64,000 nt of DNA from Albidovulum litorale. Its GTDB lineage: Bacteria > Pseudomonadota > Alphaproteobacteria > Rhodobacterales > Rhodobacteraceae. How positions within the stretch are numbered: the stretch's first letter is position 1; each line of letters starts with the position of its first letter. The notes below the pieces were generated by a model. The model saw nothing but the letters and a program-made list of their open reading frames with translations. It did no database searches and had not been told where the DNA came from. The stretch spans positions 310,001 through 374,000 of the forward strand of contig NZ_JAOWKZ010000002.1 of the NCBI RefSeq assembly GCF_025751495.1. Direction: 5' to 3'. The position numbers and the translations under genes are program-made. Below are positions 1-64,000 of this stretch, piece by piece.

Positions 1-140
1 GTCACCCCGGGCTCCACAAGCGCTGCCACCTCGTCAAGAATCTCGGCCGCGAGCCGCCCGGCCGCGTGCATACCGGCGAAATCGCCGGGCTCATAAAGTC
101 TGATCCCGTCCTTTGTCAGACGGCCGCGGGGATCATCCAC
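1..140 (-). CDS. map: Type I methionine aminopeptidase, N-terminal part (runs off the window)
   Basis: Only the first 46 or so codons are present; the rest lies beyond base 1. The product would remove the initiator methionine from nascent proteins. The reading begins MDDPRGRLTKDGIR and continues through a segment resembling FAGMHAAGRLAAEILDE, which is the typical N-terminal helix of alphaproteobacterial Map. I chose the GTG at 140 because an AGAAGGAGA ribosome binding site sits five bases upstream; the in-frame ATG at 161 lies on the far side of that site. The metal ligands are not in the window, so the family call rests on the N-terminus only. Confidence 0.8.
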   Translation of the reverse strand, partial: MDDPRGRLTKDGIRLYEPGDFAGMHAAGRLAAEILDEVAALVEPGV

Positions 141-260
141 GGGGCTCTCCTTCTGTCTCATGCCGGTCTAGATAGTCAACAAAACCGGCCTTGGCCAGAG
201 GCCGGGTCTTTCCCCCGCCCGGCCCCTTGCGTAAAGCTTTTGCCAAACGAGGTAACGCCC

Positions 261-992
261 ATGCCCAATCCCAGCGCCGCCATCCTGATCATCGGGGATG
301 AAATCCTCTCTGGCCGCACCCGCGATGCCAATATGCATTACCTCGCGGGCGAGCTGACGCGGATCGGGATTGATCTGAAGGAGGTGCGGGTTGTCAGCGA
401 CGACCGTGCAGCCATCGTTGCGGCGGTGAACGCGCTTCGCGGCGCCTATGACCACCTTTTCACCTCGGGCGGGATCGGGCCGACGCATGACGACATCACC
501 GCCGATGCGGTGGCCGAGGCCTTCGGCATGGCGCTTGGCATCCGCGAGGATGCCCGCGCGCTGCTTGCCGCGCATTACGAGCGCTCGGGTCTGGAGTTCA
601 ACGCCGCGCGCCAGCGCATGGCGCGTATCCCCGAGGGCGCCGTTCTGATCGACAATCCGATCTCCGCCGCGCCCGGCTTTTCCCTGGAGAATGTCCATGT
701 CATGGCGGGGGTGCCGAACATCTTTCAGGCCATGGTCGCCTCTCTCTTGCCACGCCTGACCGGTGGCAAACCGCTCCTCAGCCAGACCTTGCGGATCGAT
801 CAGGGCGAAGGCGTCATCGCCGCGCCGCTGGCCGAACTGGCCGCGGAGTTCGATGACGTCTCCTTCGGCTCTTACCCCTTCATCCAGAACGGCGCCTATG
901 GGTCAAACATCGTCATCCGCGGTACCGATGCCGCCCGGATCGATGCGGCGATGGCCCGTCTGGCGGCGCTTTTCCCGCGGGGCGGCGCATGA
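261..992 (+). CDS. CinA/MoaB-like molybdopterin-binding domain protein (competence/damage-inducible protein A family)
   Basis: 243 residues made almost entirely of one MoCF-biosynthesis (MoaB/Mog-like) domain, with GDEILSG at residues 12-18 and TSGGIGPTHDD at 68-78, the usual molybdopterin or nucleotide binding loops. Full CinA proteins carry a second, C-terminal nicotinamide-nucleotide amidase domain; it is absent here, so this is the short form common in Rhodobacterales. The start at 261 has GAGG nine bases upstream; an upstream extension to 66 has no such support. The stop overlaps the next gene by four bases (ATGA), so the two are probably co-translated. The exact substrate is not clear from sequence. 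Confidence 0.85.
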   Translation: MPNPSAAILIIGDEILSGRTRDANMHYLAGELTRIGIDLKEVRVVSDDRAAIVAAVNALRGAYDHLFTSGGIGPTHDDITADAVAEAFGMALGIREDARALLAAHYERSGLEFNAARQRMARIPEGAVLIDNPISAAPGFSLENVHVMAGVPNIFQAMVASLLPRLTGGKPLLSQTLRIDQGEGVIAAPLAELAAEFDDVSFGSYPFIQNGAYGSNIVIRGTDAARIDAAMARLAALFPRGGA

Positions 993-1696
993 GCGACCTC
1001 TTCGCTGTCACCGAGGCGACCTGGCCCGCTGCCGCCTTTCACAAGGTCGGACCCTTCCTTGTGCGCGAGGGCAAGGGCGGCGGACAGCGCGTATCCGCCG
1101 CGACGGCTGAGGGCGATTGGACCGGGGCCGATATCGACGCGGTCGAGGTGGCGCAGAAGGGGCTGGGCCAGCATCCGCTGTTCATGATCAGGCCGGACGA
1201 CACCGGGCTGGATGCGGCGCTTGCCGCGCGGGGCTATACGGTCAAGGACCCGGTTAACCTCTATGAGGCCCCCGTCAGCGCGCTTCTGGGAGAGGTCAAG
1301 CGCCTCTCGGCCTTCACCATCTGGCCGCCCCTCGCCATCATGCGCGACATCTGGGCCGAGGGCGGGATCGGGCCGGACCGCATCGCGGTGATGGAGCGCG
1401 CGAAGGGGCCGAAAACGACCGTCCTCGGCCGCGTCAACGATCGTGCGTCGGGCGCGGCCTATATCGCGATTCACGGAAAAACCGCTATGTTGCACGCTTT
1501 GCACATTGTCCCGGACCAGCGTCGGCAAGGATCCGCCGTCAACATGATGCGAGAAGCCGCCAAATGGGCGCAAGATCATGGGGCAGAACGGTTTTCTGTG
1601 TTGGTTGTGCAATCAAACAACGCGGCGATTGCGCTCTATACTTCCCTGAACATGCAACTTGTGGGACACTATCACTACCGCTCATATAAGCCGTAA
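989..1696 (+). CDS. GNAT-family N-acetyltransferase
   Basis: 235 residues. The C-terminal half has the GNAT fold signature: a beta strand ending ALHIVPDQRRQGSA (acetyl-CoA pyrophosphate loop, roughly residues 168-182), then a helix and the segment SNNAAIALYTSLNMQLVGHYHYR, the usual last motif with an alkylated-substrate pocket. The N-terminal half is less conserved and may set the acceptor specificity, which I cannot predict. It overlaps the CinA-like gene by four bases, so it is likely translated from the same message. Base use becomes noticeably less GC-rich in the last 200 bases. Confidence 0.85.
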   Translation: MSDLFAVTEATWPAAAFHKVGPFLVREGKGGGQRVSAATAEGDWTGADIDAVEVAQKGLGQHPLFMIRPDDTGLDAALAARGYTVKDPVNLYEAPVSALLGEVKRLSAFTIWPPLAIMRDIWAEGGIGPDRIAVMERAKGPKTTVLGRVNDRASGAAYIAIHGKTAMLHALHIVPDQRRQGSAVNMMREAAKWAQDHGAERFSVLVVQSNNAAIALYTSLNMQLVGHYHYRSYKP

Positions 1697-1712
1697 GAGG
1701 CAAGGGGAGCAG

Positions 1713-2288
1713 TTGAAAGATATAGGCCACACCCCCACGGCCCTCGACCTGCCCATGGTCGAGCCCCTTCCGGACGCAACCCGGAAGTACTTCGACATCT
1801 GCGCTGAAAAGCTGGGTCTCGTGCCCAATGTGTTGAAGGCCTACGCCTTCGACATCGACAAGCTGAACGCCTTCACCACGATCTATAACGACCTGATGCT
1901 GGCAGACAGCGGCCTGACCAAGCTTGAACGCGAGATGATCGCGGTTGCGGTGTCGTCCATCAACCGCTGCTGGTATTGCCAGGTCGCCCATGGCGCTGCG
2001 GTGCGGGAACTGTCGGGCGACCCGGTTCTGGGCGAGGCTCTCGTGATGAACTGGCGCGTCGCGCCTTTGTCGCCGAAACAGCGCGCGATGCTGGAATTTG
2101 CCGAAAAACTGACCGTCGCCTCGTCAAAGATCGAGGAACCGGATCGTCAGGCCCTGCGCGATGCCGGGTTCAGCGACCGCGATATCTGGGACATCGCCTC
2201 GGTCACCGGCTTCTTCAACATGACGAACCGTATCGCCTCGGCCACCGCAATGGAGCCGAACGCGGATTATCATGGAGCGCACAGATGA
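1713..2288 (+). CDS. Peroxidase-related enzyme of the AhpD/carboxymuconolactone decarboxylase-like family
   Basis: 191 residues from a TTG start at 1713, preceded by AGGGGAG; a methionine at 1755 is an alternative. The active-site motif CWYCQVAHG gives C86, C89 and H93, the CxxC...H arrangement that AhpD-like proteins use for thiol-dependent peroxide reduction. The family is annotated as uncharacterized peroxidase-related enzymes, so the physiological substrate is unknown. It starts 16 bases after the GNAT gene and overlaps the OmpA-family gene by four bases (ATGA), so the four genes from 261 to 3214 look like one transcription unit. Confidence 0.82.
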   Translation: MKDIGHTPTALDLPMVEPLPDATRKYFDICAEKLGLVPNVLKAYAFDIDKLNAFTTIYNDLMLADSGLTKLEREMIAVAVSSINRCWYCQVAHGAAVRELSGDPVLGEALVMNWRVAPLSPKQRAMLEFAEKLTVASSKIEEPDRQALRDAGFSDRDIWDIASVTGFFNMTNRIASATAMEPNADYHGAHR

Positions 2289-3214
2289 AACGTCTCGCGA
2301 TTGCGCTTCTTCTTGCCGCCCCGGCCGCCCATGCCGCACCGACCCTGTCGTTGCCGCCGTCGGCGGCGCGGACCGTTGAGGATTCGACCCGGATGGGCAG
2401 CTATGCCCTGCCGATCGGTCCGTGGGAAAACGGCCGGATCGAGACCGTGGCGACGGAAGGCGAAGTGACCCAGACTGCATGGCGGATCCGCGAGGGCGAC
2501 CTTTCGACCATGGCCGTGCTGAAGCATCTGCGCGAACAGTTGCGCGGCGAAGGCTTCGAAGTGCTTTTTGAATGCGATACCGATGCCTGCGGCGGCTTTG
2601 ATTTCCGCTTTGGCACCCCGGTCTTGCCGGAACCCGAAATGCATGTTGATCTCGGCGACTTCCGCTTCCTTTCGGCCCGTCGGGTCGCGGGGCCGGAGCC
2701 TGACTATGTCAGCCTGATGGTCAGCCGGTCGGCCGATAGCGGCTTTGTCCAGATGGTCCGCGTGGGGGCCGCCCTTTCCGAACCCGTCCCGATCGCCAAG
2801 GCCAACTTTACCGCCCGCGCGGCAGTACCCGGCCCAAGTGCGGTTGACGACGAACTGACGACGGCCGGCAAGGTGGTGCTGGACGATCTGGATTTCGGCT
2901 CGGGCTCAACCGATCTTGGCGAGGGGCGCTTTGCCTCGCTCGCCGCCCTTGCCGCGTTCCTGAAGGCCAATCCCGACAAGACTGTCGCGCTGGTCGGCCA
3001 TACCGATGCCGAAGGTTCGCTTGCAGGGAATGTGGCGCTGTCGCGCAAACGTGCGCAGTCGGTTCTGGAACGGCTGGTCGCCCTTCACGGCGTCGACCCG
3101 AACCAGCTTTCAGCCGATGGCGTCGGGTTCCTGAGCCCGATCGCCTCCAACCTCACACCGGAAGGCCGGACCCAAAACAGAAGGGTCGAGGCGATGATCA
3201 CCTCGACCCAATGA
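2285..3214 (+). CDS. OmpA-family envelope protein
   Basis: 309 residues. Residues 1-18 form a signal peptide with a hydrophobic core and an AHA cleavage site. The C-terminal 120 residues are an OmpA/MotB peptidoglycan-binding domain, seen from DLDFGSGSTDL through VALVGHTDAEGSLAGNVALSRKRAQSV to the NRRVEA end motif. The middle part has no recognised domain and contains a Cys pair around residue 100 (CDTDAC). It presumably anchors in the outer membrane or periplasm and binds peptidoglycan. Translation is coupled to the upstream peroxidase-like gene by an ATGA overlap. Confidence 0.85.
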   Translation: MKRLAIALLLAAPAAHAAPTLSLPPSAARTVEDSTRMGSYALPIGPWENGRIETVATEGEVTQTAWRIREGDLSTMAVLKHLREQLRGEGFEVLFECDTDACGGFDFRFGTPVLPEPEMHVDLGDFRFLSARRVAGPEPDYVSLMVSRSADSGFVQMVRVGAALSEPVPIAKANFTARAAVPGPSAVDDELTTAGKVVLDDLDFGSGSTDLGEGRFASLAALAAFLKANPDKTVALVGHTDAEGSLAGNVALSRKRAQSVLERLVALHGVDPNQLSADGVGFLSPIASNLTPEGRTQNRRVEAMITSTQ

Positions 3215-3246
3215 GTGGTTGACGTCACTCTGCTCCGTGCCCCGTC

Positions 3247-4152
3247 TTACCAGGCGTCCGGACCCTTTTCCGCGAAGGACTGCGCCAGGAAGTCGATGAA
3301 GGCGCGGACCTTGGGCTGGGTGAACCGGCCCGGCGGATAAACAGCGTAGATCCCCAGGGTTTCGACCGGCAGATCGGGAATGGCCTCTTCCACCAGACCC
3401 TGACGCATCGCGTCGGCATAGAGGAAGGTCGGCAGATAGGCGATGCCGAGGCCGGACACGGCGGCGTTCAGAAGCGATTGGCCATCATTGACGGTCAGCC
3501 AGCCAGCGGTCCGCACCTGACGCTTTTCACCGGAGGGGGCAGTGATCTTCCAGACGTTGCCAGCGGACTGGTTCGAGTAATGCAGGAGCTTGTGTTCGTT
3601 CAGATCGTCGATCTTCTGCGGGCGGCCGAATTTCTGGAAATAGCTCGGCGAACCGACCATGCGGCGACCGGTTTCGGTCAGCTTGCGGGCCCGCAGCGTC
3701 GAATCTTCCAGCTCTCCAACCCGGATCGCCATGTCGAAGCCTTCCGAGATCAGTTCGACATACCGGTTGTTCAGCACCATGTTGACCGTGATGTCGGGGA
3801 ACTCCAGCAGGAAGTCCCCAAGGATCGGCGAGAGCAGATTCACGCCGAAATCCGTGGCGACCGAGATACGCAGCAGGCCCGAGGGCGCCGACTGCATCGA
3901 TGTCACCAGTGCATCGGCCTCTCCGGCATCATTGAGCACGCGGCGGGCGCGGTCATAATAGGCCAGTCCGATTTCTGTCGGCGAAACGCGCCGGGTCGTG
4001 CGGTTCAGAAGCCGCGCCCCGAGGCGTGCTTCCAGCGAAGAAACATGTTTGGAGACAGCGGATTTCGAAATCCCCATCTTCTTGGCCGCATCAGTAAACC
4101 CCCCCTGGTCTACCACTGTGGCAAAGGCCTCCATTTCCGTCAGACGATCCAT
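3247..4152 (-). CDS. LysR-family transcriptional regulator
   Basis: 301 residues. An N-terminal winged helix-turn-helix (MDRLTEMEAFATVVDQGGF to RTTRRVSPTEIG) is followed by a LysR substrate-binding domain of the CrgA/AaeR type, ending in the usual VRAFIDFLAQ helix. I chose the methionine at 4152 since the family starts with MDRLTEMEAF; an in-frame ATG at 4188 adds 12 unsupported residues. It lies downstream of, and in the same direction as, the dienoyl-CoA reductase gene, with about 150 bases between them. Its effector and targets are not evident. Confidence 0.88.
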   Translation of the reverse strand: MDRLTEMEAFATVVDQGGFTDAAKKMGISKSAVSKHVSSLEARLGARLLNRTTRRVSPTEIGLAYYDRARRVLNDAGEADALVTSMQSAPSGLLRISVATDFGVNLLSPILGDFLLEFPDITVNMVLNNRYVELISEGFDMAIRVGELEDSTLRARKLTETGRRMVGSPSYFQKFGRPQKIDDLNEHKLLHYSNQSAGNVWKITAPSGEKRQVRTAGWLTVNDGQSLLNAAVSGLGIAYLPTFLYADAMRQGLVEEAIPDLPVETLGIYAVYPPGRFTQPKVRAFIDFLAQSFAEKGPDAW

Positions 4153-4303
4153 TATGCACCCGTACTCTGTATTGCCCGCCGAGGACATGTATCAGGGGCA
4201 ATTCGGGCAACATTGCGGAGCTTGGCGGACAAAGGTTGGGTAATGTCGGGAACCAGTGTGGCAAGAATCCGCCGATATGTTCCAATTCCCTAACGACAGA
4301 GGG

Positions 4304-6322
4304 TCAGATTGTGGCCGCAAGGCGAACACCCTGGTCAATCGCGCGCTTTGCATCCAGTTCCGCGGCAAGATCGGCGCCACCGATGATATGGACAGTCTTT
4401 CCCGCCTTAGTGAGCGGTGCCGCAAGATCGCGCAGGCTTTCCTGACCGGTACACAGCACGATCGTATCGGCCTCGATCAGCCTCGGATCGGACCGGTCGG
4501 GACCGGAACTGACGTGAATTCCTTTTGAATCAATACGCTCATAGTTGAGCCCACCGATCATGGCGACGCCCTTTGCCTGCAGGGTTGCCCGATGGATCCA
4601 GCCGGTGGTCCTGCCAAGGTTGCGTCCGGGCTTTTCAGGTTTGCGCTGCATGAGAGTGACCTGACGCGCAGGGGCCTCGGGTTTCGGCTGGGTCAGCCCG
4701 CCCCGCGCCGAGGAGGGGTCAGCGATCCCCCATTCGGCCAGCCAGTCGGGCAGATGAAGCGTCGGACTGTCGCCGGACTGCGTGAGGTACTCTGCCACGT
4801 CAAAGCCGATGCCCCCGGCACCGACGACCGCGACTCTCGGACCGACCGGCGCGCCGCGCAGCACATCTATATAGGAGAGCACATTGTCGCCGTCCTGCCC
4901 CTCGATCCGCGGGTCACGCGGGACGACGCCGGTCGCAAGGATCACCTCGTCGAACCCCTGAAGGGTGTCGACGCTTGCCGAGGTCGCCAGACGCAGGTCG
5001 ATGCGGCTTTTCGAAACACGGGTGCGGAACCAGTCGACAAGACCGTGGAACTCCTCCTTGCCCGGCACCTGACGGGCGAGGTTCAGCTGGCCGCCGATCT
5101 CATCCGCCCTGTCGAATAGGGTGACGGCATGGCCGCGTTCGTCGAGCGCCAGCGCGGCCGAAAGCCCGGCCGGACCAGCGCCGACCACCGCGACACGCTT
5201 TGGATGTTCAGTCGGGCGCAGCACCAGTTCGGTTTCGAAACAGGCGCGCGGATTGACGAGGCAGGACGAGATTTTGCCGTCGAACGTGTGATCGAGGCAG
5301 GCCTGATTGCAGGCGATGCAGGGCGCGATCTCATCGGCCCGGCCTATGGCGGCCTTGGCGACGAAATCCGGATCGGCAAGGAAGGGCCGCGCCATGGAGA
5401 CCATGTCGGCACAGCCCTCGGCCAGAACCGCTTCGGCCACATCCGGCATGTTGATCCGGTTCGATGTGATGATCGGAATTCTTACCTCGCCCATCAATTT
5501 CTTCGTCACCCATGTAAAGGCGCGGCGCGGGACCGAGGTGGCAATCGTCGGCACCCGCGCCTCGTGCCAGCCGATCCCGGTATTCAGGATCGACGCGCCT
5601 GCGGCCTCGATCGCTTTGGCAAGTGTCACGACCTCGTCCCAGCTTTGGCCGTTCGGAATGAGGTCGATGAGCGAAATCCGGTAGATCAGGATGAAATCGG
5701 GGCCGACGGCCGCGCGTACCCGACGCACGACCTCAATGGACAGTCGCATCCGGTTTTCCGGGCTGCCGCCCCAGCGGTCAGTGCGCTTGTTGGTATGGGT
5801 GACAAGGAACTGGTTGAGGAAATAGCCCTCGGACCCCATCACTTCCACGCCGTCATAGCCTGCCTCGCGCGCCCGGGCGGCGGCGGTGACGATATCGGCG
5901 ATCTGCTTTTCGATCCCCGCCTCGTCCAGTTCCGTCGGCCGGTAGGGCGAGATCGGCGACTTGATCGGCGAAGGGGCGACGCAGGTCTCGCCGTAAGCAT
6001 ACCGCCCGGCATGGAGGATCTGCATGGCGATGCGCCCGCCTGCTTCGTGAACCCGGTCGGTGAAGATGCGGTGGTTGGCGATGTCCTTGGGCGTGAAGAG
6101 GCCCGCCGCGCCCGGAAAGACCCCGCCTTCGCGGTTCGGCGCCATGCCACCGGTCACCATCAGGCCGACCCCGCCCCGCGCCCGGGTCGCGTAGAACTCG
6201 GCGACCCGGTTCCAGTCCCTCGTCTCTTCCAGATTGGTATGCATCGACCCCATCAGCACCCGGTTCGGCAGGGTCACATGGCCGAGATCGAGCGGCGAAA
6301 GAAGATGGGGGTAGTGCGTCAT
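4304..6322 (-). CDS. FadH-like 2,4-dienoyl-CoA reductase / NADH:flavin oxidoreductase
   Basis: 672 residues, the length of FadH. Residues 1-330 are an Old Yellow Enzyme type FMN barrel, with Y167 and H253 matching the catalytic Tyr and His of E. coli FadH. The cluster CIACNQAC plus a later Cys (335, 338, 342, 354) binds a 4Fe-4S centre. The C-terminal half is an FAD/NAD(P)H domain with GAGPAG at 381-386 and a second dinucleotide fold near GAGGIGFD. It would reduce 2,4-dienoyl-CoA esters during oxidation of unsaturated fatty acids. Related two-domain enzymes such as trimethylamine or histamine dehydrogenases are less likely given the FadH-type catalytic residues. Confidence 0.8.
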   Translation of the reverse strand: MTHYPHLLSPLDLGHVTLPNRVLMGSMHTNLEETRDWNRVAEFYATRARGGVGLMVTGGMAPNREGGVFPGAAGLFTPKDIANHRIFTDRVHEAGGRIAMQILHAGRYAYGETCVAPSPIKSPISPYRPTELDEAGIEKQIADIVTAAARAREAGYDGVEVMGSEGYFLNQFLVTHTNKRTDRWGGSPENRMRLSIEVVRRVRAAVGPDFILIYRISLIDLIPNGQSWDEVVTLAKAIEAAGASILNTGIGWHEARVPTIATSVPRRAFTWVTKKLMGEVRIPIITSNRINMPDVAEAVLAEGCADMVSMARPFLADPDFVAKAAIGRADEIAPCIACNQACLDHTFDGKISSCLVNPRACFETELVLRPTEHPKRVAVVGAGPAGLSAALALDERGHAVTLFDRADEIGGQLNLARQVPGKEEFHGLVDWFRTRVSKSRIDLRLATSASVDTLQGFDEVILATGVVPRDPRIEGQDGDNVLSYIDVLRGAPVGPRVAVVGAGGIGFDVAEYLTQSGDSPTLHLPDWLAEWGIADPSSARGGLTQPKPEAPARQVTLMQRKPEKPGRNLGRTTGWIHRATLQAKGVAMIGGLNYERIDSKGIHVSSGPDRSDPRLIEADTIVLCTGQESLRDLAAPLTKAGKTVHIIGGADLAAELDAKRAIDQGVRLAATI

Positions 6323-6404
6323 ATCGGGCCTCCGGAAACTGGCGGCACGATGGCGCAGAAGTGATCCCGGGTCACGCCGAACGCTGCGTCAGGATCGGGC
6401 GCGG

Positions 6405-6508
6405 GGAAGAGTTTTCTCGAAAACTCTTCCGAAATTCCGAAAATCCTTCGGGAAGGATTTTCCTCCGGCCAGGCGGCCAGCGGAAAAATCTTGAACCAAG
6501 ATTTTTCC
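6405..6508. repeat. Three consecutive perfect hairpins
   Basis: Between the divergently unsupported ends of the dienoyl-CoA reductase start and the next gene lie three separate inverted repeats in 104 bases: 6405-6430 (11-bp stem, CTCG loop), 6439-6462 (10-bp stem, CGGG loop) and 6482-6508 (11-bp stem, GAACC loop). Each stem carries an A- or T-run. The third overlaps the stop codon of the gene read on the minus strand and probably acts as its terminator. Confidence 0.75.
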
Positions 6509-6885
6509 TAGGACTCGGCGCTGTCCAGGCAGTGACGACGAAACGCCTTCTTCAGCAGATCGAGCTCGGCGCGCAGCAGATCCAGTTCGGCCCGGATATC
6601 ATCTTCCAGCGGCGCGCCGGTAACGATGGTGAACCGACCGAGCAGGGTATCGCCTGCGGCCTCCTTCACCAGAAAGGTCTGCACCCCGTCCGAGAGAAGC
6701 GCGACCGGGATCGGAACCGAGACCGGCCAAGTCCCCCGGGCCGAGCGAGCGCCGACCTTCACACCGTCAAGCTTCTTTTCCAGATGCCAGATTTCGACCG
6801 CAGGCGGCTTGTCCCCGGGCGCAGACAATTCCGCCTCCCACAGCCCGGCGCGAATATGCCCGACCGCCAATGCCGGTTCGTTCAT
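6508..6885 (-). CDS. Conserved protein of unknown function
   Basis: 125 residues; no domain recognised. The N-terminal two thirds look like a compact beta-rich domain, and the C-terminus has a heptad-like segment DDIRAELDLLRAELDLLKKAF with a short internal duplication (RAELDLL twice), suggesting a coiled coil. I start at the ATG at 6885, preceded by GAGGAAG; a GTG lies one codon upstream. It sits 11 bases downstream of the gene at 6897-7670 and is probably co-transcribed with it. A hairpin overlaps its stop codon. Confidence 0.65.
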   Translation of the reverse strand: MNEPALAVGHIRAGLWEAELSAPGDKPPAVEIWHLEKKLDGVKVGARSARGTWPVSVPIPVALLSDGVQTFLVKEAAGDTLLGRFTIVTGAPLEDDIRAELDLLRAELDLLKKAFRRHCLDSAES

Positions 6886-6896
6886 CACGTCTTCCT

Positions 6897-7670
6897 CTAT
6901 AGCTCTGCCCGCGGGCGGCGGCTGAACGTCACGTCGCGCAGGATGATCTGGTTCATTTCGGGACCCTCGAAGATGAGGTCGATCCAGGCGCGATCCACGC
7001 GCTTTTCGTTCATCTTCGTATAGGCGAGGTCGAATTCCACCATCACGTCGTCGGATTGCAGCGGCAATTCGCGCACCAATTGCTCGGTGTTCGGGCCGTG
7101 CCGTACATTGAGCCGTGCGAAAATCTCAAGCGGCTGCTCCATCTCGACCACCGCTTCCATCCGGATCACATGAGTCAGGGTCAGGCCTTGCACGGCCTCG
7201 GCCGGCAGATCAATGACCAGCGACAGGAAAGATCCGCCGAAGTGGAAGACATCCATGCGCACCCCAAACGGCGCCAGATCGCGTTCGCGCGTATTGCGGA
7301 TCTGCCGGATGGTCAGTTCACTTTGTTTGCAATCGTGGAAGATTGTCGCCTCGCCCCCGAAAGTGGCGCGGTTTTCCACGGCCGCCAGTCCGGGCGGGCT
7401 GACCGGCCCGCGCCACAGTTCAGGCCGCCAGGCCCAGTCGGACATCAGTGGCTTGCGGATCACATCGGAACCAATGGCGGGCAGCGACAATCGACCCTCG
7501 GCCACATGCAGCAACCGCTCGATCTCGCGCCGTGTCTGACGGGCGGGGGTCCGCATCGCCCTGAGCGTGGCAAGGTCCGCCCCCCCGGCTTCGGCCGCGA
7601 CTGCGCGCCAGCGCCGGAGCGCGTGCCGCATAAGCAGGCGATCGAACAGTCCGCCGATTTTCAGACCCAT
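6897..7670 (-). CDS. Conserved protein of unknown function (Rhodobacterales-type, 257 residues)
   Basis: 257 residues with no signal peptide or membrane segment. The sequence is a mix of basic N-terminal helix (MRHALRRWRAVA) and a beta-rich body containing conserved-looking aromatic segments such as SDWAWRPELWRGP and IFHDCKQSELTIRQIRNTRERDLAPF. I believe it belongs to a domain-of-unknown-function family restricted to Rhodobacterales (DUF6478-like) but cannot confirm this. It forms a two-gene unit with the 125-residue protein downstream. Confidence 0.65.
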   Translation of the reverse strand: MGLKIGGLFDRLLMRHALRRWRAVAAEAGGADLATLRAMRTPARQTRREIERLLHVAEGRLSLPAIGSDVIRKPLMSDWAWRPELWRGPVSPPGLAAVENRATFGGEATIFHDCKQSELTIRQIRNTRERDLAPFGVRMDVFHFGGSFLSLVIDLPAEAVQGLTLTHVIRMEAVVEMEQPLEIFARLNVRHGPNTEQLVRELPLQSDDVMVEFDLAYTKMNEKRVDRAWIDLIFEGPEMNQIILRDVTFSRRPRAEL

Positions 7671-7752
7671 CTTGTCGCCGCCTTAATTGCCCTGCGACTG
7701 CAGGAAACCAGCCAAGTCTTACCCATTCCTTCCGCGGTGACGCAAGGCCGGT

Positions 7753-8445
7753 TCAGCCAGTGGTGCCGTCCTTGTTGGCTGCCCGCATCGCCCGGACCAG
7801 GGCTTCGAGCGCGCGCAATCGTTCCGTCGCCGCCACCGGCCGCTCGCTTGGGCTGAGTGCGGTCAGCGTCACGATATGCTCCTCAACCCGCAGGATGGCG
7901 CGCCAGTATTCCGGTTCCACCGGCCGGTCGGAGGCGGCGGACCGGTCGCGCACCCTGAGAAACATCACATCGCCCTTGATCCGGATGTCCTCCACCGACA
8001 CCTGCGCGGCATCGCCCGAGCGGCTGAGGGCCGCCCGGCCCGGCACGGACCGCATGAAGGAGGCAAGCGCCGGAAGGCTTTCGGCAAAGGTTTGCCCGTC
8101 CGACGCGCCGGGCGACACCGATACGGTCAGAAGCGCCGGGGAGGCAGGCTGACCGGCCGCCCGCGATCCCGACAAAGCCGCGCAGGTGCCAAAGAGAACG
8201 AAGGCGCCATCCGGTTTGTCCCGGCTGACCGAGCGGTCGATACAGTAGCCCGGCGGGCCCGCGACCACGACCGACCCGCCCGAGACCGCCATGGCACGTG
8301 TGACCGTGGCGGGACCGCCCGGCACGCAGGCCGACAGCAGCACCGGGAGGAGAACAAGCCAGGCCAATGACCGCCCTGCCCCGCGACGGAGAGATCCACC
8401 CGACGGACCGTCAGGCAGGACAGGATTGTGTATACGGCGATTCAT
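7753..8445 (-). CDS. Putative lipoprotein of unknown function
   Basis: 230 residues from the ATG at 8445. A hydrophobic stretch LAWLVLLPVLLSAC ends in a lipobox with the modified Cys at residue 40, so the protein is probably a lipid-anchored envelope protein. The n-region before it is unusually long and rich in Arg/Gly, so the true start may be further in or the region may be read from a different codon. The mature part has a pair of Cys (YCIDRS and FGTCAAL) that could form a disulfide. No domain recognised. Confidence 0.65.
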   Translation of the reverse strand: MNRRIHNPVLPDGPSGGSLRRGAGRSLAWLVLLPVLLSACVPGGPATVTRAMAVSGGSVVVAGPPGYCIDRSVSRDKPDGAFVLFGTCAALSGSRAAGQPASPALLTVSVSPGASDGQTFAESLPALASFMRSVPGRAALSRSGDAAQVSVEDIRIKGDVMFLRVRDRSAASDRPVEPEYWRAILRVEEHIVTLTALSPSERPVAATERLRALEALVRAMRAANKDGTTG

Positions 8446-8590
8446 CGGCTTCCCGGGGCTAGGATTCGCCCCTGCATTAAGAGAGGCGGGACGCCGAGAC
8501 AAGCGACTGGCCCGCAGTCGGCGCTGCGTGGCCGGGACCTGCCGATCTGCAATTGCGGAGGCACGGGCCGAGCGCTAGGGTCTGGGCGCC

Positions 8591-9490
8591 ATGCCCCTGC
8601 CACCCTCGTATTCCGCATATCAAGCACTGATTGCGCCCGCCCGGCGACGGTCAGAGCTCTGGCGTCTATTACCGGCGGCCATCCTGATCGCAGGGGCCTA
8701 TACCCTGCCGCTCTTGGTGCTGTCGGCCTTCCTGACGGCGGAATATGGCAGCCTGATTACCGCCGCGCTGATCGAGCGGATGGTGCGCGGCGATACGCCG
8801 GGCGGGATGCTTCTGTTGCTCTGGACATTTCTCGGCCTCGCCCTTGGCCCGATGGCTGCGGTCAGAATAATCCATGGCCGCGGGGCGGGAACGCTCTTTG
8901 GCCCGTCCATCGCAGTGACGCTCCGCGCCTTCATCCGCGTCTTTGTCGCGGTTCTGGCGCTACAGGTCGCGCTCATGCCGCTGACCCTCAGCGGCGCAGA
9001 CTTGCAGCCGGGGATCGGCCTTGCCACCTTGCTCGGCTATCTCCCCTTCGCGCTCACAGGCATCCTGATCCAGACCGGCGCCGAGGAGGTGCTCTTCCGC
9101 GGCTATCTGCAAAGCCAGCTTGCCGCCCGCTTCCGCTCGCCCCTGATCTGGATCGGCATCCCCTCGGCGCTGTTCGCCTGGGGCCATTATCTGCCCGAGG
9201 AATACGGCGCGAATGCCGGGATGATCGCGCTCTGGGCCGCCTTCTTTGGTGTGCTGGCCGCCGATCTGACCGCGCGCAGCGGCAGCCTCGGCGCAGCACT
9301 TGGCTTTCACATGGCCAACAACGTCGTGGCGCTGCTGATTGTCGGCATCGGCGGCACGCTCGACGGTCTGGCGCTCTGGACTCTGCCCATCGACCTTACC
9401 GATCCGGCGGTCGCGCGCCCAGCCCTCATCGTCGATTTCGCGACCATGATCGTGTCGTGGCTGCTCGCGCGGCTCGCGCTTCGCGTCTGA
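8591..9490 (+). CDS. CPBP-family intramembrane glutamic protease (CAAX/bacteriocin-processing type)
   Basis: 299 residues with about eight hydrophobic segments. The CPBP motifs are intact: EEVLFRG at residues 165-171 (catalytic Glu pair and Arg), FAWGHY with H199, and GFHMANN with H240 and N243/N244. Such inner-membrane proteases cleave unknown substrates in most bacteria. It diverges from the lipoprotein gene with about 145 bases between them, and it is followed 64 bases later by accD in the same direction. There is no sign of a bacteriocin locus nearby. Confidence 0.88.
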   Translation: MPLPPSYSAYQALIAPARRRSELWRLLPAAILIAGAYTLPLLVLSAFLTAEYGSLITAALIERMVRGDTPGGMLLLLWTFLGLALGPMAAVRIIHGRGAGTLFGPSIAVTLRAFIRVFVAVLALQVALMPLTLSGADLQPGIGLATLLGYLPFALTGILIQTGAEEVLFRGYLQSQLAARFRSPLIWIGIPSALFAWGHYLPEEYGANAGMIALWAAFFGVLAADLTARSGSLGAALGFHMANNVVALLIVGIGGTLDGLALWTLPIDLTDPAVARPALIVDFATMIVSWLLARLALRV

Positions 9491-9554
9491 TTGCATTTCC
9501 AGCCCGCCCGGACTATCTCAGGAACCTGACCCAAAGACGCCAAGGCAGGCCCCG

Positions 9555-10472
9555 ATGAACTGGATCACCAACTACGTCCGGCCCACGATCAACTCGCTGT
9601 TCTCGCGCCGCGAGATCCCGGACAATCTCTGGTCCAAATGCCCCGAATGCGGAACGATGCTGTTCCACCGGGAACTGACCGACAATCTCAATGTCTGTAC
9701 CAATTGCGACCATCACCTCGCGATCACCCCGCGCGACCGGTTCGCCGCGCTCTTCGATGGCGGCGTATTCGCCGAGGTGAAGGTGCCCGAACCCATCGCC
9801 GATCCGCTGCATTTCCGCGACCAGAAGAAATATCCCGACCGCATGAAGGCCGCACAGAAGGCCACGGGCGAGAAAGAGGCGATGCTGGTTGCCGAAGGCG
9901 AGATGAACCGCACGCCCATCGTCGCCGCCGCACAGAACTTCGCCTTCATGGGCGGGTCGATGTCTATGTATGTAGGCAATGCGATCATCGCTGGCGCCGA
10001 ACGGGCGGTGAAATTAAAGCGGCCCTTCGTGCTTTTTTCCGCCGCCGGCGGCGCGCGGATGCAGGAGGGCATTCTCGGGCTCATGCAGATGCCGCGCACC
10101 ACGATCGCGGTCGAGATGCTGAAGGATGCGGGCCTTCCCTACATCGTCGTCCTGACCCATCCGACGACGGGCGGCGTTACCGCCTCTTACGCGATGCTGG
10201 GCGATGTGCAGATTGCCGAACCGAATGCGCTTATCGGCTTTGCCGGGGCCCGCGTCATCGAACAGACGATCCGCGAAAAGCTGCCCGAAGGCTTCCAGCG
10301 GTCGGAATACCTTCTCGATCACGGCATGCTCGACCGCGTGACCCATCGCAAGGCGCTGAAGGAGGAGCTAACGACGATCCTGCGCATGCTGAGCGGTCAG
10401 CCCCCGGCGGTGAAGGGCGACCTGCCGAAACCCGAGGCGAAGCCCGCAGAGGGCACGAAGCCCGCGACCTGA
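9555..10472 (+). CDS. accD: Acetyl-CoA carboxylase, carboxyltransferase subunit beta
   Basis: 305 residues. An N-terminal zinc ribbon with C29, C32, C48 and C51 precedes the carboxyltransferase domain, with the typical SMGGS-like FMGGSMSMYVGNAI and PFVLFSAAGGARMQEG segments. With AccA it transfers the carboxyl group from biotin to acetyl-CoA in the first committed step of fatty acid synthesis. The C-terminal 25 residues are Pro/Lys/Ala-rich and poorly conserved. It is followed by folC, an arrangement (accD-folC) found in many proteobacteria. Confidence 0.97.
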   Translation: MNWITNYVRPTINSLFSRREIPDNLWSKCPECGTMLFHRELTDNLNVCTNCDHHLAITPRDRFAALFDGGVFAEVKVPEPIADPLHFRDQKKYPDRMKAAQKATGEKEAMLVAEGEMNRTPIVAAAQNFAFMGGSMSMYVGNAIIAGAERAVKLKRPFVLFSAAGGARMQEGILGLMQMPRTTIAVEMLKDAGLPYIVVLTHPTTGGVTASYAMLGDVQIAEPNALIGFAGARVIEQTIREKLPEGFQRSEYLLDHGMLDRVTHRKALKEELTTILRMLSGQPPAVKGDLPKPEAKPAEGTKPAT

Positions 10473-10476
10473 TCTT

Positions 10477-10530
10477 CACTTTCTGTCTGAAAATACTCTC
10501 GGGGGGTCCGGGGGGCAGACGGCCCCCCGG
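10477..10530 (+). repeat. Dispersed CACTTTCTGTC...ATACTC repeat with G/C hairpin (copy 1)
   Basis: Directly after the accD stop lies the motif CACTTTCTGTCTGAAAATAC plus a G-run (10477-10506), followed by an 8-bp G/C hairpin (10508-10515 with 10523-10530). The same motif next to a GC hairpin recurs in reverse orientation at 11873-11901 and 60586-60613. The hairpin may act as a terminator between accD and folC, though no T-run follows. Confidence 0.7.
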
Positions 10531-10558
10531 CCTTTCCGGCAAGCAAACCGGATAGGCC

Positions 10559-11836
10559 ATGGCGATGAATGACGGCTCCGATCTGATCCTTTCGCGCATG
10601 ATGGCGCTGCACCCGAAGATCATCGACCTGACGCTCGACCGGGTCTGGCGGCTTCTGGCCGCACTCGGCCATCCCGAACGCGACCTGCCGCCGGTGATCC
10701 ATCTGGCAGGCACCAATGGCAAGGGATCGACGCAGGCGATGATCCGCGCGGGGCTGGAGGCGATGGGCAAATCCGTCCACGCTTACACCTCACCCCACCT
10801 TGCCCGCTTCCACGAACGCATCCGGCTGGCGGGGGAGTTGATTTCCGAGGACTACCTCACCGAGGTTCTCGCCGAATGCGAGACCGCCAATGGCGGCATC
10901 CCGATCACCTATTTCGAGATCACGACCTGCGCCGCCCTTCTGGCTTTCGCGCGGACAAAGGCGGATTACACGCTTCTGGAGGTCGGTCTTGGCGGCAGGC
11001 TCGATGCCACCAATGTCGTCGACACACCCTGCCTGACGATCCTCACCCCCATCTCACTCGACCACCAGCAATATCTGGGCGAGACATTGCCCGAGATCGC
11101 GGGCGAAAAGGCCGGCATCATCAAACGCGGTGTTCCCTGTATCGTCGGCCCTCAGGACGAACCCGCGATGGAGGTGATCGAGGCGCGGGCGGCGAAGCTT
11201 GGCGCGCCGCTTCTGGCCCATGGCCAGCACTGGCAGGTCTGGGAAGAACGCGGGCGGCTGATCTTCCAGGATGAGAACGGTCTTCTCGACCTGCCGCTGC
11301 CGAACCTGCCCGGCCCGCACCAGATCGACAATGCCGGGGCTGCGATCGCCACGCTTCGTTATCTTGGTGCCGATGAGGCAGCCTGCGAAGCAGCTGTCAC
11401 CAAGGCCTACTGGCCCGCCCGGATGCAGCGCCTGACCCATGGGCCGTTGGTCGATGCGGCCGGGAACTGCGAGCTCTGGCTCGATGGCGGCCACAATCCG
11501 GCGGGCGGTATCGCGGTCGCGGCGACGCTGGCGCGTCTGCCCGCGAAGCCCACACATCTCATTCTCGGCATGCTGAATACCAAGGATATCGCGGGCTATC
11601 TAAGACCGGTCGCGGCGGCGGCCAAGACGCTGACCGCCGTCTCGATCCCGGGCGAGGCCAACACGCTGACCGCTGAGGACACGCAGGCCGCCGCGGCGAA
11701 GGCGGGGATAGAGGCTGGCACCGCGGAGAGCGTGCTGGCGGCGGTCAAAAGCATCGCCGTACGGGACCCCAGCGCGCGCATCCTCATCTGCGGCTCGCTT
11801 TACCTTGCGGGCGGCGTGCTGCGGGAAAACGGGTAG
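10559..11836 (+). CDS. folC: Bifunctional folylpolyglutamate synthase / dihydrofolate synthase
   Basis: 425 residues. The Mur-ligase type ATP site HLAGTNGKGSTQAM is near residue 50, and SPHLARFHERIR and the GGRLDATNVV segment match FolC. The enzyme joins glutamate to dihydropteroate and lengthens the polyglutamate tail of folates. The C-terminal ligase domain contains LWLDGGHNPAGG, the expected DGGHNP variant. It lies 86 bases downstream of accD, and may be separated from it by the repeat hairpin between them. Confidence 0.95.
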   Translation: MAMNDGSDLILSRMMALHPKIIDLTLDRVWRLLAALGHPERDLPPVIHLAGTNGKGSTQAMIRAGLEAMGKSVHAYTSPHLARFHERIRLAGELISEDYLTEVLAECETANGGIPITYFEITTCAALLAFARTKADYTLLEVGLGGRLDATNVVDTPCLTILTPISLDHQQYLGETLPEIAGEKAGIIKRGVPCIVGPQDEPAMEVIEARAAKLGAPLLAHGQHWQVWEERGRLIFQDENGLLDLPLPNLPGPHQIDNAGAAIATLRYLGADEAACEAAVTKAYWPARMQRLTHGPLVDAAGNCELWLDGGHNPAGGIAVAATLARLPAKPTHLILGMLNTKDIAGYLRPVAAAAKTLTAVSIPGEANTLTAEDTQAAAAKAGIEAGTAESVLAAVKSIAVRDPSARILICGSLYLAGGVLRENG

Positions 11837-11846
11837 GGGGCCCTCT

Positions 11847-11901
11847 GCCCCGGACCTGGTCCGGGGCATTCACCCCCGAGAGTATTTCCGGACAGAAAGT
11901 G
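11847..11901 (-). repeat. Dispersed CACTTTCTGTC...ATACTC repeat with G/C hairpin (copy 2)
   Basis: A 9-bp hairpin (11847-11867, loop CTG) is followed by the repeat motif in the minus orientation (11873-11901), just 3-prime of folC. The hairpin would serve as a folC terminator. The motif differs from copy 1 by two or three substitutions. Confidence 0.7.
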
Positions 11902-12005
11902 AAAAAGCCTGTGCCCTTGCGCACACGGTGCCTTTCATCATGTCTCTTTCGCCGCACCCGCAGTCTCGCGTAAACGAGGCAAGATAACAGACCATGAGGC
12001 CGCAG

Positions 12006-13028
12006 ATGGCGCTGGAATTCGCGCTCGATACATTCGGGGATGTGACCTTCGGCCCGGACGGGACGCTCAAGCCACAGGATCAGGTGATCCGCGATGTGGT
12101 CGAACAGGCGGTGCTGGCCGATAAGGTCGGGGTCGATTTCATCGGACTCGGCGAGCATCATCGCGACGATTTCGCGATTTCGGCGCCCGAGACGGTTCTG
12201 GCCGCGATCGCCGCGAAGACAAGCCGCATCCGGCTTGGCACAGCCGTCACGGTCCTTTCCTCGGACGATCCGATCCGGGTCTTCCAGCGATTTTCGACGC
12301 TGAACGCCCTGTCGGAAGGGCGGGCGGAAGTGATTCTGGGACGGGGGTCCTTCACTGAAAGCTTTCCGCTCTTCGGTTTCGACCTGTCGGATTACGAGAC
12401 GCTTTTCAATGAAAAGCTGGACCTTTTCACCCGGCTTCTGCGCGAAGCGCGTGTCACCTGGTCGGGAAGCATCCGGCCGCCCCTGAGAAATCAGCCGGTC
12501 TATCCATCGCTGTCGCAGCCGCTGAAGGCGTGGATCGGCGTCGGCGGCACCCCGGAATCTGTGGCGCGCGCGGTGCATTACGACCTCGCCGTCATCTTCG
12601 CCATCATCGGCGGCGCGCCGTCGCGCTTCCGCCCCTTTGTCGACCTCTACCACCGTGCCTGCGACCAGTTGGGGCGCAATCCGCAAGCCATCGCCGTGCA
12701 TTCACCGGGCCATGTCGCCGACACGGACGAAGCCGCGCGGGACCAGATCTGGCCGGGATACAAGGCGCTGCACGACCGCATCGGCCGCGAGCGTGGCTGG
12801 CCGCCGACCGACCGCGCCCATTTCGACCGCGAAATAAGCCATGGATCGCTTTATGTCGGCGGCCCCGAGACGGTCGCACGCAAGATCGCGGACACTGTCA
12901 GGGCACTTGGACTTGGCCGCTTCGAGATGAAGTATTCCTCGGGCCCCATGCCCCACGACGCGCAGATGCGGTCCATCGAACTTTACGGAACACGTGTTAT
13001 GCCGATGGTGCGGGACATGCTCAGCTGA
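12006..13028 (+). CDS. Luciferase-like (LLM class) flavin-dependent oxidoreductase
   Basis: 340 residues. The fold is recognised from GLGEHHRDDFAISAPETVLAAIAAKTSRIRLGTAVTVLSSDDPIRVFQRFSTL-type segments of F420/FMN-dependent class C monooxygenases, including the conserved GRGSF and a C-terminal YVGGPETVARKI. The substrate cannot be told; close relatives are annotated only as LLM oxidoreductases. I use the ATG at 12006 because GAGG lies six bases upstream; an ATG four codons earlier (11994) lacks a suitably spaced site. Its 3-prime end overlaps the bestrophin gene by eight bases in convergent orientation. Confidence 0.85.
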   Translation: MALEFALDTFGDVTFGPDGTLKPQDQVIRDVVEQAVLADKVGVDFIGLGEHHRDDFAISAPETVLAAIAAKTSRIRLGTAVTVLSSDDPIRVFQRFSTLNALSEGRAEVILGRGSFTESFPLFGFDLSDYETLFNEKLDLFTRLLREARVTWSGSIRPPLRNQPVYPSLSQPLKAWIGVGGTPESVARAVHYDLAVIFAIIGGAPSRFRPFVDLYHRACDQLGRNPQAIAVHSPGHVADTDEAARDQIWPGYKALHDRIGRERGWPPTDRAHFDREISHGSLYVGGPETVARKIADTVRALGLGRFEMKYSSGPMPHDAQMRSIELYGTRVMPMVRDMLS

Positions 13029-13920
13029 GCACACCGTCCACCGGCTGAAGGGGCTGAGGGGGCTCGCGCCCCATCGCCTCGGCGACGGCGATTTCAATCA
13101 CCCGGCACATCGCGTCGAGCGGCAGCCCGTTCGCGGCATCGCGGAACGGGTGTTCCAGCTCGTCACTGACAGCGTTCAGGCCGAAGAAGACATAGGCGAC
13201 GATGGCGGCCACGGCCGGGGCGAAGGCGCCCGCCGTGTCGATCAGCGCGAAGGGCAGGATCAGGCAGTAAAGATGGCTCGTCCTGAGGACGAGCAGCGAA
13301 TAGACGAAGGGAATGGGCGCCGATGCGAGCCTTTCGCAGCCCGCCTGCGCCAGCGCGACCGAGCCCAGCCGTTCGGCCAGCGCCCGCTGGCCGATGTCGC
13401 TGAGCCGCCCGCTTTCGGCTTCGTTCCGCAATATCCCGGCCATTGACCTCAGCGCGGCATCGGGCGGGTTGCGGTGCACGGCATGATCCATGGCCCGCCC
13501 GTCCCATGCGGCAGCACCTTCGGTCGCGTTCACCCCCCTCAGCCAGCCGCGATGCAGATGGGCGAATCCCGCCATCCCGGTCATGACCTGATCCCGCGCC
13601 GGTCCCGCGCCAAGAAAGATCAGCGTCTCGCGCCCGAGCGAGCGGGTATCGGCGATCATCTGCCCCCAGAGCTTGCGCGCCTCCCACCAGCGGTCATAGG
13701 CCGCGTTGTTGCGAAAACCGAGGAAGAGCGACAGCGCGATACCGAAAACGCCCATCGCGGCGATAGAGACATGCGGCAGGGTCAGAACATGGCGGTCGAT
13801 CAGCAGCACCGCCAGCGCGAACCCGGCGAAGGCCAGAATCCGGCCAATGATCTTTGGCACGATGGAGCCCTGCATCACGAGGATGAGGTGCAATAGGCTG
13901 GGTGTTTCACGGACGATCAT
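13021..13920 (-). CDS. Bestrophin-family anion channel protein
   Basis: 299 residues with four predicted membrane helices. The N-terminal half contains the bacterial bestrophin signature: a helix LSLFLGFRNNAAYDRWWEARKLWGQMIADTRS, where the RNNxxYDRWWEAR motif lines the channel neck. Bacterial homologues form pentameric chloride or cation channels in the inner membrane. The C-terminal part FFGLNAVSDELEHPFRDAANGLPLD is also typical. It stands alone, convergent with the oxidoreductase gene and about 115 bases from the next gene upstream. Confidence 0.9.
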   Translation of the reverse strand: MIVRETPSLLHLILVMQGSIVPKIIGRILAFAGFALAVLLIDRHVLTLPHVSIAAMGVFGIALSLFLGFRNNAAYDRWWEARKLWGQMIADTRSLGRETLIFLGAGPARDQVMTGMAGFAHLHRGWLRGVNATEGAAAWDGRAMDHAVHRNPPDAALRSMAGILRNEAESGRLSDIGQRALAERLGSVALAQAGCERLASAPIPFVYSLLVLRTSHLYCLILPFALIDTAGAFAPAVAAIVAYVFFGLNAVSDELEHPFRDAANGLPLDAMCRVIEIAVAEAMGREPPQPLQPVDGVLS

Positions 13921-14035
13921 GGGTCACAGGATGGCTGGAACGGTTGCCTTCTCCTGCCCTGTTCCCGGCTTCCTCACCAGCGCAAAGGCGACATGTACCG
14001 CGCTGCATCCGCCGCGGGATGCGGATCGGTCCCGG

Positions 14036-14353
14036 TCAGAACGCGTCCATCACCTCGTACATCACCGGCTCGAACCGCGAGCAGAGCGTGGCAAGGCGGC
14101 GGTTCCTTTCGCGCATTTCGGGCGTGCGCAGCATCGCCTGAAAATCCTTGCGGTCGCGCCACTGGCTGTAATTGGCGATGCGGGTCTGGGCGTCGTTCAT
14201 GTGGAGCCCCGCGCCGATGAAGCCCGGCTGATGGCGGATGAACTTGTCATAGGCGTCGCGCAGCTCGTCCATCAGGTCCTGCGCCGTGCCGGGCGTCATC
14301 TCGAAAGTGGTCAGGACGGTCTGACCGCTGAAATCCTTGGCAATTGTCGGCAT
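14036..14353 (-). CDS. Antibiotic biosynthesis monooxygenase (ABM)-domain protein
   Basis: 105 residues with the small ferredoxin-like alpha/beta fold of ABM proteins: a first strand TVLTTFEM, a helix, PGFIGAGLHMNDAQTRIANYSQWRDRKDFQAML, the hallmark region with a conserved N-Y-x-Q-W. Such proteins act as cofactor-less oxygenases, heme-degrading enzymes or of unknown role; there are no diagnostic residues to choose. Upstream to the zinc-finger gene are 68 bases and downstream to the bestrophin 115 bases, with nothing else recognised in either gap. Confidence 0.78.
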   Translation of the reverse strand: MPTIAKDFSGQTVLTTFEMTPGTAQDLMDELRDAYDKFIRHQPGFIGAGLHMNDAQTRIANYSQWRDRKDFQAMLRTPEMRERNRRLATLCSRFEPVMYEVMDAF

Positions 14354-14421
14354 GGGCTCACTCCGTTCCGGGCGCGTTCAGCTTGACTATCGCGCCCGGG
14401 GGACGGCCTGTAAACCGGTGA

Positions 14422-14721
14422 TCAGAAGTCGAAGAGCTCCGACAGGAAGCTCTCGCGTTTTTTCCTGCGATAGCGGCGGTCGTCGTCATCGTCATCATCG
14501 TCGCGGTCCCGGCGGCGGTCATCGCGGCGCGGGGCGGGGCGCGTGTCACGCTCGGGCTCCTTCAGCGCCACGGGCGGGGCGGCATCGGCAAGGCTGCGGT
14601 CGACAATCTTGTCGAGCTCGCCCCGGTCTAGCCAGACACCCCGGCAGCTTGGGCAATAGTCGATCTCCACGCCGTTTCTTTGGGTCATCACCAGCGTCGT
14701 ATGGTCGACAGGGCATTTCAT
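14422..14721 (-). CDS. zf-TFIIB domain protein with charged tail
   Basis: 99 residues from the ATG at 14721, which has AAAGGAGA upstream. The first 45 residues are a zf-TFIIB-like zinc ribbon: MKCPVDHTTLV, then CPSCRGVWLDRGELDKIV, with the CP-x2/CPSC cysteines binding zinc. The rest is a low-complexity tail with alternating Arg and a run of eight Asp, followed by RRKKRES and a hydrophobic FLSELFDF end. The domain is common in alphaproteobacteria but has no defined function. Confidence 0.8.
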   Translation of the reverse strand: MKCPVDHTTLVMTQRNGVEIDYCPSCRGVWLDRGELDKIVDRSLADAAPPVALKEPERDTRPAPRRDDRRRDRDDDDDDDDRRYRRKKRESFLSELFDF

Positions 14722-14783
14722 CGGTCGGGTTTCTCCTTTCAAGGGTTCCCGTCCGATATGGGGGTGCCGCGCGCGGGTGCAAG

Positions 14784-15416
14784 TCACTCGGCAAGAAGCC
14801 GCAGGACCTCATCCGTCAGCGCGCCGACCTCTGCCGTCGCGGCGCTCTTGCCCGCCTCCATGGCGCCGAGACCCTGACCGAGCGTTTCGGCATAGACGAC
14901 GCGGTTGGCCAGCCGCGCCTCAGTGACGCCCGCCGTCAGTTCGGCGGCAGCGCGGGCGACATCGTCGCCCAGCCGCGTTCCCGCCCGGGCGCGGTTCATC
15001 ACCAGCCAGGTCTGCTTTCGTTCCCGCGCGGCGAGGTCAAGCACACCCTCCGTCGCCCAAAGATCGACATGGGAGGAGGCGACAGGCACCAGCACCAGAT
15101 CGGCCTCGCGGAGCGCTGGCCGCAGATCGGCATCGACCTTGGGCGGCGTGTCGACGATCACCAGATCGGCCTCGCGCTTCAGTTTCTCGCATTCATAGGA
15201 CACACCCCAGGCCGAGGATGTGGAAAATTCCAGCCCAGCCTCGCCCAGCCTTTCGCGCCGTGTAATGAACCAGCGGCCAAGCGAGCCCTGCGGGTCGGTG
15301 TCGAGGAGGGCGACCGACATACCCCGCCGGATCGCGGCGACGGCAATGTTAACGGCAAGCGTCGTCTTGCCCGATCCACCCTTCTGCTGGACGACCGCGA
15401 TGACCTTGCCCGACAT
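14784..15416 (-). CDS. Orphan ParA-family ATPase
   Basis: 210 residues. A deviant Walker A motif KGGSGKTTL is at residues 12-20, DTDPQG and IVDTPP supply Walker A-prime and B, so this is a P-loop ATPase of the ParA/MinD group. The short length and lack of an N-terminal DNA-binding helix-turn-helix make it a type Ib or orphan ParA; no parB or parS partner is visible, so a chromosomal partition role is not indicated. The ATG at 15416 is chosen because the family starts just before KVIAVVQQKGG; upstream codons up to 15482 are not supported. It lies downstream of thiQ in the same direction. Confidence 0.82.
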   Translation of the reverse strand: MSGKVIAVVQQKGGSGKTTLAVNIAVAAIRRGMSVALLDTDPQGSLGRWFITRRERLGEAGLEFSTSSAWGVSYECEKLKREADLVIVDTPPKVDADLRPALREADLVLVPVASSHVDLWATEGVLDLAARERKQTWLVMNRARAGTRLGDDVARAAAELTAGVTEARLANRVVYAETLGQGLGAMEAGKSAATAEVGALTDEVLRLLAE

Positions 15417-15503
15417 GATGCCCCCGATGCTGCGCCACGCTTTGCTGCATTGCAGCATAGGGTGATTCCCAGGGGAAAGCACGGACGAAATGTCGCAGGA
15501 CCG

Positions 15504-16199
15504 CTATTGCCCGAGATAGGCGGCGAGAACCGGGGGCGGATTGTCCAGAAGCGCCGCCGTCGGGCGCGGCGGATGCGCGACCCCTTCGGCGACCAGAATG
15601 GTCTCGGGCGCGAAACGGCTTGCGTCTTCGGGGTCATGGCTGACCATGAGAACGGTCGCGCCGGTCTCGTCTGCGATCTCGGCCACGAGGTCCAGCATTT
15701 CCGCCTTCAGCGCGGGGCCAAGCGCCGCGAAGGGTTCGTCGAGCAGCATCAGGGGCCGCGCCCTGAGAAGCGCGCGGGCCAGCGCCACCCGGCTTTGCTG
15801 ACCACCGGAGAGGGTCGCGGGCTTGCGCCCCTCTATGCCCTGAAGGCCGGTGCGGGTCAGGGCACGGGTCACGGCCTCATAGTCAGCCGGGGAGAGCCTG
15901 AGGTCGGGCCGCAGCCCGAGGCCGACATTCTGGGCGACCGTCAGGTGCGGGAAGAGGTTCTGGTCCTGAAAGAGGATCGACAGGGGCCGCTTGCCGGGCG
16001 GGGTGGCGGTGATGTCGTTACCGTCCCAGAGGATGCGACCTGACTCGGCCGGAAAGAACCCGGCGATGACCGACAGCAGGGTGGACTTGCCTGCGCCCGA
16101 GGGACCAATCACCGCAACCCTCGCGCCCTTCTCGACGCGGAAATCGGCAGCCAGACGGAAGGTATCCTGCGTGATCGTGATGTCCAGAAGTTCAAGCAT
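15504..16199 (-). CDS. thiQ: Thiamine/TPP ABC transporter, ATP-binding subunit
   Basis: 231 residues: Walker A GPSGAGKST, Q-loop LFQDQNLFPHLTV, signature LSGGQQSRVALARAL, Walker B LMLLDEPFAAL and the switch His in SHD. The ATPase drives thiamine import with ThiP and ThiB. It overlaps the end of thiP by eight bases, so the three proteins come from one message beginning at the TPP riboswitch upstream of thiB. The start at 16199 (MLELLDITI) is chosen because upstream codons lie inside thiP and read as a Cys/Arg-rich shadow. Confidence 0.93.
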   Translation of the reverse strand: MLELLDITITQDTFRLAADFRVEKGARVAVIGPSGAGKSTLLSVIAGFFPAESGRILWDGNDITATPPGKRPLSILFQDQNLFPHLTVAQNVGLGLRPDLRLSPADYEAVTRALTRTGLQGIEGRKPATLSGGQQSRVALARALLRARPLMLLDEPFAALGPALKAEMLDLVAEIADETGATVLMVSHDPEDASRFAPETILVAEGVAHPPRPTAALLDNPPPVLAAYLGQ

Positions 16200-17760
16200 C
16201 GGCGCGGCCTCCCCGGTCGAGCGTCCAGAACAGGGCAAGGCTGAGCGCAAGCAGCAGCACCGCCGCCCCAGCCGCATCCTGCATACGGTAAGCGCCCATC
16301 AACCGGTAAAGCTGCAGAGGCAGCGTTGCGCTGTCATCATCGGCAAAAAGCGCGATGACGCCGAGATCACCCATCGACAAAGCCGCCGTCAGCCCGGCGG
16401 CGAAGCCAAGGGGACGGCGCAGGCGCGGTACGATCAGGAGCTTGAGACGCGCGAGGCCGGTCAGATCGAGGCTTTGGGCGAGGTGGCCGTAATCGGCCTC
16501 CAGTTCCCGTGCGGCGGGCAGGAGGGCGCGGAGGCAGAAGGGCAAAGCCATCGCCGCATTGACCGCGACGGTGACGGCAAGCGCGATGTCGCCGGGATTG
16601 GCGAAGGGGCGCAGGAGGAGGAAGAGCCCGGTGCCGGTCACGAGGGACGAGGTGGCGAGCGGCAGCATGCCGATGGTCTCCAGCCCCCGCCGTCCGGGCC
16701 GCGCGGCGCTGGCGAGCGCCAGCGGCAGGGCCAGGACGATGGCTGCCAGAGTCGAGGCGCCCGCAACGGCGAGCGAGCGCAGGGCCGCCTGCCAGACCGG
16801 GGCGGGAAGCCCACCGATGCGCGGCAGGCCGGCCGTGACCACGGCCAGAAGGGGCATGAGCAGGAAGAGGCTCGTGAGGGTCAGCACGGCTATGTCCTGC
16901 GCCCTGAGCAGGGGGCCGTTTGCGTCCCAGCGGGCGACGGGCCGGTCAAGGCCGCTTCCAAAGCCCGATGGCAGGGTGAACCGCGCGGCCAGCAGCGCGG
17001 CGGTGGCGCAGAGCGCAAGCTGGATCGCCGCCAGCATCGCCGCGCGGCCAAGGTCGAAATCGTAGCGGAAGGACTGGTATATCGCGAGTTCCACCGTCGT
17101 CGCCTTCGGCCCGCCGCCGAGAGTGAGCGCAACGGCGAAGCTTGTCAGGCAGATCAGGAAGATCGTGACGAGAACGCCCGGCGCGCGGGCCCGCAGCATC
17201 GGATATTCCAGATGCCGGGCGATGTCGCCGGGACCGAAGCCAAGGGCTGCCGCCAGCCGGAAGCGTTCAGCCGGGATGTCGAGCCAGCCTTGGAGAAGCA
17301 GGCGGACCGCCAGTGGCAGGTTGAAGAAGACATGCGCCAGAACGACGCCCGCGAACCCGTAGATCGAGATGCGATCAAATCCCAAAGCCGCCAGACCGTC
17401 ATTGAGCAGGCCAGAGCGGCCGAATACCGCGAGAATGCCCATCACCGCCACGATGACCGGCAGGATGAAGGGCGCGCCGAGAAGCGTGATCAGAAGCGCA
17501 CGTCCCGGAAAGCGGCGGCGGGCCAGCGCACGGGCGGCAGGGATCGCCAGAAGAACGCTGAGCGCCGCGGAAACCGCCGCCTGCGTGAGCGTAAAGCGCA
17601 AGGCCGACCAGTCGGCGGCGCCAAGCCGGGCAAAACTCTCGGCCCGCCAGAGAACGGCGCCAAGCGTGCCCAGCGTCAGGGTAAGCACCAGCGCGGCGGC
17701 AAACGCCGCGCCGATCCGGAGCGCCCGGCTCATCGGTCGTGCCGGGCCCGGGATCGTCAC
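16192..17760 (-). CDS. thiP: Thiamine/TPP ABC transporter, permease subunit
   Basis: About 522 residues, with roughly 12 hydrophobic segments arranged as two binding-protein-dependent permease halves, as in ThiP. Each half has an EAA-like loop: AAALGFGPGDIARHLEYPML in the first and AQSLDLTGLARLKLLIVPRL in the second. I start at a GTG at 17760 that overlaps the thiB stop as GTGA, with GAAGG upstream; an ATG at 17733 or at 17781 is possible too. It is the middle gene of thiBPQ and is expected to be controlled by the TPP riboswitch. Confidence 0.92.
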   Translation of the reverse strand: MTIPGPARPMSRALRIGAAFAAALVLTLTLGTLGAVLWRAESFARLGAADWSALRFTLTQAAVSAALSVLLAIPAARALARRRFPGRALLITLLGAPFILPVIVAVMGILAVFGRSGLLNDGLAALGFDRISIYGFAGVVLAHVFFNLPLAVRLLLQGWLDIPAERFRLAAALGFGPGDIARHLEYPMLRARAPGVLVTIFLICLTSFAVALTLGGGPKATTVELAIYQSFRYDFDLGRAAMLAAIQLALCATAALLAARFTLPSGFGSGLDRPVARWDANGPLLRAQDIAVLTLTSLFLLMPLLAVVTAGLPRIGGLPAPVWQAALRSLAVAGASTLAAIVLALPLALASAARPGRRGLETIGMLPLATSSLVTGTGLFLLLRPFANPGDIALAVTVAVNAAMALPFCLRALLPAARELEADYGHLAQSLDLTGLARLKLLIVPRLRRPLGFAAGLTAALSMGDLGVIALFADDDSATLPLQLYRLMGAYRMQDAAGAAVLLLALSLALFWTLDRGGRADA

Positions 17761-18752
17761 TCGCTCATCACCTTCAGCCATGTGGCGATGGCGGGGTCGC
17801 GCCGCGCCTCGGCCTCTGCCTCGGGCAGGAACAGCGTCCTGTCCGGGCGGGGAAGGTTCGCGAATCCCGCAGGCAGCGCGCCCTCGAATTCCCGGGCCGG
17901 ATAGGACCAGTTGGCGGTCGCGATCATGCCCTGGAAATCGTCCGACAACACGTAGTCAAGGAAGGCGTCCGCAAGGTCCGGCTGATCGGTCGCCCCGATC
18001 TTCGCGACCAGTTCGGTCATGAAGTAATGGCCCTCGGGGAAGATGGCGGCGGCCTTCGTCTCATCTTCTTCGGCGATGATGTGGTAGGCGGGCGATGTTG
18101 TGAACGACAGCACCATGTCCGCCTCGCCGGAGGTGAAGAGGCCGTAAGCCTCCGACCAGCCGGGCGTGACGGTCAGGATCTTCGGCTTCAGCTTGCGCCA
18201 GGCATCCTCGGCACCGTCGCCAAAGACCTCGGAAATCCAGAGGACGAGCGCAAGGCCGGAAACCGAGCTGCGCGGGTCCTGAATGACGATCTTCACCTCA
18301 TCGGGCATGTCGAGCAGGTCGGCAAAGCTTGCCGGGGGCGTATCCAGCCGGGTCTTGTCATAGACGAACGCGGTTTCGCCCCAGTTGAAGGGCACGAAGG
18401 TGTCGTCGTCCCATGCCACCGGCAGGGTCAGGCCAGACAGGTCCTTGCCATGCACGGCAAAAAGGCCCGTGGCGCGGGCGGCGGCCGTCTGGTCGGTCGT
18501 CAGGCCGATGACCGCATCGGCCTCGGTCCCCTCGCCTTCCAGCTTCAGCCGCGACATCACGTCGCCGGTGACGAATTTCAGGTCGCAGGCGCATTGCGCC
18601 TCGAATCCCGCTTCGATCGCCGGGCCCGGGCCCCATTCCGATCCGAAATAATCCGGCGCATAGACGATCAGTTCGGGTGTGTCGGCAGCCAGCACGTTGC
18701 TGGCGGCAAGACATCCCGCGATCATCAGGGCCGGAGACAGTGTATGTTTCAT
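17757..18752 (-). CDS. thiB: Thiamine/TPP ABC transporter, periplasmic substrate-binding protein
   Basis: 331 residues. Residues 1-22 form a signal peptide ending ASNVLA, so the mature protein starts at ADTPELIVYAPDYF in the periplasm. The body is a family 1 extracellular solute-binding protein related to TbpA/ThiB, with the region GLTTDQTAAARATGL and a C-terminal LPRPDRTLFLPEAEAEARRDPAIATWLKVMSE. It is first in thiBPQ, 48 bases downstream of a TPP riboswitch, which fixes the substrate as thiamine or a phosphate ester of it. The ribosome binding site is GGAGG at 18760-18764. Confidence 0.93.
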   Translation of the reverse strand: MKHTLSPALMIAGCLAASNVLAADTPELIVYAPDYFGSEWGPGPAIEAGFEAQCACDLKFVTGDVMSRLKLEGEGTEADAVIGLTTDQTAAARATGLFAVHGKDLSGLTLPVAWDDDTFVPFNWGETAFVYDKTRLDTPPASFADLLDMPDEVKIVIQDPRSSVSGLALVLWISEVFGDGAEDAWRKLKPKILTVTPGWSEAYGLFTSGEADMVLSFTTSPAYHIIAEEDETKAAAIFPEGHYFMTELVAKIGATDQPDLADAFLDYVLSDDFQGMIATANWSYPAREFEGALPAGFANLPRPDRTLFLPEAEAEARRDPAIATWLKVMSE

Positions 18753-18759
18753 CTCTCGT

Positions 18760-18807
18760 CCTCCAATGGTCAGGCGGGCGGAGATGGTGTGGCATGAGTG
18801 CCTGACC
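18760..18807 (-). promoter_or_regulatory. Expression platform of the TPP riboswitch (anti-P1 hairpin and SD)
   Basis: Perfect 8-bp inverted repeat on the minus strand: GGTCAGGC (18800-18807, shared with the aptamer P1) and GCCTGACC (18768-18775). Between the arms lies CTCC (18780-18783), complementary to the thiB Shine-Dalgarno GGAGG (18760-18764). I infer two folds: without TPP the 8-bp hairpin forms and loops out CTCC, leaving the SD free; with TPP the P1 stem forms and CTCC can pair with the SD. The pairing was read by eye, not folded by program. Confidence 0.65.
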
Positions 18808-18893
18808 TTCCCTCCGCCGGTTCTAACCGGTTCAGGTTCAACGGGTTCGCTTGCGCATCTCAGTCACGGATCAGATCCGGGACACCCCGAGGT
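18801..18893 (-). promoter_or_regulatory. TPP (thiamine pyrophosphate) riboswitch of thiBPQ
   Basis: On the minus strand the conserved TPP aptamer elements occur in order: CGGGGTG near 18887, CTGAGA near 18863-18858, ACCCGTTGAACCTGA near 18844-18830, and GGCGGAGGGAAGG at the 3-prime end. Its P1 stem pairs CCTCACC with GGTCAGG. The 3-prime P1 arm can instead pair perfectly with GCCTGACC just upstream of the thiB Shine-Dalgarno sequence, so the aptamer and an alternative hairpin exclude each other. Bound TPP is expected to turn thiBPQ off at translation initiation. Confidence 0.95.
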
Positions 18894-19005
18894 GAGGCGG
18901 AACCTACAGATGAGAACCGCTGTTCGCAAGATCACTTGATGATGTAACATCGGTCTCAATCGGACGGTCGCCCGAACGGACGACTGACGCGCTATGGGGG
19001 CGAAC

Positions 19006-19476
19006 ATGCGCAGTGACATCGACTATCTGCGACTTGCGGTGGAGATCGCCGCAACGAGCCGCGCCAGCGGCAATCATCCGTTTGGCGCACTTCTTGTCGG
19101 ACCGAACGGGGACGTCCTGCTTTCCTCGGGCAATACCTATTCGAAGGATCGGGGCGTCGGCCATGCCGAAACCAACGTGGCGCGTGCGGCGGCCCGGACC
19201 TACGAGCCGGAATTTCTGGAAAAATGCACGCTCGTGACCTCGGTCGAGCCGTGCTGCATGTGCGCCGGGGCGTGCTATTGGACGGGCATCGGGGCCGTGG
19301 TCTATGGACTCACGGAAAAACGGCTGGCAGAACTGACCGGCGACAACCCCGAAAACCTGACGCTGGACCTGAGCTGCCATCAGGTTTTCGCCGCCGGTCA
19401 ACGCCCGGTAACGGTGCGCGGCCCGTTTCCCGAGATCGAAGACGAGATCGTGAAGGACCATCTGGGCTTCTGGTAG
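19006..19476 (+). CDS. Nucleoside/guanine deaminase-type zinc deaminase
   Basis: 156 residues from the ATG at 19006, which follows GGGGG by five bases. The cytidine-deaminase-like zinc site is complete: H53-A-E55, where E55 is the proton shuttle, and P82-C83-C84-M-C86 as the PCxxC pair. Overall it resembles guanine deaminase/tRNA adenosine deaminase-like proteins rather than TadA, since it lacks the TadA tail. Guanine or guanosine deamination is likely but not proven. The gene diverges from the thiB riboswitch region and precedes aroC by 128 bases. Confidence 0.83.
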   Translation: MRSDIDYLRLAVEIAATSRASGNHPFGALLVGPNGDVLLSSGNTYSKDRGVGHAETNVARAAARTYEPEFLEKCTLVTSVEPCCMCAGACYWTGIGAVVYGLTEKRLAELTGDNPENLTLDLSCHQVFAAGQRPVTVRGPFPEIEDEIVKDHLGFW

Positions 19477-19604
19477 CGGGCCAGTCATCCATTGCGCCGG
19501 AACCCGGCTGACCGACAATTGACCGCAGCGCAGGGCGAGACCTCCGAGAATGCTTGAGTGCTGACGCGCGCTTCGCTAGACCGCAGGGGCAAAGGAGCGC
19601 GTCC

Positions 19605-20708
19605 ATGAGCCTGAACACCTACGGTCATCTTTTCCGCGTCACGACCTGGGGCGAAAGCCACGGGCCCGCGCTTGGCGCGACGGTCGATGGCTGCCCGCCC
19701 GGCGTGGCGCTGGAAGAGGCGATGTTGCAGCACTGGCTGGACCGCCGCAAGCCCGGGCAGAACAAGTACACGACGCAGCGGCGGGAGCCGGATGCGGTGC
19801 GTATTCTCTCGGGTGTCTATGAGGGGCGGACGACGGGAACGCCCATCCAGCTGATGATCGAGAACACCGACCAGCGGTCGAAGGATTACGGCGATATCGC
19901 GCAGAAGTTCCGGCCCGGTCATGCAGACATCACCTATCACCAGAAATACGGTTTGCGCGATCCGCGCGGCGGTGGACGGTCCTCGGCCCGCGAGACGGCG
20001 GCGCGGGTGGCGGCCGGCGGCGTGGCGCGCGCGGCATTGAAGATGCTGGCGCCGGAGGTCCGCATCACCGGCTATATGGTGCAGATGGGGCGGCTGAAGG
20101 CTGACCGCGACCGCTTCGATATGGCGGAGGTTGAGCAGAACCCCTTCTGGTGCCCCGATGCGACGGCTGCGGCGATCTGGGTCGAGCATCTGGACGAGTT
20201 GCGCAAATCCGGCAATTCCGTCGGCGCGGTCGTGGAGGTCATGGCCTCGGGCGTGCCCGCAGGCCTCGGTGCGCCAGTCTACGGCAAGCTAGACACCGAT
20301 CTCGCAGCCGCGATGATGTCAATCAACGCGGTCAAGGGGGTGGAGATCGGCGCGGGCATGGCGGCGGCCGAATTGACTGGCGTCGAGAATGCCGATGAGA
20401 TCTTCATGGGCAATGACGGCAGGCCGCGCTTCAGTTCCAACCATGCGGGCGGCATTCTGGGCGGCATTTCGACCGGGCAGGATGTGGTTGTGCGCTTTGC
20501 CGTCAAGCCGACCTCGTCGATCCTGACGCCGAGGAAGACTATCACGGTTGCGGGCGAGGAGGCCGAGATCATCACCAAGGGCCGCCATGACCCTTGCGTC
20601 GGCATCCGCGCCGTGCCGGTGGGCGAGGCGATGATGGCTTGCGTGATCCTCGATCACTTGCTGCTCGACCGGGGCCAGACCGGCGGCCAGCGCGGCGCGA
20701 TCGGCTGA
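19605..20708 (+). CDS. aroC: Chorismate synthase
   Basis: 367 residues. The start [20 protein letters not shown] at 19605 is preceded by AAAGGAG and carries the FMN-binding GESHG motif. Further conserved stretches are [36 protein letters not shown] and the end [25 protein letters not shown]. It converts 5-enolpyruvylshikimate 3-phosphate to chorismate, needing reduced FMN. The in-frame extension to 19554 has no support. A flavodoxin-like gene follows 42 bases later, which could supply reduced flavin, but that is speculation. Confidence 0.97.
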
Positions 20709-20750
20709 ACGTCACGGGTGGCACGACTGCCCATGTCAGGAAGGTGAGAG

Positions 20751-21236
20751 ATGGCCGAACTTCTCATCGTCTACCACTCGCGGACCGGTGGCAGTCGGCA
20801 AATGGCCGAGGCCGCAGCGGCGGCCGCGCGGGACGAGACGACGACCGTTCTCAAGACCGCCGATGCGGCCGGGCCGGATGACCTTCTGCAAGCGGATGGC
20901 TACATCTTCTGCGCGCCCGAAAACCTTGCCGCCTTGTCCGGCGTGATGAAGGATTTCTTTGACCGCTGCTATTACCCGGTGCTGGGCCGCATCGAGGGCC
21001 GCCCCTATGCCCTGATGATCTGCGCAGGCTCGGATGGTGAGAATGCCGCCCGTCAGACCGCGCGGATCGCCACGGGCTGGCGGCTGAAACAGGTGCAGCC
21101 GCCGCTGATCATCTGCACCCACGCCCAGACGCCCGAGGCAATCCTCGCCGAGAAGCACATCCCGGATGACGATCTCGACCGCTGCCGCGAGCTCGGCGCG
21201 GCCCTCGCGGCGGGTCTTGATCTGGGTGTGTTCTGA
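20751..21236 (+). CDS. Flavodoxin-like / NAD(P)H-dependent FMN reductase-type protein
   Basis: 161 residues. The first strand and loop LLIVYHSRTGGSRQMAEA is the flavodoxin phosphate-binding loop, and the FCAPENLAALSGVMKDFFDRCYY segment matches the flavin isoalloxazine loop of small flavodoxin-fold oxidoreductases. It starts with a good ribosome binding site (AAGGTGAG) directly after aroC. A partner or substrate is not evident. Confidence 0.85.
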   Translation: MAELLIVYHSRTGGSRQMAEAAAAAARDETTTVLKTADAAGPDDLLQADGYIFCAPENLAALSGVMKDFFDRCYYPVLGRIEGRPYALMICAGSDGENAARQTARIATGWRLKQVQPPLIICTHAQTPEAILAEKHIPDDDLDRCRELGAALAAGLDLGVF

Positions 21237-21257
21237 TGCGGCGGACGCCTGCCTCGC

Positions 21258-22217
21258 TTAAGGCAGGCTGCGGTAAATCATCTTCACGAACCATTTCCGT
21301 GCAACACCGTAACGCTGCCAAGAGACCGGCCAGTCATGCGCGGGATAGGTCAGGATGATCAGTTTCTGCGACAGGCCAAGCCCCTTGCGGAACGCGACCG
21401 CATCGCGGACCCCTGCAAGCCGGTCACGAGTTTCGATCAACCGCGTCCTGTCGCCAACTGGCCCGTGCCCGGGCGCGATAATGGACTCATCGTCGGTCAT
21501 CGCTATAAGCTGCCCCATTCCAGCCAGATAACCATCAATCGAGCGTCCCTTGTCAGTGGCGATATAGGGCAGGCCTTCATTGATGAAGAGATCGCCTGCC
21601 GCGATCACGTTGGCCTCGACGAACCGTACGACGGCATCGCCCTCGCTATGCGCGTCGGGAACCTCGATGATCTCTACCGTATGGGGCCCGAACCTGATCC
21701 GGTAGCTGCCGTCAAAGACGATATCGGGCACTGTGCCTGAGGGCGGCGGTCCACTCCGCCCACTCGCCGCATCGTCTTCCCGGATACGTTCGGCAGCCAG
21801 CCGCGTAGCGATAACCTCAGCGCCGTCCCGCGCAAAAAACGCGTTGCCGCTGATATGGTCACCGTGTGGATGCGTGTTGATGATATAACGCACGGGCAGG
21901 TCCGTAAGCGTGTCGAGCGCGGCCTGAACCCGCTCCAGATCCGGCGGCTCGTTACTGTCCACGAGCAGGACCCCGTCCCCACCGATCACCGCGACCACGT
22001 TCCTGCCGGACGCACCGATCAGGAAGATTCCGTGCCGCAGAGGCGTAACCTGCGCCGGTCCCGTCAGCCCGTCGGGAATGCCTTTCCCCTCGCGGTTGGC
22101 CAGAACATCATCCAGGTCGTAAAGCCAATAGGAGACCCCGAGATGCGCAATAACCAGCACGGTCAGCAACACCGCAATGCGGATCAGTCTGCGCAGCATT
22201 GTCATCTGTCGGAACAT
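21258..22217 (-). CDS. Membrane-anchored MBL-fold metallo-hydrolase
   Basis: 319 residues from the ATG at 22217. Residues 7-32 form one transmembrane helix, then a periplasmic or cytoplasmic-face metallo-beta-lactamase domain with HPHGDH at 116-121 for zinc, DAHSEGD and a final GHG motif in IIAPGHGPVG. Such proteins include glyoxalase II-like, quinoprotein-relay (SoxH) and lactonase-like enzymes; I see no residue set that chooses. Upstream codons to 22322 belong to a shadow frame. Next gene upstream starts 150 bases away. Confidence 0.82.
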   Translation of the reverse strand: MFRQMTMLRRLIRIAVLLTVLVIAHLGVSYWLYDLDDVLANREGKGIPDGLTGPAQVTPLRHGIFLIGASGRNVVAVIGGDGVLLVDSNEPPDLERVQAALDTLTDLPVRYIINTHPHGDHISGNAFFARDGAEVIATRLAAERIREDDAASGRSGPPPSGTVPDIVFDGSYRIRFGPHTVEIIEVPDAHSEGDAVVRFVEANVIAAGDLFINEGLPYIATDKGRSIDGYLAGMGQLIAMTDDESIIAPGHGPVGDRTRLIETRDRLAGVRDAVAFRKGLGLSQKLIILTYPAHDWPVSWQRYGVARKWFVKMIYRSLP

Positions 22218-22370
22218 GATCCTGGAACCTCTCTTTGGCCGGGTATACCCGTCGAACCTAGGGTATGGGCGCTCCGCGCCGGGCGTCAAAGCATTTTCCC
22301 ACGGCCCGCCCCGGAGCGACACGATTGCCTGGAACGCTGGCCAATGTGTAAGACCATGCGCCGCGCGCCC

Positions 22371-23246
22371 CTACCCAGCCGTCGCGCCGACCTTGGAAAG
22401 CTGCACGGCAAGAATGCCCGCCGCGACAATCACGACGCCGACGATATCGGCCACGCCGATCTGCTCGCTTAGCAGAACCGCCGCGACCGCCACACCGAAG
22501 AACGGGTTGAGGAAATGGTAGGTCGCGGCGCGCACCGCGCCGATCCGGTCCACAAGGCGGAACCAGACCCATGTCGCGATCAGGCCCGGCACCAATGTCG
22601 TATAGACGAACGCAAGACCAAGGCGCGGGGTCCAGTTGACCTGCCAGCTTTCGGTAAGCATCGCAGCAACGGCCAGTATCCCCGCACCGACGAACATCTG
22701 CAGCCCGACGATCATCAGCACGTTGCCCTTCGACGATGCCCCCCGCACCGTCAGCGTCGCGACCGCGAGTGCCAGCGCACCGATGCCGCACAATATGAGG
22801 CCAGGAATGCTGACCCCGCCCGAAAAGCGCGACCCCATGATGATTGCCACCCCGATCACGCCCGCGATCAGCCCGGCAATGCCGAGGGGCCGCACCTTCT
22901 GCCCCATGAAAAGCCAGCCGAGAAGCGCCACCAGCAGAGGCATGGTCGAAGCGATGATCGCCGCCAGCGACGCCTCGATCCACTGCATGGCGACGAAATT
23001 CAGGCCCAGATAGAGCGCGTTCTGGCAGAGGCCGAAGATGGCGACGGACCGCCACTGTCCCCGGCTCAGATGCCAGCTTTGCCCCATGGCCCGGGCGATG
23101 GCGACGCCGATCAGGCCCGAGATCAGGAAGCGCAGGCTGAGCGCCGTCAGGGGCGGCGCATCGGCGACGATCATCCGCGCCGAGGTGAAGGCCGAGGACC
23201 ACATGAGGGCAAAAGCCAGCCCCATGAAGATCGAGCGGATGTCCAT
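22371..23246 (-). CDS. EamA/DMT-family transporter
   Basis: 291 residues with ten hydrophobic helices in two EamA repeats, e.g. FALMWSSAFTSARM in the first and the repeat motif LGLAFVYTTLVPGLIATWVWFRLV followed by LNPFFGVAVAAVLLSEQIGVADIVG in the second. It is a drug/metabolite exporter of the inner membrane; amino acids or small metabolites are typical cargo. It lies downstream of ilvD in the same direction, with a 20-base gap, so an amino-acid export role is conceivable but not shown. Confidence 0.9.
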   Translation of the reverse strand: MDIRSIFMGLAFALMWSSAFTSARMIVADAPPLTALSLRFLISGLIGVAIARAMGQSWHLSRGQWRSVAIFGLCQNALYLGLNFVAMQWIEASLAAIIASTMPLLVALLGWLFMGQKVRPLGIAGLIAGVIGVAIIMGSRFSGGVSIPGLILCGIGALALAVATLTVRGASSKGNVLMIVGLQMFVGAGILAVAAMLTESWQVNWTPRLGLAFVYTTLVPGLIATWVWFRLVDRIGAVRAATYHFLNPFFGVAVAAVLLSEQIGVADIVGVVIVAAGILAVQLSKVGATAG

Positions 23247-23266
23247 GGGGTCGCCCTTGCCTTTCG

Positions 23267-25096
23267 TCAGATGTTGCGCACCGCGCCTTTGGAGGCACTC
23301 GTCGTCAGCGCGGCGTAGGCGCGAAGAGCGGCTGAAACCTTGCGCTTCCGGGGCGCTTCGGGCTGCCAGCCCTTCGCGTCCTGCGCCTTGCGGCGCTCGG
23401 CCAGCACGGCGTCATCGACCGCGAGATGGATGCGACGGTTCGGGATGTCGATTTCGATCGTGTCACCCTGTTCAACGAGGCCGATCGCCCCGCCCTCGGC
23501 CGCCTCGGGCGAGACGTGGCCGATGCACAGGCCCGAAGACCCGCCCGAAAACCGCCCGTCGGTGACCAGCGCGCAGACCTTCCCAAGCCCCTTCGATTTC
23601 AGATACGAGGTCGGGTATAGCATCTCCTGCATCCCCGGCCCGCCGCGCGGCCCTTCATAGCGGATCAGCACGACCTCGCCCGGCTTGACCTTGCCGTTGA
23701 GGATACCGAGAACGGCGTCATCCTGGCTTTCGAAGATATGCGCGGTACCGGTGAATTTCAGGATCGATTCGTCGACACCCGCCGTCTTCACGATGCAGCC
23801 CTCTTCGGCGATGTTCCCGTAAAGGACGGCCAGCCCGCCATCCTTGGAAAACGCATGTTCGGCCGCGCGGATCACGCCTGCCTTGCGGTCGCGATCGAGT
23901 TCCTTGTAGCGGTTCTGAGTCGAAAAGGCCTGCGTGGTTCGCACGCCACCCGGGGCTGCGCGATAGAAGGTATCGACCGCATCGTCATTGGCGGTGACCA
24001 CGTCCCATTTCTGGATCGCCTCGCCCATCGTGTCACTGTGGATCGTGCGCGCGTCCATGTGCAGCAGGCCCGCGCGCCCCATCTCGCCGAGGATACCCAT
24101 GATGCCGCCCGCGCGGTGGACATCCTCCATATGCACGTCCTGCTTGGCGGGTGCCACCTTGCAGAGCACCGGCACCTTGCGGCTGAGCCGGTCGATATCC
24201 TCCATGGTGAAATTCACCCCGCCCTCATGGGCGATGGCCAGAAGGTGCAGAACCGTGTTGGTCGACCCGCCCATGGCGATATCGAGGCTCATCGCGTTTT
24301 CGAACGCCTCGAAGGTCGCGATATCGCGCGGCAGCAGGCCCTTGTCCTCCACCTCGTAATGGCGCCGGGCAACCTCGACAATGGTGCGCCCCGCTTGCAG
24401 GAACAGGGCCTTGCGGTCGGCATGGGTGGCGAGCATCGACCCGTTGCCCGGCAACGCCAGACCCAGCGCCTCGGCCAGACAGTTCATCGAATTGGCGGTG
24501 AACATGCCCGAGCATGACCCGCAGGTCGGGCAGGCGGCCTTTTCGATCTCCAGGACCTGCTCGTCGGTATAGCTGTCATCGGCGGCCACGATCATCGCAT
24601 CGACCAGATCAAGGTCATGGTCGATCACGTCGGGGCTGATCTTGCCCGCCTCCATCGGCCCGCCGGAAACGAAGATTGCCGGGATATTCAGCCGCATCGC
24701 CGCCATCAGCATACCCGGCGTGATCTTGTCGCAGTTGGAGATACAGACCATCGCATCGGCGCAGTGCGCGTTGACCATGTATTCTACGCTGTCGGCGATC
24801 ACCTCGCGCGAGGGCAGCGAATAGAGCATACCATCATGGCCCATCGCGATGCCGTCATCGACAGCGATTGTGTTGAACTCCTTGGCGACACCGCCCGCGG
24901 CTTCCACCTCGCGCGCCACCATCTGACCAAGGTCCTTCAGATGCACATGGCCGGGCACGAACTGGGTAAACGAGTTCACGATGGCGATGATCGGCTTGTT
25001 CCAGTCGCTGTCGGTCATCCCGGTCGCGCGCCAAAGGCCGCGCGCGCCAGCCATGTTACGTCCGTGCGTGGTGGTGCGAGAGCGATATGCGGGCAT
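23267..25096 (-). CDS. ilvD: Dihydroxy-acid dehydratase
   Basis: 609 residues. The iron-sulfur ligands are visible: [12 protein letters not shown] and [24 protein letters not shown]. The N-terminus [27 protein letters not shown] and the substrate loop [16 protein letters not shown] are typical. It dehydrates 2,3-dihydroxyisovalerate and its homologue in valine and isoleucine synthesis. The start has AGGAGG seven bases upstream. The gene is 20 bases upstream of the DMT exporter. Confidence 0.97.
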
Positions 25097-25248
25097 GGTC
25101 GTTCCTCCTGAAGCGGCGCGACACTAGCCGAGGAACCTGAGGGTTTCCATGCCGAAACGCATGATTTGATAAGCCGCACGAAAATTTTGGCCATATCCGG
25201 AATGCGCCCAAGGAAAGACGGTTCGCCGCCTGAGGCGGATTGACGGTG

Positions 25249-25281
25249 CCAAAAACAAAGACCGCCCAAAGGGGCGGTCTT
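25249..25281 (-). terminator. Rho-independent terminator of the HU gene
   Basis: A 10-bp stem (AAGACCGCCC paired with GGGCGGTCTT) with loop AAAG, at 25258-25281, is followed on the minus strand by TTTTTG. It lies about 25 bases past the HU stop. The other side carries an A-run, so it may also work on the plus strand. Confidence 0.88.
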
Positions 25282-25305
25282 GCTAAAAAAAGACTTGGAA
25301 AGGTA

Positions 25306-25593
25306 TCAGCCGTTCACGCTGTCCTTCAGCGCCTTGGCGATGGAAACCTTCACGACCTTGTCGGCGGGCTTCATCATCGTCTCACCGGTGGCCGGGTTGC
25401 GGACCTGGCGCTCGGGACGGGCGCGGCACTGGACCTTGCCGATGCCCGGCAGGGTGACGGCACCGCCGCCAGCGACTTCGCGGGTTACAACGGCCGAGAT
25501 TGCGTCGAGAGCCGCCGAGGCGGTTTTCTTGTCCGAGCCCATCTCTTCGGCCAGAGCGGCGACGAGCTGGGTCTTGGTCATCGGTTTGGACAT
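25306..25593 (-). CDS. HU-family nucleoid DNA-binding protein
   Basis: 95 residues with MSKPMTKTQLVAALAEEMGSDKKTASAAL at the N-terminus and the DNA-binding arm GIGKVQCRARPERQVRNPATGE, where the RNPATGE/N-P pair intercalates DNA. HU homo- or heterodimers bend DNA throughout the nucleoid. The ATG at 25593 follows GGAGA by six bases. A strong hairpin terminator follows. It is a single-gene unit, with about 140 bases to the AMP nucleosidase end downstream. Confidence 0.93.
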   Translation of the reverse strand: MSKPMTKTQLVAALAEEMGSDKKTASAALDAISAVVTREVAGGGAVTLPGIGKVQCRARPERQVRNPATGETMMKPADKVVKVSIAKALKDSVNG

Positions 25594-25733
25594 ATCTGTC
25601 TCCTCACTGTGCCCCGTCGGTTGGGGTAATCCTGCGCCATTTAGCGTCATGTAGTGTTGCTACACAATCTTTTGTGGCCTCTGGCAAGCGTTTTCCGCTT
25701 GTTTGTGCGTTTTTTTGCCCTTTCCGTGGGGTC

Positions 25734-27215
25734 TCAGAGGAAAGCGGTCTCTTCAAAGCTGCGCAACTTGCGGCTGTGGATACGCTCCAGCGGCATTTCG
25801 CGCAAGCGCTCCATGGCGCGAATCCCGATCAGAAGGTGGCGGTTGACCTGGGTGCGGTAGAAATCCGTGGCCATGCCGGGCAGCTTCAACTCGCCATGCA
25901 GCGGCTTGTCCGAAACGCAGAGGAGCGTGCCATAGGGCACCCGGAAACGGAAACCATTGGCCGCGATCGTCGCGCTTTCCATGTCGAGAGCGATGGCGCG
26001 CGACTGGCTGAGACGCTGCACCGGGCCGGTCTGGTCGCGCAGTTCCCAGTTGCGGTTGTCGACCGTGGCGACGGTGCCTGTCCGCATGATGCGCTTGAGC
26101 TCAAATCCGTCGATCTCGGACACTTCGGCGACGGCTTCCTGAAGCGCGATCTGGATTTCCGCCAATGCGGGCACCGGCACCCAGACCGGCAGATCGTCAT
26201 CCAGCACCTTGTCTTCCCGCAGATAGGCATGGGCGAGCACGAAATCGCCAAGCGACTGGCTGTTCCGTAAGCCCGCGCAATGGCCGACCATCAGCCAGGC
26301 ATGGGGACGCAGAACCGCGATATGGTCAGTCGCCGTTTTAGCGTTCGACGGGCCCACCCCGATATTCACGAGCGTGATCCCCTGCCCGCCGCGCCGCTTG
26401 AGGTGATAGGTCGGCATCTGCGGCAGTTTCGGCAGTTGCGGGATGTCGCCGTCTTCGGCCGTGATTTCGTGGTTCCCGGGTGCGACGAAGGCGGTGTAGC
26501 CCGAGGCCGGATCGCCCAGCGCCTTGCGGGCGAAGGCCTCGAACTCATCCACGTAGAACTGGTAGTTGGTGAAGAGGACGTGGTTCTGGAAATGCACCGG
26601 ATCGGTCGCGGTGTAATGCGCGAGACGCGCCAACGAATAATCCACCCGCTGCGCTGTAAAGGGTGCAAGGTGCCCCGATCCGTCGGCATTGAGCGCGGCG
26701 GTGCCGTTGACGATGTCGTCGTTGGTCGTCGCCAGATCCGGCACGTCAAAAACGTCGCGAAGCGGAAAATCCAGCACGCCCTCCTGCGGCACCGAAATCG
26801 CCGGGTTTGACGCAACGGCGAAATGGATCGGGATCGGCGTAGCGCTGGGGCCGACGATGACCGGTACGCCATGGTTCTGAATCAACAGGTCCAGTTGCTG
26901 GACAAGATAATTCCGGAACAGGTCCGGTCGGGTGACCGTCGCGGCATATGTGCCCGGTATGGCAACATGGCCGAAGCTGAGGCGGCTGTCGGCCTTGGCA
27001 TGGCTGGTCGTGGTGATCCGAACCTCGGGGTAAAAGGCGCGGACCCGGGCCTTGGGGCGCGCACCCGCGACGGTTTCGCTGAACTTGTCAAACAGGAACC
27101 GCGTCGCTTGGGTGTAAAGCGCCTCCAGCCGCGACACCGCCGCCTCGGCATCTGTAAAGGCCTCGGGTGCTGCGACCTGCGGCATCAGGACCGGTAATTC
27201 GCCTTGTGCGTTCAT
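25734..27215 (-). CDS. amn: AMP nucleosidase
   Basis: 493 residues from the ATG at 27215, preceded by GGAG; the E. coli enzyme has 484. It hydrolyses AMP to adenine and ribose 5-phosphate and so adjusts the adenylate pool. Typical features are the N-terminal regulatory half (from ARVRAFYPEVRITT onwards) and a C-terminal nucleoside-phosphorylase-like half with LVNIGVGPSNAKTATDHIAVLRPHAWLMVGHCAGLR and ALDMESATIAANGFRFRVPYGTLLCVSDKP, the active-site ME...SD. The upstream ORF extension is not supported. Purine salvage is the role, near a guanine-deaminase-like gene. Confidence 0.92.
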   Translation of the reverse strand: MNAQGELPVLMPQVAAPEAFTDAEAAVSRLEALYTQATRFLFDKFSETVAGARPKARVRAFYPEVRITTTSHAKADSRLSFGHVAIPGTYAATVTRPDLFRNYLVQQLDLLIQNHGVPVIVGPSATPIPIHFAVASNPAISVPQEGVLDFPLRDVFDVPDLATTNDDIVNGTAALNADGSGHLAPFTAQRVDYSLARLAHYTATDPVHFQNHVLFTNYQFYVDEFEAFARKALGDPASGYTAFVAPGNHEITAEDGDIPQLPKLPQMPTYHLKRRGGQGITLVNIGVGPSNAKTATDHIAVLRPHAWLMVGHCAGLRNSQSLGDFVLAHAYLREDKVLDDDLPVWVPVPALAEIQIALQEAVAEVSEIDGFELKRIMRTGTVATVDNRNWELRDQTGPVQRLSQSRAIALDMESATIAANGFRFRVPYGTLLCVSDKPLHGELKLPGMATDFYRTQVNRHLLIGIRAMERLREMPLERIHSRKLRSFEETAFL

Positions 27216-27334
27216 GCGTAAAGCTCCGCTAAGATCCGGCGCGACGGGTCGGGATAAGGGATGTGGGGCTGGCTTCGGTCTGACATGCCGAAATCTGGCA
27301 GATCGGCCCAGCGCCCGCAAGGCCGGACGCAGAC

Positions 27335-27360
27335 GTATGGTGGGTTTAAACCCACCTTAC
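27335..27360. repeat. Palindromic GGTGGGTTTAAACCCACC element
   Basis: A perfect 18-base palindrome at 27339-27356 with GTAT before and TTAC after, in the 160-base gap between the amn and sulfotransferase genes. It resembles in layout the GTAGGGCGGGG/CCCCGCCCTAC element at 34891-34946 (GTA..., then a G-rich run, TT, a C-rich run, ...TAC). It could serve as a terminator for the sulfotransferase operon. Confidence 0.6.
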
Positions 27361-27375
27361 CGGAAGGATTGGCAG

Positions 27376-28404
27376 TTACGTGCCAAGCCCAAGTGTCGCG
27401 AAGCCGCGATCGGAAAGGCGCGCATGCAGCGCCTCGGCCTCGGCGGCCAGACCGGCATCATGCGCCTCCGGCGCGCGGTCGGCGACCGGGCGCAATTCCT
27501 GCGGCATATCGGGCGCTACACCGATCCGCTTTGCCACGGCCTGCCAGACGGCGGGATCCGAACTCAACGCCTCATAGGGCACGAAGGTCACGTTCCCGGC
27601 GGCGGCTTCGACCGGGTCGAGTGCCGAATAGGCCGCGATCCAGACGCGCAGCCAGTAATCCATGCTGCCCGGATCGCCCTCGGGCCGACCACCGAACAGG
27701 AAGGGCCTGTGCGTCGCACCGAATTCATGGTGGCCAAGCCATGTCATGTAATCGCGGATGAAGGGATCGGCATCGAGAAAGCGCTGATGCTGTCCCAGAA
27801 GGCTCGCCGCGTGGTCAAGCGGGCGGCGCAGCGGTACGAGAAATTCGGCCTCAGGCATGGCCTTGGCCAGCGTTCCGAGCCGCAGGATGTTGTTGTTGTT
27901 CTTCGAAACATAGCGGGTCTTGCCGGTTTTTTTCAGCACCAGCCGGATCATGTCGCGGTACCCTGAGATCAAATCGGCATCAGGGCCGTGCACCTTCAAC
28001 CCGTCCGCACCGATATAGCTCTTGCCGTCGAAGATGCGCCAATAGACCTCGTCCAGCGCCTCGGGGCTCTGGGTATCGACCTCGATCCCGTCGCCATGGG
28101 CTCGTTCGGCCTTCACACCGGGCTTGTGTCCCTTGCGGCTGAGCTTCGCCCAAAGGTTCGGGGCCAGCACGAAGGGCATGTCGGCATAGGTGAGAGAACC
28201 GAATTCGCCGGTGCGATGAATCTCGCGCATCAGGATTGTCGTGCCCGCGCGGGCAAGGCCGGTGACGAAGACATGGCGGCCGGTATCTTCGGGGGCCGCC
28301 TTCAGATGCATGCCGCGTTCCATGTCATGCATCATCTCGGCCGTGGCAGGCGATGCCAGCGCCAGCCGGTGCAGCATCCGGTCGAGCGCGGAATAGTCAG
28401 ACAC
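27376..28404 (-). CDS. PAPS-dependent sulfotransferase-family protein
   Basis: 342 residues. The N-terminal P-loop-like PAPS site is HVFVTGLARAGTTILMREI (residues about 43-62) and the 3-prime-phosphate motif is in AEFLVPLRRPLDHAASLLGQHQ, so it belongs to the sulfotransferase superfamily. Acceptor is unknown; extracellular polysaccharide or a lipid is plausible given its neighbours. It is last in a four-gene overlapping operon with two small membrane proteins and an arylsulfotransferase-like protein. Confidence 0.82.
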   Translation of the reverse strand: MSDYSALDRMLHRLALASPATAEMMHDMERGMHLKAAPEDTGRHVFVTGLARAGTTILMREIHRTGEFGSLTYADMPFVLAPNLWAKLSRKGHKPGVKAERAHGDGIEVDTQSPEALDEVYWRIFDGKSYIGADGLKVHGPDADLISGYRDMIRLVLKKTGKTRYVSKNNNNILRLGTLAKAMPEAEFLVPLRRPLDHAASLLGQHQRFLDADPFIRDYMTWLGHHEFGATHRPFLFGGRPEGDPGSMDYWLRVWIAAYSALDPVEAAAGNVTFVPYEALSSDPAVWQAVAKRIGVAPDMPQELRPVADRAPEAHDAGLAAEAEALHARLSDRGFATLGLGT

Positions 28405-28768
28405 GCTTCACCTTGAGCCGGATCCAGATGTACAGGATAGAGACGACACACAGGGCGCCGATCACCGAAGGGCGCAGAAGCGCTTCACCCCATGCCGCCA
28501 TGCCGCCGGGAAAGGCGAGGCCAAGAAGCACCACCGGCGCAAGCGCCAGCATCAACATCAGAAAGAACTGGATTGAGCCTTTGCCGATCACCCAGGAATA
28601 GGAAGGCAGAATCCTTTCCTTCCAATGATCCGAGATGCGCTTGCTCTTCAACACCCGCCCGGATTTCTGCGCCGTCGTCGTGACCTTGCGGATCACCGGC
28701 AAAAGCGGCAGGCGGAGAAAAGCCTCGCTGGCAAGGACGCCGGCGAGGACGACAAAGAGCCAGATCAT
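28397..28768 (-). CDS. Small inner-membrane protein of the sulfotransferase operon
   Basis: 123 residues with three hydrophobic segments: residues 1-18 (signal-like MIWLFVVLAGVLASEAFL), about 67-88 and about 101-118. A charged loop with KVTTTAQKSGRVLKSKRISDHWKERILPSYSW separates the first two. No family recognised. It overlaps the sulfotransferase by eight bases and lies one base from the next upstream gene, so it is surely co-translated. Confidence 0.75.
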   Translation of the reverse strand: MIWLFVVLAGVLASEAFLRLPLLPVIRKVTTTAQKSGRVLKSKRISDHWKERILPSYSWVIGKGSIQFFLMLMLALAPVVLLGLAFPGGMAAWGEALLRPSVIGALCVVSILYIWIRLKVKRV

Positions 28769-28769
28769 C

Positions 28770-29009
28770 TTATTCCGCGGGCTCGCCGCCGCCCGATCCT
28801 TTGGCCGCCTTTGCCTTGCGGTTCTTCATCATCCGTTTGATCGGATAATAAAGCACGGCGACAATCGCGAGGAAGATCGACCCAATCACGCCGATAACCG
28901 CCGCGATCGCCCCCGCGCCGACACCCGGGCCGATATAGGCCATCGCCATCTGTGGCGACAACAGGATCGCCGCGGCAAGTGTTACGATCAGAACTTCGCG
29001 CTTAACCAT
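28770..29009 (-). CDS. Small membrane protein with YIGPGVGAG motif
   Basis: 79 residues. A signal-like helix (VLIVTLAAAILLSPQMAMA) ends in AMA, then YIGPGVGAGAIAAVIGVIGSIFLAIVAVLYYPIKRMMK forms a second long membrane segment with a glycine-rich start, followed by a Lys/Gly-rich cytoplasmic tail. YIGPG-type small proteins often accompany envelope biosynthesis genes, but I know of no function. It overlaps the arylsulfotransferase-like gene by eight bases. Confidence 0.75.
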   Translation of the reverse strand: MVKREVLIVTLAAAILLSPQMAMAYIGPGVGAGAIAAVIGVIGSIFLAIVAVLYYPIKRMMKNRKAKAAKGSGGGEPAE

Positions 29010-30357
29010 TGCAGTCTACCTTTTGAAGTACCTTCACCAATGCGTCTCCGACAGTTGGCTCAATGTAGCGGCTCCAAGCCATTACGTAAACTTGCCCGTC
29101 ATCCGCCCGATTCAGAAATTGCCCCAGAACCGCACCATCCTTGTCCATGATCAGAAGTCTTCCGCTGTGCGTCTCCTCAACCATGAGATTTCCGTCTGGA
29201 AGCAACTGAGCCAGGCCCTCGAAAGTCGTCTCGATGTCAAGCCTTCTGAAAGACTCCCGCCACGGCATGGTGACTTCTCCATTTGAAAAGTCATAGATCA
29301 TCACGTCCACGGCGTCCTCAACACGCGTTCCCGAACCGTAATTCCTTGTGTTGTTACTGAAAACCGAGATCCGGTGGTCGTCGAGTATGTCAACGTCATG
29401 CTGTTTCAGCCACGGCCCATCCTTCATCCAGAGAATCTCGTCGCTGGAAGGCCGGTAAAGCATGATGATTGACGGTTCGCGCAAGCTGAGGAACAGATCG
29501 CCTTTCTTCCAATGGGGCCCATCTTTGAGAACAGGTTGAATGTCATTCAGGTGTAAAGGGTCGTCGATGTACTGGTTGACCGGAAACAATCGACCAAAAT
29601 GGCCAAGACTTTCAAAAACCTCGGCGAGGTCAATGAGCTCGACGAGATGTCCGTCAGCCGACACGCGTGCAAGCGAATCATTGCTGAACGGCTCGGCCCA
29701 GCGGCTATCCGGCTTTAGATCCGGATGGGCCACAAGCCAGTAATCGCCATTCGCATCCACTTCCGTAGAATGCGAAAACACGCTCTTTGAGAACGCCCAG
29801 AGTGGGCGAGAACAAGCGTCGGTCCGAATAAGCGGGCTGTCGTGGTTCTTTATGGTCAGGCCGCCGTCGCTATGAATAAATGGATGGACGAACCGAAAGT
29901 AAGGCTGGGCCCAGTTCAATTTCTCGGCGTTTTCCGGAAGCTCCTTCACCACTGCAAGGAGTTCCTCCACATCCGGCAGCCATGTATGTACGACCGCCAT
30001 GTCGCTCAGATCGACGAGTTCGACCACCGCGCGCTGCCTATTTCCGTCGATGCGGCTCAGCAGCACGTAACCATCCAAAGCTCCGGGCCGCCCGACCTCG
30101 CCGAAGGACCAGCCGCTCGGAATCTCGTTAAAGCGCTTTGACCAGCGATAGATTCTGGAATCGGGTTCGCGTAGTCGCTTCAAGACGAGCGGCAGTTCGG
30201 CCAGCCCATGCGCAGCGGCGCCAACACCACCCGCAAACGAAGACCCGCGCTCGCGCAACAGGACAAGTCCGCCGAAGGCGATAAGCCCCAAAAGGCCAAC
30301 CAGGGCAAACAGGCACAATATCCAAGCTTCGATACGCGCGAACAGAAATCTCTTCAT
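29002..30357 (-). CDS. Arylsulfotransferase (ASST)-like protein, membrane-anchored
   Basis: 451 residues from the ATG at 30357; a second ATG five codons upstream (30372) is possible. Residues 8-35 form one transmembrane helix, and the rest is a beta-propeller-like domain resembling ASST-type arylsulfotransferases (Arylsulfotran_2): WSFGEVGRPGALDGYVLLSR, HSTEVDANGDYWLVAHP, NQYIDDPLHLNDIQPV, KQHDVDILDDHRISVFSNN. The HDVD and HLNDI histidines are candidates for the catalytic His, though I cannot be sure of the assignment. It heads the four-gene operon. Base use is distinctly less GC-rich than its neighbours, a possible sign of transfer. Confidence 0.78.
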   Translation of the reverse strand: MKRFLFARIEAWILCLFALVGLLGLIAFGGLVLLRERGSSFAGGVGAAAHGLAELPLVLKRLREPDSRIYRWSKRFNEIPSGWSFGEVGRPGALDGYVLLSRIDGNRQRAVVELVDLSDMAVVHTWLPDVEELLAVVKELPENAEKLNWAQPYFRFVHPFIHSDGGLTIKNHDSPLIRTDACSRPLWAFSKSVFSHSTEVDANGDYWLVAHPDLKPDSRWAEPFSNDSLARVSADGHLVELIDLAEVFESLGHFGRLFPVNQYIDDPLHLNDIQPVLKDGPHWKKGDLFLSLREPSIIMLYRPSSDEILWMKDGPWLKQHDVDILDDHRISVFSNNTRNYGSGTRVEDAVDVMIYDFSNGEVTMPWRESFRRLDIETTFEGLAQLLPDGNLMVEETHSGRLLIMDKDGAVLGQFLNRADDGQVYVMAWSRYIEPTVGDALVKVLQKVDCNG

Positions 30358-30509
30358 AAAACCGGACCACAACGTCTAGTAAGGCTGCTACTGTCATTGC
30401 GGCCATGAGATGAAGAAAACCAAAGGACGTCAATAGCAGGGCACTTTTTCCGGGTACAATCAGGGTCCCCGGCAGAAGTCGCTGAACGAAACCCGCACGG
30501 AGGAAGAGA

Positions 30510-30800
30510 TTGTCAACGGTGAACGCTCAAATCTCGATCACCTACTGCACCGGCTGCAACTGGCTCTTGCGATCCGGGTGGATGGCGCAGGAGCTTTTGT
30601 CGACCTTTGGCACCGATATCGGCAGCGTGACGCTGATCCCCGGAACCGGCGGCATCTTCGAAATCCGGGTCGGGGATGAGCTGGTCTGGGAACGCAAGCG
30701 CGACGGCGGCTTTCCAGACGTGAAGGTACTGAAGCAGATGATCCGCGACCGGATCGACCCGGATCGCGATCTGGGCCATATCGACCGCGCGAAGGGCTGA
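30510..30800 (+). CDS. SelT/SelW/SelH-family (Rdx) protein
   Basis: 96 residues from a TTG start at 30510 with GGAGG six bases upstream; a GTG nine bases later is less well spaced. The motif YCTGCNW with C13 and C16 is the CxxC redox site that in eukaryotic relatives is CxxU. Bacterial members are small thioredoxin-fold proteins with an unproven redox role. It is flanked by divergent or convergent genes and is monocistronic. Confidence 0.87.
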   Translation: MSTVNAQISITYCTGCNWLLRSGWMAQELLSTFGTDIGSVTLIPGTGGIFEIRVGDELVWERKRDGGFPDVKVLKQMIRDRIDPDRDLGHIDRAKG

Positions 30801-30825
30801 TCAACAGCCCCTTCGCATCGTTTTT
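30791..30825 (+). terminator. Rho-independent terminator overlapping the SelW-like stop
   Basis: GAAGGGCTG pairs with CAGCCCCTTC around loop ATCAA (one bulged C), then GCATCG and five Ts at 30821-30825. It ends transcription of the SelW-like gene before the convergent methyltransferase gene. Confidence 0.75.
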
Positions 30826-30826
30826 C

Positions 30827-31480
30827 TCAGACCTTGCGGGCCACGATGAAGCGGCGCGGCGGCTGCGCGGGGTGGTTGCCGGTCTCGATGATCTCGAAGC
30901 CGGCCTTCATCACCGCCGCTTCCAACTCCGCGATCCGCCCGATCCGCACGAAGGGCGCCTTGCCGAGCAGTTGCATCAGCGGCAGAACGCCCATCATGAA
31001 GGTCAGAAACAACCTTTCACGTGACCAGCCGGAGCCCGCGACCGGTCGGCAGATCGTTTTTGAAATGAACAGGCCGCCGGGGTTCAGGAGGTGGTTCACC
31101 CGGTCCAGAGCCTTCGGCAGGTCGGGCAGCAGGTGCAGCATGTTGAAGGCCAGCACGGCATCATAGGGTCCGTCGTCCAGCACCTCGTCATCGACACCGG
31201 CGGCGACGAAGCGAATATTCTTCACCGCTTCCACTTCGGCCTTGCACTTGCCAACCGCGATCATGCCGGGCGAAACATCGCTCGCCGTGATCTCGCCCAC
31301 GCCCGGCGCGAGGAGGAGCGCGGTTGAACCGCTGCCACAACCCAGTTCAAGCACCCGGTCGGTTTTGGCCAAGTGGGAGCGGGTCCGCTCCAATGTGTAG
31401 TTGTAGGCATCCACGTCCTTGATGGGCGATTTGGCATATTTCTCGGCAATGCCGTCCCAGAATTTTGCTGCATTCTGCAT
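30827..31480 (-). CDS. Class I SAM-dependent methyltransferase
   Basis: 217 residues. Motif I VLELGCGSGSTALLLAPG is at residues 41-58, and ASDVSPGMIAVGKCKAE, VLAFNMLHLLPDLPKALDRVNHLLNPGGLFISKT are motifs II-III of the Rossmann-like fold. The substrate is not clear; relatives modify small molecules or lipids. It diverges from a LysR gene over an 85-base gap, so the regulator likely controls it. Confidence 0.87.
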   Translation of the reverse strand: MQNAAKFWDGIAEKYAKSPIKDVDAYNYTLERTRSHLAKTDRVLELGCGSGSTALLLAPGVGEITASDVSPGMIAVGKCKAEVEAVKNIRFVAAGVDDEVLDDGPYDAVLAFNMLHLLPDLPKALDRVNHLLNPGGLFISKTICRPVAGSGWSRERLFLTFMMGVLPLMQLLGKAPFVRIGRIAELEAAVMKAGFEIIETGNHPAQPPRRFIVARKV

Positions 31481-31565
31481 GATGTATCTCCTTTGAGCCC
31501 ATCAATACCCATGCGGATTTCACAAAGAAATTGCCGAAATACGTTGTTTCTTTATACATCTATGC

Positions 31566-32477
31566 ATGGATCAACGATTGAGCGGCTTCGACTGGAACCA
31601 TATCCGCGCCTTCCTCGCCACGGCCGAGGAAGGCTCACTCTCGGCTGCGGCGCGGGTTCTTGGCCTGACCCAGCCGACGCTTGGCCGCCAGGTCTCGGCG
31701 CTGGAGAATGACCTTGGCATCCTGCTGTTCGAACGTGTCGGCCGCGCGCTGCAACTGACCGAGGCGGGGCGCGATCTTCTGGGCCATGTCCGGGCGATGG
31801 GGGCGGCCGCCGATCGGGTTGCGCTAGCGGCCAGCGGTCAGTCGCAGTCGATCGAGGGCAAGGTCCGGATAACGGCGAGCGAAGGGCTTTCCGCCTATAT
31901 CCTGCCCGCCGCGCTGAAACGCCTGCGCGAGGTGGCGCCCCGGCTGGAGATTGACATCGTTGCCGCCAACGATATCCGCGACCTGATGCGGCGTGAGGCC
32001 GATATCGCCATCCGCCATGTCCGCCCCGAACAGCCCGACCTCATCGCCCGGCTGGTGCGCGAGGCGAAGGCGTATTTCTACGCCTCCGGCTCCTATCTTT
32101 CGGAACGGGGACGGCCGAAAACGCCTGCCGACCTCGCCCGCCACGATTTCATCGGCTTCGGCGACAACCGCCAGATGCTCGACTATCTCGTGCCGCTTGG
32201 CCTGCCCTTGACCGAGGCGAATTTCCGCATCGGCTCGGCCAATGGCATCGTCGCCTGGGAACTGGCACGGCAGGGCTTCGGCATTGCGCCGATGTGGGAT
32301 GAGCTTGCGCGGCTTAACCCCGAAATGGAGCGTATCCTGCCCGAGCTTCCGCCGATCACCTTCCCGATCTGGCTGACCACCCACCGCGAACTGCACACCA
32401 GCCGGCGCATCCGGCTGGTCTTCGACCATCTGGCCGGGTTCCTGTCGCAGCAGCCCCTGACCGGTATCAGCCCCTGA
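31566..32477 (+). CDS. LysR-family transcriptional regulator (divergent from methyltransferase)
   Basis: 303 residues. The winged helix-turn-helix lies at residues 6-65 (FDWNHIRAFLATAEEGSLSAAARVLGLTQPTLGRQVSALENDLGILLFERVGRALQLTEAG), with a LysR effector domain after it. Its position, back to back with the methyltransferase gene over 85 bases, suggests that it regulates this gene. The 3-prime end overlaps the end of pheT by 11 bases, convergently. Confidence 0.9.
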   Translation: MDQRLSGFDWNHIRAFLATAEEGSLSAAARVLGLTQPTLGRQVSALENDLGILLFERVGRALQLTEAGRDLLGHVRAMGAAADRVALAASGQSQSIEGKVRITASEGLSAYILPAALKRLREVAPRLEIDIVAANDIRDLMRREADIAIRHVRPEQPDLIARLVREAKAYFYASGSYLSERGRPKTPADLARHDFIGFGDNRQMLDYLVPLGLPLTEANFRIGSANGIVAWELARQGFGIAPMWDELARLNPEMERILPELPPITFPIWLTTHRELHTSRRIRLVFDHLAGFLSQQPLTGISP

Positions 32478-34875
32478 GCGTGCCGCCGGTGGCCTTCGCC
32501 ACCTTCTCGACGATCTTCCGGCTTGTCGCCTCGATCTCCTCGTCGGTCAGGGTCTTGTCACGCGGTTGCAGGCGGACCGAGATGGCGAGCGACTTCTTGC
32601 CCGCCCCCATCTGCGCCTCGGCCTTCTCGCCCGTGAACTGGTCGAAGACCGCGACGCTTTCGATCAGCGCCTTGTCCGCGCCCTGCGCGGCGTTCACGAG
32701 CGTCAGCGCCTCGACCCCCTTGTCGACGACAAAGGCGAAATCGCGCTCAACCGCCTGAAGGTCCGACCGGCCAAGGGCAGCGCGGGTCGTGGTTTTCGAT
32801 TTCGGGAAGGGCACCGCCTCCACCCGGATCGTGAAGGCGACCGCAGGCCCCTTCACATCCATCGCCTTCAAAACCTTCGGATGCACCTCGCCGAAGGTGC
32901 AAAGCACGTTCGGCCCCAGGCCCATCACGCCCGACCGGCCCGGATGCCACCAGGCATCCGCCTTGCGGCTGATCTGAACCTTTTGCGGCGCACCCAAAGC
33001 GGCCAGCACCGCCTCGGCATCGGCCTTGGCGTCGTAAAGGTCGGCCATCCGACGCGAATCATAGGGGTCGCGCGGCGCGGTCGCGCCCACGAGAAGGCCG
33101 GTGGCCATCAGCGCCTGTTCGCCCGGCTCACCGCCATGGAAGGCGGGGCCGACTTCGAACAGCGCGAGGTCCATGAAGCCGCGCGCCTGGTTGCGGGCGG
33201 CGGCCTGCAAGAGCCCCGGCAGCAGGTCGGGCCGCATATGGGTCATTTCCGACGAGATCGGATTTTCCAGCCGCGTCGCCTCGTCGCCGCCACCGAACAA
33301 TTCGGCCGAGGCGGAGTCGATGAAGGAATAGGTCACGCATTCGTTGTAGCCCAGCGCCGCCAGCGTCCGCCGCGCCGCCTTTTCGCGGACCTGCATCGGC
33401 GTCAGGATCGGCTTCGGCACGCCCGGTTTCGCCCGCCGCATCGGCTTGCCTTCCAGCTTCGTCAGCGAGGCGATGCGCGCCACTTCCTCGACCAGATCGG
33501 CCTCGCCCAGAATATCCGGCCGCCAGGACGGCGGATGGGCCATGTCGCCCTTCAGGGTGAAGCCCAGAGCCTCCAAAGTCGCCCGCTGATCGCCCTCGGC
33601 GATGTTCATGCCGACAAGGCTCACCACCTTCTTCGGATCGAACCTGTAGGCCCGGTCACTGACCGGCACCGCACCGTCCATCACCACCTCGGACGCCTCA
33701 CCTCCGCAAAGATCAAGGATCATCCGCGTGGCCAGTTCCAGCCCCGGCAAAGTGAACTCAGGGTCCACGCCGCGTTCGAACCGGTAGCGGGCATCGGAGT
33801 TGATCTTCAGCGCACGGCCCGTCGTCGCGATGGTGATCGGGTCCCAATAGGCGCTTTCAAGGAAGACATCCGTGGTTTCCTCGGTGCAGCCGGAAACCGC
33901 GCCGCCCATCACACCGGCGATGCTTTCGGGGCCATTGTCGTCCGAAATCACCATCATGCCGGGACGGAAGGTGTAGGTCTTTTCATCGAGCGCCTCGATG
34001 GTTTCGCCACCCGCCGCCGGATGGATGCGCAGATCGCCCTTCACCTTGCCCGCGTCGAAAACGTGCAAGGGCCGGTTCTGGTCGAAGGTGAAGAAGTTGG
34101 TGATGTCGACCAGCGCCGAGATCGGCCGCAGCCCGATGGCCTTCAGCCGCGCCTGCAACCATGCCGGGCTCGGCCCGTTCTTCACGCCACGGATCAGGCG
34201 CCCGGCGAAGAACGGGCAGCCCTTTTCCTTCAGTTCGGGGGCGATCACCACCTTGATCGGGCTTTCATATCCGCCCTTGACCGGCTCGACATTCAGCGGC
34301 TTGAGCACCCCAAGACCCCGCGCCGCCAGATCGCGCGCCAAGCCGCGCACGCCCAGCGCATCGGGGCGGTTCGGGGTGATCTTGATATAGATCATCGGAT
34401 CGACCGCGCCGGGGCGGTTCTTCGCGAGCCAGTCCACGAACTTCTCACCGACCTCGCCCGACGGGAGTTCGATGATGCCGTCATGTTCGTCGGAAAGCTC
34501 CAGCTCGCGTTCGGAGGCCATCATGCCATGGCTCTCGACGCCTCTGATCTTGCCGACGCCCAGGGTCACGTCGATGCCGGGGACATAGTCGCCGGGCTTG
34601 CAGAGGACGACCGTGATCCCTTCCCGCGCGTTCGGCGCGCCGCAGACGATCTGCTTTTCGCCCTCATCGGTCAGAACCCGGCAGACCCTGAGCTTGTCGG
34701 CATCGGGATGCTGTTCGGCATGCAGGACCTTGGCGAGCGTGAAGGCCGAAAGCCGTGCGGCGCGGTCCTCGACCTCCTCGACCTCAAGGCCAAGATCGGT
34801 CAGCGCATAGAGGATCTCGTCGAGCGTCGCCTCGGTTTCGAGATGGTCTTTCAGCCAAGAGAGGGTGAATTTCAT
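32467..34875 (-). CDS. pheT: Phenylalanine-tRNA ligase, beta subunit
   Basis: 802 residues, full-length PheT. An N-terminal tRNA-binding (EMAP-like) domain from about residue 39 to 150 (AKVLHAEQHPDADKLRVCRV), B3/B4 editing domain, B5 and a C-terminal ferredoxin-like anticodon-binding domain (AVERDFAFVVDKGVEALTLVNAAQG) are all seen. With PheS it charges tRNA-Phe. The start MKFTLSWLKDHL is typical. It is separated from pheS by an inserted DUF2513 gene and a 56-base inverted repeat element. Confidence 0.97.
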   Translation of the reverse strand: MKFTLSWLKDHLETEATLDEILYALTDLGLEVEEVEDRAARLSAFTLAKVLHAEQHPDADKLRVCRVLTDEGEKQIVCGAPNAREGITVVLCKPGDYVPGIDVTLGVGKIRGVESHGMMASERELELSDEHDGIIELPSGEVGEKFVDWLAKNRPGAVDPMIYIKITPNRPDALGVRGLARDLAARGLGVLKPLNVEPVKGGYESPIKVVIAPELKEKGCPFFAGRLIRGVKNGPSPAWLQARLKAIGLRPISALVDITNFFTFDQNRPLHVFDAGKVKGDLRIHPAAGGETIEALDEKTYTFRPGMMVISDDNGPESIAGVMGGAVSGCTEETTDVFLESAYWDPITIATTGRALKINSDARYRFERGVDPEFTLPGLELATRMILDLCGGEASEVVMDGAVPVSDRAYRFDPKKVVSLVGMNIAEGDQRATLEALGFTLKGDMAHPPSWRPDILGEADLVEEVARIASLTKLEGKPMRRAKPGVPKPILTPMQVREKAARRTLAALGYNECVTYSFIDSASAELFGGGDEATRLENPISSEMTHMRPDLLPGLLQAAARNQARGFMDLALFEVGPAFHGGEPGEQALMATGLLVGATAPRDPYDSRRMADLYDAKADAEAVLAALGAPQKVQISRKADAWWHPGRSGVMGLGPNVLCTFGEVHPKVLKAMDVKGPAVAFTIRVEAVPFPKSKTTTRAALGRSDLQAVERDFAFVVDKGVEALTLVNAAQGADKALIESVAVFDQFTGEKAEAQMGAGKKSLAISVRLQPRDKTLTDEEIEATSRKIVEKVAKATGGTLRG

Positions 34876-34890
34876 CGTATCGTCCCATGA

Positions 34891-34946
34891 GTAGGGCGGG
34901 GTTCACCCCGCCATTCCAGCGCGCGGCGGGGTGAACCCCGCCCTAC
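34891..34946. repeat. 22-bp perfect inverted repeat element between DUF2513 gene and pheT
   Basis: Two perfectly complementary 22-base arms (34891-34912 and 34925-34946), each GTAGGGCGGGG followed by TTCACCCCGCC or its complement, around a 12-base spacer. Each arm is itself nearly palindromic. Transcribed as RNA it forms a very stable hairpin inside the pheS-pheT transcript. Confidence 0.85.
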
Positions 34947-34972
34947 GGAGCGGTAAGGATTGTTGTCGAGCT

Positions 34973-35365
34973 TCATTGAGCCGCTCCTACTGAAAGCAGT
35001 TCCGCACTTAGAACTCTTACGGCGGATATGGCTCCGTTGACCGTCAGAGATATACCCTGTGCTTTGGCTTCTCTCTTTAGCCGGTTCCACAGTTTTTCAG
35101 ATCTGCTGGCATCCAGAAAATCATAGCCGTGCCACGTAATCTCCCACATCGCGAAATCTGAATGCTCGCAGACAGATTTCTTTATCAGTCCACCCTGCTC
35201 CATTAAGTCCAAATGGAAGAGTTCTGTTTGGCTAAGCTTGGTATCAAGCTCTCGGTCTCGCATGTCATGGTCAGTCCAATCCCACACCCCGATATCAAAG
35301 TATCGCTCATCGGAATCTTCCGCTTTTATGAGCATACTGCGAACAAGGTCGAGATCACGCTTCAC
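34973..35365 (-). CDS. DUF2513-family protein inserted between pheS and pheT
   Basis: 130 residues from a GTG at 35365 that overlaps the pheS stop (GTGA). The DUF2513 pattern is clear: an N-terminal [36 protein letters not shown] and [29 protein letters not shown], then a hydrophobic C-terminal helix. Family members are small winged-helix-like proteins common in mobile or accessory regions; function unknown. The coding stretch is visibly AT-richer than pheS and pheT. The GTGA overlap implies translation coupled to pheS. Confidence 0.83.
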
Positions 35366-36444
35366 CTGCTCAGCCCCCCGGCCACCGTCGGCATGTCGAG
35401 GCTCGCGAAGCCGTAATGCCTCAGCCAGCGCAGGTCGCTCTCGAAGAACGCGCGCAGGTCGGGGATGCCGTATTTCAGCATTGCCAGCCGGTCGATCCCC
35501 ATGCCGAAGGCAAAGCCCTGCCATTCATCGGGATCGACGCCGGCGGAGCGCAGCACATGCGGGTGGACCATGCCGGAGCCCAGAATCTCCATCCATCCGT
35601 CGCCCTCGCCGATCTTCAGCTGGCCCTTGTCCCAGGAACAGCGGATATCGACCTCGGCCGACGGTTCGGTGAAGGGGAAATGCGAGGCGCGGAAGCGCAG
35701 TTCCACATCGTCGACCTCGAAGAAGGCGCGGCAGAACTCCTCCAGCACCCATTTCAGGTTGGCCATGGAGATGTCGCGGTCGATCGCCAGCCCCTCGATC
35801 TGGTGGAACATCGGCGCATGGGTCTGGTCCATGTCCATGCGGTAGACGCGGCCCGGCGCGATGACGCGCAGGGGCGCGCCATGGGTCTGCATCGCGCGGA
35901 TCTGGACCGGCGAGGTATGGGTGCGCAGCACATGCGGCGGGCGGTTGTCGCCCTCCGCGCGCGCCATGAAGAACGTATCGTGCTCCTGCCGCGCGGGGTG
36001 TTCAGGCGCGATGTTGAGCGCGTCGAAATTGTACCAGTCGCTTTCGATCTGCGGGCCCTCGGCAACGGCAAAGCCCATATCGGCGAAGATCGCGGTGATT
36101 TCCTCAGTGACCTGAGACACGGGGTGGATCGTGCCCTGACGGCGCGGACGGCCCGGCAGCGTGACGTCGAGCCATTCGGATTTCAGCCGCTCATCCAGCG
36201 CCGCATCGGCCAGCGCCGATTTCTTGGCGCGCAAAGCGGCGTCGATCTCATCCTTCAGCCGGTTCAGCGCCTGCCCCGCGGCCTGCCGCACGGCGGGGTC
36301 CATCTGGCCAAGCTCGCGCATCTTCAGGCTGATCTCGCCCTTCTTGCCAAGGGCGGCAACGCGAAGCTCTTCCAAAGCGGCCTCATCCCCCGCCCCGGAA
36401 ATCCCTTCCAGATACTTGCCCTTCAGCGCGTCCAATCCGTCCAT
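35362..36444 (-). CDS. pheS: Phenylalanine-tRNA ligase, alpha subunit
   Basis: 360 residues from the ATG at 36444 with GGAGGG upstream. The class II core is intact: motif 2 region [44 protein letters not shown] and motif 3 [18 protein letters not shown]. The N-terminal coiled coil [15 protein letters not shown] binds tRNA. In most bacteria pheS is directly upstream of pheT; here a DUF2513 gene intervenes. Confidence 0.97.
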
Positions 36445-36504
36445 CGGTCCCTCCGGCATCACCGGCCTTCTGCTATCACAGGGCGGCCCGAATTCAAGCT
36501 GCCC

Positions 36505-36551
36505 AAAGAAAAACCCCGCGGGAGGCCCATCAAGGCCACTCGCGGGGTTTC
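36505..36551 (-). terminator. Terminator of rpmI-rplT
   Basis: AAACCCCGCG pairs with CGCGGGGTTT, read on the minus strand, with TTTTTCTTTGG after it. It lies 24 bases after the rplT stop and ends the ribosomal protein transcript before pheS. Confidence 0.85.
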
Positions 36552-36574
36552 AACTGTCCCTCGGATACGAGGAG

Positions 36575-36937
36575 TTACGCGAGCGCGGCCTTCGCCTTTT
36601 CGACGATGGCCCCAAACGCCGCCGGCTCATGCACGGCGAGATCGGCGAGCACCTTGCGGTCCACTTCGATCCCGGCAAGGCCGAGCGCGTTGATGAAGCG
36701 CGAATAGGTCATGTCGGCGTCAACCGCACGCACAGCCGCGTTGATCCGCTGGATCCACAAAGCGCGGAAATTGCGCTTGCGGGCCTTGCGGTCGCGGGTG
36801 GCGTATTGCTGCGCCTTGTCCACCGCCTGCGTGGCGGTGCGGAAGTTGGTCGAACGCGCGGCGTAGTAGCCTTTCGCCTTCTTGATGACCTTGCGGTGAC
36901 GGGCGTGCGTGACGACGCCGGATTTAACGCGAGCCAT
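36575..36937 (-). CDS. rplT: 50S ribosomal protein L20
   Basis: 120 residues. The basic N-terminus [70 protein letters not shown] is the L20 signature. L20 organises 23S rRNA helices and can repress its own operon in other bacteria. It is 12 bases downstream of rpmI and followed by a strong terminator; the third usual member, infC, is not adjacent. Confidence 0.98.
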
Positions 36938-36949
36938 GTGTCTCTCTCC

Positions 36950-37150
36950 TCAGCGGTCGTAGGGCATGTATTTCTTGACGATCTTCGTATCCGCATCCGA
37001 GAGCACCATGGTGCCCGTCGCCTTGCGGATAAAGTCCGTCGAACGCTTGATCATGCCGTGACGCTTGCCGGCGACACCAGCCTTGACGCGGCCCGAGGCC
37101 GTCATCTTGAACCGCTTCTTGGCGGCCGATTTGGTCTTCATCTTGGGCAT
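36950..37150 (-). CDS. rpmI: 50S ribosomal protein L35
   Basis: 66 residues, [20 protein letters not shown] and the C-terminal KKYMPYDR of L35. The start at 37150 has AAGGAG six bases upstream; the ORF continues upstream without support. It forms a two-gene operon with rplT. Confidence 0.97.
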
Positions 37151-37278
37151 TTTCATCTCCTTGGTCAGAGTGAACGCGCGACTCGGCAATGCCACTTGGC
37201 CGGAAGCGCGGGGTATTCGAGAGGCGGCGTATAGACGGGCGGGAGGGGTTTGGCAAGTACCGCGTCCGACGGGCGGTA

Positions 37279-38733
37279 CTATTCCGGATCGGTCCGGAAG
37301 ATCAGCCGTTCGTCGCAGGGCGCGACGCGCAGGATGTTCGTCGTGCCCTTGACGTTGAAGGGCACGCCCGCTGTCACGACGATCTGGTCCGTCTCGGTCG
37401 CGAAGCCGTATTCCCGCGCGGCGCGGGCGGCCCAGACCACCGCCATCTTGAAGCGGTCGATAGTCTCCGTCCGCACGCAATGCACCCCCCATGTCAGGCA
37501 AAGGCGGCGGAGCGTCGCCGGGATCGGTGTCAGCGCGATGATCGGCACGCTCGGCCGTTCGCGGGCGACAAGGCTTGCCGTGGTGCCCGACTGCGTGAAA
37601 CAGCAGATTGCGTGGATGTCGGTTGCCTCGGCAATCTCGCGCGCCGCCGCCACGATGCCGTCGGCGATGGTGGTGCGGCTGACGCGGCGTGAGGCCTCGA
37701 TCACCTCGCGGTAGGTCGGATCGGCCTCCACCGATTTCGCCACGCTGTCCATCGTCGTGACCGCCTCCACCGGATACTCACCGGCAGCACTTTCGGCGGA
37801 GAGCATGACCGCATCGGCGCCCTCGTAGATCGCGGTCGCGACGTCAGAGACCTCGGCGCGCGTCGGCATCGGGCTTTCGATCATCGATTCCAGCATCTGG
37901 GTGGCGACGATGACCGGTTTCGCCGCCGCCCGCGCACCGCGCACCAACTGCTTCTGGATCGGCGGCACCGAATGGACCGGCAGTTCCACGCCCAGATCGC
38001 CGCGCGCCACCATGATCCCGTCGGAGGCCGCAAGGATCGCGGGATAGGCCTTCACGGCGGCGGGTTTTTCGATCTTCGAGAGGATCGCGGCCCGGCCCTT
38101 GGCAAGCGCGCGCGCCTCCTGCACGTCTTCGGGGCGCTGCACGAAGGACAAGGCCAGCCAGTCGACCCCCAGTTCGCAGGCAAATTCCAGATCGGCCCGG
38201 TCTTTGTCGGACAAAGCCGCCAGCGGCAGCACCACGTCTGGCACGTTCACACCCTTGCGGTTCGAAATCGTGCCGCCCGTCGTCACGGTGCAATTGGCAA
38301 AATCGGCGCCGCAGGTCTCGACCTTAAGCCGGATCTTGCCGTCATTGACCAGAAGCGAGGCCCCCGGTTCGAGGGCGGCAAAGATCTCCTTGTGCGGCAG
38401 GCAGACGCGGGTTTTGTCGCCTTCCGCCGGGTCGAGATCAAAGCGGAAAGCAGCCCCTTCCGCCAGTTCCTCCTCGCCCTTCGCAAAGACACCCGTGCGC
38501 AGCTTCGGACCCTGAAGGTCGGCCAGGATCGCAATCGGCCGACCGGTATCGGCCTCGATCTTGCGGATGATCGCATGGCGGGCGGCCTGTTCGGCATGGC
38601 TGCCATGGCTCATGTTCAGGCGGAAAACGTCCGCGCCCGCCTCAAAGAGCGCCCGGATCGTTTCATAATCGCTCGACGAGGGGCCGAGGGTGGCAACGAT
38701 CTTTACGTTCCTGAGGCGTCTCATCCCGGCCAT
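37279..38733 (-). CDS. pyk: Pyruvate kinase
   Basis: 484 residues from the ATG at 38733 with GGAAGAG upstream. Conserved stretches are [20 protein letters not shown], the substrate loop [33 protein letters not shown] and [53 protein letters not shown], where TRAEVSDVA includes the active-site signature. It transfers phosphate from PEP to ADP at the end of glycolysis. The open frame continues another 945 bases antisense to the next gene; that extension is not coding. Confidence 0.97.
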
Positions 38734-38835
38734 GGCATCTCTTCCGTTTGCGCTATCATCGAAATCCGCCCCTCTATGGCCGAAAAGCCGCGTCACGGCA
38801 ACTGGCGCTTTGCCGTCCGCCGGGGTAAGGGACGG

Positions 38836-39603
38836 ATGACATTCCAAGATGACGGTGAGATGACGACACAACCTTTCGAGATCGTCGGCGCTGAACGCCC
38901 CTCGCGCTGGCTTGTGACCTGCGACCATGCGACCAACCGGGTGCCCAACTGCATCGGCGGCGGCAGCCTTGGCATCTCGCCCGGCGATATGGAACGCCAC
39001 ATCGCCTATGATATCGGCGCGGCGGGGGTGACGCGGCGGCTGGCGGAGCGGCTGAACGCGCCCGCGATCCTGTCGGATTTCTCGCGCCTCGTCATCGACC
39101 CCAACCGGGGCGAGGACGATCCGACGCTGGTGATGAAGCTTTACGACCAGACGATCATCCCGGTGAACCGCGATGTGAATGCCGATGAGACCGAGCGCCG
39201 CCTGAACGCCTTCCACCGGCCCTATCACGACGCGCTGGAAGGGCTGGCGATCCGCAGGCCCGAAACCGTCATCTGCGCTGTCCACAGCTTCACGCCCCGG
39301 CTTTTCGGGCGCGGCGACAGGCCCTGGCAGGTGGGCATCCTCTATTCCCATCTCGATCCGAAACTGTCGCTCGCCATTCTTGAGCGGCTGCGGGCCGAGC
39401 CCGATCTGAACGTGGGCGAGAATGAGCCTTATGGCGGCCATCTCGACGGCGATTCCATCGACCGGCACGCACTGAAGAAGGGCCGCCCCAACGTGCTGAT
39501 CGAGATCCGCCACGATCTGATCCGCACCGGGGACGGCCAGATCGCCTGGGCTGATCGGCTGGCACCGATCCTTGAAGCCGCGCTGGCGGATACCAATCTC
39601 TGA
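38836..39603 (+). CDS. N-formylglutamate amidohydrolase
   Basis: 255 residues. The family motifs are LVTCDHATNRVP, SDFSRLVIDPNRGEDDPTLV and the zinc-ligand or catalytic segments AVHSFTPRL and IEIRHDLI. In histidine degradation this enzyme releases formate from N-formylglutamate. No hut genes are near, so its role here may be different. The start at 38836 is preceded by AAGGGA; an ATG at 38860 is possible. It diverges from pyk over 102 bases. Confidence 0.9.
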   Translation: MTFQDDGEMTTQPFEIVGAERPSRWLVTCDHATNRVPNCIGGGSLGISPGDMERHIAYDIGAAGVTRRLAERLNAPAILSDFSRLVIDPNRGEDDPTLVMKLYDQTIIPVNRDVNADETERRLNAFHRPYHDALEGLAIRRPETVICAVHSFTPRLFGRGDRPWQVGILYSHLDPKLSLAILERLRAEPDLNVGENEPYGGHLDGDSIDRHALKKGRPNVLIEIRHDLIRTGDGQIAWADRLAPILEAALADTNL

Positions 39604-39618
39604 GACGAGGAGAAGATC

Positions 39619-39939
39619 ATGGACGACCAGACCCGCATCGAGATCGAAGCCGCCGCTTTCCGGACGCTCCGCCACCACCTGATGGAGAAGCGCGCCGACG
39701 TGCAGAATATCGACCTCATGAACCTCGCCGGTTTCTGCCGCAACTGCCTAGCCCGCTGGTATCAAGAGGCCGCCGCCGAGCGCGGCATCGAGATGACCAA
39801 GGACGAGGCGCGCGAGGTCTATTACGGGATGCCCTACGAGGACTGGCGCGCGGCGAACCAGACCGAAGCCGATGCCATCAAGCAGGAGGCCTTCAAGAAG
39901 GCCTTCGCCGAGAACGTCGGCGAGCTCAAGAAACCCTGA
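39619..39939 (+). CDS. DUF1244-domain protein
   Basis: 106 residues, the whole of a DUF1244 domain, with conserved NLAGFCRNCLARWYQEAA (C61 and C64 as a possible metal or redox pair) and YYGMPYEDWRAANQTEA. The domain is common in proteobacteria with no known function. It lies 15 bases after the N-formylglutamate amidohydrolase gene and is probably co-transcribed. Its end overlaps the next, convergent LysR gene by 14 bases. Confidence 0.93.
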   Translation: MDDQTRIEIEAAAFRTLRHHLMEKRADVQNIDLMNLAGFCRNCLARWYQEAAAERGIEMTKDEAREVYYGMPYEDWRAANQTEADAIKQEAFKKAFAENVGELKKP

Positions 39940-40810
39940 CAGCCGCCTCCCGCAGATGCGCCGTTACGGCCCGCAGCAACGGGCGCCGCGCGATCGCGCT
40001 TGGCCAGACCATCACATAGTCGCGTGACATCGGCAGTGAATGCGGCTCCACCACCCGAAGCCGTCCCGACCTGATATCGTCCCCGGCAATGCGCTCGGGC
40101 ACCAGCGCAACACCCAGACCGGCCCGGGCAAGCGCGGCTGCGACCGCGATCATGCCAACCTTCAGCCCGGCGCCCGGATCGGGCCGCCGGTCACTCAGCC
40201 GATCGGCGAACCACGCATTCCAGGCCGGTTGGGTGGCGAAGGCCGGTCCCCAGTCGGTATGGATGAAAGCGCTGTCGGGCAGGGCCTCCACCCCGCCCTT
40301 AGGCAGGACGAAACCGGGGGCGGCGACCGCCATGATCCGGTCACGGAACAACACCTCGGTGACATGGTCAGCATAATAATCCGCGCCATAGGTGATCCTC
40401 AGGTCCACGCCGTCACGGGCGAATGCGACGGGGTCATCCTCCACCCGGATTTCCACCTTTCCGTCTGACGAAAAGCCCGCCATGGCCGGCGCGAGCCACA
40501 GTTCGGCCACGCTCGGCAAAACCGACACGACCAGCCGCGCCCGGTTGCGCCCTTCGGCAAGTTCGTCGGCGACCGAGGCGAGATCGGTCAGCGCCTGCTC
40601 GATCCGCGGATAGATCGCCCGCCCAGCATCGGTCAGCGTGATCCGGTTGCCCTGCCGCAGGAACAGGTGCTTTCCAAGATGCTGCTCCAGCGCCCGGACC
40701 TGCTGGCTGACAGCGGCCGAGGTCACGCCCAGTTCCACCCCCGCCTGCACGAAACTGCCGGTTCTGGCGGCGGCCTCGAATGCGCGCATCGCGTTCAGCG
40801 GCGGAAGCAT
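39926..40810 (-). CDS. LysR-family regulator (GcvA-like) divergent from a 2-oxoglutarate oxygenase
   Basis: 294 residues. The winged helix-turn-helix MLPPLNAMRAFEAAARTGSFVQAGVELGVTSAAVSQQVRALEQHLGKHLF and the GcvA-like effector domain are recognised. Its divergence over about 100 bases from the 2OG oxygenase gene suggests that it controls the latter. The stop region overlaps the DUF1244 gene. Confidence 0.9.
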   Translation of the reverse strand: MLPPLNAMRAFEAAARTGSFVQAGVELGVTSAAVSQQVRALEQHLGKHLFLRQGNRITLTDAGRAIYPRIEQALTDLASVADELAEGRNRARLVVSVLPSVAELWLAPAMAGFSSDGKVEIRVEDDPVAFARDGVDLRITYGADYYADHVTEVLFRDRIMAVAAPGFVLPKGGVEALPDSAFIHTDWGPAFATQPAWNAWFADRLSDRRPDPGAGLKVGMIAVAAALARAGLGVALVPERIAGDDIRSGRLRVVEPHSLPMSRDYVMVWPSAIARRPLLRAVTAHLREAAVRVS

Positions 40811-40912
40811 TGCCCGACCTTTCGAAAGTTTTTCTTATGCTCCGGGAAATTTTCTCCCGTTGCAAGGCGCCCGGTTCAAAGCCACCCTCGCCGCAATCCA
40901 AGGGAGACCCCG

Positions 40913-41698
40913 ATGCACCATATCCTCGATCTCGACCGCTACCCGCTCGACCGCCCCGGCAGCCCGGAATGGCAGGCGCTCGTGACCCGGGCCCGCGCCG
41001 ACCTCGCCGCGAATGGCATGTTCAACCTCGAAGGGTTCATGCGGCCGGAAATGATCGCGTCCGTCGTGGCAGACCTCGCACCGAAATTCGACACCGAGAG
41101 CTTCACCCATGCCCGCCGCCACAACATCTATTTCAAGAAAGACGTCCCCGGCCTCGCCCCCGATCACCCCGCCCTGCGCCAGTTCGAGACGTGCAACCGC
41201 ACCCTCTGCGGCGACCAGCTCGAAGGCCCGCTGACCGAGATGTACCGCTGGCCGGAACTGGCCACCTTCATCGCCGCGACGATGGAAAAGCCGCAGCTTC
41301 ATCCGATGGCCGACCCGCTCGCCTGCGTCAACCTCATGTCCTACAATGATGGTCAGGCGCTGAACTGGCATTTCGACCGGTCGGAATTCACCACGACCCT
41401 TCTTTTGCAGGCCCCAGAAGCAGGCGGCGAATTCGAATACCGCTCGGACCTGAGGAGCGACGACGACCCGAACTACGACGGCGTCGCGAAACTTCTGGCT
41501 GGCGAAGACCCGAAACTCCACCGGCTCTCCGTGACGCCGGGCACACTCAACGTCTTCAAGGGCAAGAACACCGCCCACCGCGTCACGCCCGTGAAGGGCG
41601 GCCGCGCCCGGATCATCACGGTCCTGACCTATTACGAGCGCCCGGGCGTTCGCTTCACCGACGAGGAAAACATCGGATTCTACGGGCGCGCGGCATGA
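40913..41698 (+). CDS. Fe(II)/2-oxoglutarate-dependent oxygenase related to amino-acid hydroxylases/halogenases (BesD-like)
   Basis: 261 residues. The facial triad HxD...H is complete: H153, D155 (in NWHFDRSEF) and H222 (in TAHRVTP), with R232 as a likely 2-oxoglutarate anchor. Overall it resembles the BesD/HalD family of free-lysine halogenases and the related lysine-hydroxylase-like proteins. Because D155 is kept, chloride binding is unlikely and hydroxylation is the expected reaction; the substrate is probably a free amino acid or small metabolite. The start follows AAGGGAG. The divergent LysR gene is its likely regulator. Confidence 0.75.
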   Translation: MHHILDLDRYPLDRPGSPEWQALVTRARADLAANGMFNLEGFMRPEMIASVVADLAPKFDTESFTHARRHNIYFKKDVPGLAPDHPALRQFETCNRTLCGDQLEGPLTEMYRWPELATFIAATMEKPQLHPMADPLACVNLMSYNDGQALNWHFDRSEFTTTLLLQAPEAGGEFEYRSDLRSDDDPNYDGVAKLLAGEDPKLHRLSVTPGTLNVFKGKNTAHRVTPVKGGRARIITVLTYYERPGVRFTDEENIGFYGRAA

Positions 41699-41744
41699 AC
41701 GGTGATGTCTCCGCAGCCGGAAAGACGGCCCGCCGTTTCTAGGA

Positions 41745-43274
41745 TCACTCTTCCGCCTCGGCGACAAGCGACAGCGGCGCCACGCCCTTCGGCAGGTCGG
41801 CCGTGGTCAGCGCCTCGGTCGGCCGGGCAAGGCGGTTCCGGACGACCCAGTGCAGCCGCGTTTCGGCCCGCGTGATCGCGACATAGGCGAGGCGCTTCCA
41901 CAAGGGGATGCCCGCCTCCATCCGTCCCACCTTCGCGGCGACGAAAAGGTCGGGCGCAAAGACCTGAACGTCAGGCCATTGCGAGCCTTGCGCCTTGTGG
42001 ATCGTCACCGCCGAGCCATGCAGAAAGGCCGCACCCATATGGGCGGCGGACGGAATGAAGGGCTCTTCCTCATCCGGCAATTCGATCTTGATGATCGAGG
42101 CGGCGGAAACCTGCGGGTCCTCGGCGCCGATGACATGCAGTTTCGCGAAGCCCGCCTTCTTGCCGGGGCCGAGATAGATCACCTGCGCGCCCTTGATCAG
42201 GCCGCGCGCCTCCAGATCGATGCGCTTCTTGCGATGCTTCAGCGGCAGTTCGATCCCGTCGCAGATCAGGGGTTCACCGGGCAGAAGATCGTCCGGCGGT
42301 GCGCCATAGGCCGCCCGGAAGGCCTGTATCAGCCGGATGCGGGTCTGGTTGCGCCACACGAGAACCGGCGACCGCGCCATCAGCCCGGCATCGACCCGCT
42401 CGGCCCACTGAATGCGCTCATCCTTCCGCGCGGCCTCGGCCACCATCCGCTCGAAGCCTTCAAAGGTCAGGTCAGGATCGGCCAAAGCATGGGCCAGATC
42501 GAGGATCGGGTTGTCCGCTTCCTGCCGGTGGACGCGGTGCAGCACCAGCTTGCGGCCCTCCGCGAGCCGGTCAAAGACCATCTCGCCCGACTGCCCCACC
42601 GGCGCCAACTGCGCCGGATCGCCGAAGAGGACAAGCGTCGGGAAGATCTCCTTCAGATCCTCCAACTGGCGTTCGTCCAGCATCGAGGCCTCATCGACAA
42701 AGCCGATATCCAGCGGGTCTTCGCGCCGTTTCCAACCTTTGATGAAATCCGAGCCCCTGAGGCCAGCGGCGGCCAGCGCGCCGGGGATCGACTTGACCTG
42801 ATCGTAGAACGCCTTCGCACGGTCGAGCGCGATATCGGTCAGCCCCTCGACCACCGGGCGTTCGCCGTTTCCGGCCAGCCATTCGGCAATCTTTTCGTAT
42901 TCGGGGTCATAGACCGGGGTGTAGAGGATGCGGTGGATCGTCGTCGCGGGCACGCCCCGCCCGCGCAAGACGCTCGCCGCCTTGTTCGTCGGGGCAAGGA
43001 TCGCCAGCGTGCGCCGGTCCTTGCGGCGCTTGCCCTCATAGTCGCCGGAGATTGTATCGACCCCGGCCTCACCCAAGGCCTTGGTCAGTTCGGCCAGCAG
43101 CATCGTCTTGCCCGACCCCGCCTTGCCGATCACCGCCAAAACGCTCGACCGGCCCGTCGCGGCGGGCATCAGCGTGCCGCCGATCAGATCGACGCCCGCG
43201 CCGCCGAGAACATCGGCAACGCGGTCCCAGGCCTCGGCCTGATCGTCGGAAAAGGTAAGGGCGGACCCGGACAT
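41745..43274 (-). CDS. RecD-like superfamily 1 helicase (AAA ATPase)
   Basis: 509 residues. Walker A GKAGSGKT is at residues 50-57, Walker B-like IGFVDEASML near 205, GDPAQLAPVG (motif III), and the motif VYVAITRAETRLHWVVR-type YVAITRAETRLHW (motif VI) end the protein. This is the short RecD2-like form without the RecD N-terminal domain. DNA processing in repair or recombination is likely. It precedes luxI in the same direction by 42 bases, but shows no other link to quorum sensing. Confidence 0.85.
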   Translation of the reverse strand: MSGSALTFSDDQAEAWDRVADVLGGAGVDLIGGTLMPAATGRSSVLAVIGKAGSGKTMLLAELTKALGEAGVDTISGDYEGKRRKDRRTLAILAPTNKAASVLRGRGVPATTIHRILYTPVYDPEYEKIAEWLAGNGERPVVEGLTDIALDRAKAFYDQVKSIPGALAAAGLRGSDFIKGWKRREDPLDIGFVDEASMLDERQLEDLKEIFPTLVLFGDPAQLAPVGQSGEMVFDRLAEGRKLVLHRVHRQEADNPILDLAHALADPDLTFEGFERMVAEAARKDERIQWAERVDAGLMARSPVLVWRNQTRIRLIQAFRAAYGAPPDDLLPGEPLICDGIELPLKHRKKRIDLEARGLIKGAQVIYLGPGKKAGFAKLHVIGAEDPQVSAASIIKIELPDEEEPFIPSAAHMGAAFLHGSAVTIHKAQGSQWPDVQVFAPDLFVAAKVGRMEAGIPLWKRLAYVAITRAETRLHWVVRNRLARPTEALTTADLPKGVAPLSLVAEAEE

Positions 43275-43299
43275 GGGCGCGACCCTATAGGCCGCGCCC
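43275..43299 (-). terminator. Inverted repeat between luxI and the helicase gene
   Basis: GGGCGCG (43275-43281) and CGCGCCC (43293-43299) around an 11-base loop, in the 42-base gap after luxI. It may be a weak terminator for luxI on the minus strand; no T-run follows. Confidence 0.4.
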
Positions 43300-43316
43300 G
43301 GGGGATGCCAGCCGGT

Positions 43317-43949
43317 TTAGCCTGCCGCCGGAAGGTCCGTGCGGTCGCCAAAGGCGCGGTTGAACCAGAGCTGCGACACCTCGGGCGAAATGCCCGCCTT
43401 GCGCGCCATCTTGCGGCGGATTTCCTCGGAAAACTCCCAGATGCCAAGGCTGACTGCATCGGCCCCCTGCCCCTCGGTGCCCAGCACCGTCGGCTGCCAG
43501 CCGAGCAAGCGGTAAATCCGAACCATGCGCGCATCAAAGACCCCGACCGCACGGGCCAGCCCGAAGCCCACGCCAAGCTGCGCGCCGCCCAGCATCAGCG
43601 CGGCCGAGGTCGTCGGCGGAACATGTTCGGCAAGACAGAAGCGGGTGCATTCCCAGACCTTCGGATGGGCGAATTTGCGCCCCGCCACCAGCGATGAGAA
43701 ATGATCGTTGACCATCGTCGGTCCCAGCGTCGGCAGGAACCGCATCGACCCGCCATGGCGCCCGTCCGGCATCTGCCAGATCACATAGGTCGGGTTCAGC
43801 GCGTCGTACTCGTCGCGCTCCCAGCCGTTGCGGTCAACGCTGACCGCCCAGCCCAGCCTTTCGCGGAACTGCGTCGCGCGGTCGGCAAACATCGTGTCCC
43901 GCAACAGCGGGTAGTGGCCGAGTTCTTCGGCCGTCAAAAATCGCAGCAT
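43317..43949 (-). CDS. LuxI-family acyl-homoserine-lactone synthase
   Basis: 210 residues from the ATG at 43949 with GGAGGG upstream. LuxI-invariant residues are seen: R24, F28, W34, D46, D49, R70, E100 and R103 (the RFLP and ECTRFC segments). It makes an N-acyl-homoserine lactone from SAM and an acyl-ACP or acyl-CoA; chain length cannot be read. It lies 71 bases downstream of luxR in the same direction, and ccr follows further upstream, the same order I recall from several Rhodobacteraceae. Confidence 0.9.
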   Translation of the reverse strand: MLRFLTAEELGHYPLLRDTMFADRATQFRERLGWAVSVDRNGWERDEYDALNPTYVIWQMPDGRHGGSMRFLPTLGPTMVNDHFSSLVAGRKFAHPKVWECTRFCLAEHVPPTTSAALMLGGAQLGVGFGLARAVGVFDARMVRIYRLLGWQPTVLGTEGQGADAVSLGIWEFSEEIRRKMARKAGISPEVSQLWFNRAFGDRTDLPAAG

Positions 43950-44020
43950 CGTGCCCTCCATCAGGATGACGGAAGGGCTTAGCGAAACTTGGTTAATTCG
44001 CGGCTAGGGCAGCGTTAAGG

Positions 44021-44734
44021 CTAAAGCAACACAAGGCCTTCGGCGATGGCGCGCGCCACGGCCTGCGTCGTGTTGCTGGCGCCCAGCTTGAAGCGCGCGC
44101 TCTCGACATAGGCGCGAAGCGTATGCTCGGAAATGGCCAGACTGTCGGCGGCCTGCGCCCGGTTCAGACCCATCGCTAGCATGGTCAGAACATCGACCTC
44201 GCGCGGGCTGAGGTTCTGCATCGCGTAGAAATCGGTGCCCCGCTCGATCTCCAGCGCCTTCTGGTTGACGAAATGCGAAACGAGGATCAGGTCGCCGGTG
44301 TATTCGCCGGTGAACTTCTCCCAACGTGTATCACTCATATGATCGGAGACCGTAAACATCGCGAACTGGCCGTTCGGGCCGCGGATCGGCACCGAATATC
44401 CCTGATTGCCGACGCCCGCATTCAGAGCCTCGCCAAGGAAGTTCCGCGACAGTCGCCCCGACCAGTCCAGGCGTTTCCAGTCAACCGGGTGAAAGCGGCG
44501 GAAGCATCCCTGCACAACCGGGTCGATCCGGGCGAAGTCTTCCTCGACATAGCGTTCGACCCAAGACGGATCATATGTCAGGACGGCATATTGCTGACCG
44601 GTGGAGTTTACCGAGTGATAGACCAGATGTTCGACCGCAATGTGATCCCTGAGGCCAAGGATCACCGACTGCAGATCATCAAGCGTTTTCGCCCGCTGAA
44701 GTCGGTCTATGAAATCTGCCAGCCGTGCCTGCAT
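44021..44734 (-). CDS. LuxR-family quorum-sensing regulator
   Basis: 237 residues from the ATG at 44734. The autoinducer-binding domain shows YDPSW..RY....F..IDPV with W58, Y62, D71 and P72, and the C-terminal helix-turn-helix is LSPREVDVLTMLAMGLNRAQAADSLAISEHTLRAYVESARFKLGA with E179. The ATG lies ten bases after GGAGGT and inside a small upstream gene. The partner synthase LuxI follows. Which acyl-HSL is bound is not clear. Confidence 0.9.
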   Translation of the reverse strand: MQARLADFIDRLQRAKTLDDLQSVILGLRDHIAVEHLVYHSVNSTGQQYAVLTYDPSWVERYVEEDFARIDPVVQGCFRRFHPVDWKRLDWSGRLSRNFLGEALNAGVGNQGYSVPIRGPNGQFAMFTVSDHMSDTRWEKFTGEYTGDLILVSHFVNQKALEIERGTDFYAMQNLSPREVDVLTMLAMGLNRAQAADSLAISEHTLRAYVESARFKLGASNTTQAVARAIAEGLVLL

Positions 44735-44894
44735 GCGCAGCGAAACCTCCGGCCATCCCCCCAGCCACCTGAGCGATCTCGGCTGCTGCAACCAGCGATG
44801 TGTCGTCAAGCTGCTCTGCCAATGACGACAATCCGTTCGCCTGTGCAAACGCCCTGAGATCGGTCAGCACATCTAGGATCCATTCGTATTGCAT
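44679..44894 (-). CDS. Small conserved protein overlapping luxR
   Basis: 71 residues, beginning MQYEWILDVLTDLRAFAQANGLSSLAEQLDDTSLVAAAEIAQ, then a Gly/Ala-rich tail. The ATG at 44894 follows GAGAGTAAAG. The acidic helical N-terminus is what I recall from short hypothetical genes upstream of luxR in Rhodobacterales, so I take it as real rather than as a shadow. It overlaps the luxR start by 56 bases in another frame. Function unknown; a translational or protein-level effect on luxR is possible. Confidence 0.6.
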   Translation of the reverse strand: MQYEWILDVLTDLRAFAQANGLSSLAEQLDDTSLVAAAEIAQVAGGMAGGFAAHAGTAGRFHRPTSAGENA

Positions 44895-45231
44895 CTTTAC
44901 TCTCGTGAAAAGTGGTTTGGCGAGCTTACTACAACCCCAGCATGTAAAATGTTCCTTAGCGGGCCTGTCCGATCAACTCCCCGAATATGATGGGGGTAAA
45001 GTTTATAACTTATTGATATTATTAGATTCGTAAGTTGGATTTGTGATCTTTTCGAAAATACCGTGCATATTGACGGGCGCAGAGCATAGAACAGCCGGCA
45101 GTTGCGTCGTCACAACCACCGCGATTGCCGCCAAAAGCCTGTCCCATAAACGAAACCAGTGCCGCATTACAAACGGCACTGGTTCCTGTTCCTAAATCCA
45201 GTCGTTCGGATTGATGCCGACTGCCCGGTCA
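44895..45231. other. AT-rich intergenic region between the luxR unit and ccr
   Basis: 337 bases without a supported gene. It is much AT-richer than its surroundings between about 44990 and 45060 and probably holds the promoter of the small gene, luxR and luxI (which read leftwards from 44894). At 45154-45184 lies an 11-bp stem with a 9-base loop that would act as a ccr terminator. I see no clear 20-bp lux box palindrome by eye. Confidence 0.6.
45154..45184 (-). terminator. Hairpin terminator of ccr
   Basis: AACCAGTGCCG (45154-45164) pairs with CGGCACTGGTT (45174-45184). On the minus strand it follows ccr by about 48 bases and TCGTTTATG comes next, so the U-run is weak. Confidence 0.6.
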
Positions 45232-46524
45232 TCAGCCCCGGCGACCTGCCTCCAGCGCGTCCTCGAAGGTCCGGAGGCCCGTCCGCGGCGCCTGGACCAG
45301 CACCGCCATATTGCCGGGCTTATGCTCATTCCGGCGCATCTTCATATGTGCGGCCGGAATTTCATCCCACGGAAAAACCTCGGACATGCAGGGATCAAGG
45401 CGGCGCTCCAGCATCAGCTTGTTCGCGGCCGAGGCCTGCGCCAGATGCGCGAAATGCGAGCCCTGAAGGCGCTTCTGGTGCATCCACATGTAACGCACGT
45501 CGAAGGTGCAGTTAAAACCCGAGGTGCCGGCGCAGATCACCACCATGCCGCCCTTCTTGCACACGAGCGACGAAACCGGGAAGGTCGCCTCGCCGGGATG
45601 CTCAAAGACCATGTCGACATTGACGCCCTTGCCGGTGATGTCCCAGATCGCCTTGCCAAACTTGCGCGCCTCTTTCAGCCATGCGTTGTATTCGGGGCTG
45701 TTGACCTTGGGCAGTTGTCCCCAGCACTTGAAATCGTTGCGGTTGATCACGCCCTTGGCGCCCAGCCCCATGACGAAGTCGCGCTTGCTCTCGTCGCTGA
45801 TCACCCCGATCGCATTGCCGCCCGCGGTGTTGATCAGCTGGATCGCATAAGAGCCCAGACCGCCCGAGGCGCCCCAGACCAGCACGTTCTGCCCCGGCTG
45901 CAGGTCATGCGGCGCGTGGCCGAACAGCATCCGGTAGGCGGTCGCCAGCGTCAGCGTGTAGCAGGCGGATTCTTCCCAGGTCAGGTGCTTGGGACGCGGC
46001 ATCAACTGCTGCGCCTGCACGCGGGTGAACTGCGAAAACGAACCGTCGCCGGTCTCATAACCCCAGATTCTCTGGCTGGGCGAAAACATCGGGTCGCCGC
46101 CATTGCAGTGTTCGTCGTCGCCATCGTCCTGGTTGCAATGGATCACGACCTCGTCGCCGACCTTCCAGCGCTTCACCTTCTCGCCCACCGCCCAGACGAT
46201 GCCCGCCGCATCCGAACCGGCGATGTGATAATCCTGCTTGTGCACGTCGAAGGGGCTGATCGGCTCACCCCGGCTGGCCCAGACGCCGTTGTAGTTGACG
46301 CCCGCCGCCATCACCAGCACGAGCACCTCGTTGCTGTCCAGCTTCCAGGTATCGACGACCTCGACCTGCATTGCGGTTTCGGGCTCGCCATGGCGCTCGC
46401 GCCGGATCGCCCAGGCATACATCTGCGTTGGCACATGGCCCAAGGGCGGCATCTCGCCGATCTCGTAGAGGTCTTTTTCGGGCGCGTCGTAGGGCGCGAT
46501 TTCCGTTTGCGTATCCAAGGCCAT
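45232..46524 (-). CDS. ccr: Crotonyl-CoA carboxylase/reductase
   Basis: 430 residues. It catalyses NADPH-dependent reductive carboxylation of crotonyl-CoA to ethylmalonyl-CoA, the signature step of the ethylmalonyl-CoA pathway. The MDR dehydrogenase fold is seen from VLVLVMAAGVNYNGVWASRGEPI (N-terminal) and the NADPH site LVWGASGGLGSYAIQLINTAGGNAIGV; the HLTWEESACYTLTLATAYRMLFGH and CGQLPKVNSPEYNAWLKEAR stretches match Ccr. The length fits Ccr (about 430) rather than other MDR enzymes. It is upstream of luxR/luxI in the same direction and is about 2.5 kb from ecm. Confidence 0.96.
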   Translation of the reverse strand: MALDTQTEIAPYDAPEKDLYEIGEMPPLGHVPTQMYAWAIRRERHGEPETAMQVEVVDTWKLDSNEVLVLVMAAGVNYNGVWASRGEPISPFDVHKQDYHIAGSDAAGIVWAVGEKVKRWKVGDEVVIHCNQDDGDDEHCNGGDPMFSPSQRIWGYETGDGSFSQFTRVQAQQLMPRPKHLTWEESACYTLTLATAYRMLFGHAPHDLQPGQNVLVWGASGGLGSYAIQLINTAGGNAIGVISDESKRDFVMGLGAKGVINRNDFKCWGQLPKVNSPEYNAWLKEARKFGKAIWDITGKGVNVDMVFEHPGEATFPVSSLVCKKGGMVVICAGTSGFNCTFDVRYMWMHQKRLQGSHFAHLAQASAANKLMLERRLDPCMSEVFPWDEIPAAHMKMRRNEHKPGNMAVLVQAPRTGLRTFEDALEAGRRG

Positions 46525-46620
46525 CTACCTCTCCTGATGTTCTCGCCGCATCGCAGAATCAATGCGGGCTCAAGGCATGGAATATGATCGGCGCGGTAAC
46601 ATTGCAATAGGTTGCAGCGC

Positions 46621-48060
46621 TTATTTTGTAATTTTATGTCTCGCCGGATCGAGAACGCTGCGTTTCGGTCGGGTTTTTCCGGTTCCCGATGCCGCAGGTG
46701 CAGCAAGATGCTGCTCCACGGCGGCGGCATAGAACCCGATCAGCGCCCGGTCCTTCGGCGGCACCGTGATCCGTCCGTCCTCACGCCGCACGATCTTGCG
46801 CAAGGTCAGGATGTCCAGCGCCCGCTTGATCGCCTTTTCCACCGACCCGTCCGGCAGTTCAAGATGCACACCCGCCGCGCCAAGCCGCTCCGCCAGCGCC
46901 TGCACCCGCTCGGTCAACGCATCCATCGGCAGATCCGTATCCTCACCGATTGCCGCCGAGATCAAGGGCACCGGCAGGACCGAGACATTGCGGGCGATAC
47001 GCGCCATCATCTCGTCGGCCAGTTCGGCGGTGACATCCTTATGCGGGACGCGCAGGAACTCGGCCAGAGACAGGGGCGCGCCAAAACTGACCGCGGCCAC
47101 CCCGAACTTCTCGAACCGCCCGGTCAGGACGCGCCGCACCTGCCGCCCGACGAACTTCACGATCGACCAGAAAGAGGCGCGGAACCGTCTGACCCCCATC
47201 GCATGGGCCGCGACCAGCACCCGGTCCTCGATGATCCGGTCATAGGAAAGCGAGACCGGAACGAAGACGACGTCCCGCCCGCCCTCGCGATAGCCATCGA
47301 CGATATAGGACAGGATCCCAAGCTTCGGCATCCCTACCCGGCCATCAAGGCTCAGCCCCCCTTCCGGGAAGATCGCCTGCGTCACACCCTCCTCGGTCGC
47401 CATCTGCACGTAGCGCGCCAGCACCCGGCGATAAAGCTGGTTGCCCGATTTGCGCCGGATGAAATAGGCCCCCGACGACCGGATCAACCAGGAAAGCGGC
47501 CAGACCCGCGCCCATTCACCGACTGCATAGGACAGCGCCGAACGGCTGGCGGCAAGGTAAGTCACCAGCACGTAATCCATGTTCGACCGGTGGTTCATGA
47601 CGAAAACCACCGTGTCGCCCTTGTCGATCCCGGCAATCGCCTCGGCATCGAACTGACCGACCCGGACCCGGTAGATCAGACGCGCCAGCCATTTCGCCGC
47701 CCGCGCGGCAAAGCCGAAATAAACCGAAGCCGAAAAGCCCGGCACAATCTCGCGCGCATAGCGGCGCGCGCGTTCCAGATGCACCGTCTCGGGTATGCCC
47801 GTCTCGGCCGCCTCGGCGGCGATCGCCTCGGCCACTTTCGGATCATGGGCAAGACGGATGATCATGTCGGGCCGCTTCATCAGCTTGAAGGGCTGGATCG
47901 GCCGTTCCAGCCGCGTGTTCAGCTTGGCGACGACCCGTTCCATCCGGTGACGAAAGAACCAGCGCACCGACGGAAACAGGAAATGCGATGCAAAGGTCAC
48001 CCCGGCGAAGACGAGGATCAGCACGAAAAGCCAAAGGGGCAGCGTCACCGGTTGCAGCAT
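46621..48060 (-). CDS. PlsB/PlsC-type acyltransferase
   Basis: 479 residues. The N-terminus has one or two membrane helices (residues 1-30). The acyltransferase motif H(x4)D is NHRSNMD at 157-162 and the FPEGG motif is at 231-235, both of phospholipid acyltransferases. Length is between PlsC and PlsB; it is probably a glycerol-3-phosphate or 1-acyl-glycerol-3-phosphate acyltransferase, and the choice is open. It lies upstream of ccr in the same direction. Confidence 0.83.
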   Translation of the reverse strand: MLQPVTLPLWLFVLILVFAGVTFASHFLFPSVRWFFRHRMERVVAKLNTRLERPIQPFKLMKRPDMIIRLAHDPKVAEAIAAEAAETGIPETVHLERARRYAREIVPGFSASVYFGFAARAAKWLARLIYRVRVGQFDAEAIAGIDKGDTVVFVMNHRSNMDYVLVTYLAASRSALSYAVGEWARVWPLSWLIRSSGAYFIRRKSGNQLYRRVLARYVQMATEEGVTQAIFPEGGLSLDGRVGMPKLGILSYIVDGYREGGRDVVFVPVSLSYDRIIEDRVLVAAHAMGVRRFRASFWSIVKFVGRQVRRVLTGRFEKFGVAAVSFGAPLSLAEFLRVPHKDVTAELADEMMARIARNVSVLPVPLISAAIGEDTDLPMDALTERVQALAERLGAAGVHLELPDGSVEKAIKRALDILTLRKIVRREDGRITVPPKDRALIGFYAAAVEQHLAAPAASGTGKTRPKRSVLDPARHKITK

Positions 48061-48228
48061 CGTGAGGAAAACTGGCAGGAAATCCGCGTCACGTAAATCG
48101 CGGACATTGGATCACGGGAAATCCGCAAAACCTCACAGGGCCAGTGCAACCTTTGAGACTGTCCATACACGCTCAGTCAGCTACCATTTCCTTTTCAATG
48201 AAGTGACAGGAACAGGGAGGCACTGGAT

Positions 48229-48855
48229 ATGACGATACGGATAGTTCTGGCCGCCGCGATGGCACTCGGGGCAACCGCAGCGACCGCACAGGATGCAGGG
48301 ATGAGCTTCTTCATCACCAGCGAAAACCCCGGTACCGGCGGCAATTTCGGCGGGATCGACGGCGCCGACGCCCATTGCGCCGCACTCGCCGAAGCTGCCG
48401 GTGTCTCCGGCAAGACATGGCATGCCTATCTCTCGACCAGCAGCGAGAATGCCCGCGACCGGATCGGTGCCGGGCCGTGGATGAACGCCGCAGGCGTCAC
48501 CATCGCCGAAAGCGTGGACCAGTTGCACAGCGCCGACAACAACCTGACCAAAGAAACCGGCCTGAACGAGAAGGGTGAGGTCGTGAACGGGCGCGGCGAC
48601 AACCCGAACCGGCACGACATCCTGACCGGCTCGATGCCCGACGGCACGGTGGCCGAGGGCGCGACCTGCGAGGATTGGACCTCGGCTGGCGAGACCACCG
48701 CTGGCATGGTTGGCCATCACGACCGCATGGGCCTCGACGAATCGGATGCCGCGAAATCGTGGAACTCCTCGCATTCCTCGCGCGGCGGATGCGGGCTGGA
48801 GGCCTTGCGCGGCACGGGTGGCGACGGCCTCCTGTACTGTTTCGCCACGAACTGA
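48229..48855 (+). CDS. Secreted C-type-lectin-like protein
   Basis: 208 residues. Residues 1-20 form a signal peptide (ending ATA-QD). The mature part has SFFITSENPGTGGNFGGIDGADAHCAALAEAAG, KTWHAYLSTSSENARDRIG, GPWMNAAG and four Cys (in DAHCAAL, GATCEDW, GGCGLE, LLYCFATN), resembling secreted C-type-lectin-fold proteins of the DUF1554 type. It is probably extracellular or periplasmic. It stands alone, about 120 bases before ecm, in the same direction. Confidence 0.75.
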   Translation: MTIRIVLAAAMALGATAATAQDAGMSFFITSENPGTGGNFGGIDGADAHCAALAEAAGVSGKTWHAYLSTSSENARDRIGAGPWMNAAGVTIAESVDQLHSADNNLTKETGLNEKGEVVNGRGDNPNRHDILTGSMPDGTVAEGATCEDWTSAGETTAGMVGHHDRMGLDESDAAKSWNSSHSSRGGCGLEALRGTGGDGLLYCFATN

Positions 48856-48873
48856 CCATTTCACAGGCCCTGG

Positions 48874-48910
48874 TGCTGCGGTGCGGCTCTGAATTTTTTG
48901 CACCGCAGCA
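48874..48910 (+). promoter_or_regulatory. Inverted repeat in the ecm 5-prime region
   Basis: A perfect 11-bp inverted repeat, TGCTGCGGTGC (48874-48884) and GCACCGCAGCA (48900-48910), with a T-run in the 15-base loop. It lies 69 bases before the ecm start and 18 bases after the lectin-like stop. It may be a terminator of that gene or a regulator site of ecm; the T-run in the loop argues against a simple terminator. Confidence 0.5.
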
Positions 48911-48978
48911 TCTGGACGCGCAACATTCTTCCGTCTAGGTTCGCCAACAAGGAATTATGTTGCCGCGAGGTTTTGCCA

Positions 48979-50949
48979 ATGACCGTCCAGAATGAGCGTG
49001 ATCGCCCCTGGCTGTTCCGCACTTATGCGGGCCATTCGACCGCGGAAAAATCGAACGCGCTTTACCGGGCGAACCTCGCCAAGGGCCAGACCGGTCTTTC
49101 GGTCGCCTTCGACCTGCCGACCCAGACGGGCTATGACAGCGACCACGAACTTGCGAAAGGCGAGGTCGGCAAGGTCGGTGTACCGGTCTGCCATCTCGGC
49201 GACATGCGGACCCTGTTCAAGGACATTCCCCTTGAGCAGATGAATACCTCGATGACGATCAACGCGACCGCGCCGTGGCTTCTCGCGCTCTACATCGCCG
49301 TGGCCGAGGAGCAGGGTGCCGATGTGGCAGCGCTACAGGGCACCGTGCAGAACGATCTGGTGAAGGAATACCTCTCGCGCGGCACCTATATCTGCCCGCC
49401 GAAGCCCTCCCTGAAGATGATCACCGATGTCGCGGCCTACACGGCGGAACACCTGCCGAAATGGAACCCGATGAATGTCTGTTCCTACCATCTGCAAGAG
49501 GCGGGTGCCACGCCGGAACAGGAACTCGCCTTTGCCTTGGCCACAGGCATCGCGGTGCTCGACGACCTCAAGGGCAAGGTCCCGGCCGAAGGCTTCCCCG
49601 CCATGGTCGGCCGCATCTCCTTCTTCGTGAACGCGGGCATCCGTTTCGTCACCGAACTTTGCAAGATGCGCGCCTTCACCGAGCTCTGGGACGAAATCTG
49701 CCGCGACCGCTACGGGATCGAAGAAGAGAAATATCGCCGCTTCCGCTATGGCGTGCAGGTGAACTCGCTCGGCCTGACCGAACAGCAGCCCGAAAACAAC
49801 GTCTACCGCATCCTTCTGGAAATGCTCGCGGTGACGCTTTCCAAAAACGCCCGCGCCCGCGCGGTGCAACTGCCCGCCTGGAACGAGGCGCTGGGGCTCC
49901 CCCGCCCCTGGGATCAGCAATGGTCGCTCCGGATGCAGCAGATTCTCGCCTACGAGACCGATCTTCTGGAATATGGCGACCTCTTCGACGGCAACCCGGC
50001 GATCACCGCGAAGGTTGAGGCGTTGAAGGCAGGCGCGCGGGATGAGCTGAAGACGCTCGACGCCATGGGCGGCGCCATCGCGGCGATCGAGTACATGAAG
50101 GGGCGGCTTGTCGAGAGCAACTCCGAACGCCTCGCCCGAATCGAGGCGGGCGAAACCACCGTGGTCGGCGTGAACCGCTGGACGGAGGCCGAGCCCTCGC
50201 CGCTGACCGCAGGCGACGGCTCGATCCTGACCGTCGATCCGGCGGTCGAAGTCGATCAGGTCGCCCGCCTCAACGACTGGCGCGGCAGCCGCGATCAAGC
50301 CGCGGTCGATGCCGCACTCGCCGACCTTCGCGCCGCCGCATCCGTCGGCCAGAATGTCATGCCGGCCTCCGTCGCCTGCGCCAAGGCAGGTGTCACCACC
50401 GGCGAATGGGCGGGCGTGATGCGGCAGGTTCATGGCCAGTATCGCGGCCCGACCGGCGTCTCGAAAAGCCCCTCGAACCGCACCGAAGGGCTCGACGATA
50501 TCCGCGATGCGGTGGATCAGGTCTCCACCCGGCTCGGCCGCCGCCTTTCGTTCCTGATGGGCAAGCCCGGTCTCGACGGCCATTCGAACGGCGCCGAACA
50601 GATCGCCGCCCGCGCCCGCGACTGCGGGATGGAGATCAATTACGAAGGCATCCGTCTGACGCCCTCCGAAATCGTCGCGGCGGCAGGAGAGGCGAAGGCC
50701 CATGTCGTCGGCCTCTCGATCCTGTCGGGCAGCCACCTGCCCCTGATCGCCGAGGTGATGGGGCGGATGCGCGAGGCGGGCCTTGGCCACATCCCCGTCG
50801 TCGTCGGCGGCATCATCCCCGACGAAGACGCCGCAAGGCTGCGCGAAATGGGCGTCGCCCGGGTCTATACGCCCAAGGATTTCGAGTTGAACCGCATCAT
50901 GTTCGACATCGTGGCACTTGCCGAACCCAAAGCCGTCGCGGCCGAGTAA
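48979..50949 (+). CDS. ecm: (2R)-Ethylmalonyl-CoA mutase, coenzyme B12-dependent
   Basis: 656 residues from the ATG at 48979, with GAGG nine bases upstream. The N-terminal barrel shows RPWLFRTYAGHSTAEKSNALYRANLAKGQTGLSVAFDLPTQTGYDSDHEL, typical of methylmalonyl-CoA mutase-like enzymes. The C-terminal B12 domain has DGHSNG (D533, H535, G538, the DxHxxG of base-off/His-on binding), LSGSHLP and GGIIP. It converts ethylmalonyl-CoA to methylsuccinyl-CoA in the ethylmalonyl-CoA pathway. The short one-chain form and the ccr gene nearby favour Ecm over methylmalonyl-CoA mutase. The next gene starts 15 bases later. Confidence 0.93.
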   Translation: MTVQNERDRPWLFRTYAGHSTAEKSNALYRANLAKGQTGLSVAFDLPTQTGYDSDHELAKGEVGKVGVPVCHLGDMRTLFKDIPLEQMNTSMTINATAPWLLALYIAVAEEQGADVAALQGTVQNDLVKEYLSRGTYICPPKPSLKMITDVAAYTAEHLPKWNPMNVCSYHLQEAGATPEQELAFALATGIAVLDDLKGKVPAEGFPAMVGRISFFVNAGIRFVTELCKMRAFTELWDEICRDRYGIEEEKYRRFRYGVQVNSLGLTEQQPENNVYRILLEMLAVTLSKNARARAVQLPAWNEALGLPRPWDQQWSLRMQQILAYETDLLEYGDLFDGNPAITAKVEALKAGARDELKTLDAMGGAIAAIEYMKGRLVESNSERLARIEAGETTVVGVNRWTEAEPSPLTAGDGSILTVDPAVEVDQVARLNDWRGSRDQAAVDAALADLRAAASVGQNVMPASVACAKAGVTTGEWAGVMRQVHGQYRGPTGVSKSPSNRTEGLDDIRDAVDQVSTRLGRRLSFLMGKPGLDGHSNGAEQIAARARDCGMEINYEGIRLTPSEIVAAAGEAKAHVVGLSILSGSHLPLIAEVMGRMREAGLGHIPVVVGGIIPDEDAARLREMGVARVYTPKDFELNRIMFDIVALAEPKAVAAE

Positions 50950-50964
50950 CGAGAGGAACACGCG

Positions 50965-51450
50965 GTGAAGCCCCGGGTATTTGCGGATGCGAATGAACCC
51001 ATTCTGACCGCCTATGAGGAAGAGGTTTCGGGCGAGGCCTATTTCGCCGCGCTTGCCGAACAGCATGACGGCCGCGCCAGCGAAGCGCTGATGCTGATCG
51101 CCGAAATGGAGGTCGTGACCGCGCGCCTGTTCCGGCCCGTGATCGACGCGGCGGGGCTGCATCCGCGCAGCGCCGAAGAGCTTGTGCGCGAAGGGCGCGA
51201 CGACGCCGAAGCGCTTCGCGGCACAAGCTGGACGGAGTTTCTTGCCAGCATGCGGGACGGGTACGACGCCTATGTGACGGAGTTCAAAGGGATCCGCGCC
51301 GCCGTCAAACCCGACTTCCGCCCCCATGCCGACCTTCTGATCGCGCATGAAGTCGCGATCATCGACTTCGCCCGGGCCGAACTGGCAGGCGACGGGAACA
51401 GCCTGTCCTACCTGCACCGCTATCTGGAAGAGGCGCGGTCTTTCGCGTGA
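50965..51450 (+). CDS. Ferritin-like/rubrerythrin-like protein downstream of ecm
   Basis: 161 residues, all helical, with an E-E pair (EEEVSG near residue 19), an IAEMEVV helix (near 50), and LLIAHEVAIIDFARAEL (H and E near 128-129), arranged like diiron ligands in ferritin-like proteins. It starts 15 bases after ecm, so it is probably part of the same transcript. Role unknown; in other Rhodobacteraceae such a gene often follows ecm as I recall. GTG start at 50965 follows GAGAGGAA. Confidence 0.72.
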   Translation: MKPRVFADANEPILTAYEEEVSGEAYFAALAEQHDGRASEALMLIAEMEVVTARLFRPVIDAAGLHPRSAEELVREGRDDAEALRGTSWTEFLASMRDGYDAYVTEFKGIRAAVKPDFRPHADLLIAHEVAIIDFARAELAGDGNSLSYLHRYLEEARSFA

Positions 51451-51498
51451 CCTTCATTAGGGTCGGCCCGTCACCGCGCCCGACACGTTGCCATACGT

Positions 51499-51529
51499 TT
51501 TGCCGACAGTTTGCCGACGCTTTGCGGAC
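51499..51529. repeat. Three 11-base direct repeats (TTTGCCGAC)
   Basis: TTTGCCGAC occurs at 51499 and 51510 and, with one change (TTTGCGGAC), at 51521. The spacing is exactly 11 bases, near one helical turn. It lies in the 97-base gap between the convergent ends of the ferritin-like gene and bhcR. Confidence 0.6.
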
Positions 51530-51547
51530 CGTGACATCGCGGCCCGG

Positions 51548-52357
51548 TCACGGGCTTCTTCCTCCGGTCGTCGCCGTCACCTCGTCGGCGGCGGCCCGCA
51601 CCATTTCGCCGATCTCTCCGGTTCGCTCCAGCGGCAGACGGAAGGCCGGGCCCGAAACCGACAGCCCCGCCACCGGCTCGCCATAAGCATTGAAGATCGG
51701 GGCAGCGACGCAGCGCATCCCCTCTGCCCGCTCCTCATCATCCAGCGCATATCCCCGCGCGCGGGTTGCGGCAAGGTCGGCCAGCAGGTCCTCGACCTCG
51801 CCCACGGACCGTTCGGTGAAACGCGGCAAGCCATTCTTTGCAATAGATAAAATTCGCGACTCTGGGTACCAGGCCAGCAAAGCCTTGCCTATACCCGAGA
51901 CATGCATCGGCCCCAGCGTGCCGGGCGGGAAGAAGGCGCGGATCGTCTCATGCGTCTCGACCTGGCTGAGGAACAGGACCTGATCGCGCATCTCGACACC
52001 CAGATTGGCCGTCTCGCCGGTCGCCCGCATCAGCCGGTCCATCACCGGCCGCGCCCGCTCAGCCACCTTGGTCCGGCGCAGAAAGGCCGATCCGACCCGG
52101 AACGCCCCGCCCCCCACATGCCAAAGCTGCCCGAGCTCCTCCATCTCGGCGAAACCATGGGTCTGGAACGTGGTCAGCACCCGGTAAACGGTCGGCGCCG
52201 ACTGCCCCGTCCGGCTGGCCAGTTCCGACAGCGTCAGCCCGCCCGCCTCGCTGACCGCGGTCAGGATCATCAGCGCCCGGTCCAGCGACTGGATCGTATT
52301 GTCGGCCGTCTTGTCATGGAAACTTTTCGGGCGGCCCCGGGGGCGGGATTCGGCCAT
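51548..52357 (-). CDS. bhcR: IclR-family regulator of the beta-hydroxyaspartate cycle
   Basis: 269 residues from the ATG at 52357. A basic N-terminus RPRGRPKSFHDK precedes an IclR winged helix-turn-helix (residues 22-80, SLDRALMILTAVSEAGGLTLSELASRTGQSAPTVYRVLTTFQTHGFAE) and an IclR effector domain (residues 95-265) ending GLSVSGPAFRLPLERTGEIGEMVR. It is read divergently from bhcA over 174 bases, the arrangement reported for the bhc locus of Paracoccus denitrificans, where BhcR binds the promoter and responds to glyoxylate. By analogy it controls the four genes to its right. Confidence 0.88.
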   Translation of the reverse strand: MAESRPRGRPKSFHDKTADNTIQSLDRALMILTAVSEAGGLTLSELASRTGQSAPTVYRVLTTFQTHGFAEMEELGQLWHVGGGAFRVGSAFLRRTKVAERARPVMDRLMRATGETANLGVEMRDQVLFLSQVETHETIRAFFPPGTLGPMHVSGIGKALLAWYPESRILSIAKNGLPRFTERSVGEVEDLLADLAATRARGYALDDEERAEGMRCVAAPIFNAYGEPVAGLSVSGPAFRLPLERTGEIGEMVRAAADEVTATTGGRSP

Positions 52358-52378
52358 TCTGGGCCCTTTCCTTATATG

Positions 52379-52472
52379 GTCGAAAAACGATTTCGACACA
52401 TGAAAAACAAATTTTTCTTATTTTTCAATATGGAAAGTATATTTTTCACATTACGAAAAATATTTTCGAAAA
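52379..52472. promoter_or_regulatory. bhcR-bhcA intergenic operator array (putative BhcR sites and promoters)
   Basis: A strongly AT-rich stretch holds several inverted repeats built from GAAAA and TTTTC: GTCGAAA-AACGA-TTTCGAC (52379-52397), GAAAAA-CAAA-TTTTTC (52402-52417), TTTTTC-AATAT-GGAAA (52421-52436), TTTTTC-ACATTAC-GAAAAA (52442-52460) and TTTTCGAAAA (52463-52472). IclR-type proteins bind such palindromes, so these are the best candidates for BhcR binding. Both divergent promoters must lie here. Confidence 0.6.
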
Positions 52473-52531
52473 AATTGCACTCAGGCATGGCCAGGGTCTA
52501 CGTTTGCCGCATCCCTGCAAAGAGGCCCGCC

Positions 52532-53719
52532 ATGTCCTTCCAGAATCCGGTCTTCATTCCCGGCCCGACCAACATCCCCGAGGCGATCCGCAAGGCTTGC
52601 GACATGCCGACGATCGACCACCGCTCGCCGCTCTTTGGCGAGATGCTGCACCCTGCGCGTGCGAATGTGCGACAGGTGCTGCGGTCGGATTCGGCCGAGA
52701 TCTTCTTCTTCCCCTCCACCGGCACCGGTGGCTGGGAAACCGCTTTGACCAATACGCTCTCGGCGGGCGACAAGGTCCTTGCCGCCCGGAATGGCATGTT
52801 CTCCCACCGCTGGATCGACATGTGCCGCCGCCATGGTCTGGAGGTCGAGGTGGTCGAAACCCCATGGGGCGAGGGCATCCCCGCCGCCCGTTTCGAGGCG
52901 ATCCTGACAGCCGACAAAGGCCATCAAATCAAGGCGGTTCTGGCGACGCATAATGAAACCGCGACCGGCGTCCGCTCTGACATTGCCGCCGTCCGCCGGG
53001 CGATGGACAGCGCCAAGCACCCCGCGATGCTCTTCGTCGATGGCGTGTCCTCCATCGGCTCGATGGAATTCCGCATGGACGACTGGGGCGTCGATATCGC
53101 CGTGACCGGCAGCCAGAAGGGCTTCATGCTGCCCGCAGGCCTCGCCATCCTCGGATTCTCCGCCAAAGCGATGGCGGCGGGCAAATCGGCCACCCTGCCC
53201 CGCACCTTCTTCGACATCCGCGACATGGAGAAAAGCTACGCCGCGAACGGCTATCCCTATACGCCCGCTGTCGGCCTTCTGAACGGGTTGAAGCTGGCCA
53301 GCGACATGCTTCTGGCTGAAGGGCTCGACAATGTCTTCGCCCGCCACCATCGCATCGCCGAAGGCGTGCGCCGGGCCGTCGATGCCTGGGGTCTGAAACT
53401 GTGCGCCGCCTCGCCTGACCTCTGGTCCGACACGGTCAGCGCGATCCGCACACCGGACGGCTTCAACGCCACCGATATCGTGACGCGGGCCGCCAGGGAA
53501 TATGGTGTCGCCTTCGGCACCGGTCTGGGCGAGGTCGCGGGCAAGGTGTTCCGCATCGGGCATCTCGGTTCGATGACCGATGTGATGGCCCTTTCGGGCA
53601 TCGCGGCGGCCGAAATGGTCATGGCCGATCTGGGCCTGCCGATCCGCCTCGGCTCTGGTGTCGCCGCCGCGCAGGACTGGTACCGCCACGGCGCACCCGC
53701 GAAAAAGGCCGCTGCATGA
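52532..53719 (+). CDS. bhcA: L-aspartate:glyoxylate aminotransferase (BHAC)
   Basis: 395 residues, class V PLP aminotransferase. The N-terminal FIPGPTNIPEAIRKAC, the ATHNETATGV segment, D170 in MLFVDGVSSIG and K196 in VTGSQKGFMLP (PLP Schiff base) are as in serine-glyoxylate aminotransferase relatives. In the BHAC it makes glycine and oxaloacetate from glyoxylate and aspartate. That role, rather than serine-glyoxylate transamination, follows from its place before bhcBCD. The start has AAAGAGG upstream; the stop overlaps bhcB by four bases (ATGA). Confidence 0.92.
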   Translation: MSFQNPVFIPGPTNIPEAIRKACDMPTIDHRSPLFGEMLHPARANVRQVLRSDSAEIFFFPSTGTGGWETALTNTLSAGDKVLAARNGMFSHRWIDMCRRHGLEVEVVETPWGEGIPAARFEAILTADKGHQIKAVLATHNETATGVRSDIAAVRRAMDSAKHPAMLFVDGVSSIGSMEFRMDDWGVDIAVTGSQKGFMLPAGLAILGFSAKAMAAGKSATLPRTFFDIRDMEKSYAANGYPYTPAVGLLNGLKLASDMLLAEGLDNVFARHHRIAEGVRRAVDAWGLKLCAASPDLWSDTVSAIRTPDGFNATDIVTRAAREYGVAFGTGLGEVAGKVFRIGHLGSMTDVMALSGIAAAEMVMADLGLPIRLGSGVAAAQDWYRHGAPAKKAAA

Positions 53720-54684
53720 AGGACTTGGACATGTATATCCCGACCTATCAGGACATGCTGGATGCCCATGAACGCATCAAGCCGCATATCCGCCGCACGC
53801 CGGTCCGGACCTCGGACTACCTGAACGAGCTGGCAGGCTGCCAACTCTTCTTCAAATGCGAGAACTTTCAGGAGCCGGGGGCCTTCAAGGTGCGGGGCGC
53901 GACCAACGCGGTCTTTGGCCTTTCCGACGAACAGGCCAAGGCCGGGGTGGCAACCCATTCATCCGGCAACCACGCCTCCTGCCTTTCCTATGCCGCCATG
54001 CTGCGCGGCATTCCCTGCAACGTGGTGATGCCGCGCACCGCGCCGCAGGCCAAGAAGGACACGGTGCGCCGCTATGGCGGGCGGATCACCGAGTGCGAAC
54101 CCTCGACCTCCTCGCGCGAGGAGACTTTCGCCAAGGTGCAGGCCGAGACCGGGGGCGATTTCGTCCATCCCTACAACGATCCGCGCGTGATTGCCGGTCA
54201 GGGAACCTGTTCGAAGGAACTGATCGAGCAGACCGACGGGCTCGACATGGTCGTCGCCCCCATCGGCGGTGGCGGCATGATCTCGGGCACCTGCCTGACG
54301 CTCTCGACGCTCGCGCCCGAGACGAAGGTGATCGCCGCCGAGCCGGAGCAGGCCGATGACGCCTATCGCAGCTTCAAGGCCGGTCACATCATCGCCGATG
54401 ACGCGCCGAAGACCGTGGCCGACGGGCTTCTGGTGCCGCTCAAGGACCTGACCTGGCACTTCGTGAAGACCCATGTCGCCGACATCTTCACCGCGTCCGA
54501 CCCCGAGATCATCGAGGCGATGAAGCTGACATGGAAGCATCTCAGGGTGGTGATGGAGCCGTCCTCGGCAGTGCCGCTCGCCATCATCCTGAAGAATAAG
54601 GATTATTTCAAAGGCAAGCGCGTCGGGGTGATCATCACCGGCGGCAATGTCGATCTGGACAAACTGCCCTGGATGCAGGGCTGA
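53716..54684 (+). CDS. bhcB: beta-Hydroxyaspartate dehydratase (BHAC)
   Basis: 322 residues, a fold-type II PLP dehydratase of the threonine/serine dehydratase family. K58 in PGAFKVRGA binds PLP, and SGNH (83-86) and PIGGGGM hold the phosphate and ring. In the BHAC it turns erythro-beta-hydroxyaspartate into iminosuccinate. Serine racemase/threonine dehydratase share the fold, so the specific call comes from the bhcA and bhcC neighbours. Translation is coupled to bhcA by ATGA; bhcC begins ten bases after its stop. Confidence 0.9.
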   Translation: MKDLDMYIPTYQDMLDAHERIKPHIRRTPVRTSDYLNELAGCQLFFKCENFQEPGAFKVRGATNAVFGLSDEQAKAGVATHSSGNHASCLSYAAMLRGIPCNVVMPRTAPQAKKDTVRRYGGRITECEPSTSSREETFAKVQAETGGDFVHPYNDPRVIAGQGTCSKELIEQTDGLDMVVAPIGGGGMISGTCLTLSTLAPETKVIAAEPEQADDAYRSFKAGHIIADDAPKTVADGLLVPLKDLTWHFVKTHVADIFTASDPEIIEAMKLTWKHLRVVMEPSSAVPLAIILKNKDYFKGKRVGVIITGGNVDLDKLPWMQG

Positions 54685-54694
54685 GGAGAACAAG

Positions 54695-55858
54695 ATGAAC
54701 GCTCAGGACCGTTACGCCAATTTCGAAGTCGGCTATGACATCCCCGCCAAGCCGGGCATGGATGAGGCCGATATCCAGACCCCCTGCCTGATCCTCGATC
54801 TCGATGCGCTGGAACGCAATGTGAAGAAGATGGGCGACTATGCCAAGGCCCACGGCATGCGCCACCGCAGCCATGGCAAGATGCACAAGTCGGTCGATGT
54901 GCAGAAGCTGCAGGAAAGCCTTGGCGGCGCGATCGGCGTCTGCTGTCAGAAGGTCTCGGAGGCCGAAGTCTTTGTCCGGGGCGGCATCAAGGATGTGCTC
55001 GTCTCCAATCAGGTGCGCGATCCGGCCAAGATCGACCGGCTGGCGCGGCTGCCAAAACTCGGGAGCCGGATCATCGTCTGTGTCGACGATCTGGACAACG
55101 TGGCCGACCTGTCGGCGGCAGCTCAGAAACATGGCACCGAACTGGAGGTCTTTATCGAGATCGACTGTGGCGCGGGGCGCTGCGGCGTGACAACGACGCA
55201 GGATGTGGTCGCCATCGCCAAGGCGGTCGATGCAGCTCCGGGGCTGAAGTTCACCGGCATTCAGGCCTATCAGGGCGCGATGCAGCACATGGACAAATAC
55301 GAGGACCGCAAGGCCAAGCTCGATACCGCCATCGCCATGGTCAAGGACGCGGTACAGGGGCTGAAGGCCAACGGGCTGGAACCGGAGCTTGTGTCCGGCG
55401 GCGGCACGGGCAGCTATTATTTTGAGTCGAATTCCGGCGTTTACAACGAGTTGCAATGCGGGTCCTACGCCTTCATGGATGCCGATTACGGTCGCATCCT
55501 CGACAAGGATGGCAAGCGCATTGATCAGGGCGAATGGGAAAACGCGCTCTTCATCCTGACGAGCGTGATGAGCCATGCCAAGGCCGACAAGGCCATTGTG
55601 GATGCGGGTCTCAAGGCGCAGTCGGTCGATAGCGGCCTGCCCTTCGTCTATGGCCGGGATGACGTGAAATACATCAAATGCTCGGATGAACATGGTGTGG
55701 TTGAGGACCCGAATGGGGCCCTGAAGGTCAATGACAAGCTGAAACTGGTGCCTGGCCATTGCGACCCGACCTGCAATGTCCACGACTGGTATGTGGGCGT
55801 ACGGAACGGCAAGGTCGAAACCGTCTGGCCGGTCTCGGCCCGTGGCAAGGCCTATTGA
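54695..55858 (+). CDS. bhcC: beta-Hydroxyaspartate aldolase (BHAC)
   Basis: 387 residues, PLP-dependent fold-type III (alanine racemase N-terminal barrel; D-threonine aldolase group). RHRSHGKMHKS gives K62 as the PLP lysine in the RxHxKxHK motif, and a metal-binding C-terminus PGHCDPTCNVHDW follows the D-threonine aldolase pattern (H and Cys/Asp). It condenses glyoxylate and glycine to beta-hydroxyaspartate. The start follows GAGGAGAAC. A hairpin lies after its stop. Confidence 0.92.
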   Translation: MNAQDRYANFEVGYDIPAKPGMDEADIQTPCLILDLDALERNVKKMGDYAKAHGMRHRSHGKMHKSVDVQKLQESLGGAIGVCCQKVSEAEVFVRGGIKDVLVSNQVRDPAKIDRLARLPKLGSRIIVCVDDLDNVADLSAAAQKHGTELEVFIEIDCGAGRCGVTTTQDVVAIAKAVDAAPGLKFTGIQAYQGAMQHMDKYEDRKAKLDTAIAMVKDAVQGLKANGLEPELVSGGGTGSYYFESNSGVYNELQCGSYAFMDADYGRILDKDGKRIDQGEWENALFILTSVMSHAKADKAIVDAGLKAQSVDSGLPFVYGRDDVKYIKCSDEHGVVEDPNGALKVNDKLKLVPGHCDPTCNVHDWYVGVRNGKVETVWPVSARGKAY

Positions 55859-55878
55859 GAAAACCTCCCTGAGACTGT

Positions 55879-55907
55879 GGGCCGGGTACGCCCGGCCCTC
55901 TTTTGTT
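55879..55907 (+). terminator. Terminator-like hairpin between bhcC and bhcD
   Basis: GGGCCGGG (55879-55886) pairs with CCCGGCCC (55891-55898), loop TACG, then TCTTTTGTT. This is a good intrinsic terminator, 20 bases after bhcC and 29 bases before bhcD, and may reduce bhcD expression relative to bhcABC. Confidence 0.8.
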
Positions 55908-55935
55908 ACGACACTCTCTGACTGAAAGGTGCGCC

Positions 55936-56895
55936 ATGCTCATCGTCCCCGAGGCCCTGATCGCCGGGCTCGTCACCGCCGAAGACGCCTTTGGCGCAAT
56001 CGAAGCCTGCTTCGCCGCCATGGCGCGGGACGAGGCCTATAACTTCCCGGTCATCCGCGAGGCGCTTGGTGAAGGGCGGCAATACGGGTTCAAGTCGGGC
56101 CTTGACCGCGCGGGCGGCGTGATGGGGGTCAAGGCCGGGGGCTATTTCCCCGGCAATGCCGCCAAAGGCATGATCAACCACCAATCCTCGGTCTTCCTCT
56201 TCAATCCCGAAACCGGGCGGCCGACAGCGATGGTCGGCGGCAACCTTCTGACCGCTTTGCGCACCGCCGCCGCCTCGGCCATCTCCATCGACCGGCTAGC
56301 GCGGAAGGATGCGAAGGTGCTGGGCATGGTCGGCGCCGGGCATCAGGCCCAGTTCCAGCTTCGCGCCGCCGCCAAGGTGCGGGAGTTCGAGAAGGTCATC
56401 GCCTGGAACTACCACCCCGACATGCTGCCGAAACTCGGTGAGGTCACCGCCGAACTCGGCCTGCCTTTCGAGGCCGTGCCTCTGGACCGGATGGTGGAGG
56501 CCGACGTGATCGTCACCATCACCTCCTCCCCCGCTGCATCCCTCATGTCGGCCCATGTCAGCCCGGGCACGCATCTGGCCTGCATGGGAACCGATACGAT
56601 CGGCAAGCAGGAGGTAGAACCCGCGCTCCTCGCCCGCGCGCGCGTCTTCACCGACGAGGTCGCCCAATCCGTCACCATCGGCGAGGCGCAACATGCCGTG
56701 GCCGCCGGGCTGATCCGGGCAGAGGACATCACCCCCATCGGCGCGGTTATCGCCGGTCTGGCCGAGGGGCGGCAGTCGGACGACCAGATCACACTCTTCG
56801 ACGGCACCGGCGTCGGCCTCCAGGACCTCGCCGTCGCAAGCACAGCCGTCCGGCTCGCCGAAGAGAGAGGCCTTGCCATCAAGGTCGAGGTCTGA
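55936..56895 (+). CDS. bhcD: Iminosuccinate reductase (BHAC)
   Basis: 319 residues, ornithine cyclodeaminase/mu-crystallin family with an NAD(P)H fold: GMVGAGHQAQFQLRAA at 130-145, VKAGGYFPGN near 65 and a C-terminal LFDGTGVGLQDLA. In the BHAC it reduces iminosuccinate to aspartate. The start at 55936 has AAAGGTG upstream. It is 77 bases downstream of bhcC, behind the hairpin. Its assignment as BhcD depends on the neighbours, since ornithine cyclodeaminase and alanine-dehydrogenase-like relatives share the fold. Confidence 0.9.
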   Translation: MLIVPEALIAGLVTAEDAFGAIEACFAAMARDEAYNFPVIREALGEGRQYGFKSGLDRAGGVMGVKAGGYFPGNAAKGMINHQSSVFLFNPETGRPTAMVGGNLLTALRTAAASAISIDRLARKDAKVLGMVGAGHQAQFQLRAAAKVREFEKVIAWNYHPDMLPKLGEVTAELGLPFEAVPLDRMVEADVIVTITSSPAASLMSAHVSPGTHLACMGTDTIGKQEVEPALLARARVFTDEVAQSVTIGEAQHAVAAGLIRAEDITPIGAVIAGLAEGRQSDDQITLFDGTGVGLQDLAVASTAVRLAEERGLAIKVEV

Positions 56896-56896
56896 A

Positions 56897-56915
56897 CGCG
56901 GGCACTGCCCCCGCG
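56897..56915 (+). terminator. Hairpin after bhcD
   Basis: CGCGGG and CCCGCG pair around a short loop directly after the bhcD stop, a possible end of the bhc transcript; no T-run. Confidence 0.4.
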
Positions 56916-56993
56916 TATCGGGTACAAATTCGGGGTTTCGGACGATGCGCCTTCGTGCTTTGAGGGGGTAAAGCGGGCAGTCGGAGACCACGC

Positions 56994-57980
56994 ATGACGG
57001 TTCGGGTGGCAATCAACGGCTTTGGCCGGATCGGGCGGTCGGTGCTGCGCGCGGCCCTGTCCGACCCGGCCCATGCCGATATCGACATCATAGCGGTGAA
57101 CGATATCGCGAAGCCGGAAATGGCGGCCTATCTCTTTGAATATGACAGCACCTTCGGCCCATGGGCGGGTGAGGTGCGGCTGTCGGACGGGGCGCTGACG
57201 GTCAACGGGCGTCATATCCGGCTGACCGGCGCCCGCGACCTGTCGACACTCGACCTGTCCGGCATCGATATCGTCATGGAATGCACCGGCCTCGGCGGCG
57301 AACGCTCCTTCGCCGAGGCAGGGCTCAGGGCCGGTGCCGGGCGGGTGCTGGTTTCCGGGCCCTCGAAAACGGCGGATTTCACGCTCGTGATCGGCGCGAA
57401 CGAGGAGCGTTTGTCCCCCGATCACCGCATTGTCTCGAACGCGTCCTGCACCACCAATGCGCTCGCGCCCCTTGCCCGGCTGATCGAGCGGCAATGGGGT
57501 GTGGAAACCGGTTGGATGACGACGATCCACTGCTACACTGGCAGCCAGCCCACGGTAGATGCACCGGGGGCCGAGTTCGCCCGGAGCCGCGCGGCGGCTT
57601 TGTCGATGGTGCCGACGACAACGTCTGCCCAGCGGCTCCTCGATGTGGTCCTGCCCGAAATCGCGGGTCGGATCGAGGGCGCGGCGGTCCGGGTGCCGGT
57701 CGCCTCTGTCTCGGCGGTCGATCTTTCGGTGATGACGCGGGCAAAACCGGACCGCGCCGCCGTGAATGCCGCGCTGCAAGACGCGGGCGGGGTGATCGGC
57801 TGCACCGAAAAGCCGCTCGTCTCGTCCGACCTGCGCGCCCGGCCCGAAAGCATCGTCATGGCCCTGCCCGAAACCCATGTGACGGCGGGCGGGCTGATCC
57901 GGGTCTTCGGCTGGTACGACAATGAATGGGGCTTTTCCAACCGCATGCTCGACGCCGCGCGGCTGATGGTCAGCCCTTAA
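56994..57980 (+). CDS. Type I glyceraldehyde-3-phosphate dehydrogenase (or erythrose-4-phosphate dehydrogenase)
   Basis: 328 residues. Rossmann site INGFGRIGRSVLRA, the active site SNASCTTNALAPL (catalytic Cys), TIHCYTGSQPTVD and WYDNEWGFSNRM are GAPDH-type. NDIAKPEMAAYLFEYDSTFGP follows the second strand (AVND); D here favours NAD. Epd (erythrose-4-phosphate dehydrogenase) belongs to the same family; I cannot exclude it. It is downstream of bhcD by 98 bases and in the same direction, and could join C2 assimilation to gluconeogenesis. Confidence 0.8.
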   Translation: MTVRVAINGFGRIGRSVLRAALSDPAHADIDIIAVNDIAKPEMAAYLFEYDSTFGPWAGEVRLSDGALTVNGRHIRLTGARDLSTLDLSGIDIVMECTGLGGERSFAEAGLRAGAGRVLVSGPSKTADFTLVIGANEERLSPDHRIVSNASCTTNALAPLARLIERQWGVETGWMTTIHCYTGSQPTVDAPGAEFARSRAAALSMVPTTTSAQRLLDVVLPEIAGRIEGAAVRVPVASVSAVDLSVMTRAKPDRAAVNAALQDAGGVIGCTEKPLVSSDLRARPESIVMALPETHVTAGGLIRVFGWYDNEWGFSNRMLDAARLMVSP

Positions 57981-58072
57981 CGTTCCGCCGCAAAGGATTT
58001 CTCGGCCAGCCCGGTGCGGTTGCGCTAGGATGTCGGCCAAACCCGATGAGCAGAGCCTGAAAGGTGCCGCAA

Positions 58073-58612
58073 GTGACACCCCCAACCGCCACGATCGACC
58101 TCCGCATCACGCGGATCGAGTCGCTGTTCGAAACACTCGATCCCTCGCCCTTCCACGAACGGGACCTTGACCAGAAAGCGTTCGACTACATCCTCGGCTG
58201 GGCGCGGGAATATCCGTCCGACCACCGTTTCCACCTGCGCCTGCATCTGCCTGCGTCAGAGGCCGAGCGGGCAAATTCGGTCGATGTGGCAGCAGCGATC
58301 CGCGCGAATTTCGGTTATTGGATCGGATCGGTCCAGCGCGACCGACGCGAACAGTTCAGGCTTGGGCGGCGTTATGTCGCCATCGGCCTCAGCGTGCTTG
58401 CCCTCTGCCTTCTGGCAAAGCAGTCGCTGCCATCGCTGATGGGTGACACACCGCTGGCACGGTTCCTGGGCGAGGGTCTGTCGATCCTCGGCTGGGTCGC
58501 GAACTGGAAGCCGGCCGAGACGTTTCTCTATGAATGGTGGCCGCTCTATCGGCGTCTGGCGCTGCTGCGCCGGCTTGAGGCGGCCGAAGTGGAGATCGTG
58601 GCGACGGCCTAG
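58073..58612 (+). CDS. Conserved protein with one or two membrane segments, unknown function
   Basis: 179 residues from a GTG at 58073, with AAAGG eight bases upstream; a GTG three codons earlier (58064) is possible. The N-terminal half (to residue 95) is hydrophilic and has DLRITRIESLFETLDPSPFHERDLDQKAFDYILGWAREYP. It is followed by a membrane helix YVAIGLSVLALCLLAK and another less hydrophobic one at GLSILGWVANW, then a basic C-terminus. I do not recognise a family. It ends 46 bases before the permease stop, convergently. Confidence 0.68.
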   Translation: MTPPTATIDLRITRIESLFETLDPSPFHERDLDQKAFDYILGWAREYPSDHRFHLRLHLPASEAERANSVDVAAAIRANFGYWIGSVQRDRREQFRLGRRYVAIGLSVLALCLLAKQSLPSLMGDTPLARFLGEGLSILGWVANWKPAETFLYEWWPLYRRLALLRRLEAAEVEIVATA

Positions 58613-58657
58613 AACCGCCGCCGCCACGCCAGATTGCCCTGCGGACCTGCCGCCGGA

Positions 58658-60004
58658 TCACTCGTCGATCGTCTCGGGCAGGATCAGGTTCAGCACCACC
58701 GCGATGATCGCGGTTGGCAGAAGGCCCGAGGTCAGAAGAATCTGCGCCGTTTTCGGCAGGTGCTGCAACGCGCCGGGTTCAAGCTGCAACCCGAACCCGA
58801 TCGAGAGCGCAATGGCAAAGATCACCATGTTGCGGCGGTTCCATGTCACGTCGGAGAGCATGTTGACCCCCGCCGCCGCGACCATGCCGAACATCACGAT
58901 GACGCCGCCGCCAAGTACGTTGATCGGCACGGTCTGGATCACTGCCCCGATCTTCGGGATCAGCCCGCAGACGATGAGGAAGAGCGCGCCGATGGTGACG
59001 ACATGGCGGCTCATCAATCCGGTCATAGCGATCAGGCCGACATTCTGGCTGAAGGAGGTGTTGGGCAATCCGCCAAAGACTCCCGCCACCGCCGTTCCAA
59101 GACCATCGGCAAAGGTCGCGCCTGCGATTTCCTTATCCGTCGCCTCACGCCCCGCACCACCCTTGGTGATGCCCGACGTGTCGCCCACGGTCTCAATGGC
59201 CGAAACGACGGCCATCAGGCACATGCCGATAATGATCGCGCCATTGATCTCGAACCCCCATTTGAAGGGCAGGGGCGGGGCGAACAGTGCAGCGCCGCCG
59301 ATCCGGCCAAAATTCACCTGCCCCATCATCGCCGCAACGATATAGCCCGCGATGATGCCGATCAGGACAGCGGCCACGGCCATGAAGCCGCGCGTGAAGA
59401 ACTTCAGTGCCAAGGTTACCGCGATGACGACCAGAGCGGGGAACCACATCGCGAGGGAACCGTATTCCGGCTTGCCGATCAGCGGCACACCGCCGGCCGC
59501 GTACTGAATGCCGACCTTGATCAGCGCGAGCCCGATCATCAGGACGATAAGCCCGGTCACCAATGGCGGCAGCGCGTAACGAATGCGGCCGATAACGAAG
59601 CCGAGGCAGAAATGGAAGCAGCCGCCGATGACAACCCCGGTCATCAACCCGGCGAGCCCAGCTGTGCCAAGCCCGGCAACGGCAGGGATCATGATCGGCA
59701 CGAAGGCAAAGCTTGTACCCTGCACAATCGGCAGCCTTGCGCCCACCGGTCCCATGCCGATCGTCTGAAAAAGCGTGGCGATACCGGCAAACAGCATCGA
59801 CATCTGGATCATGTAGAGCATTGGCGTCAGATCGTCCGAGCCAAAGCCCACCCCGGCCGCGCCGGCGACGATGATCGCGGGCGTGACGTTCGAGACGAAC
59901 ATCGCCAGCACATGCTGAATGCCCAGCGGCACCGCCTTCGCCAGGGGCGGCGTATAGTCGGGGTCGCGGAGTTGCTCCGCCGTTCCGATAGAAGCATCGG
60001 TCAT
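58658..60004 (-). CDS. NCS2-family nucleobase permease (uracil/xanthine/urate type)
   Basis: 448 residues with about 12-14 hydrophobic helices. The NCS2 signature is seen in QHVLAMFVSNVTPAIIVAGAAGVG, GTSFAFVPIMIPAVAGLG, and in SAIETVGDTSGITKGGAGREATDKEIAGATFADGLGTAVAGVFGGLPNTSFSQNVGLIAMTG. The proton- or sodium-coupled transporter probably takes up xanthine or urate, as it lies at the end of the ureide operon. Start at 60004 has GGAGGGAG upstream. Confidence 0.92.
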   Translation of the reverse strand: MTDASIGTAEQLRDPDYTPPLAKAVPLGIQHVLAMFVSNVTPAIIVAGAAGVGFGSDDLTPMLYMIQMSMLFAGIATLFQTIGMGPVGARLPIVQGTSFAFVPIMIPAVAGLGTAGLAGLMTGVVIGGCFHFCLGFVIGRIRYALPPLVTGLIVLMIGLALIKVGIQYAAGGVPLIGKPEYGSLAMWFPALVVIAVTLALKFFTRGFMAVAAVLIGIIAGYIVAAMMGQVNFGRIGGAALFAPPLPFKWGFEINGAIIIGMCLMAVVSAIETVGDTSGITKGGAGREATDKEIAGATFADGLGTAVAGVFGGLPNTSFSQNVGLIAMTGLMSRHVVTIGALFLIVCGLIPKIGAVIQTVPINVLGGGVIVMFGMVAAAGVNMLSDVTWNRRNMVIFAIALSIGFGLQLEPGALQHLPKTAQILLTSGLLPTAIIAVVLNLILPETIDE

Positions 60005-60055
60005 GGCTCTCTCCCTCCTTTTCGCGCGTTTCGGACCGTTGACCGGCCTTCGTCA

Positions 60056-60547
60056 TCAATTGGACGCCACGAGGAAGGGCGTCGGGAACCAGTGTTCATG
60101 AAGATTGGGTGTGTCGCCGATTCGGTCGATCACCGCGAAAAGTCCGGGGGCGTGAAGCGGCGTCAGCACACCATGCCAGGTATTGCGCAGGAGGTTGATC
60201 CCCTGTCCCGGCTGGGTCAGAAAGGCGCGCGGGCGGCCCGGTACGCCGCCCTCGTCTTCAGCGACGACCACAAGAAAGGGGTCCATCGACATCGGGATGA
60301 AAGCCTGCGATCCCTCGGGATGCCGTTCGACCATGTCGAGACGGTAGGGCAGCGCGCGCGGTTCGGCCCTGAAGATCGAGATCCCCGCCCGTCCCGCAGG
60401 ACCGAAATCCATACGTGCCCGGTCGTGATAGCGCCCGCAGAGTCCCTGATTGATGATCCGGTCCGGATCGCCCGACGAGTCCAAAACATCGCCGAACGGG
60501 GCGAAGGCGGTTGCCGTCAGTTTTTCGGTCAGGATCGTCTCGGTCAT
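60056..60547 (-). CDS. allA: Ureidoglycolate lyase
   Basis: 163 residues from the ATG at 60547 with AGGAAACC upstream. The cupin-like ureidoglycolate lyase family is recognised by TAFAPFGDVLD, the DPFLVVVAEDEGGVPGRPRAFLTQPGQGINLLRNTWHGVLTPLHAPGLFAVIDRIGDTPNLHEHWF stretch with its H and E. It splits ureidoglycolate to glyoxylate and urea. The ORF continues 65 codons upstream through the dispersed repeat, which is not coding. Confidence 0.93.
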   Translation of the reverse strand: MTETILTEKLTATAFAPFGDVLDSSGDPDRIINQGLCGRYHDRARMDFGPAGRAGISIFRAEPRALPYRLDMVERHPEGSQAFIPMSMDPFLVVVAEDEGGVPGRPRAFLTQPGQGINLLRNTWHGVLTPLHAPGLFAVIDRIGDTPNLHEHWFPTPFLVASN

Positions 60548-60565
60548 CGGTTTCCTTGGCTCAGG

Positions 60566-60613
60566 CCGGGGGCGCTGCCCCCGGACCCCCGGAGTATTTC
60601 CGGACAGAAAGTG
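60566..60613 (-). repeat. Dispersed CACTTTCTGTC...ATACTC repeat with G/C hairpin (copy 3)
   Basis: The repeat motif (60586-60613) and an 8-bp G/C hairpin with a GCT loop (60566-60584) lie in the gap between allE and allA. The layout matches copies 1 and 2, with the G/C hairpin next to the motif. Confidence 0.7.
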
Positions 60614-60618
60614 AGGGA

Positions 60619-61455
60619 TCAGCGCCCGAACGCACCGGGACCCCTGAGCTTGGCGTGGCGGTTGACGTCCTTGTAAAGAAGGTAGCGAAAGGGGCCGGGC
60701 CCCGCAGCATAGCAGGCCTGCGGGCAATAGGCGCGGAGCCACATGAAGTCGCCCGCCTCGACCTCGACCCAGTCGCGGTTGAGCCTGTAGACCGCCTTGC
60801 CCTCTAAAACATACAGCCCGTGTTCCATGACATGGGTTTCCTCGAACGGGATCACGCCGCCCGGCTGGAAGGTGACGATATTGACATGCATGTCATGGGC
60901 GATGTCGTCCGGGTCGGCGAAACGGGTCGTGGCCCAGCGCCCGCCTGTGTCCGGCATGGCCACCGGCTTCACGTCCTTGTCCGAGGTCACGAAGGCCTTG
61001 GGCGCGGCAATGCCCGGCGCGTATTCATAGAGCTTGCGGACCCAGTGAAACCGCGCCGGATGGTCGGTACCGTTATGCAGCTTCCAGTCGCAGCCGGGCG
61101 GGATATAGGCGTAGCCGCCGGGACCGAGGTCGTGCCAGGTGCCATCCAGCGACAGCCGGACCTCGCCATTGGTGACGAAGATCACGCCTTGGGCGACCGG
61201 ATCGGGTTCGGGCAAGTCCGAGCCGCCGCCGGGGCCGACCTCCATCACATACTGGCTGAAGGTTTCAGCAAAGCCTGACATCGGGCGGGCGATGAGCCAG
61301 AGGCGGGTGTTCTTCCAGCCGGGCAAGGCGCTGGTGACAATGTCGGAAAAGCATCCCTTGGGGATCACGCAATAGGCCTCGGTAAAGACCGCGCGGCCGG
61401 TCATGAGTTGCGTCTGCGGCGGCAGGCCGCCTTCGGGGGCGTAATATTGGCTCAT
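60619..61455 (-). CDS. allE: (S)-Ureidoglycine aminohydrolase, bicupin
   Basis: 278 residues from the ATG at 61455, which overlaps the puuE stop by four bases (ATGA). Two cupin domains: the first with GYAYIPPGCDWKLHNGTDHPARFHWVRK, the second with THVMEHGLYVLEGKAVYRLNRDWVEVEAGDFMWLRAYCPQACYAAGPG, giving the metal-binding His/Glu set. It converts ureidoglycine to ureidoglycolate with ammonia release. Its start is translationally coupled to the allantoinase fusion. Confidence 0.93.
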   Translation of the reverse strand: MSQYYAPEGGLPPQTQLMTGRAVFTEAYCVIPKGCFSDIVTSALPGWKNTRLWLIARPMSGFAETFSQYVMEVGPGGGSDLPEPDPVAQGVIFVTNGEVRLSLDGTWHDLGPGGYAYIPPGCDWKLHNGTDHPARFHWVRKLYEYAPGIAAPKAFVTSDKDVKPVAMPDTGGRWATTRFADPDDIAHDMHVNIVTFQPGGVIPFEETHVMEHGLYVLEGKAVYRLNRDWVEVEAGDFMWLRAYCPQACYAAGPGPFRYLLYKDVNRHAKLRGPGAFGR

Positions 61456-62867
61456 CGTGGCAGCATGTCCTTCAGACGCCATTCGGCGATGCGTTCGACC
61501 TGACGGCAGGCCTCGTCGAACTCGGTTTCATTGTCCTGTTCCAGCCGCCGCCGGAAGGCGTCGAGGATCGAGGCCTTGGTATTGTCGCGAACAGCGATGA
61601 TGAAGGGAAAGCCGTGGCGGGTCGTATAGGCGTTGTTGAGATCGGTGAACTCGTTCCGTTCCGCGTCGGTCAGCGCGTCGAGCCCGACGCTGGCCTGTTC
61701 GGCCGTGGACTCCGCCGTCAGCCGTTTGGCGGCGGCAAGCTTGCCCGCAAGATCGGGATGCGCCGTCAGCACGCCCAGCCGTTCGGCGCGCGAGGCGGAA
61801 CGGAACATGCGGGCGAGCGCGTTGTGCAGGCCCGTCGCCGTGTCATGGGCGGGCCCCAGTTCCAGCGCGAAGGTGCGTTCGGCGATCCAGGGGGAATGTT
61901 CAAAGATGCCGCCGAAGCGGGTGACGAATGTGGATTTATCCATCCGGCTCGGCCGTTCGTACCGCTGGGGCGGATGGGTCGCGGCCCAATGCCGGGCGAT
62001 GTCGATGCGGCGGGGGAACCAGACGCCCTCATGTCCCCTGGCATAGTCGAGGAAGCGTTTCAGCCCGGCGATCTTTCCCGGTCGCCCGATCAGGCGGCAG
62101 TGAAGACCCACCGACATCATCTTGGCTGCCCCCGCCGCGCCTTCGGCATAGAGCGTATCGAAGGCGTCCTTCAGGTACTGGAAAAACTGCTCGCCCGTAA
62201 TATAGCCCGGCGCGGTGGCGAAGCGCATGTCATTGGCCTCAAGCGTGTAGGGAATGACCAACTGATCGCGCTCGCCAACCTCCAGCCAATAGGGCAGGTC
62301 GTCGTCATAGGTGTCGGAAATCCAGTCGAGCCCCTGCTCGGCGGTGAGGCGCACGGTGTTGACCGAACAACGCCCGGTATACCAGCCGGTCGGGCGGCTG
62401 CCCGTCACCTCGGTATGCAGCCGGATCGCCTCGGCGATCTGGCGGCGCTCCTCGTCTTCCGCCATGTCCCGGTGTTCGACCCATTTCAAACCGTGGGACG
62501 CGATCTCCCACCCCGCCGATTTCATCGCCGCGACCTGTTCCGGCGAACGCGCGAGCGCGGTGGCAACACCATAGATCGTCACCGGAATATCCATCCCGGT
62601 GAAAAGCCGATGCAACCGCCAGAACCCGGCCCGCGCGCCGTATTCGTAAATCGATTCCATGTTCCAGTGCCGCTGGCCCTGCCATGGTGCTGCGCCGGGA
62701 ATATCCGACAGGAACGCCTCGGACCCCGCATCACCATGCAGGATGCAGTTCTCGCCGCCCTCCTCATAGTTCAGCACGAGCGAGACGGCGATTTTCGCAC
62801 CGCCGGGCCATTTGGCGTCAGGAGGGGTCGGCCCGTGGCCGGACATATCGCGAGGGTAGCGGTTCAT
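61452..62867 (-). CDS. puuE: Allantoinase (PuuE type) fused to OHCU decarboxylase
   Basis: 471 residues from the ATG at 62867. Residues 1 to about 310 are a polysaccharide-deacetylase-like PuuE allantoinase, with VSLVLNYEEGGENCILHGD, WEIASHGLKWVEHRDMAEDEER and TGWYTGRCSVNT. Residues about 315-471 are an OHCU (2-oxo-4-hydroxy-4-carboxy-5-ureidoimidazoline) decarboxylase, with FVTRFGGIFEHSPWIAER, AHPDLAGKLA and FPFIIAVRDN. One chain therefore makes allantoin (decarboxylase part) and hydrolyses it to allantoate. It is the first gene of the minus-strand ureide operon. Confidence 0.93.
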   Translation of the reverse strand: MNRYPRDMSGHGPTPPDAKWPGGAKIAVSLVLNYEEGGENCILHGDAGSEAFLSDIPGAAPWQGQRHWNMESIYEYGARAGFWRLHRLFTGMDIPVTIYGVATALARSPEQVAAMKSAGWEIASHGLKWVEHRDMAEDEERRQIAEAIRLHTEVTGSRPTGWYTGRCSVNTVRLTAEQGLDWISDTYDDDLPYWLEVGERDQLVIPYTLEANDMRFATAPGYITGEQFFQYLKDAFDTLYAEGAAGAAKMMSVGLHCRLIGRPGKIAGLKRFLDYARGHEGVWFPRRIDIARHWAATHPPQRYERPSRMDKSTFVTRFGGIFEHSPWIAERTFALELGPAHDTATGLHNALARMFRSASRAERLGVLTAHPDLAGKLAAAKRLTAESTAEQASVGLDALTDAERNEFTDLNNAYTTRHGFPFIIAVRDNTKASILDAFRRRLEQDNETEFDEACRQVERIAEWRLKDMLPR

Positions 62868-63013
62868 CTGTCGGATTCCCAAAACTGTCCCGACCCTAGT
62901 CTCGCAGCGGTCGCAACATTATCAATAAAAAACTGAAAGACTTATTTGGCTCTGGCGATGTCGCCTTCCGCGCCGTTCCGCGCCATGATGCGGGCCGCAA
63001 AAGGGAGGGCACC

Positions 63014-63373
63014 ATGGCCGAAGGCTATCTGACCACGCATGTTCTGGACACCGCGCGGGGCGTGCCGGCAAAGGGCATTGCCATCACGCTCTTCCGTCTG
63101 TCTGGCGAGGGGCGCGAGAAGATCGCCGAGGCGGTCACCAACGATGACGGGCGCACCGATAGCCCGATCCTGCCGAAGGACCGCTTTGCCACCGGTCAGT
63201 ACGAGCTGATCTTCCACACCGGTAGCTATCTCGACGCGACCGGCGTGCCCCCCGAATCCCCGCGCTTTCTGACCGATATCCCGATCCGCTTCGGCATTTC
63301 GGACCCCGCGGCGCATTATCATGTGCCGCTTCTGCTCTCGCCCTTCGGCTATTCCACCTACCGGGGAAGCTGA
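63014..63373 (+). CDS. hiuH: 5-Hydroxyisourate hydrolase
   Basis: 119 residues, the transthyretin-like family. The N-terminal [14 protein letters not shown] (H9) and the C-terminal [18 protein letters not shown] with the YRGS end are the HIUase signature; these His and Arg residues form the active site. It hydrolyses 5-hydroxyisourate to OHCU, the substrate of the neighbouring fusion protein. The gene diverges from puuE over about 146 bases, so one control region may drive both. Confidence 0.95.
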
Positions 63374-63379
63374 ACTGGC

Positions 63380-63718
63380 TCAGAGATCGCGGAAATAGGG
63401 ATCGATATTCCAGTAATCGACCATATCGGCGGCCCTGTCGCGCGGCAGTCCCGCCGCATCCATCGCGTAGAAATCGACGCCGAGCAGCGCCGCCAGCCGC
63501 CAGGCTTTTGTGGCGGCTTCGCGGGCCGGACTGCCATCGGCGAAGGTGGCCTCGATCTCGGTCGCGGCGCTCACAAGAACGTAGACCAGTTCAGCGGCAG
63601 GCGCATCGGGCCAGCGCGCGACGAGATTGCGGACAAGCGGTCGCCAGCCTTCCGGCGTATCGAGCAACTGCTCGATCGCGAAATGCACCTTCTCCAAATC
63701 GGCCACCCCGTTTGACAT
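63380..63718 (-). CDS. Conserved protein of unknown function near the ureide cluster
   Basis: 112 residues from the ATG at 63718; the start is uncertain as no good ribosome binding site is seen and the open frame runs to 63877. Mainly helical, with EKVHFAIEQLLDTPEGWRPLVRNLVARWPDAPAAELVYVLVSAATEIEATF and a C-terminal ADMVDYWNIDPYFRDL. No family recognised. It converges with hiuH over six bases. Confidence 0.55.
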   Translation of the reverse strand: MSNGVADLEKVHFAIEQLLDTPEGWRPLVRNLVARWPDAPAAELVYVLVSAATEIEATFADGSPAREAATKAWRLAALLGVDFYAMDAAGLPRDRAADMVDYWNIDPYFRDL

Positions 63719-63833
63719 GCGCCGGTCGTACTGTATTCCCCTGCCGGCTTGAAATCCCTCAACCCAATTCCGGGCCACTTGGGCCTTGCTTTCGTCCCGC
63801 GAGTCAACAGATTTGGCATGGCGCGCTCGATGT

Positions 63834-63849
63834 TTGACCTTTTGGTCAA
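63834..63849. promoter_or_regulatory. RutR-like operator palindrome
   Basis: TTGACC-TTTT-GGTCAA at 63834-63849 matches, as far as I recall, the E. coli RutR consensus TTGACCA-N2-TGGTCAA except in the inner A. RutR controls pyrimidine and purine degradation genes. The site lies in the divergent gap between the gene at 63718 and the gene starting at 63928. Confidence 0.5.
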
Positions 63850-63927
63850 GTTTTCGCGTTGCAGTTAACCGGGACAAACGCTAGCGTGATGTGTCAGGAT
63901 CAATGCACAGTGACCGCAGGTTGAACC

Positions 63928-64000
63928 ATGTCGCAAAGCGCGGCCCCCGCCCTTTCCAATACCGACCGCAATCCGGGCATGCCGCTCAGGACCGACTGGT
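63928..64000 (+). CDS. Start of an unidentified gene (runs off the window)
   Basis: Open frame from the ATG at 63928 for 24 codons to the window end, beginning MSQSAAPALSN, with AGG upstream of the start. It follows the RutR-like palindrome by about 80 bases and so may belong to the purine/ureide group. The fragment is too short to identify. Confidence 0.45.
   Translation, partial: MSQSAAPALSNTDRNPGMPLRTDW

Follow-up and report, generated by a model that had tools for sequence, protein, structure and literature searches.

The window, that is, the whole 64,000-nucleotide stretch of Albidovulum litorale DNA that was analysed, contains a genuine and complete set of bhcR and bhcABCD, an ordinary example of the already known gene cluster of the beta-hydroxyaspartate cycle (BHAC); a ureide cluster for the conversion of hydroxyisourate to glyoxylate begins 1.8 kb downstream of it (58658-63373). 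The locus very probably represents a BHAC fed by glycolate oxidase and, by gene context, by purine/allantoin breakdown. A sequence-only reading had already proposed the cycle, and its gene set, gene order, strands and outer coordinates (51548-56895) agree with the open reading frames and the sequence:

51548..52357, minus strand: bhcR, IclR-family regulator (NCBIfam NF045644, 393.4 bits, cut-off 350; ligand-site residues by alignment to IclR)
52532..53719, plus strand: bhcA, L-aspartate--glyoxylate aminotransferase (NF045640, 752.7 bits, cut-off 650)
53716..54684, plus strand: bhcB, beta-hydroxyaspartate dehydratase, its start overlapping the bhcA stop as ATGA in the sequence (NF045641, 579.7 bits, cut-off 550)
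54695..55858, plus strand: bhcC, 3-hydroxy-D-aspartate aldolase (NF045642, 783.7 bits, cut-off 690; 324 of 387 residues identical to 6qkb)
55936..56895, plus strand: bhcD, iminosuccinate reductase (NF045643, 544.1 bits, cut-off 500; 209 of 318 aligned residues identical to 6rqa)

The start of bhcR is most likely ATG 52357 (MAESRP..) and not GTG 52399; bhcA and bhcC are placed at ATG 52532 and ATG 54695, and bhcD at ATG 55936 instead of TTG 55903. The starts had been described as coupled, which is true of bhcA and bhcB (a 4-nt ATGA overlap at 53716-53719) and of bhcB and bhcC (a gap of 10 nt) but not of bhcC and bhcD, which lie 77 nt apart with a GC hairpin between them. All five genes are present in 70 of 80 bhcC-bearing relatives in the stretch read around bhcC, and 69 of these 70 (69/80 overall; the exception is locus L033) share the A-B-C-D order with a divergent bhcR, so the arrangement is not due to chance.

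The five proteins were compared with NCBIfam equivalog models, each with its own curated cut-off, and all five score above it (bits/cut-off: BhcR 393/350, BhcA 753/650, BhcB 580/550, BhcC 784/690, BhcD 544/500). The next models listed are far lower: pyridoxamine--pyruvate transaminase for BhcA (178 bits), threo-3-hydroxy-L-aspartate ammonia-lyase for BhcB (349), alanine racemase for BhcC (28) and alanine dehydrogenase for BhcD (198). Among solved structures BhcC scores 755 bits with 6qkb (D-3-hydroxyaspartate aldolase; 83.7% identity) versus 324 for D-threonine aldolase, and BhcD scores 422 bits with 6rqa (iminosuccinate reductase; 65.7% identity) versus 167 for alanine dehydrogenase; we take 6qkb and 6rqa to be the P. 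denitrificans enzymes. The best PDB matches of BhcA and BhcB are serine--glyoxylate aminotransferase (387 bits) and serine racemase (309 bits), with no Bhc structure among the matches listed for either. The RxHxKxHK motif attributed to BhcC is present as RSHGKMHK. The proteins are thus no closer to the older families than to the Bhc proteins, and the sequence comparisons support their assignment as BHAC enzymes and regulator, together with the cycle interpretation; the remark that each protein alone would be misnamed fails, since curated models now give every one of them its name.

The reactions of the cycle and the role of BhcR are established knowledge, worked out in P. denitrificans, whose bhcR-bhcABCD has the same gene content, divergent regulator and protein families as the window locus. 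BhcA would convert glyoxylate to glycine with aspartate spent as the amino donor, and BhcC would form beta-hydroxyaspartate by condensing that glycine with another molecule of glyoxylate; removal of water by BhcB would give iminosuccinate, which BhcD would reduce to aspartate. As BhcD would regenerate the aspartate, two glyoxylate would yield one oxaloacetate net, with zero CO2 loss. BhcR is expected to sense glyoxylate and to switch on bhcA through a palindromic site within the divergent promoter. One source of glyoxylate would be glycolate oxidase, encoded by glcDEF in the same genome on a different contig; the other, by gene context, would be the adjacent purine/allantoin breakdown, in which ureidoglycolate lyase is the last, glyoxylate-releasing enzyme. 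For this locus the enzyme activities, the flux from purines and the regulation are what we infer. Malate synthase G is a possible alternative consumer of glyoxylate, and no isocitrate lyase was found in the genome.

The ureide genes do not figure in the sequence-only reading. The cluster comprises:

58658..60004, minus strand: NCS2-family permease, xanthine-permease-like (TIGR00801, 322.5 bits, passing 291.8; TIGR03173, 411.1, slightly below 414.15)
60056..60547, minus strand: ureidoglycolate lyase, glyoxylate-releasing (NF002952, 291.2 bits, cut-off 260)
60619..61482, minus strand: (S)-ureidoglycine aminohydrolase / bifunctional allantoicase type (NF008373, 528.8/445; NF040771, 491.1/350)
61452..62882, minus strand: allantoinase PuuE fused to OHCU decarboxylase (TIGR03212, 522.1/424.6; TIGR03164, 208.9/96.25)
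63014..63373, plus strand: hydroxyisourate hydrolase (TIGR02962, 134.2/87.45)

The lyase reading frame extends to 60742; the ATG chosen as the lyase start is the one at the onset of the family match. Every enzyme of the route from hydroxyisourate to glyoxylate is thereby above cut-off within the window: hydroxyisourate hydrolase, OHCU decarboxylase, PuuE, the bifunctional allantoicase/ureidoglycine aminohydrolase and ureidoglycolate lyase.

Linkage was surveyed in 148 genomes of the order, 92 of which have bhcC; drafts were included and PuuE was counted only on the bhcC contig, so that a contig break reads as unlinked. PuuE lies within 10 kb of bhcC in 34 of the 92 genomes and 22 of 51 genera, against about 0.5 of 92 genomes by our chance estimate (20 kb in ~4 Mb), while the glycolate oxidase subunit GlcF lies within 30 kb of bhcC in none of 90. 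Of 80 named loci, 46 have one or more of four ureide genes no further than 10 kb from bhc (39 of the 60 with full flanks). Measured between alignment ends, an NCS2 permease comes 8-105 nt after bhcD in 18 loci of Paracoccus; the distance from bhcR to ureidoglycine aminohydrolase is 34-100 nt in 8 loci. In Paracoccus pantotrophus bhcABCD continues into genes for a xanthine permease and for purine oxidation. The genes that lead from xanthine to oxaloacetate are together on a Leisingera plasmid, and annotated bhc-ureide clusters are found on plasmids of Leisingera thetidis and Defluviimonas, the latter cluster including malic enzyme. A second role beyond algal glycolate is suggested, because ureide genes adjoin bhc in many sampled relatives and GlcF in none, and we infer that the cycle here additionally assimilates purine-derived glyoxylate.

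Most of the genomes show no such linkage: in 58 of the 92 the bhcC contig has no PuuE at a distance of 10 kb or less, and in one clade of 8 loci, 5 of which carry the title Ruegeria, none is linked to ureide genes. In Ruegeria pomeroyi DSS-3, Agrobacterium and Aminobacter the ureide queries matched nothing in the stretch covered around bhc; near the Agrobacterium locus there is instead an alpha-hydroxy acid oxidase, which may be a non-GlcDEF kind of glycolate oxidase. Whether in much of the order the BHAC completes purine catabolism as its carbon-assimilating stage, with xanthine, urate and allantoin carried through glyoxylate to oxaloacetate by one physically linked, sometimes plasmid-borne gene set and glycolate as a second, separately encoded source, is evenly balanced. 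A literature search that did not extend to the 2019 founding paper returned no report of bhc-ureide gene linkage.

The ureide genes may instead serve nitrogen supply, with bhc mainly detoxifying the leftover glyoxylate rather than using its carbon. PuuE is nearly universal (145 of 148 genomes, bhc present or absent), which fits this and indicates that ureide breakdown can do without the BHAC; a sink beside its source suits detoxification and assimilation equally. A net C4 product is superfluous for such a sink, however, and the malic enzyme of the Defluviimonas cluster and the GAPDH paralogue found after bhcD in 12/80 relatives suit central carbon use, weak as these two are either way; detoxification is the less probable role, though a serious one. 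It is considered improbable that the BHAC serves glycolate only, as usually described, with the ureide neighbours an accident of catabolic-gene clustering: glcDEF is in the genome, the window ureide genes have no BhcR-type box, and bhcABCD with bhcR is required for growth of P. denitrificans on glycolate (PMC11323563), but the excess of linked PuuE over chance spans 22 genera and several arrangements, and GlcF is within 30 kb in none of 90 genomes. That the four enzymes are a serine-glyoxylate aminotransferase, threonine dehydratase, D-threonine aldolase and ornithine cyclodeaminase forming no cycle is scarcely credible, as the shared families and the older names of the best solved relatives of BhcA and BhcB are set against specific cut-offs passed by every protein, much lower next models and the conserved order with its divergent regulator.

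Assimilation of ureide glyoxylate, as proposed here, has counterparts in the E. coli glycerate pathway and in Pseudomonas aeruginosa, whose glyoxylate pathway is allantoin-inducible. Both end in C3 products, 2-phosphoglycerate with loss of CO2 in E. coli (PMC11323563) and pyruvate in P. aeruginosa (PMC12694930), whereas the BHAC would give a C4 product without CO2 loss; glyoxylate carboligase is not above cut-off in any of the 148 genomes, the present one included, with the E. coli control positive. If bhc keeps company with purine breakdown and not with glycolate oxidase, marine bhc transcripts and proteins may report dissolved purines besides glycolate, and such bacteria could retain purine carbon with no CO2 loss at the glyoxylate step; according to PMC11323563, the BHAC dominates glycolate use among Alpha- and Gammaproteobacteria of environmental relevance, in particular marine ones.

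The bhcR-bhcA spacer contains three palindromic elements:

52381..52395, no strand: bhcR-side imperfect palindrome CGAAAAACGATTTCG, one mismatch to YGAAAANNNTTTTCR
52401..52417, no strand: middle box TGAAAAACAAATTTTTC, score 10/12
52454..52468, no strand: predicted BhcR operator adjoining bhcA, CGAAAAATATTTTCG, followed by an A-tract (palindrome scan)

Of 63 bhcR-bhcA spacers, 61 have a box scoring at least 9/12 that starts 70-95 nt before bhcA, versus 215 of 3150 shuffled spacers, and 58 have one of at least 10/12 there, versus 22 of 3150; strong palindromes number 32 just upstream of bhcA and 3 anywhere else in 1.43 Mb. The element upstream of bhcA is predicted to be a conserved, operator-like BhcR site, and it agrees with the predicted site in the Fig. 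1 legend of PMC11323563, a comparison by description and not by letters. A sigma-70 scan of the spacer gave no promoter-like site. Of the 9 ligand-site residues that PMC11323563 gives for P. denitrificans BhcR (IclR numbering: T143, A146, S154, M220, G160, I161, D212, S239, S241), 8 are conserved in BhcR of the window, as read by eye in the alignment to IclR, and Gly replaces Ser154. In E. coli AllR controls both the allantoin and the glyoxylate operons (PMC11323563). Co-regulation of the ureide genes by BhcR has no support in the window, where the palindrome scan found no BhcR-type box at these genes; elsewhere just three candidates arise, one of the 3 strong outside sites 253 nt before PuuE (L024) and two weaker palindromes (10/12), of which one precedes a urate oxidase reading frame (L126) and the other a gene for a urea channel (L131). 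On these counts, strong palindromes of the BhcR type appear not to single out ureide genes.

Two further features flank bhcD:

55879..55898, plus strand: 8-bp GC stem-loop followed by TCTTTTGTT in the bhcC-bhcD spacer, terminator-like, on its own not significant (z -1.58)
56994..57980, plus strand: gapX, divergent GAPDH paralogue, within 400 nt after bhcD on the same strand in 12/80 relatives

The hairpin is matched by 12 of 200 shuffles that fold equally well, and the region has 6 terminator-like sites versus 4.5 expected. Among 73 bhcC-bhcD spacers, 25 are shorter than 40 nt and the other 48 were tested for folding; 26 of the 48 fold with z < -2 and 40 have a perfect stem of at least 6 pairs (27 expected from shuffles). 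A conserved terminator was rejected, as a T-rich tail follows only 13 of those 40 stems and the window copy is not significant. The 77-nt spacer with its hairpin contrasts with the Paracoccus-titled loci, where 18 of the 20 that give a spacer have one of 0 nt. No specific similarity was found for gapX as an erythrose-4-phosphate dehydrogenase for PLP supply.

On the other side of bhcR, ccr (45232-46524) lies ~5 kb away and a methylmalonyl-CoA-mutase-family gene, probably ethylmalonyl-CoA mutase (48898-50949, plus strand), 0.6 kb away; a minus-strand reading frame at 49333-51417 matched nothing and was rejected as the mutase, being a shadow of the plus-strand gene. The ethylmalonyl-CoA pathway is not regarded as a general partner of bhc, because neither gene was matched in any of the 80 other bhc loci (60 with full 10-kb flanks).

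The window bhc genes are followed by the GAPDH paralogue and the ureide cluster, in which they differ from the P. denitrificans locus as known, P. denitrificans itself not being among the records compared. Similar loci occur in Frigidibacter (L003, L004) and in Defluviimonas salinarum (L015), where BhcC is 89-94% identical, gapX follows bhcD and ureide genes are found within 10 kb; in both Frigidibacter loci the ureide genes are upstream of bhcR, whereas in the window they lie downstream.

The beta-hydroxyaspartate cycle (BHAC) locus lies at 51548-56895 and, as the sequence-only reading had claimed, comprises five genes; the IclR-type gene is on the minus strand, the others are on the plus strand. 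The genes bhcA and bhcB overlap by 4 bases; gaps of 10 and 77 bases separate bhcB from bhcC and bhcC from bhcD. The features are as follows.

52357, minus strand, likely ATG start of bhcR (IclR-type)
52454-52468, predicted BhcR palindrome; additional boxes at 52381, 52401 and 52432
52532, plus strand, likely ATG start of bhcA
53716, plus strand, likely ATG start of bhcB
54695, plus strand, likely ATG start of bhcC
55936, plus strand, likely ATG start of bhcD

All five Bhc proteins reach their specific NCBIfam equivalog cut-offs. The closest solved structure to BhcC is the D-3-hydroxyaspartate aldolase 6qkb (324 of 387 residues identical, 83.7%), and that to BhcD is 6rqa, an iminosuccinate reductase (identical at 209 of 318 aligned residues, 65.7%); because the structure matches of BhcA and BhcB include no Bhc structure, with serine--glyoxylate aminotransferase and serine racemases on top, these two names rest on family models and context. 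Aligned to IclR, BhcR matches the P. denitrificans protein at 8 of the 9 ligand-site positions tabulated in PMC11323563. As cut-offs, nearest structures and regulator residues agree, the earlier assignment of the locus as bhcR divergent from bhcABCD is supported at the sequence level; the locus is an ordinary example of a kind already described, the BHAC gene cluster.

The bhcR-bhcA spacer was compared in 63 loci, the window and 62 of 80 relatives; in the other 18 a gene is missing or cut off, the genes are not divergent, or the alignment starts far from the gene start. A consensus-like palindrome, TGAAAA-N2to5-TTTTCA, mostly followed by an A-tract, begins 70-95 nt before bhcA. At 9 or more of 12 matches it occurs there in 61 of 63 spacers (exceptions L061 and L064) and in 215 of 3150 mononucleotide shuffles. 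Raising the threshold to 10 matches leaves 58 of 63 spacers and 22 of 3150 shuffles. Strong sites (at least 11 of 12, spacer 3) number 32 just upstream of bhcA versus 3 elsewhere in 1.43 Mb, counted over loci of 15 kb or more. The mBio 2024 study (PMC11323563) reports a potential palindrome ahead of the bhcA -35 region and discusses a second site near bhcR; the conserved array fits this model, and its boxes are putative BhcR binding sites.

Downstream of bhcD the window continues with a putative purine breakdown row, in this order.

56994-57980, GAPDH paralogue, a third and divergent copy, after bhcD
182-aa ORF without family match, listed between the GAPDH paralogue and the NCS2 permease
58658-60004, NCS2 permease, passing the superfamily cut-off and missing the xanthine-permease cut-off by 3 bits
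ureidoglycolate lyase, downstream of the permease, over curated cut-off
(S)-ureidoglycine aminohydrolase, bifunctional allantoicase type, over curated cut-off
allantoinase-OHCU decarboxylase fusion (PuuE-UraD), after the aminohydrolase, over curated cut-off
63014-63373, hydroxyisourate hydrolase, over curated cut-off

Jointly, the ureide genes would encode a route from hydroxyisourate to glyoxylate adjoining a glyoxylate-consuming cycle. The four were queried (tblastn, E 1e-15) in the 10-kb flanks of the best 80 of at least 578 named bhcC loci, a set that favours close relatives. One or more of them occur in 46 of these best 80, and in 39 of the 60 with full flanks; in 15 of the 46 linked loci of this set the sole ureide gene found is hydroxyisourate hydrolase. 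The arrangement varies: ureide genes are downstream and convergent in the window, L015, Leisingera L023 and several Ruegeria, and upstream of bhcR in L002, L003, L004 and L017. Also among the best 80 of at least 578, 18 loci titled Paracoccus have an NCS2 permease 8-105 nt past bhcD (17 of these permeases only about 34% identical to that of the window), and an aminohydrolase lies 34-100 nt from the bhcR end in 8. On a quick BhcA+B+C tree of 58 rows (the window plus 57 fully flanked loci that have bhcA, bhcB and bhcC; 40 linked), the linkage label changes 8 times versus 15.8 for shuffled labels; most loci of Paracoccus and of the window's clade are linked, and an eight-locus clade, five titled Ruegeria, is wholly unlinked.

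An even draw of 148 genomes, at least 90% complete, was taken from the window's order, the named relatives being Rhodobacterales. BhcC is found in 92 (E up to 1e-120), and PuuE lies within 10 kb of bhcC on the same contig in at least 34 of these, from at least 22 of 51 genera, counted by genus as well since members of a genus are not independent samples; within 30 kb the figure is at least 39 of 92. These are lower bounds, as some second PuuE copies are uncounted; about half a genome is expected by chance within 10 kb (an estimate, 20 kb in about 4 Mb). GlcF lies within 30 kb of bhcC in none of the 90 bhcC genomes possessing GlcF. The bhc genes are recurrently coupled to purine catabolism and distant from GlcDEF-type glycolate oxidase genes, a point open to test. 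No report of the linkage was found in the open PMC literature, and it may be in print in the 2019 Nature paper or subscription journals. The available part of PMC11323563 notes that purines and allantoin also give rise to glyoxylate, with no mention found there of bhc linkage to purine or allantoin genes, nor was any found in the accessible parts of PMC11166783, PMC11698098, PMC12599240, PMC7574528 and PMC12694930.

PuuE is present in at least 145 of the 148 genomes, so purine breakdown is common and the BHAC an addition in 92. In G116, a genome of the same genus without bhcC, the genes for hydroxyisourate hydrolase, PuuE, aminohydrolase, lyase and the GAPDH paralogue are neighbours; bhc was therefore either gained or lost next to an existing ureide cluster. 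Among alternative sinks for glyoxylate, glyoxylate carboligase exceeds the cut-off in none of the 148 genomes, E. coli being positive as a control. The window's own genome has malate synthase G, crotonyl-CoA carboxylase/reductase and no isocitrate lyase match; of its glcDEF, GlcE and GlcF are over the cut-off, and GlcD, from the same gene row, is under it. According to PMC7574528, a Rhodobacteraceae isolate with glycolate oxidase and without the aldolase gene could use glycolate as an energy source only, which fits the BHAC as the assimilating step.

Linkage is present in 3 of 6 plasmid records examined (H2, H8, H14, H24, H27, H30) among 119 with a bhcC match. On Paracoccus pantotrophus pPAN3 (L126), an unannotated stretch named through family scans, the genes after bhcABCD in the same orientation encode xanthine permease, 8-oxoguanine deaminase, hydroxyisourate hydrolase and a urate-oxidase-domain protein; next come an exporter-family gene and xdhABC, and a LysR gene lies on the opposite strand. 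On Leisingera thetidis pBMJM1_3 (L133; public record annotation) the order is modABC, bifunctional allantoicase/ureidoglycine aminohydrolase, bhcRABCD, AmiS/UreI transporter, NCS2 permease, ureidoglycolate lyase, puuE, uraH, LysR, puuD, a hypothetical gene, LysR and xdhABC. A Defluviimonas plasmid (L131) carries aminohydrolase, bhcRABCD, NCS1 permease, malic enzyme, NCS2 permease and AmiS/UreI transporter, with ureidoglycolate lyase about 12.6 kb past bhcD. Counter-examples, in which no ureide query matches near bhc, are Ruegeria pomeroyi DSS-3 (14 kb on either side) and the Agrobacterium and Aminobacter plasmids (12 kb); in the Agrobacterium stretch, subunits of the xanthine dehydrogenase family are encoded 6-11 kb past bhcD, and the gene for an alpha-hydroxy acid oxidase lies about 1 kb beyond bhcR. 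With bhcC on 119 plasmid records, 21 predicted conjugative and one from Rhizorhabdus wittichii at 89% identity, the bhc module looks mobile.

Several loci are atypical. L025, an 11-kb contig titled Spirulina subsalsa, has bhcB and bhcC at 87% identity and no bhcA, bhcD or bhcR match; it is possibly contamination from an associated alphaproteobacterium. Chelativorans multitrophicus (L022; an EDTA degrader), Mesorhizobium sp. Root157 (L049) and Mesorhizobium sediminum (L081) have bhcB and bhcC, with no bhcA or bhcR match in about 20 kb; glyoxylate is also a product of EDTA breakdown. In Rhodobacteraceae bacterium KLH11 there are two bhc loci, L031 and L032, whose bhcC-bhcD spacers are identical; L031 lacks bhcA and bhcR matches.

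The GAPDH paralogue is 45% identical to the other two copies in its genome and belongs to a 16-row clade (support 100/100; the tool flags long branches) separate from the other copies of 17 genomes and its own; it adjoins ureide genes with no bhc alongside in G116 and in another sampled genome, G014, and is possibly gluconeogenic. Between bhcC and bhcD, a GC hairpin with a T-rich tail (55879-55898) could set BhcD level or mRNA stability; stem-loops occur here in many relatives with a long spacer, and the spacer is absent from 18 of 20 Paracoccus loci. Crotonyl-CoA carboxylase/reductase (45232-46524) and a probable ethylmalonyl-CoA mutase (48898-50949) are close to bhcR in the window, with no match near bhc in any of the 80 other loci. 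The tRNA-Ala(agc) called by ARAGORN at 59855-59951, within the permease gene, is probably a false positive.
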